DNA of 32,072 nt from Robertmurraya dakarensis (GTDB taxonomy: Bacteria > Bacillota > Bacilli > Bacillales > Cytobacillaceae), in the NCBI RefSeq assembly GCF_900156875.1, contig NZ_LT707409.1, positions 1,430,477 through 1,462,548 of the forward strand. Direction: 5' to 3'. This document shows, piece after piece, positions 1-32,072 of the stretch (positions within the stretch are counted from its first letter, which is position 1; the number at the start of each line of letters is the position of its first letter). The position numbers were made by a program, and so were the translations under genes. Under the pieces are notes generated by a model, which saw only the letters and a list, made by a program, of their open reading frames with translations, searched no databases and was not told the DNA's origin.

Positions 1-38
1 CTTCCGCCGCCAGTTATAATAACTGTTTGATTCTTCAT
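1..38 (-). CDS. short-chain dehydrogenase/reductase, N-terminus only (cut by window edge)
   Basis: Only the first 12 codons are present. Read from the ATG at 38 they give MKNQTVIITGGG, the start of a Rossmann-fold SDR: first beta strand followed by the TGxxxGxG dinucleotide-binding loop. A clear ribosome-binding site (GGAGGGG, 7 bases before the ATG) supports the start. It lies about 100 bases downstream of the MaoC gene in the same direction, so it is probably the next gene of the same cluster, although the strong hairpin at 76-128 separates them. An NAD(P)-dependent hydroxyacyl-CoA or alcohol dehydrogenase role would suit the context. The substrate cannot be judged from this fragment. Confidence 0.7.
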   Translation of the reverse strand, partial: MKNQTVIITGGG

Positions 39-75
39 AATATAACCCCTCCATTTATTTGAATTATCTAATTAT

Positions 76-128
76 TCTAACTATAGGGATGCCCGCCGTT
101 TTGGGCGGCGGGCATCCCTATAGTTAGA
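76..128. repeat. perfect 23-bp inverted repeat (GC-rich hairpin)
   Basis: Bases 76-98 and 106-128 are exact reverse complements around a 7-base loop (99-105). The core of the stem (GGGATGCCCGCCG) is far more GC-rich than the flanks, and the outer part is AT-rich. On the minus strand the 3' side is followed by AATAATTAG, not a U tract, so it is not a standard intrinsic terminator. It could act as a terminator or attenuator, an mRNA 3'-end stabiliser between the MaoC gene and the next SDR, or be a copy of a dispersed palindromic element. Confidence 0.8.
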
Positions 129-140
129 CTGCTATTTTGA

Positions 141-521
141 TTATTTTCTAATTTCGAAGTTACCTTTAACTTTGACTTCTCCAGCCTCGTTCACAGCTTC
201 TGCTTCACATACCCAGCGGTCTGCTGTTTCATCAACAACGCTGCCTCTTACTGTGATTTTTTCACCTGGTCTAGTCATCGCTCTGAAGCGGACATTAAAC
301 TTAGCAAGATCGTCTACTGAACACCATTCGCCAATTGCTTGACCAATGAATCCCATGATCATCATTCCATGTGCAATAACTCCGCCTAGGCCAGCTTCTT
401 CAGCATATGGAACAACTGTATGGATTTGATTGAAATCCCCAGAAGCGCCAGCATATTTTACTAGCTGTTGATGTGTTACTTCATCTTTTTGGATTGGTTC
501 GAATACATACCCTACATTCAT
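141..521 (-). CDS. MaoC-like (R)-specific enoyl-CoA hydratase, catalytic subunit
   Basis: This 126-residue protein has the single hot-dog fold length of a MaoC/(R)-hydratase domain. It carries the hydratase-2 signature: GDFNQIH at 29-34, with Asp29 and His34 as the expected catalytic pair, followed by the G-x-IAHG-MMIMG stretch (His51). It should add water to trans-2-enoyl-CoA to give (R)-3-hydroxyacyl-CoA. The ATG has an AGGAGG site 8 bases upstream that overlaps the stop region of the preceding gene (534-941). That gene encodes a hot-dog protein without catalytic residues, so the two probably form a heteromeric hydratase, as MaoC pairs do in steroid side-chain degradation (ChsH1-ChsH2). The family call is firm; the substrate is unknown. 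Confidence 0.85.
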   Translation of the reverse strand: MNVGYVFEPIQKDEVTHQQLVKYAGASGDFNQIHTVVPYAEEAGLGGVIAHGMMIMGFIGQAIGEWCSVDDLAKFNVRFRAMTRPGEKITVRGSVVDETADRWVCEAEAVNEAGEVKVKGNFEIRK

Positions 522-533
522 TTTTTTCGCCTC

Positions 534-941
534 CTAGTGTCTTTCGATTGTGGTTGAACGTGAAATTAATACAAGTTCGCCCTTTTCATTGTAAAATTCT
601 TTTTTTATGACAAAGAAATTCATAGCAGCTTTTGTATAAGCATTTTCAACAGATCCTTTGACTGTTAGGACATCGCCAGGATTGATTGTTCCTACATATT
701 CGTATTCCATTTCACCATGCAGGACCTTCTTCATATTAAGGTTTAATACAGCAGAAGTGTTTTGAGTTCCACCCCAGAAATCAATAACAGTTGGGAAAGT
801 TGGAGGAAGCTTTTCCCCTTTTAAATATTCTTCTTTTAAATCCCCAATTGCCAAAGCGAGCTCACGAGCTTTCACGCCTTCGACTTTAAATGTGTACGTT
901 TCTAATTGCATGCCAATTTTGTCTTGTAATGATGTACTCAC
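534..941 (-). CDS. MaoC N-terminal-like (FAS1-type dehydratase) hot-dog subunit
   Basis: About 135 residues resembling the N-terminal half of double hot-dog hydratases (MaoC_dehydrat_N/FAS1-like), with the PPTFPTVIDFWGG segment typical of that half. It lacks the Asp/His hydratase signature, so it is probably a partner that shapes the acyl-binding tunnel for the catalytic subunit at 141-521, which starts 12 bases after this stop. An in-frame GTG at 950 is possible, but it overlaps the ribosome-binding site. The GTG at 941 lies 8 bases after AAGGAG and is preferred, giving MSTSLQDK. The same two-gene arrangement is common beside thiolase/DUF35 genes, as it is here. Confidence 0.8.
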   Translation of the reverse strand: MSTSLQDKIGMQLETYTFKVEGVKARELALAIGDLKEEYLKGEKLPPTFPTVIDFWGGTQNTSAVLNLNMKKVLHGEMEYEYVGTINPGDVLTVKGSVENAYTKAAMNFFVIKKEFYNEKGELVLISRSTTIERH

Positions 942-972
942 TGGATTCACTCCTTTTTTAATTTTTTCTATA

Positions 973-2157
973 TTAAGATAATTCTTTCCCTACTACTGAT
1001 ACAAAGGAAACACATTGCATTGGTGTTCCGCCAAGGTTATGCGTTAACCCGATCTTCGGATTATCAAGCTGACGCTTGCCGGCTTTTCCTTGGAATTGAA
1101 GGTACATTTCATATAGCATTCTGAGACCGCTCGCACCGATTGGGTGTCCGAATGATTTTAATCCGCCATCAGGGTTAACAGGCAGCTGCCCAGTTAACTC
1201 GAACTTGCCATTCAAAACATCCTTCCAGCCTTGGCCGCGTTCACTGAAGCCTAAATCCTCATAGATAACCAATTCTGTTGGAGTGAAGCAGTCATGAACT
1301 TCAGCCATATGAATTTCCTTGCTAGGATCTTTAATACCAGCTTCTTTATAAGCAGCTTGAGATGCTGCAACGTTTTCTTTAATCATTGTAAAATCAAAGT
1401 CCTGACGTAAGCGTCCATCTCCAGGACCTGCAGCAATTGATAATGCTTTAACATACATTGGATCCTTACGGTATTTATGAGCATCTTCAGTACGAACGAT
1501 GATCGCTGCAGCTGCTCCATCCGCAACACCAGAACAGTCCATGATTCCAAGTGGCGCCGCAACTAATGGAGACTTATTAATAGTGTCCATAGAAACTTCA
1601 TTGCGGTATTGTGCTTTAGGATTTAATGAACCATTGTAATGGTTTTTATAAGCAATGCGAGATAAAACTTCTCTTCCTTGTTCCTCTGTTAAACCATATT
1701 TTTTATAATAAGCTGGTGCAAGGAATGAGAAGTTAGCAGGTGCTGAAATATTTGGTGCTGTTCCATCAGTTGGTACAGGTGGTCTCGTTAATCCGCTGTA
1801 CCCAGAATCCTTTAATTTTTCTACCCCTATTGCAAGTACCATGTCATAAGCACCTGAAGCGACTGCATAGCAGGCATTACGGAAAGCTTCTGACCCTGTA
1901 GCACACATGTTCTCAACTCTCGTTACTGGAATATATTGAGTCTTTAATGCACCTGAAAGTGTAATCCCTGCTAATCCAGATGCATACGTTCCTAACCATG
2001 CAGCTTCAACATCAGTCGGCTCAATTCCTGCATCATTAAAAGCTTCATAGGCAGCTTCTACTAACATATCGTCTACACTCTTGTCCCAATGTTCTGCAAA
2101 TCTTGTGCAGCCCATTCCAATAACGGCTACTTTATCACTAATTCCCTTTCTGCTCAT
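973..2157 (-). CDS. SCP2-type thiolase (acyl-CoA acetyltransferase/retro-aldolase family)
   Basis: This 394-residue thiolase-fold protein is of the SCP-x/SCP-2 type, not the classical type. The nucleophile is Cys85 in ENMCATGSE. The second motif is HDCF (288-291) in place of NEAF, GHP has His338, and the C-terminal motif is HNLGG (373-377) in place of CxG. This class cleaves 3-oxoacyl-CoAs, often with 2-methyl branches, and its relatives with DUF35 partners catalyse retro-aldol steps in sterol side-chain loss. The ATG at 2157 has GGAG 10 bases upstream. A GTG at 2166 is too close to the site. The start sits one base after the stop of the HMGCS-like/DUF35 gene, implying translational coupling and probably a physical complex. 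Confidence 0.88.
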   Translation of the reverse strand: MSRKGISDKVAVIGMGCTRFAEHWDKSVDDMLVEAAYEAFNDAGIEPTDVEAAWLGTYASGLAGITLSGALKTQYIPVTRVENMCATGSEAFRNACYAVASGAYDMVLAIGVEKLKDSGYSGLTRPPVPTDGTAPNISAPANFSFLAPAYYKKYGLTEEQGREVLSRIAYKNHYNGSLNPKAQYRNEVSMDTINKSPLVAAPLGIMDCSGVADGAAAAIIVRTEDAHKYRKDPMYVKALSIAAGPGDGRLRQDFDFTMIKENVAASQAAYKEAGIKDPSKEIHMAEVHDCFTPTELVIYEDLGFSERGQGWKDVLNGKFELTGQLPVNPDGGLKSFGHPIGASGLRMLYEMYLQFQGKAGKRQLDNPKIGLTHNLGGTPMQCVSFVSVVGKELS

Positions 2158-2158
2158 C

Positions 2159-3568
2159 TTAGACACTCTCCTTTTCCCTGATTGGCCGCGCTTTCCAGAA
2201 ATAGTTGCTGATGCCTCCAGCTTCGTATAGACGTCTGAATGTCATTTCAACATTCATGCCAATTTCGATTTCTTTTGGGCTGCAATCTGTTACTTCACAA
2301 ATGATTCGTCCGCCATTATCAAAATCTATTACCGCGACAATCGGTGGAGCCGGAGCAGCTGCAAGATGATCCAAAGTATAGGTCATAACTTTGGCAGATT
2401 GACCGACAAAGCGATAATCATCCATTTCATCCTTCGCTTGACACTGGGTACAAACCCGTTGCTTCGGAAATTGAGCTGTTCCACATTTGCGGCATTTTGA
2501 TCCAGTAAAGGAAAGATTTTGATCATATCCTCTATGCAATGCTGGTGCTGAAGGACGTTCTGTTGCTGGTCTTCTTGGCGGTTCTGTTTTTAAGATATCT
2601 CTCCACTTTAAGTAATCACTGTACAGAAGTTTATCGCTTTTAATAGATAAGTATGTTTCAACGCCTTTTCTACTCTCAAGGCTGTTAATCGCATCAGTTA
2701 CTTCAAAAAGAATAAAGTCTAATCCTTCAGCGAAATCAATCACTAATAACTGGTCTCCTGGCTTCGCAGATTCTAATGCAGAAATCAGCATCATTGGTGC
2801 ATGAGCAGTTCCTGTATCTCCGACGAAATCAAAGAGTGGATTTTGTATTTGATCCTTGCCAAAACCAAGAGCTCCCGCTGCTTGTGTATGAGCACGGTTA
2901 CCAGGTCCGGAAATAATCACTTTTGCAATCGAATCAGGTGTGCGATCATTTTTTTCTAAAAACGGTGTAATCGCTTCCCTAACTTGCTTTAAAAATACGG
3001 TAGAACCAAGACGTTCTTCCCAGTTTTGTGTAAAATCATCGCGTTGGCTGCGCCATTGGCTGACAATTTCCCCTTGCATTGTTCCAGAATCGACGATTTT
3101 TGCAACCACATCGTCACCGCTTCCAACAAGAAGGGAAGCAGCTCCGTCGCCAAACCAAAGTTCGTTCTGGCCTGTTGGCGCACCAATTCGGCAATCTGCA
3201 GCAATTACCAGAGTTTTTTCTTGAGCTTGTGCAGCCAAAATGGAAGATGTTCCACTTTTAAGAGATGCGTTTGCTTCAATTCCGCGTACGTTTTTGTTAA
3301 GTCCTAAAGCGGTTGCAATCGTTGCCATGGAACCTTTCTCTTGATAAGGTTCACTTGTCGTTGCGAAGTAAACTGCGTCTACCTCACTTGGGTTAACTCC
3401 ATTCAAACAATCAATTGCTGCTTCTACTCCCATTGATACGCTGTCTTCATCATAACCAGCAATCGCTTTCTCTCCACCAAGACCACGCTTACCATAAAAC
3501 TCAGCAATCTTGCTTCGCTGAAGGCGATTATACGGGATATATGCGCCGTATGAAATGATTCCTTTCAT
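2159..3568 (-). CDS. HMG-CoA-synthase-like domain fused to DUF35 (zinc ribbon + OB fold), active site apparently degenerate
   Basis: A 469-residue fusion. Residues 1-310 have the thiolase-like fold of archaeal-type HMG-CoA synthases, seen in TSEPYQEKG near 71-79 and in FGDGAASLL and DFVGDTGTAHAP. Residues 350-465 are DUF35: a zinc ribbon with Cys359, Cys362, Cys373 and Cys376 (CxxC-x10-CxxC), then an OB fold. In archaea a DUF35 protein bridges thiolase and HMG-CoA synthase and shares the CoA site, and here a thiolase follows immediately. The strand that should carry the nucleophile reads NASLKSGTSS (100-109) with no Cys. The usual FHxP histidine region reads ISGPGNR. It may therefore be a scaffold or a changed enzyme. 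Good ribosome-binding site (GGAG, 7 bases from the ATG). Confidence 0.85.
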   Translation of the reverse strand: MKGIISYGAYIPYNRLQRSKIAEFYGKRGLGGEKAIAGYDEDSVSMGVEAAIDCLNGVNPSEVDAVYFATTSEPYQEKGSMATIATALGLNKNVRGIEANASLKSGTSSILAAQAQEKTLVIAADCRIGAPTGQNELWFGDGAASLLVGSGDDVVAKIVDSGTMQGEIVSQWRSQRDDFTQNWEERLGSTVFLKQVREAITPFLEKNDRTPDSIAKVIISGPGNRAHTQAAGALGFGKDQIQNPLFDFVGDTGTAHAPMMLISALESAKPGDQLLVIDFAEGLDFILFEVTDAINSLESRKGVETYLSIKSDKLLYSDYLKWRDILKTEPPRRPATERPSAPALHRGYDQNLSFTGSKCRKCGTAQFPKQRVCTQCQAKDEMDDYRFVGQSAKVMTYTLDHLAAAPAPPIVAVIDFDNGGRIICEVTDCSPKEIEIGMNVEMTFRRLYEAGGISNYFWKARPIREKESV

Positions 3569-3658
3569 ATTCCTTCTCCTCTCAATTTACAATTACAAGT
3601 ATTTGAATTAAGAATAGATCTTAAAAACTTGTCCTTACCATTCTATTAGCAAAGAATA

Positions 3659-4831
3659 TTAGGCATTCACTGTTGGTGCATTTTTTAGATATTCTTTATG
3701 AAGCTGAGCAGCAATGATGTTCTTTTGAATTTCAGATGTTCCTTCATAGATTTTCGTGATTCTAGCATCACGGTAGTATCTTTCGATCGGGAACTCTCTG
3801 ATGTAGCCAATTCCGCCGTGAATTTGAACAGCTTTGTCGGCTATACGGTTATAAATCTCAGAACCTAGCAATTTAGCCATTGCCGCTTCTTTGATTACGT
3901 TCATGCCTTGGTCAACCATCCATGCAACACGGTATGTTACAGAACGTAATGTTTCAACATCTAGTGCGATCTCGGCTAAATAATGTTGAATAATTTGCTG
4001 TTCGAAAATTGGTTTTCCAAACTGCTCACGTTCATGTGCATATTTCACGGATAATTCTAATAATTTTTGACAAGAACCTAGGTTACGAGCAGCAAGTCCT
4101 GCACGTCCATTCGCAAGGATTTTCAATGCGTTAACATATCCTAAGCCTTCAACACCTAGAACGTTTTCGACTGGAACTTCACAATCTTCAAAGAAGATTT
4201 CAGATGAATGAGAACCGCGTAAGCCCATTTTTTCTTCTGTTTTTCCAACGACTAAACCTGGGAAGTTCTTTTCTACGATAAAAGAAGTGATTCCTTTTGC
4301 CCCTTTGCTTGGGTCTGTAACAGCCATGACAGTAAAGACATCGGCAATTGGACCGTTTGTAATATAATGCTTGGAACCATTAATAATGTATTTATCACCT
4401 TTACGGACAGCTTTTGTTTTAATTGCAACTGCATTTGAACCTGCACTTGGCTCAGTTAAGGCAAATGAACCGATTAAATCCCCTGCAGCCATTCCTGGTA
4501 AGTACTTTTGCTTCTGTTCTTCGTTCCCCATTTCAACGATTCCTACAGAACCGATACCAGTATGAGCTCCGATAACGGTTGTGTAACCGTTTGATGTACG
4601 GCCGATTTCTTCATAAAGGGCACATTTTCCAACCATGTCAATTCCAAGACCGCCGTACTCAGCTGGGATACTAAGTCCAAATAAGCCCATTTCTTTACTC
4701 ATTTGCATAATGTTTTCAGGGATTCTATCTTCTCTCTCGATTTGGTCTGCAACCGGGTCTACCGTATTGTCGACAAAGTCGCGAATCGTTTTCTTCATTT
4801 CAACTAATTCTTCTGATAATTTGAAATCCAT
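3659..4831 (-). CDS. acyl-CoA dehydrogenase, canonical catalytic Glu
   Basis: Full-length 390-residue FAD-dependent acyl-CoA dehydrogenase, catalysing alpha,beta-dehydrogenation of an acyl-CoA with electrons passed to ETF. Visible motifs are the LTEPSAGSNA flavin/substrate loop near 140, the IHGGIGY helix, and the C-terminal KIYEGTSEIQ whose Glu363 is the usual catalytic base (short/medium-chain type). The helix-G position used by isovaleryl and long-chain enzymes is Arg here (NGRAGLA). The start has AAAGGAG 9 bases upstream. It follows the ligase gene by 36 bases and precedes the HMGCS-like fusion by 90, so it probably catalyses the first oxidation after CoA activation in this half of the cluster. 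Acyl specificity is not readable. Confidence 0.93.
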   Translation of the reverse strand: MDFKLSEELVEMKKTIRDFVDNTVDPVADQIEREDRIPENIMQMSKEMGLFGLSIPAEYGGLGIDMVGKCALYEEIGRTSNGYTTVIGAHTGIGSVGIVEMGNEEQKQKYLPGMAAGDLIGSFALTEPSAGSNAVAIKTKAVRKGDKYIINGSKHYITNGPIADVFTVMAVTDPSKGAKGITSFIVEKNFPGLVVGKTEEKMGLRGSHSSEIFFEDCEVPVENVLGVEGLGYVNALKILANGRAGLAARNLGSCQKLLELSVKYAHEREQFGKPIFEQQIIQHYLAEIALDVETLRSVTYRVAWMVDQGMNVIKEAAMAKLLGSEIYNRIADKAVQIHGGIGYIREFPIERYYRDARITKIYEGTSEIQKNIIAAQLHKEYLKNAPTVNA

Positions 4832-4867
4832 GTTGTAACACTCCTTTAAATAGTTAAGTCATTTATA

Positions 4868-6418
4868 TTAAGCATTTTGCTTTGATGAAAATTCTTCAAC
4901 TAGCTGCCGTCTTAAAATTTTTCCTACAATCGTTTTTGGCAGTTCTTCTCTGAATTCAATACCTCTAGGGATTTTATATCTTGCCATCTTGTCTTGACAC
5001 CAATCTAGCAATTCTTCTACTGTTAGGGTGGCTCCTGCTTTTAAAATAACAACCGCTAACAGCTTTTCTCCTAGATATGAATCAGGAACCCCAAACACAC
5101 ATGCCTCTGCTATCGCTGGATGCTGATAAAGTACTTCTTCTACTTCTGCAGGGTAGATATTCAATCCGCCTGCAATGACCATATCCTTTTTTCTTCCAAC
5201 AATATAGTAATAACCGTCCTCATCTTTTGTAGCAATGTCACCAGTGTAAAGCCAGCCGTCGCGAATGGCTTCCGCAGTTTCAACTGGTTTCTTCCAGTAT
5301 CCTTTCATAACCTGCGGACCTCTAATGATCAATTCACCGCTTTCACCGGTCGGCATCTCATCAATGCCATTCTCGATATCAACGATTTTCGCCTCTGTTC
5401 CAGGAATCGGCATACCCACACTGCCAATTTTTCTTACTCCGCCTAATGGAGTTCGATGAGTAGAAGTGGTTCCTTCAGATAGCCCATACCCTTCAAAAAT
5501 AAGAGCCCCTGTTTTTTGTTCTAATTCCTTGATGACTTCTACCGGAAGTGGAGCCGATCCAGAAAGACAAATCTTAAAGCATGATAAATCATATTGTGCT
5601 AATTCAGGATGATTCAATATGGCGATATACATAGTCGGTGAACCCAGGAAGTAAGTTGGTCTGTATTTTGCAACCAGTCCGAGTACTTTGGTTGCGTCGA
5701 ATTTCTCCAAAATGATATATGTAGCTGCATTCAACACCGTGTAATTCATATTTGTCATCGCCATCGCATGGGTTAGCGGAGCAACTCCTAAAATTCTCTC
5801 TGATGCTTTTTCAATTACACTAGCAAAAACACTTCCCATTTGATGGATATTTGAGAGAATATTAAAATGCGTTAGCATCGCACCTTTTGATCTGCCTGTT
5901 GTACCGCCCGTATACTGAAGAACGGCTACATCTTCTTTTGCATCAATCTCAATAACTGGCAGCTCTGTTACCATCTTCATGGATATCAGCTGGTTTTGGT
6001 CCTTTTCGTCTTTTGTAAAAATGACATTAATATTGGCAAATTGATCAATCTTACTGAATTTTTCCGCTTGATGCGGGTGGCAGACAAACCATTTAGGTGA
6101 GGCATCGTCAATGATGTATTCTAGTTCAGACGTTTGATACAAAGGATTCACTTGAACAACCGTTCCACCTAAACGCTGAGCTGCATAATAGGAAATGACA
6201 TAGTCAACTCCATTCGGCAGCATTAGACCAATTCGGTCACCTTTTTGAAAGCCTTTACTAAATAGGACGGATGCGAACGCATCGACCGTATCCTTCAATT
6301 GCTGATAGGTTAACTGGATTGAACCGTCAATGACAGCAAGATGATCATGATGTTCCTTGGCGGTTGTTTCTAACAATCTATAAATAGAGCTACGTGATAA
6401 ATATTCAAAATCGATCAC
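4868..6418 (-). CDS. AMP-forming acyl-CoA ligase (fatty-acid/aryl-CoA synthetase family)
   Basis: A 516-residue ANL-superfamily enzyme that activates a carboxylic acid to acyl-AMP and then acyl-CoA. Motifs: P-loop YTGGTTGRSKG (169-179), GYGLSEGTT, the hinge region YTGDIATKDEDGYY then GRKKDMVIAGG, and the C-terminal catalytic Lys500 in IVGKILRR. The GTG start at 6418 is supported by AAAGGAGG 7 bases upstream. It starts 15 bases after the stop of the AMACR-like gene (6434-7537), a spacing that suggests linked function: activation and stereochemical correction of the same branched acid. It differs clearly from the paralogous pair at 19397 and 28520. Substrate unknown. Confidence 0.92.
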   Translation of the reverse strand: MIDFEYLSRSSIYRLLETTAKEHHDHLAVIDGSIQLTYQQLKDTVDAFASVLFSKGFQKGDRIGLMLPNGVDYVISYYAAQRLGGTVVQVNPLYQTSELEYIIDDASPKWFVCHPHQAEKFSKIDQFANINVIFTKDEKDQNQLISMKMVTELPVIEIDAKEDVAVLQYTGGTTGRSKGAMLTHFNILSNIHQMGSVFASVIEKASERILGVAPLTHAMAMTNMNYTVLNAATYIILEKFDATKVLGLVAKYRPTYFLGSPTMYIAILNHPELAQYDLSCFKICLSGSAPLPVEVIKELEQKTGALIFEGYGLSEGTTSTHRTPLGGVRKIGSVGMPIPGTEAKIVDIENGIDEMPTGESGELIIRGPQVMKGYWKKPVETAEAIRDGWLYTGDIATKDEDGYYYIVGRKKDMVIAGGLNIYPAEVEEVLYQHPAIAEACVFGVPDSYLGEKLLAVVILKAGATLTVEELLDWCQDKMARYKIPRGIEFREELPKTIVGKILRRQLVEEFSSKQNA

Positions 6419-6433
6419 TGTTTTTCCTCCTTT

Positions 6434-7537
6434 CTAATAGACTTTATTTTCATATTTTTCTTTAAATTCTACAGTGTGCTGTCCAAGTCCAGGTGGTACA
6501 CTGTGTGTTTTAATATCCTGAGCTGGTGAGAATCTAGTAGATATTTGGCGGATCCCATCTTTTTCGACAATCATTTCACGTTCTGTAAATAATGGCTGCT
6601 GGTGTACTTCGCTAGTTTCAAGTACAGGTGCTAAACAGCAATCTACTTCCTGCGCGAACTTCGTCCATTCCTCAAGGGTTCTGCTGGAAAACATATCTTT
6701 CAATTCTTCAAAAACAGGATTATTCGGCTCAGCCAAGGAGAAATGGTCTGGGATCCAGCTTAATTTATTTAAAGCTGTGCATAAATTCGTCCAAAACTTT
6801 GGCTCCAAAGCTCCTAAACTAACATATCTTCCATCTTTTGTTTCATAGATGTAATAACACACATGCTTATTATTCAATCTCGGTATTCCGTGTTCTTCTC
6901 CCGTTATGCTTTCATGTACAACATGATTGGACATTAACGAAAGCAACGTATCCGTAATCGATAGATCAATATAAGAACCTTCACCCGTACGCAGTTTTTT
7001 CACCAATGCAGCTAGAATTGCTTCTGAAGCTGAAATACCTCCAACAAAATCTGCAATCGTTGTACTTGGCTGCACAGGACGACCAGTTTGATCCTTAAAT
7101 TGTGCCAATGTTCCACTCCAAGACAAGTAATTGATATCATGTCCTCCTAATTGGCTTAACGGGCCGGTTTGACCATAACCTGACAGAGAGCAATAAATAA
7201 TATCTTCCTTGACTTTGATAACATCTTCATAAGAGATTCCCAGCCGGGCGACGACTCCAGGGCGAAATCCTTCGAGCACAACATCCGCATCGCGAATTAA
7301 GTTTAATGCGATTTGTCTGTCATCTTCTTCTTTTAAATTCAAGACGATGCTTTTTTTATTACGGTTTTGGGTATTAAAAACTAATCCATCGCCTTTTTTA
7401 TTAGTGGAAGGCCGCGATGGGTCTCCTTGAGGAGATTCCACTTTAATGACTTCGGCACCCATATCCACTAATCTTAACGTTGCATGCGGACCAGGTAGAT
7501 ATTGGGAAAAATCAAGTATACGAATTCCTTCAAGCAC
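6434..7537 (-). CDS. alpha-methylacyl-CoA racemase-like protein (CaiB/BaiF family)
   Basis: A 367-residue CaiB/BaiF-fold protein. It has the three residues used by alpha-methylacyl-CoA racemase: His133 in GHDINY, Asp163 in IADFVGG and Glu245 in GALEPKFW. Spacings are 30 and 82 residues, close to those in human and mycobacterial AMACR/MCR as I recall them (30 and 85). True formyl-CoA-type transferases keep the Asp but not the GHDINY His. It should therefore epimerise 2-methylacyl-CoA so that a stereospecific dehydrogenase can act, although CoA transfer cannot be excluded. The GTG start has only a modest GGGGA site. It lies between the MFE-2-like SDR and the ligase. Confidence 0.82.
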   Translation of the reverse strand: MLEGIRILDFSQYLPGPHATLRLVDMGAEVIKVESPQGDPSRPSTNKKGDGLVFNTQNRNKKSIVLNLKEEDDRQIALNLIRDADVVLEGFRPGVVARLGISYEDVIKVKEDIIYCSLSGYGQTGPLSQLGGHDINYLSWSGTLAQFKDQTGRPVQPSTTIADFVGGISASEAILAALVKKLRTGEGSYIDLSITDTLLSLMSNHVVHESITGEEHGIPRLNNKHVCYYIYETKDGRYVSLGALEPKFWTNLCTALNKLSWIPDHFSLAEPNNPVFEELKDMFSSRTLEEWTKFAQEVDCCLAPVLETSEVHQQPLFTEREMIVEKDGIRQISTRFSPAQDIKTHSVPPGLGQHTVEFKEKYENKVY

Positions 7538-7604
7538 AAAGCATTCCCCATTTCTGACTTTCTAATATTCTGTACATGCAGCAACTAAGGCTCCATTAAA
7601 TGTG

Positions 7605-7641
7605 TATATAAGCAATCAGTCATGAACTGATTGCTTATATA
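7605..7641 (-). terminator. 16-bp perfect hairpin after the MFE-2-like SDR gene
   Basis: Arms 7605-7620 and 7626-7641 are exact reverse complements with a 5-base loop. It lies 20 bases after the SDR stop on the minus strand. The distal side continues as CACATTTAATGG rather than a run of T, so termination may be partial. It could alternatively be a processing or stabilising stem between the SDR and AMACR-like genes. Confidence 0.5.
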
Positions 7642-7660
7642 GCGAGATTATTAATATCTA

Positions 7661-8572
7661 TTAAACTAGCGGCTCATAAGGGAAAACATCTTTACTTACT
7701 TCAAGTGGAGTAAAGCTGCTTTGTAATGCAGATTTAATGTTAGCAATGCTGTCAACAGACCAGCCTTCTGAATTGTAAACAGAGCGTACTGGACGAGGTT
7801 GAGAGAATACGAACATTTCTTTTCCTCTTACACCAAAGATTTGTCCTGTTACATCGCTAGCCTGTTCAGAAGCTAAGAACGCAACGATTGGTGCGATATG
7901 AGCTGGTGACATTTGTTTCATTTTTTCAACACGTGCTTGTTCACTCTCGTCGTTTGTTGGAATTGTTCCAATTAGACGGCTCCAAGCAAATGGTGCGATC
8001 GCATTAGCTGTTACTCCATAACGAGACATATCTAACGCTGTGCTCTTTGTTAGTCCCCAAATACCCATTTTTGCTGCTGAGTAGTTTGCTTGACCAAAGT
8101 TACCAATTAATCCAGAAGTTGAAGTGAAGTTAATGAAACGTCCGCTTCCTTGCTCTTTGAAAATTGGTGCAGCTTGTCTTGTCATATTGAATGAACCTTT
8201 TAAGTGTACAGAAATTACAGAATCAAATTCTGCTTCAGTCATTCTGTGTAGAATACGGTCTCTTAAAATACCAGCATTGTTAACAACGATATCTAAGCGG
8301 CCAAATGCATCAATCGCTGTTTGAACAATCTTACCAGCAGCTTCATACTCAGATACTGAATCATAATTAGCAACAGCTTCGCCGCCAGCAGCCTTGATTT
8401 CAGCTACAACTTCATCTGCAACCTTTGTATCATTACCTTCACCGTCAGAGCTTCCGCCTAAATCGTTAACTACTACTTTAGCTCCTTCTTTAGCTAGCAA
8501 TAATGCGATTTCTCTTCCAATTCCACGTCCAGAACCTGTAACAATAGCGACTTTGTCTTGTAAATTTGTCAT
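7661..8572 (-). CDS. MFE-2/17beta-HSD4-like (3R)-hydroxyacyl-CoA dehydrogenase (SDR)
   Basis: A 303-residue SDR. It has the nucleotide-binding TGSGRGIG (12-19), the VVVNDLGGS segment and NNAGILRDR characteristic of the dehydrogenase domain of peroxisomal multifunctional enzyme 2, and the catalytic set Ser151, Tyr164 and Lys168 in NYSAAK within the NFGQANYSAAK stretch. It should oxidise (3R)-hydroxyacyl-CoA to 3-oxoacyl-CoA with NAD+, matching the stereochemistry made by MaoC hydratases in the same cluster. The tail of about 60 residues after the SDR core is also typical of the MFE-2 type. Its own promoter is possible (8610-8638), since the gap to the upstream gene is 130 bases. The ribosome-binding site is AAAGG, 9-10 bases from the ATG. 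Confidence 0.9.
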   Translation of the reverse strand: MTNLQDKVAIVTGSGRGIGREIALLLAKEGAKVVVNDLGGSSDGEGNDTKVADEVVAEIKAAGGEAVANYDSVSEYEAAGKIVQTAIDAFGRLDIVVNNAGILRDRILHRMTEAEFDSVISVHLKGSFNMTRQAAPIFKEQGSGRFINFTSTSGLIGNFGQANYSAAKMGIWGLTKSTALDMSRYGVTANAIAPFAWSRLIGTIPTNDESEQARVEKMKQMSPAHIAPIVAFLASEQASDVTGQIFGVRGKEMFVFSQPRPVRSVYNSEGWSVDSIANIKSALQSSFTPLEVSKDVFPYEPLV

Positions 8573-8609
8573 TTTAATATCAACCTTTCCATTCTTGTTT
8601 TTTGAAGTG

Positions 8610-8638
8610 ATTATATATAGTGAATTTTATAATCCTAA
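8610..8638 (-). promoter_or_regulatory. weak candidate promoter for the SDR at 7661-8572
   Basis: On the minus strand a perfect TATAAT (8610-8615) lies 17 bases from TTAGGA (8633-8638), which matches the -35 consensus at only three positions. The 130-base gap before the SDR would suit a secondary start. Weak call. Confidence 0.3.
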
Positions 8639-8702
8639 CTGTTTAAGAAATAATCTTTATTATTTCACGTCTGCCTGCGTGAAGCTTGACAGTTTATGGG
8701 TC

Positions 8703-9887
8703 TTAGATAGCACCTGCGTCTTTTAATGCTTGAATCTGCTCGTCCGTATACCCTAATCCGTTTAAAACATCATTTGTATGCTCGCCTAGCAGCGGAGGGT
8801 AATACCGGACTTGTGCAGGTGTTTCTGAAAGCTTTACTGGAAAACCAGGAACTTTCAAGTTTTCGACATTTGGATGCGGGATCTCAATCATCATTTCCCT
8901 TGCTTCTATTTGTGGGTGATTGAGAACTTGATCGATTGTATGGATCGGTCCGCATGGTACTCCTGCTTCTTCCATTTTTTCAAAAATATCTTTGCTTTCC
9001 AATGTGATCAAACGATCTGAAAGTATTGCTATTAATTCATCACGATTTGCAACGCGATTATCGTTTGTCGTAAATTTTGCATCTTCGAGCAGATCATGCC
9101 AGCCAAATGCCTCACAGCATTTTTTCCAAAGACCATCGTTTGCTACAGCAAGGATGAAATCCATATCCTTGGCTCTAAACGCTTGGTACGGAACAATCGA
9201 TGGATGAGCTGAGCCCATTCTCCCTGCTGGTTTTCCTGTTGCCATATAACCTGTTGCCATGTGATTAAGCAGGGTTACTTGCCCATCGAGCAAGCTTACA
9301 TCTACAAATTGTCCTTTTCCGGTTCTTTGTGCAGCAAATAATGCACTTAAGATCCCATATACCGCAAACATTCCTGTCGTTAAGTCTGCGATAGACATAC
9401 CCGCTTTTGCCGGGCTCCGGTCAGGCTCTCCCGTAATGCTCATTAATCCGCCAAAACCTTGCAGCAGTAAATCGTAGCCAGCTCTATCCTTTTCAGGACC
9501 TGTTCTGCCAAAACCGGAAATTGAACAATAGACGAGACGCGGATTGATTTCCTTCATCTTTTCATATCCATAACCTAGTCGATCCATTGTCCCGGTCCGA
9601 TAGTTTTCAACCAGGATATCGGCATCTGCGGCTAGTTTATAGATGATTTCTCTGCCTTTTTCGCTTTTCAGATCAACTGTAATACTTCTCTTATTACGAT
9701 TTGACGTAAGGAAGTAGCAGCTTTCACCATTCCATGTAGGAGGAGTGAACCTTCTAGACTCGTCTCCCTTTCCAGGCTGTTCCACCTTGATTACATCTGC
9801 TCCCTGATCACCAAGAAGCATCGTACAAAATGGACCAGCGAGTGTTCTGGATAGGTCAAGTACTTTAACCCCTTCTAAAGACTGCAT
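8703..9887 (-). CDS. CaiB/BaiF family (class III) CoA-transferase
   Basis: A 394-residue formyl-CoA-transferase-like protein. The N-terminal VLDLSRTLAGPFCTMLLGD, the central SGFGRTGP and the expected catalytic Asp168 in SIADLTTG are present. Unlike the other two family members in this window, the racemase His is absent: the GHDINY position reads AGYDLL with Tyr138. It is therefore the best candidate for a real CoA-transferase moving CoA from a donor thioester, such as succinyl-CoA, to a carboxylic acid. AAGGAG lies 10 bases before the ATG. It follows the family I CoA-transferase by 54 bases. Donor and acceptor are not readable. Confidence 0.85.
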   Translation of the reverse strand: MQSLEGVKVLDLSRTLAGPFCTMLLGDQGADVIKVEQPGKGDESRRFTPPTWNGESCYFLTSNRNKRSITVDLKSEKGREIIYKLAADADILVENYRTGTMDRLGYGYEKMKEINPRLVYCSISGFGRTGPEKDRAGYDLLLQGFGGLMSITGEPDRSPAKAGMSIADLTTGMFAVYGILSALFAAQRTGKGQFVDVSLLDGQVTLLNHMATGYMATGKPAGRMGSAHPSIVPYQAFRAKDMDFILAVANDGLWKKCCEAFGWHDLLEDAKFTTNDNRVANRDELIAILSDRLITLESKDIFEKMEEAGVPCGPIHTIDQVLNHPQIEAREMMIEIPHPNVENLKVPGFPVKLSETPAQVRYYPPLLGEHTNDVLNGLGYTDEQIQALKDAGAI

Positions 9888-9941
9888 GCAATATCTTCTC
9901 CTTATGAATTATTTCCAGGTGTATAGGATATTCTTTTTTTA

Positions 9942-11231
9942 TTACACGGATAAAGCGCTGTTAAACTGTGCTCTTAAATCCTCACGGAAATCCGGATGAG
10001 CAATCGCAACTAACTCCTCGGCACGTTCCCTAAGCGACTTCCCAAATAAAGAAGCAATTCCATATTCAGTAACGACATAATCAATTTCTGTCTTAACTGA
10101 AGTAATGTATGGTACCTTCGCTTTTATTCTTGACTCTGCGCCTCTTCTCGCAGTGGAAGGAAGGGCAATAATCGCTTTGCCGCCTTTAGAAAGTCGAGCT
10201 CCGCGAATAAAGTCCATTTGACCGCCAACACCTGCAACAGGATAAGTGCCGACTTGTTCCGCATTGATTTGACCAGATAAATCTACTTCTAATGCCGAGT
10301 TAACAGAAATGAAGTTACTTAATTTCGCGATAACAGCAGCATTATGGGTATAATCTGATTGATATAATTCAATGTTTTTATTGTTGTTCGTGTATTGATA
10401 AAGTGCGTCAGTACCTGTCATCGTCGTACAAATCGTTTTATACTGATCAATTTCTTTATGCTCGTTCGTTATTACACCGAGATCCATTAGATCTGTCACA
10501 GCATCTGTAATCGATCCAGAATGGCAGCCAAGCCCTTTTTTTGACTTTAATGATAATAAAACGGCATCCGCAATTTTTCCAAGTCCTACTTGAATATTGG
10601 CATAATCAGGAATGAGCTCCGCTACATAACTTCCAATCTTCATTTCCAGCTCCGATGGCGTACCGCTGAAAAGTGTCAATAGCGGGCGATTTGAGACGAC
10701 GAAAGTATCAATCTCTGAAACATGTACAAGTGTATCCCCAAAGGTACGTGGCAGTTCATCATTCACTTGGGCAATAACAAAATTAGCGTTCTTAATCAAA
10801 GCTTGTACGGTATCAACTGAAATCCCAAGATTGCAATAGCCCTCACTATTAGGCGGTGACACTTGAACAAGAGCGATATCTATCTTTTCCTGCCTTACCC
10901 AGCGAGGCATATCTGAAAGGTTTACCGGTAAGTAATCACAAACATTGTTTATGTAAGCACTTTTCAAGGCCCCGGATCCTAAGAATGTACGGATCTTAAA
11001 GTGTTCATGACAAGAAGGATCTGCATATACACATGGACTGCCAACTACAGCATTGTAGATCGTGACATCCTCAAGTCGGTTCTTTTGTGCAACAAGTTCT
11101 TCAACTAGCGTTTGCGGCTCATTGCAATATGGTGCAAGAAATACTTTTTGGTGCGACTGGACTGCAGCCATTGCTTCGCTAGCACTTTTTAGCCGGGAAT
11201 CATAAATGCTTTCCCAATCTTTCGTAGTCAT
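9942..11231 (-). CDS. acetyl-CoA hydrolase/4-hydroxybutyrate CoA-transferase family protein (class I), atypical catalytic loop
   Basis: A protein of about 429 residues with the two-domain fold of acetate/butyrate/4-hydroxybutyrate CoA-transferases. Recognisable pieces are VSPPNSEGYCNLGISVD, QVGLGKIADAVL, NSALEVDLSGQINAEQVG and GGQMDFIRGA. In well-studied members the catalytic Glu lies in an HTEM- or HSEM-like loop. Here the loop reads LGCHSGSITDAV, with Gly239 at that position, so the mechanism may differ or a subfamily variant is present. Acetoacetate or acetate CoA exchange would fit the thiolase and HMG-CoA lyase nearby. The ATG at 11231 is chosen because GGAGGT lies 9 bases upstream. A longer frame back to a GTG at 11294 has no such site. 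Confidence 0.85.
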   Translation of the reverse strand: MTTKDWESIYDSRLKSASEAMAAVQSHQKVFLAPYCNEPQTLVEELVAQKNRLEDVTIYNAVVGSPCVYADPSCHEHFKIRTFLGSGALKSAYINNVCDYLPVNLSDMPRWVRQEKIDIALVQVSPPNSEGYCNLGISVDTVQALIKNANFVIAQVNDELPRTFGDTLVHVSEIDTFVVSNRPLLTLFSGTPSELEMKIGSYVAELIPDYANIQVGLGKIADAVLLSLKSKKGLGCHSGSITDAVTDLMDLGVITNEHKEIDQYKTICTTMTGTDALYQYTNNNKNIELYQSDYTHNAAVIAKLSNFISVNSALEVDLSGQINAEQVGTYPVAGVGGQMDFIRGARLSKGGKAIIALPSTARRGAESRIKAKVPYITSVKTEIDYVVTEYGIASLFGKSLRERAEELVAIAHPDFREDLRAQFNSALSV

Positions 11232-11315
11232 ACTGGATTCACCTCCGCCTATTATGTAGGATTCAAGTGCATGCGAGCCGCTGCCGGCATACACCTGAAA
11301 TATTAAAATTGAAAA

Positions 11316-12509
11316 TTATATTTGCAGATTCTCAACAACGGTTGTAATACCTAAACCGCCGCCAATACAGAATGTAACCAATCCGTATTTTTCTCCGCGT
11401 CTTTCCATCTCATGAAGGAGCTTTGTCATAAGTACTCCGCCTGTTCCGCCGATTGGATGTCCTAGTGCGATCGCACCGCCGTTGACGTTAACACGGTTCA
11501 TGTCAAGACCTAACTCTTTAATAACAGCCAGTGATTGTGCTGCAAATGCTTCATTAAGTTCAACCAAGCCAATATCTTCAAGCTTTAAGCCTGCTTGCTG
11601 TAATGCTTTACGAGTTGCTGGTGCAGGTCCGATCCCCATGATTTCAGGAGATACCCCTGCTACCGCTTGAGCAATGATTTTAGCTCTGGGCTTTTTGCCA
11701 TAGCGTTCTGCAGCTTGATCTGACATGAGAAGCACAACACCTGCACCGTCGTTACGTCCGCTTGAGTTACCAGCTGTTACCGTACCACCATCTTTAAATA
11801 CAGGTTTTAACTTGGACAATGCTTCCATGCTTGTTTGTCGTGGATGCTCGTCAACCTTGAATTCAATACTTCCTTTTTTCGTTTTTACTTCAAAAGGAAC
11901 AATTTGGTCTTCAAATAATCCAGTCGAAATAGCTCTCGCAGCATTTTCTTGACTGCGTAATGCAAATTCATCTTGCTCCGTACGGGAAATATTATATTTT
12001 TCAGCCAAGTTTTCAGCTGTCATTCCCATTGTTAAATCTCCATATACTTCCATAGGCTGCGCCCTAGGCTGACTTTCTGTATTTGGATCAAGTAATAACC
12101 CTCTGCCGGCACCATAGCCGAAGCGCGCATTCCTTAAATAGTAAGGAGCCGTGCTCATGCTTTCTGCTCCACCTGCAATGACAATGTCATTTAAGCCTGT
12201 CATGATTTGCTGCGCACCATTATTCATTGCCTGAATACCAGAACCACATTGACGGTGAACGGTATAGCCTGTAATTTCAATTGGGAACCCAGCACGTAGT
12301 AGCGCTAGGCGTGCAAGGTTTGGCGAATCAGTGCTTTGCTTAGCCTGACCGATAATCACTTCATCCACTTCAGCCTTATCAATCCCTGTACGGACTGCAA
12401 TTTCATCCAATACTTTGGCAGCTAAATAATCTACTTCGACATCCTTTAAAGTTCCACCCATACGTCCAACTGCGGTACGAACGGAATCGATGATTAATGC
12501 ATTTCTCAT
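11316..12509 (-). CDS. classical thiolase (acetyl-CoA C-acyltransferase)
   Basis: A 397-residue biosynthetic/degradative thiolase with all classical residues: Cys88 in HRQCGSG, the NEAFAAQ motif, His351 in GHPIGGTGG and Cys381 in FCIGGGLG. It catalyses reversible thiolysis of 3-oxoacyl-CoA, probably including acetoacetyl-CoA, to acetyl-CoA. The ATG has AAGGAG 8 bases upstream. It lies immediately after the HMG-CoA lyase gene (31-base gap), so it is well placed to finish acetoacetate released by the lyase once this is re-esterified to CoA. It is distinct from the SCP2-type thiolase at 973-2157, so the cluster holds two thiolases of different substrate classes. Confidence 0.93.
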   Translation of the reverse strand: MRNALIIDSVRTAVGRMGGTLKDVEVDYLAAKVLDEIAVRTGIDKAEVDEVIIGQAKQSTDSPNLARLALLRAGFPIEITGYTVHRQCGSGIQAMNNGAQQIMTGLNDIVIAGGAESMSTAPYYLRNARFGYGAGRGLLLDPNTESQPRAQPMEVYGDLTMGMTAENLAEKYNISRTEQDEFALRSQENAARAISTGLFEDQIVPFEVKTKKGSIEFKVDEHPRQTSMEALSKLKPVFKDGGTVTAGNSSGRNDGAGVVLLMSDQAAERYGKKPRAKIIAQAVAGVSPEIMGIGPAPATRKALQQAGLKLEDIGLVELNEAFAAQSLAVIKELGLDMNRVNVNGGAIALGHPIGGTGGVLMTKLLHEMERRGEKYGLVTFCIGGGLGITTVVENLQI

Positions 12510-12540
12510 TGAAAGCTCTCCTTCTAAGATCTAATACTCC

Positions 12541-13401
12541 TCAGACTTTACTTGATAGACTTTTGGCAAAAGGAGTAATTTTTGTCAGTTCGTTGTAGTC
12601 AACTTCGGTCTTAATGCCCATTCTTGAAACCATATTTAACAGATCTTCTGTAGATAGATTCCCAGTAGCGCCTGGAGAGTAAGGACAGCCGCCAAGACCG
12701 CCTACCGAACTATCAAACTTTGTAATACCTGCTTGCATGGCTGCCACGACATTGGCCAGCGCCATTTTCTCAGTATCATGGAAATGACCGACAAACGAAG
12801 TATCTGGATATAAAACTCTTAATCTAGCTAATCTTTCATAGACGATTTTCGGATCTGCCTGTCCGTTTGTGTCACCAACATCAATCTCGTCTGCACCAAG
12901 TTCTACGAAGCGGTCGCAGACATATTTGACCTCGTCAAAAGAAACATCACCTTGGAACGGACATTTAAACGCCATGGAAATATAGGCACGGATAAAAATA
13001 TCCTCTTTTTTGGCTCTTTCAAACATCGGCACGCACTCGTCTAATGATTCAGAAGTAGTTTTGTTAATATTCTTTTTATTAAATGTATTACTTGCTCCTA
13101 TAAACACAGCGATTTGTGGTGCTTTTGCTGCTATTGCCCGTTCGAGTGCCTTAAGATTTGGTGTTAAGGCAATGTACGTGATTCCGAGCTCATTACAGTA
13201 GCTGGATATTTCTTCACAATCAGCCATTTGCGGAACCCATTTCGGATGCACAAATGATGTCGTTTCCATGCGGGAAAACCCAGCCTTTGCCAACTGGCTG
13301 ATTAACTTTTTCTTGTCTTCTGTTGAAATAGGCAGCGGTTCATTTTGTAATCCATCACGAGGACCAACCTCTATGATTTCTATTTCCTTTGGTATAAACA
13401 A
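12541..13401 (-). CDS. hydroxymethylglutaryl-CoA lyase
   Basis: A 286-residue TIM-barrel lyase that cleaves (S)-HMG-CoA to acetyl-CoA and acetoacetate. Signatures: VGPRDGLQNE (12-21, with Arg15 and Asp16 at the active site), SFVHPKWVPQMAD, the metal-binding HFH (206-208) and the conserved loop GGLGGCPYSPGATGN with catalytic Cys239. It closely resembles Bacillus subtilis YngG as recalled, with a C-terminus about a dozen residues shorter. The start is TTG at 13401, 8 bases after a GGGGG site. No methylcrotonyl-CoA carboxylase gene is present here, unlike leucine-degradation clusters, which points to another source of methylglutaconyl- or HMG-CoA. HMG-like substrates such as 2-methyl homologues remain possible. 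Confidence 0.9.
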   Translation of the reverse strand: MFIPKEIEIIEVGPRDGLQNEPLPISTEDKKKLISQLAKAGFSRMETTSFVHPKWVPQMADCEEISSYCNELGITYIALTPNLKALERAIAAKAPQIAVFIGASNTFNKKNINKTTSESLDECVPMFERAKKEDIFIRAYISMAFKCPFQGDVSFDEVKYVCDRFVELGADEIDVGDTNGQADPKIVYERLARLRVLYPDTSFVGHFHDTEKMALANVVAAMQAGITKFDSSVGGLGGCPYSPGATGNLSTEDLLNMVSRMGIKTEVDYNELTKITPFAKSLSSKV

Positions 13402-13418
13402 TTGATCAGCCCCCTGAA

Positions 13419-14591
13419 TTAGTATGATCTAGGTAATCCAAGTACGTGTTCAGCGACAAATGATAGAATTAAGTTAGTTGAAATTGGCGCCACTTGATAT
13501 AATCTAGTTTCCTTGAATTTACGTTCAACATCATACTCCTCAGCAAAACCGAAACCACCATGTGTTTGTAGAGCCGTGTTAGCTGCTTCCCAAGATGCGT
13601 CCGCTGCAAGAAGTTTTGCCATGTTTGCTTCAGCTCCACACTTTTCACCAGCATCAAACATTGCTGCTGCTTTGAAACGCATTAGGTCAGCTGCTTCAAT
13701 ATTTACGTGTGCACGTGCAATCGGGAATGAAATTCCTTGGTTTTGTCCGATTGGACGGTTGAAAACAACTCGATCATTCGCATAATTCGTTGCGCGTTCA
13801 ACGAACCAGCGGCCATCACCGATACATTCTGCAGCGATAAGAATACGCTCAGCGTTCATTCCGTCTAAGATATATTTGAATCCTTTTCCTTCTTCACCGA
13901 TTAGGTTTTCAGCAGGAACTTCTAAATCTTCAATAAATAATTCAGTTGTCGCGTGATTCATCATTGTGCGGATCGGCTTGATTGTTAAACCGTTTCCAAC
14001 CGCTTCTCTAAGGTCTACTAGGAGTACAGATAGTCCTTCAGATTTCTTCTTCACTTGTTCAATTGGAGTTGTACGAACAAGCAAAATCATTAAATCAGAA
14101 TGCTCTGTTCGAGAAATAAATACCTTTTGACCGTTTACGATATACTTGTCTCCTCTACGCTCTGCAAAAGTTTTTAATTTCGTAGTGTCAGATCCAGTGT
14201 TTGGCTCAGTTACTCCAAATGCTTGTAGTCTTAAAGAACCATCTGCAATTCCAGGTAAATATTTTGCTTTTTGTTCTGGGCTTCCATGACGAAGAAGTGT
14301 TCCCATTGTGTACATTTGAGCGTGACATGCTCCTGCGTTTCCACCTGAACGGTTAATTTCCTCTAGAATAATAGAAGCTTCTGTGATTCCAAGGCCTGAA
14401 CCGCCGTACTCTTCCGGGATAAGGGCAGCTAAGAAGCCATTTTTTGTAATTTCGTTAACAAATTCTTCTGGGTAAGCTAACTTTGCATCTAATTCTCTCC
14501 AATAAGAATCTGGATATTTGCTGCATACGGCACGTACGCTTTGTCTTAGTTCTTCATGAAATTGTGTATTATCTTTTACTGTTGCAGTCAT
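13419..14591 (-). CDS. acyl-CoA dehydrogenase with isovaleryl/long-chain-type catalytic Glu
   Basis: A 390-residue acyl-CoA dehydrogenase with the FGVTEPNTGSDT flavin loop and THGGFGFAEEYDVER. The C-terminal site that normally supplies the base (YEGT) reads YQVAPIST, so the usual Glu is missing (Pro369). A Glu is present on helix G (Glu248 in NAERILIAA), the position used by isovaleryl-CoA and long-chain dehydrogenases, so activity on branched or long substrates is plausible. The ATG at 14591 has GGAGG 8 bases upstream. A TTG at 14606 precedes that site and is rejected. It sits between HMG-CoA lyase and a crotonase, which suggests desaturation of a methyl-branched acyl-CoA or methylglutaryl-CoA. 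Confidence 0.9.
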   Translation of the reverse strand: MTATVKDNTQFHEELRQSVRAVCSKYPDSYWRELDAKLAYPEEFVNEITKNGFLAALIPEEYGGSGLGITEASIILEEINRSGGNAGACHAQMYTMGTLLRHGSPEQKAKYLPGIADGSLRLQAFGVTEPNTGSDTTKLKTFAERRGDKYIVNGQKVFISRTEHSDLMILLVRTTPIEQVKKKSEGLSVLLVDLREAVGNGLTIKPIRTMMNHATTELFIEDLEVPAENLIGEEGKGFKYILDGMNAERILIAAECIGDGRWFVERATNYANDRVVFNRPIGQNQGISFPIARAHVNIEAADLMRFKAAAMFDAGEKCGAEANMAKLLAADASWEAANTALQTHGGFGFAEEYDVERKFKETRLYQVAPISTNLILSFVAEHVLGLPRSY

Positions 14592-14620
14592 ATGTAATTC
14601 CTCCAATATAATTGAATTTA

Positions 14621-15397
14621 TTAATTAAAGTTAGGTTTACGCTTTTCAAAAAAGGCTTTTACCCCTTCTTTAAAATCGGCTGACTCAAAACACATCGCTT
14701 GTGCAAATCCTTCTAACTCTAAAGACTCATCAAATTCAGAGAAAACGGATCTGTTCACTAATTTTTTCATTAAACCAAGGGCCATCTTCGGTCCTTCTGC
14801 AAGCTGACCGGCTAATTTATAAACTTCTTCAAGCAGAAGTTCGTCTTCCACAACTCGATTAACCAAACCAATACTTTGTGCTTGTTCTGCAGAAACTCGA
14901 TCTCCAAAGAACATTAATTCTAATGCGCGATTGCGTCCAATTAATCTTGGTAAAAAGTACATTGACCCTAGATCCGGAACTAACCCTACTTTTGCAAAGC
15001 TTTGAATGAAGAAGCTTGATTTACCAGCAACGACTATATCACAGGCTAACGCTAAGCTGACACCAGCACCCGCTGCCGCTCCATTTACAGCTGCAATAAC
15101 GGGCTTCTCCAATTCAACAATCGCCTTAATCATTTCATGTCCAGATTGCAATCTTTTTCTGCCGGAAACAGCATCCATCTCCGTTAAGGCGCTAAGGTCG
15201 CCTCCAGCTGAAAACGCTTTCCCTTCCCCCGTTAGCACGATCACCTTGACTTCATCATTATTTTTTGCTTCATTCAAAAAGTCTCTAATTTCTTCACGCA
15301 ATTCTAAACCAAGGGCATTTCTGACCTCAGGGCGATTTAATTTAACCGTACAAACTCCATTTTCTGTAGTTGTAACTTGAATATTTTGGTAGGCCAT
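14621..15397 (-). CDS. crotonase-fold enoyl-CoA isomerase-like protein (PaaG/ECI type)
   Basis: A 258-residue crotonase with the oxyanion-hole segments FSAGGDLS (62-69) and GAAAGAGVSLALACD. The two hydratase glutamates are not conserved: the first position is Ser114 and the second falls in SFAKVGL. The loop GLVPDLG supplies Asp142, the residue used by PaaG and delta3-delta2 enoyl-CoA isomerases. It therefore more likely shifts or isomerises a double bond than hydrates one. The ATG has a near-perfect AAAGGAGGTG 8 bases upstream. It lies between an AUH-like hydratase and a dehydrogenase, where an isomerase could rescue wrongly placed double bonds in branched acyl-CoAs. Confidence 0.82.
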   Translation of the reverse strand: MAYQNIQVTTTENGVCTVKLNRPEVRNALGLELREEIRDFLNEAKNNDEVKVIVLTGEGKAFSAGGDLSALTEMDAVSGRKRLQSGHEMIKAIVELEKPVIAAVNGAAAGAGVSLALACDIVVAGKSSFFIQSFAKVGLVPDLGSMYFLPRLIGRNRALELMFFGDRVSAEQAQSIGLVNRVVEDELLLEEVYKLAGQLAEGPKMALGLMKKLVNRSVFSEFDESLELEGFAQAMCFESADFKEGVKAFFEKRKPNFN

Positions 15398-15422
15398 CTA
15401 TGTGCCACCTCCTTTCAATGAA

Positions 15423-16205
15423 TTATTTTCCAATAAATTGCGGGTCGCGCTTTTCCACAAAGGCACGAACACCTTCAAGTCGATCTTCTGTATTGATGCA
15501 GCGGTTGTAGTAGCTTATTTCAACCTTCTTTGCATCATCATTAGGCATACCGAACAGCTCATTTACAGATGATTTACAATTTTGTACAGCTAATGGTGCG
15601 TTTTTAGCAATTTTCTCTGCGATTTCAAGCGCTTTTTCACGGATATCACTTGATGTTCCGTAAGCATTGAGGAGTCCTGCTTTTTCTGCCTCTTCACCTG
15701 TAACAATCTTACCTGTAGTAACCCATTCTTTTGCACGGTGAACACCAATCCACTTTGACAAAAGCCTTGTTCCGCCGCCGCCAGGCATTATTCCTCTTGT
15801 TACTTCCGGAAGTCCGAATTTAGCTGTATCCGCCGCAACGATCATGTCGCAGTTCAAGACAATTTCAAATCCTCCAGCAAGTGCAAAACCATCGACAACC
15901 GCAATGACCGGCTGCTTCATATCCTGGATTTGATTAAACATTTTTTGGAATAGAAGGTGTTGATTTTTCCATTCTTCTTCTGTCATATTGTTGCGTTCTT
16001 TTAGATCTGCTCCAGAGCAAAAGGCCTTCTCTGTTGAAGAAGTAATTAATACTGTTCTGATATCACTAGCGTCTATTTCACGGCAAATCCCAAGAATTTG
16101 CTCAGCCATTTCAGTTGTGAAAGCATTCCGAGCTTCTGGACGATTCAAGGTGATTTCTGCAATAGTAGATTCTTTCCCTACTCTTTTCCATTCTACAAGA
16201 GCCAT
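15423..16205 (-). CDS. enoyl-CoA hydratase, AUH/methylglutaconyl-CoA hydratase-like
   Basis: A 260-residue crotonase with both catalytic glutamates, Glu114 (GGFEIVL) and Glu134 (LPEVTRG). It also carries FCSGADLKER (62-71) and the C-terminal EDRLEGVRAFVEKR-type ending, both hallmarks of the AUH group whose human member hydrates 3-methylglutaconyl-CoA to HMG-CoA. With HMG-CoA lyase two genes further on, that reaction is the most economical guess, although AUH-like proteins in bacilli are broad. The ATG at 16205 is preferred (AAAGGA 9 bases upstream). Upstream in-frame TTG 16223 and ATG 16214 are badly spaced from that site. Confidence 0.85.
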   Translation of the reverse strand: MALVEWKRVGKESTIAEITLNRPEARNAFTTEMAEQILGICREIDASDIRTVLITSSTEKAFCSGADLKERNNMTEEEWKNQHLLFQKMFNQIQDMKQPVIAVVDGFALAGGFEIVLNCDMIVAADTAKFGLPEVTRGIMPGGGGTRLLSKWIGVHRAKEWVTTGKIVTGEEAEKAGLLNAYGTSSDIREKALEIAEKIAKNAPLAVQNCKSSVNELFGMPNDDAKKVEISYYNRCINTEDRLEGVRAFVEKRDPQFIGK

Positions 16206-16264
16206 TACGGTCATTCCTTTCAATACAAGCTCATTAATTTGATAGATTAGTATATTGGTAATTT

Positions 16265-17464
16265 TCAGTTATTTACAGATGTCTTTTGTCCAATGACTCC
16301 ACTTGTTCTTAGCTGTTCAATTTCTTCTTCAGAGTATTTTAATTGTGAGAGAATTTCTTCTGTATGCTCACCAAGGATTGGTGAATGTGAGTGTATTTTT
16401 CCTGGTGTATTTGAAAACTTGAGCGGGAATCCAATTTGCTTAATAGTACCTGCAATCGGGTGATTCATTTCGGTAAATAGTTCACGTTCAATTATTTGCG
16501 GATCTTCAAAGATTTGATCAATATCGTTAACAGGACCAACACAAGTATCCTCTGCCGCTAATAGATCGACCCAATATTTTTGATCTTGTTGCTTAAATAA
16601 CTCAGCGAGATCCTGTTTCAGTTGTTCCTGCACTTCATCTGGACCTTCATGTAGATCAATCCATTCTGGCTTTCCAACTAATTCACAAATTTTCTTCCAG
16701 AACTTGAATTCAGAAGCTCCAACTGATAAATATTTTTGATCCTTTGTTTCGTAAACGCCATAAAAAGCAAACTGTCCATCTAGACGAGTTGTTCCTTTTT
16801 TAGGAATCTTACCTGAAGCAAAGTAATCTGATGCTGCTGCATATAACCAAGTAACTGCTCCATCCATCATCGATACGTCAATATATTGTCCTTTTCCTGT
16901 ACGTTCTTTATGGAAAAGCGCCATACAAATCCCAGATAATGCCATTAATGCTCCGCCGCCGATGTCTGCGATCTGCACACCCGGAACAACTGGCTTGCCA
17001 TCTTTTTCACCGATAAGGCCAAGTATTCCAGCATAACCTATGTAATTAATATCATGTCCTGGCAAGTTGCGGTATGGTCCTGTTTGGCCATAACCAGTTA
17101 GTGAGCAATAAACGATTCCTTCATTAATCTTTGAAATCTCTTCATAGCCAATTCCTAAACGGTCCATTACCCCTGGTCTGAAACTCTCGATAATGACATC
17201 TGCTTCTTTTGCCATCTTCTTGAAGATTTCTTTTCCTTCTTCTGATTTAAGGTTCAGTTCAACACTCTTCTTATTTCGGTTAATCGTTAAATGTCTAGCA
17301 CCGATTCCTTCGATTGCGGGCTTTCTCCATCTGATATAATCACCATTCCCCGGCTCTTCTACCTTTATGACCTCGGCACCATAGTCTGCCATCATTAAGG
17401 TACAGTAAGGACCTGGAAGTAATCTAGTAAGATCTAAAACTTTCACACCGTTAAGTGCTCCCAT
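16265..17464 (-). CDS. CaiB/BaiF-fold protein with alpha-methylacyl-CoA racemase residues
   Basis: A 399-residue family III CoA-transferase-fold protein. The racemase triad is complete: His137 in GHDINY, Asp167 in IADIGGG and Glu252 in GASEFKFW. Spacings of 30 and 85 residues are exactly those I recall for human and mycobacterial AMACR. It could therefore be an alpha-methylacyl-CoA racemase, or a CoA-transferase that keeps these residues. The ATG at 17464 follows AAGGGG by 7 bases. An upstream in-frame ATG at 17494 lacks a site. It is the first structural gene after the IclR regulator (91-base gap), so it probably acts early in the pathway. Confidence 0.82.
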   Translation of the reverse strand: MGALNGVKVLDLTRLLPGPYCTLMMADYGAEVIKVEEPGNGDYIRWRKPAIEGIGARHLTINRNKKSVELNLKSEEGKEIFKKMAKEADVIIESFRPGVMDRLGIGYEEISKINEGIVYCSLTGYGQTGPYRNLPGHDINYIGYAGILGLIGEKDGKPVVPGVQIADIGGGALMALSGICMALFHKERTGKGQYIDVSMMDGAVTWLYAAASDYFASGKIPKKGTTRLDGQFAFYGVYETKDQKYLSVGASEFKFWKKICELVGKPEWIDLHEGPDEVQEQLKQDLAELFKQQDQKYWVDLLAAEDTCVGPVNDIDQIFEDPQIIERELFTEMNHPIAGTIKQIGFPLKFSNTPGKIHSHSPILGEHTEEILSQLKYSEEEIEQLRTSGVIGQKTSVNN

Positions 17465-17526
17465 TGTTTTTCCCCTTCCTGATAATAATGTCATATAATA
17501 ATTGATTAAGAAAAATATTATTCTAG

Positions 17527-17554
17527 GAAACTTGTGATGACGCTTTCAAGTTTC
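17527..17554 (-). terminator. weak hairpin just after the IclR gene
   Basis: GAAACTTG (17527-17534) and CAAGTTTC (17547-17554) form an 8-bp stem with a 12-base loop, directly after the IclR stop. On the minus strand it is followed by CTAGAATAATATTTTTC, a delayed U-rich stretch. It could be a leaky terminator that sets regulator against structural gene expression. Weak call. Confidence 0.35.
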
Positions 17555-17555
17555 T

Positions 17556-18338
17556 TTAAAAATTACGAAGTCTTCTGCTGATTTCCTCTGATGCTTGCTT
17601 AAGATAGATTCCCTTCGTATGCAGGTCCTCTTTCTCATATTGCGACGCAAATCCGATTAATTCGACAGATAATTCAACTCTTTCATCGTTGGTGAAGATT
17701 GGAGCTGCAATCCCGCATAGACCTTTAATATATTCTCCGTAGGTTATGTAGTAGCCGTTTTTTCTAATTTTGTCTATTTCCCCTTCTATAAAAAGAATTT
17801 CTTCATCTGTGAAAGATTTTAATCCGCGATCCTGTTTGAGGAAATACTCTCGTTCCGTTTTTTCCATATATGCTAGAAAGCACATCCCGAAAGATCCGTC
17901 TGTAATGGAAAAATGTCTTCCAACCGAAACGCTGACTCCAAAATCGTTTGCTTCTACTTTTGCTACAATGGCTAACTTTTCTTCACCTATCTTGTTGACA
18001 AGAATTGACGTCATTCCGGTTTGCTTCGTTAACTCTTCAAGATATGGCATAATAGTAGTAATGTAATTCAAGTGCTCTTTGGCTCTCTCACCTAAGACAA
18101 CAAGATAAGGACCGAGTGTGTACCTTTTCTTGTCCTCTATGTAGCGAACGATTGATAGTCCCTCCAAACTTTGTAGTATCCTGTAGCAAGTTGCTGGATT
18201 CAACGACAAAGCGTTCGCGATCTCTGTAACTGTACTTTCCTGGAACCGCTTTCGGCTAAGAAGTTTTAGAATGGCAAAAGCGTTTTCCAATGCTGGCACA
18301 GAATACTTCCGCTTTTCCTTCGTCTTTTGATTTTCCAT
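17556..18338 (-). CDS. IclR-family transcriptional regulator
   Basis: A 260-residue regulator. The N-terminal winged helix-turn-helix is at about 15-75 (NAFAILKLLS, then TVTEIANALSLNPATCYRIL). It is followed by the IclR effector-binding domain, with GMTSILVNK and the GLCGIAAPIF segment near 205-215. IclR proteins bind as dimers to palindromes near promoters and respond to small acids or their CoA esters, often regulating the adjacent catabolic operon. The ATG at 18338 has an AAGAGGTG site 6 bases upstream. A GTG at 18347 is part of that site. Promoter 18360-18388 gives a leader of only about 15 bases. It heads the co-directional run down to the left edge, so it is the obvious local regulator. 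Confidence 0.93.
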   Translation of the reverse strand: MENQKTKEKRKYSVPALENAFAILKLLSRKRFQESTVTEIANALSLNPATCYRILQSLEGLSIVRYIEDKKRYTLGPYLVVLGERAKEHLNYITTIMPYLEELTKQTGMTSILVNKIGEEKLAIVAKVEANDFGVSVSVGRHFSITDGSFGMCFLAYMEKTEREYFLKQDRGLKSFTDEEILFIEGEIDKIRKNGYYITYGEYIKGLCGIAAPIFTNDERVELSVELIGFASQYEKEDLHTKGIYLKQASEEISRRLRNF

Positions 18339-18359
18339 AATTGACACCTCTTGATGATT

Positions 18360-18388
18360 ATTTTATATATAAAAAAATTTTTTGTCAA
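18360..18388 (-). promoter_or_regulatory. sigma-A-type promoter for the IclR gene and probably the downstream cluster
   Basis: Minus strand: TTGACA (18383-18388, perfect -35), a 17-base spacer, and TAAAAT (18360-18365). The T/A-rich spacer and the nearby imperfect palindrome of GAAAATTC/GAATTTTC type just upstream could be an autoregulatory IclR site, but that is inference. Confidence 0.75.
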
Positions 18389-18549
18389 TGAAAATTCTAA
18401 AAATTTTGTATTATTGTGCAAGATAGAATCTTAAGATTTATAAAGGTATATTTAAATAATAAATGCTTATTTTGTATTTTACTAGTAAAAGCCTGCTATT
18501 ATTTGCCTTGTTATACTTCTCTTTCAATCATCAGTCCACACATTTTACG

Positions 18550-18579
18550 AAAGAAAACCAGAGAGTAAATTCTCTCCGG
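18550..18579 (-). terminator. intrinsic terminator after the SDR at 18603-19364
   Basis: On the minus strand CCGGAGAG/CTCTCTGG form an 8-bp stem (one G-U) around a 6-base loop, followed by TTTTCTTTC. It closes the MBL-ligase-SDR unit before the IclR promoter. Confidence 0.7.
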
Positions 18580-18602
18580 CTCATCTGTAAACTATTTCTT
18601 TA

Positions 18603-19364
18603 TTATAGGGAAGCCCCGCCATCAACAGCGATCACTTGACCAGTTGTAAAATTACCAGCATCACTTGCAAGTAATAGAGCAAGCCCCTGCAGTGATTCAG
18701 GATCTCCCGTTCTTTTCATAGGATTTCTAGATTCTAAAATTTCTTTTGGCATAAACTTTGACATTTTTGTTAAGAAGATTCCTGGAGCAATAGCGTTTAC
18801 ATTAATACCATATTCTACCCATTTAAGAGCTAGATCCCTTGTAAAGTGGTGAACTGCTGCTTTACTCGTGCTGTACCCAATTGCATTAAGCTCACTTGCA
18901 CCTTTTGCTCTTAATCCGGCAATTGAACCAATGTTAATGATCTTTCCATATTTTCTGCTAATCATATGCTTTCCAACTGCCTGGGACATCAAGAATGTAC
19001 CTGTTACATTGACATCGATTACTTTCTGCCAAGCAGATAACGGCATTTCCTCAGCGTTAGCACCCCAAGTTGTGCCGCTATTATTCACAAGAATATCAAT
19101 TTGCCCAAAATCAGCCAGAACAGCTTCTACTGTTTTATTAACATCCTCTTCGCTGGAGATATCACAGGCGTAAGCAGCTGTTTTAACTCCGTATTTTTCC
19201 TTAATTTGCTCTGCAGTTTCATGGCAGTTTTCTATTTTGCGTGAGCAAAGCGCAATATTTGCTCCATACTCAGCATAGGCCTCAGCAATTATTTGTCCAA
19301 GGCCAATTCCTCCTCCTGTGATAAGTGCAGTACGCCCACTTAGATCAAATATAGATTTCTTCAT
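18603..19364 (-). CDS. SDR-family oxidoreductase
   Basis: A 253-residue classical SDR: TGGGIGLG (16-23) for NAD(P) binding, NNSG (94-97, in place of the usual NNAG), Ser147 in GSIAG, and catalytic Tyr164/Lys168 in YSTSK. The C-terminus TGQVIAVDGG is standard. The family includes FabG-like 3-oxoacyl reductases, gluconate 5-dehydrogenase-like and DHRS4-like enzymes. With a ligase directly upstream (32-base gap), oxidation of a hydroxyacyl or secondary alcohol intermediate is likely. AAGGAGAG lies 7 bases before the ATG. It is the last gene of its unit, followed by a terminator. It is not a close copy of the MFE-2-like SDR at 7661. Confidence 0.88.
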   Translation of the reverse strand: MKKSIFDLSGRTALITGGGIGLGQIIAEAYAEYGANIALCSRKIENCHETAEQIKEKYGVKTAAYACDISSEEDVNKTVEAVLADFGQIDILVNNSGTTWGANAEEMPLSAWQKVIDVNVTGTFLMSQAVGKHMISRKYGKIINIGSIAGLRAKGASELNAIGYSTSKAAVHHFTRDLALKWVEYGINVNAIAPGIFLTKMSKFMPKEILESRNPMKRTGDPESLQGLALLLASDAGNFTTGQVIAVDGGASL

Positions 19365-19396
19365 CTCAAATCTCTCCTTTTTTCATATTGTTATTC

Positions 19397-20965
19397 TTAT
19401 AGAACTTTATTTTCATGATTATCTGCGCGAAGTGCTGTTTTTAACACTTTACCCGCAGCATTTCTAGGAAGTTCATTTAGAAATTCAACGATGCGCGGTT
19501 TTTTGTATGATGCAAGCCAGGTTTGGCAATATTCTATGACTTGATCCGCCGTTAAATGTTTACCTGGCTTCATTACTACGCATGCTTTTACCGTTTCGCC
19601 CCACTTTGGATCTGGCACACCAATAACAGCAGCCTCAAGAATATCTGGATGAGTGTAGAGCACTTCTTCCAATTCTTTTGGATATATATTCTCCCCGCCG
19701 CTGATGATCATATCTTTCTTACGATCAACAACATAGATAAAGCCTTCCTCATCCCTTCTCACCAAGTCACCGCTATGGAACCATCCGCCTTTAAAAGCCT
19801 CAGCTGTCGCTTCGGGATTATTATAGTATTCTTTCATCGTGGTAGGGCCTTGGTAGACAATCTCTCCTACTTCCCCTAGTGGAACATCATTCATTTCATC
19901 ATCGACAATACGGACACGTACATTGATCGAAGGCTGACCAACTGAATCCGTTTTTCGAAGAGCATCCTCACCGCTTAAATATGTGGTAGAAGGACTCATC
20001 TCTGTTTGACCAAAAGCTTCTAGTATTCTTGCATTTTTAAACACTTCCATAATTCTCTTCTTAATTTCAAGAGGACAAATCGCTCCCCCGATTCCACAAG
20101 AAGTCATAGAGCTTACATCATAGTCTTCAAGATTCGGAACCTGCAGGAGAAAATTCCACATTGACGGTACCATGAACATGTAATTTAATTTCTCCTTATC
20201 AATCGTTTCGAGCACGACTTCTGGTTCAAATTCGCGATGAATGTATATCGTGCCTTCTAGCAAACAGTTTTGCAGAAGAGTCGACAGGGCTGCCACATGG
20301 AACAAAGGAGCAATCACTAGCTGCTTGACCCCTCTTCTCCATTGTGAATGATAAAGCTTATTCATCCCATTCATGTAAATATTTTTATGTGTTAGTACTG
20401 CGCCTTTTGGTTTTCCAGTCGTTCCTGAGGTGTAAATAATTGCGTGGGCATCGTCATCACTAAGGTCAACATGTTGAAAGCTTACAGGGGTGTTGTAAAT
20501 AGACTCATAAGGGATGGAATTGATTACAGTGTTTGGTTTAACTTCGCCAACTGTAACAACCAACTGTACTTTTGGAAGATTTTGAATGATTGGCCTAATC
20601 CTTTCAAGGAATTCTTCCTCCACAAATAAGATCTTTACATCAGATTGATTAATAATGTATTCAATTTCACTGGCGACTAAACGGAAGTTTAAAGGAACGA
20701 AAACAGCACCACTTAAACTAGCACCAAAATACAACTCCACAAACGGCAAGCCATTTTTAAATAGACAGCCTACTTTATCATTCTTTTGAATTCCATTTGA
20801 TAGCAGCCAGCCTGCTAAATGTTCAACCTTCTGTACTAAATCTTGATACTGGATACGCTGATCTCCATATATGTAAGCATCGCGTTCAGGGACATTGTGC
20901 GCAGCGTATCTCAACGCTTCCCCAATAAGCAGCTGTTGAGACTTTTCTACTAACTTCTGATCCAT
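19397..20965 (-). CDS. AMP-forming acyl-CoA ligase (paralogue of the gene at 28520)
   Basis: A 522-residue ANL-superfamily ligase: P-loop YTSGTTGKPKG (178-188), AFGQTEMSPST, WFHSGDLVRRDEEGF, VDRKKDMIISGGENIYPKE, and the adenylation Lys506 in NAAGKVLK. It has the same length as the ligase at 28520-30088 and near-identical motifs, so the two are clear paralogues, each encoded in a separate transcript. The ATG has AAAGGAG 6-7 bases upstream. It lies 40 bases after the MBL-fold gene and 32 before the SDR. It activates a carboxylic acid to its CoA ester. The fatty or ring-derived acid it prefers cannot be read from sequence. Confidence 0.92.
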   Translation of the reverse strand: MDQKLVEKSQQLLIGEALRYAAHNVPERDAYIYGDQRIQYQDLVQKVEHLAGWLLSNGIQKNDKVGCLFKNGLPFVELYFGASLSGAVFVPLNFRLVASEIEYIINQSDVKILFVEEEFLERIRPIIQNLPKVQLVVTVGEVKPNTVINSIPYESIYNTPVSFQHVDLSDDDAHAIIYTSGTTGKPKGAVLTHKNIYMNGMNKLYHSQWRRGVKQLVIAPLFHVAALSTLLQNCLLEGTIYIHREFEPEVVLETIDKEKLNYMFMVPSMWNFLLQVPNLEDYDVSSMTSCGIGGAICPLEIKKRIMEVFKNARILEAFGQTEMSPSTTYLSGEDALRKTDSVGQPSINVRVRIVDDEMNDVPLGEVGEIVYQGPTTMKEYYNNPEATAEAFKGGWFHSGDLVRRDEEGFIYVVDRKKDMIISGGENIYPKELEEVLYTHPDILEAAVIGVPDPKWGETVKACVVMKPGKHLTADQVIEYCQTWLASYKKPRIVEFLNELPRNAAGKVLKTALRADNHENKVL

Positions 20966-21005
20966 AATAATCTCCTTTCATTAACAGGAACATAGAATTC
21001 CTTCA

Positions 21006-21995
21006 TTATTTAGAAGTACTTATACTTAAGTCTTGTCTATACTCGATAAAATCTTCTTTTATATTCTGCAAGGATAAATACTCCCGATAAAACTCTGCAA
21101 ATGGTTCCCCTTGTTTGATCAACCGTTTCAAATGTTTAGCGATCCCGAGCTTTTCACTTTTTAAATAAAATGGATTGCGGTTATTTTGTTCTTCATAATA
21201 GAAGATACCCTGCATCGTTAAGTCCTGTGGAGCACCTCCTGACTTTACAAAACGCTTAATGATACTCTCTCTTTTATTAATAATATTTAAGTAGCCGTCT
21301 AATTCCTTTTTGTAATCTTCTTTTAGCATGATTCCTCTTTGGTGTGCGGTTACATAATATTTAGCATCAACTTCAAGAGTCTTATAAGCTGATTGAATAA
21401 ATAAATCAATATCGCCATCTGCATCACAGTAAAATGGACCAAAGGATGTAAGATCAAAATCACCGACAAAAAGGATGCCATACTCTGGAAAATATGGCAG
21501 ACAATACCCTTCGGTATGGCCAGGAGCATAAATCATCATGACCTTTGAATCAGATACAGTAAATTCTTGATCATAATTATAGGTACCATTAATATACATT
21601 TGTCGATCTACAACATCTTCGAGTCCAGGAAATGGCTGCTTTCGCTGTATTTCTAGAAATTGCTGTATTTCTTTTTCTGAAAACACAGCAGGAAACCCTT
21701 GTGCTAAGATTAATTCTCTTGTGTCAACCGCTTTTTTGTAATCGAGTGGATTCATATATTTCTCAGCCTCGGGAAACAGATGCGTACCCCAAGTATGGTC
21801 CAGGTGATGATGTGTTAAATATATTTGTTTTACATCATATTCTTTTTTGATATTTCGTAAAGATTTTACACCTGAACCGCAATCAATAAGAGTAGCATCA
21901 TGTTTGCCTTTTACTAGCAGCGATGTGGAGAAAGGCATACGGCTGCCATTTTCCCCCATCATGATCTCGACAGGACCAATTTTGGATATGTTCAT
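21006..21995 (-). CDS. MBL-fold metallo-hydrolase, function unassigned
   Basis: A 329-residue metallo-beta-lactamase-fold protein with a full two-metal site: HxHxDH as His62, His64, Asp66 and His67, then His160 in PGHTEGY, Asp179 in GDFDL and His218 in TAHQRG. There is no signal peptide or membrane segment, so it is cytosolic. About 100 residues after the core are helical and charged and could form a lid or dimer arm. First gene of the MBL-ligase-SDR unit. In an acyl-CoA cluster, hydrolysis of a thioester or a lactone is the reasonable guess, and a lactonase would feed a hydroxy acid to the ligase. AAGGA lies 6 bases before the ATG. Confidence 0.85.
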   Translation of the reverse strand: MNISKIGPVEIMMGENGSRMPFSTSLLVKGKHDATLIDCGSGVKSLRNIKKEYDVKQIYLTHHHLDHTWGTHLFPEAEKYMNPLDYKKAVDTRELILAQGFPAVFSEKEIQQFLEIQRKQPFPGLEDVVDRQMYINGTYNYDQEFTVSDSKVMMIYAPGHTEGYCLPYFPEYGILFVGDFDLTSFGPFYCDADGDIDLFIQSAYKTLEVDAKYYVTAHQRGIMLKEDYKKELDGYLNIINKRESIIKRFVKSGGAPQDLTMQGIFYYEEQNNRNPFYLKSEKLGIAKHLKRLIKQGEPFAEFYREYLSLQNIKEDFIEYRQDLSISTSK

Positions 21996-22063
21996 CTGTA
22001 TTCCTTCTCTCTATATTTTAAAAATTCAAAATTCTTTGAGTAGAGTGAATTCTACTTTCTTCT

Positions 22064-22099
22064 ATTATATATAGATAACAACTATATATAAATAACAAC
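22064..22099 (-). promoter_or_regulatory. promoter region with tandem 17-bp direct repeat upstream of the MBL gene
   Basis: Bases 22066-22082 and 22083-22099 are adjacent direct repeats of 17 bases (TATATATARATAACAAC on the plus strand) with one mismatch. On the minus strand TATAAT (22064-22069) overlaps the proximal repeat, and a poor -35 (TTTATA, 22087-22092) lies 17 bases away. The weak -35 plus the tandem repeat suggest an activator- or repressor-controlled promoter. Confidence 0.5.
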
Positions 22100-22100
22100 C

Positions 22101-22131
22101 AATAAAAAGGATTCTATTAGATTAGAATCCT
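22101..22131 (-). terminator. intrinsic terminator after the LCAD-type dehydrogenase at 22232
   Basis: On the minus strand AGGATTCTA/TAGAATCCT form a 9-bp perfect stem with a 6-base loop, followed by TTTTATT. It lies about 100 bases after the stop codon and ends the PaaI-dehydrogenase unit. The core GGATTCT/AGAATCC recurs in the hairpin at 30109-30142, after the paralogous dehydrogenase. Confidence 0.8.
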
Positions 22132-22231
22132 CTTTATGTGGTCTATCCTTGTGAGTCAGTTTGTTTCTAAAAATAAATCCCACTAATCCCCTTATGGGTA
22201 TTAAGTGAATGACCCACCATTGATCCGTTCC

Positions 22232-23410
22232 TTATAGTCCTAAATTTTTTGCAATAATGACCTTCATAATTTCGTTTGTTCCGGCAAAGATTGGGGATAC
22301 AGCGATATCTCTGTAACGTCTAGCAATCTTATATTCTTCCATATAGCCGTAACCACCATGAAGCTGCATGCAATCAGCAGAAATTCTTCTAGCCATATCC
22401 GTAATCCACCACTTCGCCATTGACACCTCTGTCACGATATTTTCACCGTTTTGATGACGTACGATTAATGAATCAATAAATGTACGGCCAAGCTGTACCT
22501 GTGTAGCAATCTCTGCTAATTTGAATTGCGTATTTTGGAACTTCCCGATTGGTTTTCCGAATGCTTCTCTTTCTTTTACATATTGAAGCGTTAATTCAAG
22601 CATATCTTCAGCAGCAACTTGACCGCCGATCGCTGCAAGTATACGTTCTTGCTGAAGCTTTGACATTAAATATTTGAATCCTTGACCTTCTTCTCCGAGC
22701 AGGTTTGAAACCGGTACTCTAACATCTTCAAAAATTAGTTCAGATGTATCCTGTGCATGCATTCCAACCTTATTCAATTTCTTCCCTTTTGAAAACCCAA
22801 GTGTTCCTGCTTCTACTAAAATTAAGCTTACTCCTTTATGTGGAGGATTCGCTTTCGGATCTGTTTTACAAGCAACTACTACTAAATCTGAATGAATGCC
22901 ATTTGTGATAAACGTTTTTTGTCCGTTTATTACATAATAATCGCCATCTTTAATGGCAGTTGTCTTAATATTGGCCAAGTCAGATCCTGTACCAGGCTCT
23001 GTCATCGCAACAGCTGTAACGATATCTCCACTAACACATCCTGGCAAATATTTTTGTTTTTGCTCTTCTGTACCATATGTTTCAAGGTAAGGGACGATAA
23101 TATTGCTGTGTGTTCCCGGACCAGCCAGTCCCGCTCCCACTCGTCCTAATTCTTCAGAAAGGATAGTGGACATTGCGAAGTCACCGCCAACACCGCCATA
23201 TTCTTCACTGACAGTTGGACATAAAAAGCCATTTTCACCTAGTTTTATCCAGAAAGAACGAGGTACTAATTTATCCGCTTCCCATTGTTCAAAGTAAGGA
23301 ACTGCTTCTTTTTCTAAGAACTTTCTTAAAGAGTCACGAAACATAACATGCTCTTCTGTAAAATAAGGTCTTTGTGTGCTTTGTGGTTGGAATACTGCTG
23401 TGTTTGTCAT
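22232..23410 (-). CDS. acyl-CoA dehydrogenase, long-chain (LCAD/AcdA) type; paralogue of 30155
   Basis: A 392-residue dehydrogenase. The flavin loop MTEPGTGSDLANIKT is present, as is the helix-G Glu255 in LQQERILAA, the base in long-chain and isovaleryl enzymes. The C-terminal position reads PIFAGTNEIMK with Ala376 instead of Glu, as in LCAD (PIYGGTNEIMK). It should start beta-oxidation of long or branched acyl-CoAs. The ATG at 23410 has AGGAGGT 6 bases upstream. An in-frame extension to 23461 lacks a site. It follows the PaaI thioesterase by 62 bases and ends at the terminator 22101-22131. It is strongly similar to the protein at 30155-31333, most of all in the C-terminal 140 residues. Confidence 0.93.
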   Translation of the reverse strand: MTNTAVFQPQSTQRPYFTEEHVMFRDSLRKFLEKEAVPYFEQWEADKLVPRSFWIKLGENGFLCPTVSEEYGGVGGDFAMSTILSEELGRVGAGLAGPGTHSNIIVPYLETYGTEEQKQKYLPGCVSGDIVTAVAMTEPGTGSDLANIKTTAIKDGDYYVINGQKTFITNGIHSDLVVVACKTDPKANPPHKGVSLILVEAGTLGFSKGKKLNKVGMHAQDTSELIFEDVRVPVSNLLGEEGQGFKYLMSKLQQERILAAIGGQVAAEDMLELTLQYVKEREAFGKPIGKFQNTQFKLAEIATQVQLGRTFIDSLIVRHQNGENIVTEVSMAKWWITDMARRISADCMQLHGGYGYMEEYKIARRYRDIAVSPIFAGTNEIMKVIIAKNLGL

Positions 23411-23472
23411 TGTTTTACCTCCTATGTATATGTAAAGATAGTAGTTTGCCCTCGTAATCAATTTCGAACAGC

Positions 23473-23886
23473 CTATTGTTTCGGGCGTATGATTTTAAAG
23501 GTACCGATCGTTTTGGCTAATACTTTGCCATTGCAATCCGTCACTTCTCCTTCTGCAGTTACAATGCTTTTTCCTTGCTGCACAATCTTTGCTGCAGCGT
23601 ACATTTTGTCTCCTTCACTAAAAGCAGCAAGATAATTAATAGACACATTGATTGTTATAACCTTCTGTTTTACTGCTGAACGAATGGTTGCACCCATAAC
23701 TGTATCTAAAATACTGAAATAGACACCGCCATGGACAGATTGATTAACATTTTGATGATTAGGACCAACCTGCAGCGAATAGACCACGGCACCTTCTTCA
23801 AATTTTTCTAACTTAATCCCTATATAATTATTGAAAGGACTGCTTTCATAAACTTTTCTTAATTCTTCCATCGACTGAACAGCCAC
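23473..23886 (-). CDS. PaaI-family hot-dog acyl-CoA thioesterase
   Basis: A 137-residue hot-dog thioesterase of the PaaI group: HQNVNQSVHGGVYFSILD, with the HGG turn (52-54) and the expected catalytic Asp61, then the conserved INYL segment. Such enzymes hydrolyse stalled acyl- or aryl-CoAs and recycle CoA during degradation. The GTG start at 23886 is supported by AGGGGTG 7 bases upstream. First gene after the promoter with flanking inverted repeats (23995-24038), and it precedes the LCAD-type dehydrogenase by 62 bases. A housekeeping role that relieves CoA sequestration when this pathway runs is likely. Confidence 0.88.
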   Translation of the reverse strand: MAVQSMEELRKVYESSPFNNYIGIKLEKFEEGAVVYSLQVGPNHQNVNQSVHGGVYFSILDTVMGATIRSAVKQKVITINVSINYLAAFSEGDKMYAAAKIVQQGKSIVTAEGEVTDCNGKVLAKTIGTFKIIRPKQ

Positions 23887-23994
23887 GGTTATTCACCCCT
23901 TTTTTTATATGAATCAGCCTTAATTCTAAATGAAGCGCTTACAGAGAGTATAAAACCTACCTTCGCCATATTTCATCTATCGGTATTCAGTACC

Positions 23995-24038
23995 TTTAAT
24001 TGATATTATATCGATAGCCTAATTTATAGTCAATTAAA
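23995..24038 (-). promoter_or_regulatory. strong promoter framed by a 9-bp inverted repeat (candidate operator)
   Basis: Minus strand: TTGACT (24028-24033), a 17-base spacer, and TATAAT (24005-24010). The arms TTTAATTGA (23995-24003) and TCAATTAAA (24030-24038) are perfect inverted repeats exactly 26 bases apart, overlapping the -35 and lying just past the -10. The same layout recurs at 31419-31458, which makes a shared repressor or activator likely. The rest of the 319-base gap (23887-24205) holds only the terminator at 24147. Confidence 0.8.
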
Positions 24039-24146
24039 AATTATCAAATAATTCCTAATATAATTTTATTTGAAGATTTATTTAAATCAATTCTCCCCGT
24101 AAAAATATTAACACACTATTTAAATTCAGTCTCTAAGTTTCATAAG

Positions 24147-24183
24147 AAAAACCCAATTCACCAAAAGTGAAATTGGGTTTTTT
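24147..24183 (-). terminator. intrinsic terminator after the long-chain acyl-CoA ligase
   Basis: A hairpin of AAAAACCCAATT-CAC with GTGAAATTGGGTTTTT (one bulged base), with runs of A and T on both sides. It would work on both strands. It ends the kinase-dehydrogenase-ligase unit 24 bases after the stop. Confidence 0.85.
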
Positions 24184-24205
24184 CCATTCTAGTAATCTAT
24201 AACTA

Positions 24206-25933
24206 TTATTTTACGGACGGTTGCTCCTCTCTTTTACGCAACTCACGCTTCAACACTTTTCCCGCGCCGCTTAATGGCAGTTCATCCAAGAATTCTACTT
24301 CCCTAATTTTTTTATAAAAAATGACTTGTTCATTCACAAAGTCCATTAATTCTTGTTCTGTTGCAGCACTGCCATCCTTCAAAACAACAAATGCTTTTGG
24401 AATTTCACCAGCTTCATAATCAGGTTTCCCAATCACAGAAACATTCGCAACAGCAGGATGCTTAAACATATGTTCCTCTAGTTCGCGCGGGAACACATTA
24501 TAACCCTTATAAATTAACATATCCTTCTTACGGTCAACAATTGCCAAGTATCCATCTTCATCAATTACACCGATATCTCCAGTCCTTAACCAGCCATCCT
24601 TTAATACAGCAGCCGTTTCCTCAGGCTTGTTTAAATAACCCTTCATAATCTGTGGACCGCGGCAGCAAATTTCCCCTTCTTCCCCAGGCTGCAGCGGCTC
24701 GTCGCTACCTTCAGGGTTCACAATCTTGATTTCTGTATCAAAGACAGGAATGCCGACAGTTCCAACCTTTCTTATCCCTGACTTAAAGCTAGGATTAGAA
24801 GTGACCCCCATCGTTACCTCTGTCAACCCGTATGATTCTGTAACAATAGCATCCGGAAATCGTTTCTGAAGTATTCTAATTAGTTCCATATGTAAAGGTG
24901 CCGAACCTGACGTTAGTTTTTTTACAGAGGATAAATCGCGGCGTTCAAAATCAGGATGACGCGTTAGCGCAACAAACATAGATGGTGCGCCGCCAATCTG
25001 TGTCACACGATACTTCTCCGCTTCTTTTAAATATAGCCCCGGATCAAAACGCTGGTGCAGGATTAGGGTTGTCCCGGATAAAAATGGTTTGCTTAAGTAA
25101 CCGATCGTCCCCATCGCATGGAACCATGGTGCCAATTGGATAAGGCGGTCATCTCCGAGTAATGTTAAATACTCATCAACACCTCCAGTCAAGCTCTCGT
25201 CAATCGGTTCGAGAACCAACCCATCAGCAGTTACCTTTGGCAAATGACCGTTACCCCAAACTGTGAATTGCAAAGTATTTGCCACAACATTGAAATGCGG
25301 TATCATAACCCCTTTTGATGGACCCGTCGTTCCTCCAGTATAAGCCAAATGCGCCAAGTCCTCTTTTGGGTTAAATTCAATCTGTAACTCTCTCTCTTCT
25401 CCTTTGTCTTTAAAAAGCATAAAGCTTTGCCAACTTTCATCACGGTTAGTAATTTCTACTGATTTGTTGTCATTTAGTTCATTATCATCCGTAACCAACA
25501 CTAAATGCAGGTTCGTTTCATTGATTACTTTTGCAATACTTTCAGAAAATTGCTTCCAAGTGACAACAGCCTTTGCACTGCAGTCATTTAATTGATAAGC
25601 CAAATCCTTCGGAGGCAGCAAAGGATTCACCGGGGAGAACGTTGCACCACTTAGCATAATTCCATAGTACGCTACTACATATTGAGGACAGTTTGGCATA
25701 TGTATCGATACAACATCACCTTTGCCAATTCCGTTTAAATGAAGAGCATTTGCAAATTTCAAAGCTTCTTTATAAAAGTACCGATAACTGTACTCTACAC
25801 CTTGATAAATAATGGCTGTATGGTCGCCGAACCTGTTGGCACTGCCTTTAATAATCTCCCCAACTGGAACTACGGGATAATCGATACTATATGGCATTCC
25901 TTTCGGCCAGAACTTCTTTAATTTTTCTTGCAT
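24206..25933 (-). CDS. long-chain acyl-CoA synthetase (AMP-forming)
   Basis: A protein of about 575 residues, longer than the other three ligases here and more like classical long-chain FadD/LcfA enzymes. It has an N-terminal WPKGMPYSIDYP region, P-loop AYTGGTTGPSKG (near 210), ESYGLTEVTMG, LRTGDIGVIDEDGY, DRKKDMLIYKGYNVFP and a C-terminal SGAGKVLKREL with the adenylation Lys. It activates fatty acids. The ATG at 25933 has GGGAG 9 bases upstream. An in-frame TTG at 25942 is too close to that site. Last gene of the unit with the APH-type kinase and ACAD10/11-like dehydrogenase, where it would supply hydroxyacyl-CoA to them. Confidence 0.92.
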   Translation of the reverse strand: MQEKLKKFWPKGMPYSIDYPVVPVGEIIKGSANRFGDHTAIIYQGVEYSYRYFYKEALKFANALHLNGIGKGDVVSIHMPNCPQYVVAYYGIMLSGATFSPVNPLLPPKDLAYQLNDCSAKAVVTWKQFSESIAKVINETNLHLVLVTDDNELNDNKSVEITNRDESWQSFMLFKDKGEERELQIEFNPKEDLAHLAYTGGTTGPSKGVMIPHFNVVANTLQFTVWGNGHLPKVTADGLVLEPIDESLTGGVDEYLTLLGDDRLIQLAPWFHAMGTIGYLSKPFLSGTTLILHQRFDPGLYLKEAEKYRVTQIGGAPSMFVALTRHPDFERRDLSSVKKLTSGSAPLHMELIRILQKRFPDAIVTESYGLTEVTMGVTSNPSFKSGIRKVGTVGIPVFDTEIKIVNPEGSDEPLQPGEEGEICCRGPQIMKGYLNKPEETAAVLKDGWLRTGDIGVIDEDGYLAIVDRKKDMLIYKGYNVFPRELEEHMFKHPAVANVSVIGKPDYEAGEIPKAFVVLKDGSAATEQELMDFVNEQVIFYKKIREVEFLDELPLSGAGKVLKRELRKREEQPSVK

Positions 25934-25974
25934 CGCATTCAACTCCCTCTTTTATTTTTATAAAAAACCTAACA

Positions 25975-26001
25975 GTATCCCACGTAGTGAACGTGGGATA
26001 C
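25975..26001 (-). repeat. 11-bp perfect hairpin between dehydrogenase and ligase genes
   Basis: GTATCCCACGT (25975-25985) and ACGTGGGATAC (25991-26001) pair perfectly around a 5-base loop. The minus-strand U run (GGTTTTTTATA) begins a few bases later, so this may be a partial terminator or attenuator lowering ligase expression within the operon. Confidence 0.6.
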
Positions 26002-26034
26002 CTCCTGAACATAGTCATTCAATTTCAAAAATTA

Positions 26035-27240
26035 TTATGAATGCTTCTTTAACTCAAGCTTCGCAACCGTTTCTTTATGAACCTCGTCCGGACCATCAGC
26101 GAGTCTTGTAATTCTTGCGCGGGAATACATTTTTGCCAGCGGGAAGACATCACTAACTCCGCCACCGCCGTGAACTTGAATCGCACGGTCAATGACTTTA
26201 CAAGCCATTTCTGGTGCAGCAACCTTAATCATGGCAATTTCTTTTCTCGCGACTTTGTTTCCGACTGTATCCATCATATGAGCAGCATTTAACGTTAATA
26301 AACGTGCTTGGTCGATATCAATTCTAGATTCTGCAATCCAGTTCCGAATAACCCCTTGTTCTGCGACTGTTTTACCGAAAGCAACACGGCTTTTTGCTCT
26401 TTTAATCATCAATTCAAGCGCACGCTCTGCTTGCCCGATTAAACGCATGCAGTGGTGGATTCGCCCTGGGCCAAGTCTAGCCTGTGCAATCGCAAATCCT
26501 TTCCCTTCACCCCATAGAATGTTTGAAGCTGGAACGCGAACATTTTCAAATACTAATTCAGAATGTCCGTGTGGTGAATCATCGTATCCAAACACACTTA
26601 AGTTTTGGATAATTTTTATACCAGGAGTGTCTTTCGGTACGATAATCATGGATTGCTGTTCAAACCTCGGTGCATTCGGGTCAGTTTTCCCCATCACAAT
26701 TAACACTTTACATTTCGATGATTCCGTACCGGACTGCCACCATTTACGCCCATTGATGACATATTCATCTCCATCTCTGACAATGCTTGTTTGGATATTC
26801 GTTGCATCTGATGACGCCACATCAGGTTCTGTCATACTAAACGTGGATCTAATTGTTCCTTCTAGCAGCGGCTTCAGCCATTTTTCCTTTTGTTCAGGAG
26901 TACCAAAGCGGTCCAAGATTTCCATATTCCCTGTATCTGGCGCAGCACAGTTAAACACTTCTGGTGCCATGCCAGAACGGCCCATAATTTCACAAAGTGG
27001 AGCATACTCTAGATTCGTTAATCCAGCTCCATTCTCACTTTCAGGTAAAAATAAGTTCCATAACCCTGCTTGCTTCGCCTTTTCTTTTAGTTCTGTCAAA
27101 ATAGGAGGCTCGCCCCAATGATATTCGTCTTGCTTAATCTGCTCGGCATATACCGCTTCATTTGGATAAATGTATTCATCCATGAAGGCATTGAGTCTAT
27201 TTTCTAATTGTTTTACCTTTTCTGATTTTTCAAAAATCAT
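26035..27240 (-). CDS. ACAD10/ACAD11-like acyl-CoA dehydrogenase
   Basis: A 401-residue dehydrogenase of the group found as the C-terminal part of animal ACAD10/11: [36 protein letters not shown] and the C-terminal [12 protein letters not shown], where Asp382 takes the place of the usual Glu. In mammalian ACAD11 and the Pseudomonas levulinate system (LvaA/LvaC), a kinase phosphorylates 4-hydroxyacyl-CoA and the dehydrogenase-like protein removes phosphate to give enoyl-CoA. The kinase gene lies 16 bases upstream here, as a split version of that fusion. GGGAGG lies 10 bases before the ATG. Ordinary dehydrogenation remains possible. Confidence 0.88.
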
Positions 27241-27256
27241 AATTCCTGTTCCTCCC

Positions 27257-28312
27257 TTAAATATCTTTATTGTGAACTAATGATTCTGCATAAATCATTA
27301 AGTTCTTAGCACTTTTATGGGCACCTTTGAATCGGGGATCTTTTGTCTGCCCTGTTGCATAGCGATAATAAATCTGCAGCATGGCGACGGCAATTTTAAA
27401 ATAAGATAGAATCATATAAAACTTAAATGAAGACACATCTCTTCCAGTCTTTTTGGAATACTTGTCTAAAAACTCTCTTCGGCTGATAAAGCCAGGCTGA
27501 GCTGTAGGCATTCTCAAACTTCCTTTGATTAAGTCAGAGTCATTCTCTTCAAACCAATAGCTCAAGGTTGTACCAAGATCGAATAAAGGGTCGCCAATTG
27601 TCGCCATTTCCCAGTCAAGGATCGCATTTACCTCTCTTAAATCATCCGAAAATAGAACATTATTAATTTTAAAATCATTATGAATTAACGTTGGCTGCTG
27701 CGGCTTTGGCACATGGCTTTCCAGCCACTTAATGATGTTATCCACTTCAGGGATATCTTCAATTTTATATTTATGGTTCCTTGCAACCCAGTTCTTAAGC
27801 TGTCTTTCGATAAAACCATTTGTATACCCGATGTTTTCTAGACCAGCCTTCTTATAGTCAACATTATGTAGCTCTACCATGGCGTCTACCATCAAGTTAG
27901 AAATATGTTGTTTATCCTCAATGGTCAGATTATTTTCTGCATGGGGATCATCTTCAAGAGTAACTCCCTCTACTCTTTCCATAATATAAAATGGTGCGCC
28001 AATTACCTCTTTATCTCTACAGAGAATATACGGTTTCGGAACTAACGGGAACACAGTACTCAGCTTTCTTAACACTTCATATTCTCTTTCCATATCATGT
28101 GCTTTAGGTGGCAGAGGGCCAAATGGCGGTCTTCTCAAAACACCTTGCCACTCTCCACATTTAATGACATAAGTTAAATTGGAGCTGCCGGCGGAAAATT
28201 GTTCAATCTCTAGCGTATTTTTTGGAAGATCGTTAAGATTAGAGAATAGATATTTGCTTATCACATCTACATCAATTTCTTCTCCCTTTCGAACGGGAAT
28301 GGTTTGACTCAA
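27257..28312 (-). CDS. APH-family phosphotransferase, candidate 4-hydroxyacyl-CoA kinase
   Basis: A 351-residue protein with the aminoglycoside-phosphotransferase/choline-kinase fold. N-lobe: [16 protein letters not shown] and VLRRPP. Catalytic loop: [10 protein letters not shown] (His211, Asp213, Asn218). Metal-binding [17 protein letters not shown] (Asp233). It belongs to the group fused to dehydrogenases in ACAD10/11, not to antibiotic-resistance enzymes, judging from [19 protein letters not shown] and the adjacent ACAD11-like gene. TTG start at 28312 with AAAGGAGG 8 bases upstream. First gene after a strong promoter. Likely role: ATP-dependent phosphorylation of a 4- (or 3-) hydroxyacyl-CoA before elimination. 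Confidence 0.87.
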
Positions 28313-28395
28313 TAGTACTTCCTCCTTTTATAGAAGAATGTATGGAGTAGAAAACGTTTTCATAAAATAACAACCTTTTTACCTTTTCATCTATT

Positions 28396-28424
28396 AATAT
28401 AGTACAGCGCCAAATGGTTGTCAA
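28396..28424 (-). promoter_or_regulatory. sigma-A-type promoter of the kinase-dehydrogenase-ligase unit
   Basis: Minus strand: TTGACA (28419-28424, perfect), a 17-base spacer, and TATATT (28396-28401), about 85 bases before the TTG start of the kinase gene. It does not have the TAATTGA/TCAATTA arms of the promoters at 23995 and 31419. Confidence 0.8.
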
Positions 28425-28476
28425 CAAATAATCTGAAAAGTATAAATGTTATAAATTAATAGAATTTTTCTATACT

Positions 28477-28509
28477 AAAAGGAACAACTCGTAAAAAGAA
28501 TTGTTCCTT
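28477..28509 (-). terminator. intrinsic terminator after the ligase at 28520
   Basis: On the minus strand AAGGAACAATTC/GAGTTGTTCCTT form a 12-bp stem (one G-U) with a 7-base loop, followed by TTAG. It starts 10 bases after the stop and separates this unit from the next promoter. Confidence 0.8.
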
Positions 28510-28519
28510 CTTTGGCTTG

Positions 28520-30088
28520 TTAGTTTATCGCTTTATCCGTAACTGCATTACGTAATTCTGTCTTTAATATTTTTCCCGCTGCATTTTTAGGCAGAATGTC
28601 AAAAAACTCTACGTAACGAGGCTTTTTGTATGATGCTAAATACTGCTGGCAATATTGGATGATATCAACTTCGAAAAGCTGCCTGCCTTGGTTTAGTACA
28701 ATACATGCTTTTACGCTTTCTCCCCACTTAGGATCAGGCACACCCACTACTGCTGCTTCTAAGATGTCCGGATGTGTATAGAGAACTTCTTCAATTTCCT
28801 TTGGATAGATATTTTCACCGCCGCTAATAATCATATCCTTTTTACGATCTACCACATAGACAAACCCTTCTTCGTCCATCCGCACTAAATCCCCGCTGTG
28901 AAACCAGCCGCCTCTAAAGGCTTCCTTCGTTGCTTCAGGGTTTTTATAATATTCCTTCATCGTTGTCGGTCCTTGATAGACAATTTCACCAATTTCTCCA
29001 ACTGGCACATCGTTCATATTATCATCCACTACACGAATACGAACGTTGAGAGATGGTCTTCCGACAGAGGCTGTTTTCGATTTATCTAGTGCGTCCTCTC
29101 CCGTTAAAAACGTTGTGCTTGGACTCATTTCCGTCTGTCCAAACGTTTCATGAATACTTCCGTTTTTAAAAGTATCAATAATCTTGTATTTTAATTCTAG
29201 TGGACAAATCGCTCCTGCAGTTGCACAAATCCTCATAGAACTAAGGTCATATTCATGCAAGTTAGGTTCTTTAAGCACGATATTCCACATGGATGGTACC
29301 AAAAACATCGAATTGATTTTTTCTCTCTCAATTGTTTCCAAAATAACTCTCGGATTGAATTCGCGATGAATGAACATCGTCCCTTGCATAAGAATGAGCT
29401 GCGTAATATTCGCTAAGCCTGCAATATGAAACAGAGGCGGTATCGTCAAATGCTTTGTTCCAAATTTAGCACCAGCATGATATAGCTTATGCATCCCATT
29501 CATATACAAGTTTTTATGTGTTAAAACGGCACCTTTTGGCTTACCGGTTGTACCAGACGTATAGACAATGGCTAGCGGATCATCATCATCCAAGTCTTCT
29601 CTTTGTCTAAAAGAGATTGAGCCTTCAAAGATAGAGTCATAGGTAACCAGCGGAATATCATTACTCTCAGCAGCCCTGCCTACCACTACAATCTTTTCAA
29701 TATTTGGAAGCTTGTCCTCTATCGAAAGTATGGTGTCAGCAAACTCTTCATCAATAAATAGTATTTTGATATCCGCGTGATTAAGGATGTATTGTAGTTC
29801 TGCTGTAACCAGGCGGAAGTTTACAGGCACAAATACGGAGCCATTTAAACTCACCGCAAAAAATAATTCAACAAAAGGCGTACCGTTTTTAAATAGACAA
29901 GCGATTTTTTCATTCTTTTGAACTCCATGCTTCTGGAGCCATCCCGCTAAATGCGTTGCACGTTCAAGCGTTTTTCCATAAGTTAAGCGTTCCTCACCAT
30001 ACACAAAAGCGTCTCGATTCGGAACATAATGGGCAGAAAATTTCAGCCCTTCACCAATAAGCAATTGTTGTGACATTGATATCCCCAT
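28520..30088 (-). CDS. AMP-forming acyl-CoA ligase (paralogue of the gene at 19397)
   Basis: A 522-residue ANL ligase with P-loop VYTSGTTGKPKG, TFGQTEMSPST, WFHSGDLVRMDEEGF, VDRKKDMIISGGENIYPKE and the C-terminal KNAAGKILK lysine. Length, motif wording and ends match the ligase at 19397-20965, so the pair arose by duplication within this locus or from a common paralogue family. The ATG at 30088 has AAGGAG 6 bases upstream. It is second in the unit after the LCAD-type dehydrogenase, separated by a 13-bp hairpin. It activates an acid for the dehydrogenase encoded upstream. Substrate not known. Confidence 0.92.
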   Translation of the reverse strand: MGISMSQQLLIGEGLKFSAHYVPNRDAFVYGEERLTYGKTLERATHLAGWLQKHGVQKNEKIACLFKNGTPFVELFFAVSLNGSVFVPVNFRLVTAELQYILNHADIKILFIDEEFADTILSIEDKLPNIEKIVVVGRAAESNDIPLVTYDSIFEGSISFRQREDLDDDDPLAIVYTSGTTGKPKGAVLTHKNLYMNGMHKLYHAGAKFGTKHLTIPPLFHIAGLANITQLILMQGTMFIHREFNPRVILETIEREKINSMFLVPSMWNIVLKEPNLHEYDLSSMRICATAGAICPLELKYKIIDTFKNGSIHETFGQTEMSPSTTFLTGEDALDKSKTASVGRPSLNVRIRVVDDNMNDVPVGEIGEIVYQGPTTMKEYYKNPEATKEAFRGGWFHSGDLVRMDEEGFVYVVDRKKDMIISGGENIYPKEIEEVLYTHPDILEAAVVGVPDPKWGESVKACIVLNQGRQLFEVDIIQYCQQYLASYKKPRYVEFFDILPKNAAGKILKTELRNAVTDKAIN

Positions 30089-30108
30089 ATGTATCTCCTT
30101 CCAGAAAG

Positions 30109-30142
30109 AGAAAGGGATTCTAGTAATACAGAATCCCTTTCT
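30109..30142 (-). terminator. 13-bp perfect hairpin between dehydrogenase (30155) and ligase (28520)
   Basis: AGAAAGGGATTCT (30109-30121) and AGAATCCCTTTCT (30130-30142) pair perfectly with an 8-base loop. Minus-strand continuation is CTTTCTGGAAGGAG, moderately U-rich and running straight into the ligase ribosome-binding site. It is probably a leaky terminator or a stem that sets dehydrogenase:ligase ratio. Confidence 0.6.
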
Positions 30143-30154
30143 AGTGATTAAGTT

Positions 30155-31333
30155 TTATAATCCAAGATTTTTTGCAATGATCGTCTTCATAATTTCGTTA
30201 GATCCTGCAAAAATTGGTGTTACGGCAATGTCTCGATATCTTCTAGCAATCTTATATTCTTCCATATAGCCATATCCGCCGTGAAGCTGCATACATTCAG
30301 AAGAAATACGTCTAGCCATATCCGTAATCCACCACTTCGCCATTGAGACTTCTGTTACAATGTTTTCCCCATTCATATGTCTAGAAATAAGACTGTCTAC
30401 AAAAGTTCTGCCAAGTGTTACTTGTGTGGCAATTTCAGCAAGCTTAAATTGTGTATTTTGGAATTTACCGATCGGTTTGCCAAACGCTTCACGTTCTTTT
30501 ACATAATTTAACGTGATATCCAGCATATCTTCAGCAGCCGCAATCGCACCAATACAAGTCATAACTCTTTCTTGCTGTAATTTCTGCATTAAATACACAA
30601 ATCCCTTGCCTTCTTCACCAAGCAAGTTTGAAACAGGAACACGAACGTCTTCAAAAATCAACTCAGCCGTATCTTGAGCATGCATGCCGACTTTATCTAA
30701 CTTTCTTCCTCTAGAAAAGCCCTTCATTCCTTCTTCCACAATAATCAAACTTACTCCGCGATGTGGAGGGTTTGCTTGAGGATCTGTTTTAACAGCTACT
30801 ACGACAACATCAGACATAATTCCATTAGAAATGAACGTCTTTTGACCATTTACAATGTAATGATCGCCATCCTTTATGGCCGTTGTCTTAATATTTGCCA
30901 AGTCAGAACCCGCTCCCGGTTCTGTCATAGCAATTGCAGAGATTAAATCACCACTTACAAGACCTGGCAATAGTCTAGCCTTTTGCTCCTCTGATCCAAA
31001 TGAATCTATGTAAGGAACTACGACATTGCTATGAAGACCAAATCCGCTTAAGCCGCCGCCAACTTTTGCAATTTCTTCAGCAAGGATAACACCGAATGCA
31101 AAATCGACTCCCATGCCGCCATATTCTTCGCTGACCCATGGACAAAGAAACCCTTGCTCACCCATCTTTTTCCAAACTTCTCTTGGAACCATGCGGTCTT
31201 CTTCCCATTTTAAATAATTAGGCTCAATTTCTTTTTCAATAAATTTCTTTACAGACTCACGAAACATATGATGTTCTTCAGTTAAGTACGCAGCTGTAGA
31301 TGAACCCTTTTTTGAGATCGTTTGTTCAGCCAT
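30155..31333 (-). CDS. acyl-CoA dehydrogenase, long-chain (LCAD/AcdA) type; paralogue of 22232
   Basis: A 392-residue dehydrogenase. AMTEPGAGSDLANIKT flavin loop, helix-G Glu255 in LQQERVMTC as the expected catalytic base, and PIFAGSNEIMK at the C-terminus with Ala at the alternative Glu position. This is the long-chain/isovaleryl arrangement. The C-terminal region is nearly the same as in the protein at 22232-23410. The ATG at 31333 follows AGAGGG by 6 bases. The in-frame TTG at 31375 has no site. First gene after the promoter at 31419-31458 and paired with a ligase, giving a minimal activation-plus-first-oxidation unit. Acyl specificity is not readable. Confidence 0.93.
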   Translation of the reverse strand: MAEQTISKKGSSTAAYLTEEHHMFRESVKKFIEKEIEPNYLKWEEDRMVPREVWKKMGEQGFLCPWVSEEYGGMGVDFAFGVILAEEIAKVGGGLSGFGLHSNVVVPYIDSFGSEEQKARLLPGLVSGDLISAIAMTEPGAGSDLANIKTTAIKDGDHYIVNGQKTFISNGIMSDVVVVAVKTDPQANPPHRGVSLIIVEEGMKGFSRGRKLDKVGMHAQDTAELIFEDVRVPVSNLLGEEGKGFVYLMQKLQQERVMTCIGAIAAAEDMLDITLNYVKEREAFGKPIGKFQNTQFKLAEIATQVTLGRTFVDSLISRHMNGENIVTEVSMAKWWITDMARRISSECMQLHGGYGYMEEYKIARRYRDIAVTPIFAGSNEIMKTIIAKNLGL

Positions 31334-31418
31334 TATTTTCCCTCTTTTCTCAACATTTTTATTAAGCGCTTTCAACGTTTGCGCAAAAAACTAATCGCTT
31401 AACGGTATAATATTTCTA

Positions 31419-31458
31419 TAATTGATATTATAAAGCTTATCTATTTTTTGGTCAATTA
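31419..31458 (-). promoter_or_regulatory. strong promoter framed by TAATTGA/TCAATTA inverted repeat (candidate operator)
   Basis: Minus strand: TTGACC (31450-31455), a 17-base spacer, and TATAAT (31427-31432). The arms TAATTGA (31419-31425) and TCAATTA (31452-31458) are 26 bases apart, the same geometry and nearly the same sequence as at 23995-24038. The core TTAATTGAC and TATAATATCAATTA are shared by both promoters while the spacers differ. Confidence 0.8.
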
Positions 31459-31680
31459 AGAATTATTAGATTATTCAAATATTATTCTAGTATACTATCT
31501 GTATTGCTAGTTTCTTATCTTCTTCTATTGGTTACAAAGTTCTTAAACATTCTAATAATCAGAGGATTTTTAGTTTATTTTTAGCGTATAGTGTAATATG
31601 AATGAGTGATAATATGCTTGTTAAAGCAAAGCTTGAAGCTGGGGAAAAAGTAATGGGGCTCAGTATTTCATAAAAAACTG
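31459..31680. other. AT-rich intergenic stretch, no gene seen
   Basis: Between the promoter of the dehydrogenase at 30155 and the tandem repeat array. The only open frame of note is 19 codons (31614-31673, plus strand) without a convincing ribosome-binding site. No RNA gene or terminator is evident. Confidence 0.5.
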
Positions 31681-32072
31681 ATACGGAACCGTTCCTCTGT
31701 TGGAACCAATGCTGAACGGTCTTCATCCTCGCTATGAGAACCTTTCCTCTGCTGAATCTGATGCTAAACGGTCTTCATTCGCGCTATGAGAACCTTTCCT
31801 CTGCTGGATCCAATGCAAAGCGGTCTTCATCCCCGCTATGAGAACCTTTCCTCTGCTGGATCCAATGCAAAGCGGTCTTCATCCTTGTTATGAGAACCTT
31901 CCCTCAACTAGATCCAATGCTAAACGGTCTTCATCCTTGCTATGAGAACCTTTCCTCTGCTGGATCCAATGCAAAGCGGTCTTCATCCTTGTTATGAGAA
32001 CCTTCCCTCAACTAGATCCAATGCTAAACGGTCTTCATCCTTGCTATGAGAACCTTTCCTCTGCTGGATCCA
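31681..32072. repeat. 52-bp tandem repeat array, continuing past the window
   Basis: Units start at 31681, 31733, 31785, 31837, 31889, 31941, 31993 and 32045, every 52 bases, with the last one cut. Conserved blocks are TATGAGAACC near the unit start and CGGTCTTCAT near the end. Units 31837-31888 and 31941-31992 are identical, as are 31889-31940 and 31993-32044, so the last four full units form an exact 104-bp dimer repeated twice. The outermost unit (31681) is most diverged. GGTCTTCAT and ATGAGAACC across each unit junction can form an imperfect hairpin. There are no unique spacers, and 52 is not a multiple of 3. Confidence 0.95.

Follow-up and report, generated by a model that had tools for sequence, protein, structure and literature searches.

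A candidate cluster for D-specific beta-oxidation of 2-methyl-branched acyl-CoAs in Robertmurraya dakarensis, with a thiolase beside an apparently non-catalytic HMG-CoA-synthase-like partner

Gene content of the locus

The DNA analysed here (the window) is a 32,072-nucleotide stretch of the Robertmurraya dakarensis genome, in which eight genes at 141-8572 run from a hydratase through an SDR. All genes given with coordinates below lie on the minus strand. The open reading frames named in the first-pass annotation were recovered where it had placed them, each with the expected Pfam domain, and its proposal of a beta-oxidation set encoded by separate genes was borne out: a split MaoC hydratase, an SCP2-type thiolase, an acyl-CoA dehydrogenase, a ligase, an AMACR-like racemase and an MFE-2-like SDR.

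The hydratase is encoded as two subunits, as claimed. The GDFNQIH motif is present in the catalytic hydratase-2 subunit MaocB (141-521; PF01575, 67.3 bits) and absent from the non-catalytic MaoC/hotdog subunit MaocA (534-950). Across homologues, the motif was found in 22 of 22 MaocB proteins and in none of 19 MaocA proteins. MaocA exceeds the cut-offs of PF13452 (FAS1_DH_region; 60.8 bits) and of PF22622, the N-terminal domain of MFE-2 hydratase 2 (28.1 bits; cut-off 27), and so resembles the N-terminal half of that hydratase; no solved relative was found at E 1e-3.

At the other end of the series (7661-8572) lies the gene for a single-domain, MFE-2/17beta-HSD4-like (3R)-hydroxyacyl-CoA dehydrogenase. 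This identification held, as the top solved matches (2et6, 3oml and 1zbq) are MFE-2 enzymes and in a tree of 53 the protein belongs to a 13-member clade (support 0.999) that also holds MFE-2 from human and fly and of yeast type (2et6). At 303 residues the SDR does not have the multidomain layout of MFE-2, and the hydratase is encoded by separate genes.

The adjacent gene (6434-7537) encodes the AMACR-like racemase. Its best solved relative is Mycobacterium tuberculosis MCR (1x74, E 4e-53), and it carries equivalents of His126, Asp156 and Glu241 (MCR numbering), which we take to be the catalytic residues of AMACR. The triad is shared with 10 cluster homologues labelled AMACR, while the His and Glu are absent from 13 other members of the tree. 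In a SUGCT-rooted tree of 31, all 18 triad proteins, MCR among them, fall into a single clade (support 0.874), so that both residues and phylogeny set the racemase apart from CoA-transferases; its closer grouping with MCR has a support of only 0.512. The protein would act as a 2-methylacyl-CoA racemase. A second protein with the H126/D156/E241 triad (16265-17494) has SUGCT as its best solved relative and MCR as the next. The neighbouring family III CoA-transferase (8703-9887) is SUGCT-like and was rejected as a racemase, having Y/D/N at the triad positions (Y/D/D in a small alignment).

Pfam likewise upheld the acyl-CoA dehydrogenase (3659-4831; PF00441, PF02771 and PF02770) and the FadD-type acyl-CoA ligase (4868-6418; PF00501, 311.6 bits). 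None of the 23 NCBIfam matches of the dehydrogenase exceeded its own cut-off, nor did any of the ligase matches among the 25 of 108 listed, and the chain-length or branching preference of these two enzymes was resolved by no NCBIfam match.

Beyond the core lie an acetyl-CoA hydrolase/transferase-family CoA-transferase (9942-11294; PF13336), homologues of which adjoin the SDR in two relatives (G102 and G127, 68%) and lie one gene off in Mesobacillus harenae (74%), and a regulator, of IclR type by eye (17556-18347), which gave no NCBIfam match at 1e-30 and has 75-76% identical homologues in the clusters of the same two relatives. As claimed, the window contains no L-specific hydroxyacyl-CoA dehydrogenase: all 19 whole-genome PF02737 matches lie outside it, the closest of those over cut-off at a distance of about 50 kb. 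It does hold L-type hydratases, namely two crotonase-type proteins (PF00378; 14621-15397 and 15423-16223) outside the core.

The gene series continues past the window edge into a 2,4-dienoyl-CoA reductase, and the surrounding 125 kb contains many ligases, acyl-CoA dehydrogenases and SDRs and further SCP2/DUF35 pairs, as well as transporters, TRAP-type by eye. Such surroundings would suit the use of varied organic acids and thus a cluster whose D-specific beta-oxidation serves alicyclic or aryl-substituted acids (e.g., naphthenic or phenylpropanoid), their alpha carbon belonging to a ring or bearing a non-methyl group; BbsAB, moreover, acts on an alpha-branched aromatic substrate. We consider this unlikely, as the racemase is AMACR-type by its residues and the dehydrogenase scores far under cut-off against ring-acid enzymes (289 and 196 bits, for cut-offs of 650 and 575).

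The thiolase and its fused partner

The thiolase (973-2166) matches PRK06157 at 617.7 bits (cut-off 403) and has a complete catalytic set (NMCATG, HDCF and GHP). Its classification as SCP2-type is supported by this match, but its nearest solved relatives, as ranked by bits, are archaeal-type enzymes (4yzo, 7yvy and 6esq_A; 198-202 bits) rather than SCP2 thiolases (6hsj; 157 bits), and it is best described as SCP2-type/archaeal-AACT-like. One archaeal-type thiolase relative works with DUF35. Pfam revealed no SCP2 lipid-binding domain in 973-2166, and the match to BbsAB is distant (155.1 bits against a cut-off of 750). According to PMC12329534, YDHF and YDCY are aldolase-type motifs and HDCF is thiolase-type. 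Identity as an Ltp2/Sal aldolase was rejected because YDHF/YDCY is absent, and the catalytic residues C, HDCF and GHP are kept in 32 of 32 fusion-adjacent thiolases.

The thiolase gene overlaps by 8 bp the gene for its neighbour (2159-3568). A DUF35 fusion had been noted adjacent to the thiolase, but DUF35 is joined here to an HMG-CoA-synthase (HMGCS)-like domain and not to the thiolase. From its sequence, the protein is composed of an archaeal-type HMGCS-like domain, a zinc ribbon and an OB fold; Pfam zf-ChsH2 and OB_ChsH2_C are over cut-off, and zinc cysteines 359, 362, 373 and 376 are invariant in 21 aligned fusions. The first-pass annotation missed that this HMGCS-like domain is devoid of catalytic residues: Glu82, Cys114 and His238 (6esq numbering, the His238 position being taken from the alignment) are all replaced in 31 of 31 fusions, and likewise at locus L069. 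The AlphaFold model of the fusion is poor (mean pLDDT 47.6).

Annotated by PRK04262, the fusion would be read as an active HMG-CoA synthase that forms mevalonate precursors together with the thiolase. Archaeal HMGCS (6esq_I) is indeed its best solved relative, the other two members of the archaeal trio, thiolase and DUF35, are present as well, and a single further HMGCS-like match in the genome falls just below cut-off (24.3 against 25 bits). However, the loss of all three residues, a PRK04262 score of 189.6 against a cut-off of 244 and the presence of other acyl-CoA catabolism genes next to the fusion in 31 of 32 loci (the exception being L024) make this reading scarcely credible.

Conservation across loci and genomes

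Fusion and thiolase genes are adjacent in all 32 loci read, and of 193 family genomes the same 6, and no others, have both a close SDR (E 1e-100) and a close fusion, neither of which occurs without the other; the cluster is therefore unlikely to reflect chance. Among same-strand genes no more than 10 kb away, MaoC was found in 20 of the 32 loci, an SDR of the MFE-2 or sister type in 24 (the match in L025 being weak) and an AMACR-triad gene in 14. Six distant loci share a gene order that includes the racemase: fusion, thiolase, dehydrogenase, MaoC, MaoC, SDR and racemase in L071, L072, L073, L079 and L080, and with extra genes in L074. In contrast, among eight close loci (fusion 73-100% identical), a close AMACR is part of the cluster in only five; in the other three, the sole triad protein is a less similar one, some 9-13 kb off. 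Of these eight, L022 shows no MaoC pair within the sequence retrieved, L044 has the sister-type SDR only, and in L020 and L021 a crotonase (71-73%) adjoins the ligase in the cluster.

These results bear on whether the (R)-specific enzymes merely oxidise ordinary straight-chain fatty acids, the AMACR-like gene being a bystander. The three close loci without a close AMACR beside the module are in line with this, as is the wide occurrence of AMACR-like proteins in the family without the cluster (129 of 193 genomes at E 1e-60). Still, the 14 same-strand neighbourhoods with a triad gene and the single order of the six distant loci speak against a bystander, and the rarity of the fusion (8 of 193 family genomes) is unlike housekeeping fatty acid oxidation, leaving this explanation improbable.

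The module also occurs in other settings. Three loci (L049, L051 and L054) combine it with 3HCDH and have neither MaoC nor SDR, and L051 additionally carries an AMACR-triad gene; thus, neither module nor racemase is bound to D-specific enzymes. L076-L078 have only an SDR (with a ligase in L078) and L024 only a transferase. A broader model, which we offer tentatively, is that a bacterial thiolase family always accompanied by a dead HMGCS-DUF35 protein, as scaffold or CoA tether, cleaves alpha-branched 3-ketoacyl-CoAs, and that this module has been joined with D-specific (MaoC and MFE-2-like SDR, often with racemase) or L-specific (crotonase and 3HCDH) enzymes in different Bacillota.

Proposed pathway

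The domains, the catalytic residues present or lost, the clades, the conserved order and the co-occurrence computed here are best explained by a complete D-specific beta-oxidation cycle acting on 2-methyl-branched acyl-CoAs, with the thiolase on a non-catalytic HMGCS-DUF35 scaffold, a reading that we somewhat favor over all others combined. The D-specificity proposed earlier agrees with residues, tree and conserved neighbourhoods, and a dedicated alpha-methyl-branched route is the best fit to the racemase triad, the MFE-2-type enzymes and the SCP2-type thiolase. No sequence feature points to pristanate, isoprenoids or sterol side chains in particular; substrate, actual stereochemistry and thiolase-partner assembly are what we infer. 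The ligase would form the CoA ester and the racemase would interconvert its (2R) and (2S) forms, so that a stereoselective dehydrogenase could use both. The acyl-CoA dehydrogenase would yield the 2-enoyl-CoA, the MaoC pair would hydrate it to the (3R)-hydroxy ester, the SDR would oxidise this to the 2-methyl-3-keto ester and the thiolase would release propionyl-CoA and a shortened acyl-CoA, while the neighbouring 2,4-dienoyl-CoA reductase may deal with double bonds. The fused partner, its HMGCS domain incapable of catalysis, may hold and complete the thiolase, with the zinc-ribbon/OB domain of DUF35 bridging the HMGCS domain to the thiolase and helping CoA binding. According to work cited in PMC9108482, Gordonia that has lost a racemase gene does not grow on polyisoprene and related methyl-branched isoprenoids.

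Comparison with known systems

Methyl-branched acid breakdown is known mainly from actinobacteria and peroxisomes, and Bacillota now gain a defined, testable candidate. The analysis also exposes a protein group that NCBIfam matches best to HMG-CoA synthase, although the residues needed for this reaction are missing from all 31 members examined. With its dead but conserved partner, the thiolase offers a direct way to study what DUF35 and HMGCS-like subunits contribute to such enzymes.

Peroxisomal oxidation by AMACR, MFE-2 and SCPx shares the racemase triad, an MFE-2-clade dehydrogenase, a hydratase-2 type hydratase and an SCP2-family thiolase. The present system differs in its separate genes, in an acyl-CoA dehydrogenase instead of an oxidase, in the lack of an SCP2 lipid-binding domain among the Pfam matches and in a thiolase adjoining a pseudo-HMGCS-DUF35 fusion. 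Mcr belongs to actinobacterial cholesterol side-chain beta-oxidation. The original label "Peroxisome-like" does not reach far enough, since that actinobacterial pathway uses a very similar set (ChsH1-ChsH2, Hsd4A, FadA5 and Ltp2-DUF35) and, according to PMC6678751, also has separate genes, a MaoC heteromer, an Hsd4A-type SDR, a thiolase and propionyl-CoA release. This likeness would also fit sterol or bile-acid side-chain degradation with ring breakdown encoded elsewhere. We judge this very improbable, as HsaA, the one ring gene searched, reached at most 88.5 bits (cut-off 450) and the thiolase motif is not that of Ltp2/Sal aldolases. Six Rieske matches were found, unsorted as to a sterol-ring role; Lcp (rubber) gave no match. 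The actinobacterial DUF35 forms a fusion with a MaoC subunit and works for an aldolase (PMC8399759), whereas the one described here is joined to an HMGCS-like domain beside a true thiolase.

BbsAB, the benzoylsuccinyl-CoA thiolase, similarly pairs a thiolase with a DUF35 partner; we know of no HMGCS-like domain in it, unlike the fusion here. The archaeal acetoacetyl-CoA thiolase/HMGCS/DUF35 complex (6esq) has three homologous parts that are the best or near-best solved relatives, but here the HMGCS catalytic residues are lost, HMGCS and DUF35 are fused and the setting is catabolic. The Friedel-Crafts acylase PhlABC combines a thiolase-like catalytic subunit, DUF35 and an HMGCS-like subunit, PhlA, which according to PMC6392133 is without the Cys and Glu that are also lost from the fusion; PhlA and PhlB are separate, and the enzyme acts on phloroglucinols without CoA. 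The archaeal complex and PhlABC serve as precedent for the proposed thiolase-fusion assembly. The pathway logic is already known from actinobacterial sterol side-chain breakdown, and the pairing of a thiolase with a dead HMGCS is the freshest part of the system described here.

Organization of the cluster

Eight core genes on the minus strand at 141-8572, lying no more than ~120 bp apart, encode what is well supported as a complete D-specific beta-oxidation cycle, for which 2-methyl-branched acyl-CoAs are the best single guess as substrates. The first-pass annotation had proposed a dedicated D-route for such acids; its cycle is retained at the former strength and its substrate at the latter. 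The host genome is 5.48 Mb in size (window at C11:1430477-1462548), and a 2,4-dienoyl-CoA reductase gene extends the series beyond the window (PRK07677, 401 bits vs a cut-off of 318). Profile matches of the ligase (4868-6418) and acyl-CoA dehydrogenase (3659-4831) gave no pointer to chain length.

Runs of N flank the window at both sides. Positions 1-1822 match the end of L009, the adjoining stretch of the same genome (17933-19754), in 1822 of 1822 readable bases, after which come 246 N and the start of the window. The apparent tandem copy of the MaoC genes beside the window was traced to repeated contig ends, and this identity probably reflects two contigs whose overlap was left unmerged, rather than a true duplication. 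The window ends in a tandem repeat (31686-32072; 7.4 copies of a 52-bp unit), and this unit recurs in the first readable bases of L010, a stretch of the same genome that opens with 3497 N.

Racemase, dehydrogenase and hydratase

Among solved structures, MCR of M. tuberculosis is nearest to the AMACR-like racemase at 6434-7537 (E 4e-53). His126, Asp156 and Glu241 (MCR numbering) are all present in the window racemase and in the 10 cluster homologues labelled AMACR, the same positions reading Tyr, Asp and Asn in SUGCT and two SUGCT-like neighbours. A tree of 31 family III proteins, from which one of the genome's ten own family III genes (C11:1379713) is absent, joins the 18 proteins with the triad in one clade (support 0.874), and closer grouping of the window racemase with MCR is weak (0.512). 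The proposed AMACR identity is upheld as far as the triad and its clade, and less so as to kinship with MCR. The gene at 16265-17494 also carries the triad, though SUGCT is its best solved relative.

The SDR (7661-8572), previously described as MFE-2-like, was confirmed as such by its placement in a 13-member clade with the human, fly and yeast-type (2et6) MFE-2 dehydrogenase domains (support 0.999); SDRs belonging to the more distant clusters group in an adjacent clade, with joint support of 0.847. The two-subunit nature of the MaoC hydratase was likewise borne out, as the hydratase motif occurs in 22 of 22 proteins of the maocB type (141-521) vs 0 of 19 of the maocA type (534-950). Judged by their sequences, the two look like the halves of hydratase 2. 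At L056-L058, fetched from other genomes, the fusion, described below, and an MFE-2-type SDR are separated by the gene for a longer MaoC protein (281-326 aa).

Further acyl-CoA genes occur in this genome. About 0.4 Mb away, L109 9554-13315 encodes a second acyl-CoA dehydrogenase (72%), an MFE-2-like SDR (91% to that of the window) and a ligase (73%). Within the window, an HMG-CoA lyase family protein (12541-13401; PRK05692, 361 bits, cut-off 246) lies beside thiolase and dehydrogenase genes, and an acyl-CoA dehydrogenase adjoins a phosphotransferase-like protein, the latter named by eye (26035-28312), an arrangement that we take to be reminiscent of ACAD10/11. The product of L009 3-1208 resembles, by eye, a squalene-hopene-cyclase-type protein.

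The thiolase and its HMGCS-DUF35 partner

The active-site Cys, HDCF and GHP motifs of the thiolase (973-2166) are kept in 32 of 32 loci, the window included. HDCF marks a thiolase, the corresponding motif being YDHF in Ltp2 and YDCY in Sal (PMC12329534), and a steroid aldolase identity was rejected on this motif. The adjacent gene (2159-3568), which overlaps that of the thiolase by 8 bp, had been read as a DUF35 fusion. DUF35 does adjoin the thiolase, and the part fused to it proved to be an HMGCS-like domain of archaeal type.

All 31 fusions counted, a set that omits L078 because of its split ORF, have other residues in place of Glu82, Cys114 and His238 of archaeal HMGCS, as does L069. Because these catalytic residues are lost, a working HMG-CoA synthase was rejected for the fusion. 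Two unfused relatives (L040 and L041) have lost Glu and Cys and kept His. The fusion's HMGCS-like domain shares the loss of Cys and Glu with PhlA, which is believed to have a role in assembly (PMC6392133). In the window genome HMG_CoA_synt_N had no match over its cut-off, one at C10 falling just below (24.3 vs 25 bits). An AlphaFold model of the fusion, with six close sequences as input, had a mean pLDDT of 47.6. No report of an HMGCS-DUF35 fusion with lost residues was found among the matches listed from the open-licence literature.

Other SCP2-type proteins with DUF35-like partners are encoded in the same genome. One (L009 9632-11180) lacks the catalytic Cys and carries the motif YDSF, placing it nearer to the aldolase/SLP form; two more pairs (L110 15388-16980 and L111 16822-18411) lie in the same acyl-CoA-gene-rich region of ~125 kb.

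Distribution and gene neighborhoods

Homologues of the fusion are sparse: with the window genome counted, they were found in 8 of 193 genomes of the family (E 1e-20) and, at E 1e-40, in 15 of 398 sampled from the phylum and 11 of 398 sampled from the class. None was seen in the six other genomes of the genus, two of which are just 80-81% complete. Carriers include Mesobacillus harenae, Peribacillus asahii, Bacillus sp. BA3, Cytobacillus purgationiresistens and Neobacillus citreus. The close SDR (E 1e-100) and close fusion occur in an identical 6 of 193 genomes, a coincidence with a chance of 1.5e-11 by bare counting that ignores kinship among genomes.

The thiolase adjoins the fusion in all 32 loci read. 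This set omits the congeners G381 and G522 of genome G253, in whose 4.4-kb loci (L034, L035) the two genes are also adjacent, the second copies of G444, G535 and G610 (L040, L041, L069), and L042, L045 and L046, which are the same places as G091, G050 and G102. On the same strand within 10 kb, 20 of the 32 loci have MaoC (L056 being a 21st at a looser cut-off), 24 have an SDR of the MFE-2 or sister type, a weak one in the case of L025, 14 have a gene with the AMACR triad and 4 have 3HCDH; these counts are lower bounds because the window, L049, L055, L057 and L075 span less than 13 kb. The order fusion-thiolase-dehydrogenase-MaoC-MaoC-SDR-racemase is common to L071, L072, L073, L079 and L080, and recurs with additional genes in L074. 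A CBS/PAS sigma-54 activator (Pfam) is encoded near the cluster in L022, L073 and L079.

Several observations speak against D-specific oxidation of 2-methyl-branched acyl-CoAs. A close AMACR beside the thiolase-fusion module is absent in 3 of 8 close loci (fusion 73-100% identical), a more distant triad protein lying ~9-13 kb off, and AMACR-like proteins are common in family genomes without the cluster (129/193). No MaoC was seen in L022, the SDR of L044 is of the sister type only, and a crotonase adjoins the ligase in L020/L021. Furthermore, the same thiolase-fusion pair stands with 3HCDH and crotonase in L049, L051 and L054, an L-specific counterpart of the window cluster. In L051 the 3HCDH cluster also holds CoA-transferase subunits and an AMACR-triad gene, and because a racemase-type gene is here joined with an L-specific set, confidence in the D-specific 2-methyl-branched reading is slightly lowered.

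Relation to known pathways

Rubber degradation via Lcp was rejected, no match being obtained at E 1e-3, as was aerobic degradation of the sterol ring via HsaA, which was not found over the cut-off; a Rieske search returned six matches. No account of this Bacillota cluster was found among the matches listed from the open-licence literature. Enzyme combinations of this kind are known from the breakdown of sterol side chains in actinobacteria (PMC6678751). Two features look new, namely the occurrence in Bacillota and a thiolase with intact catalytic residues that is constantly paired with a catalytically dead HMGCS-DUF35 fusion.
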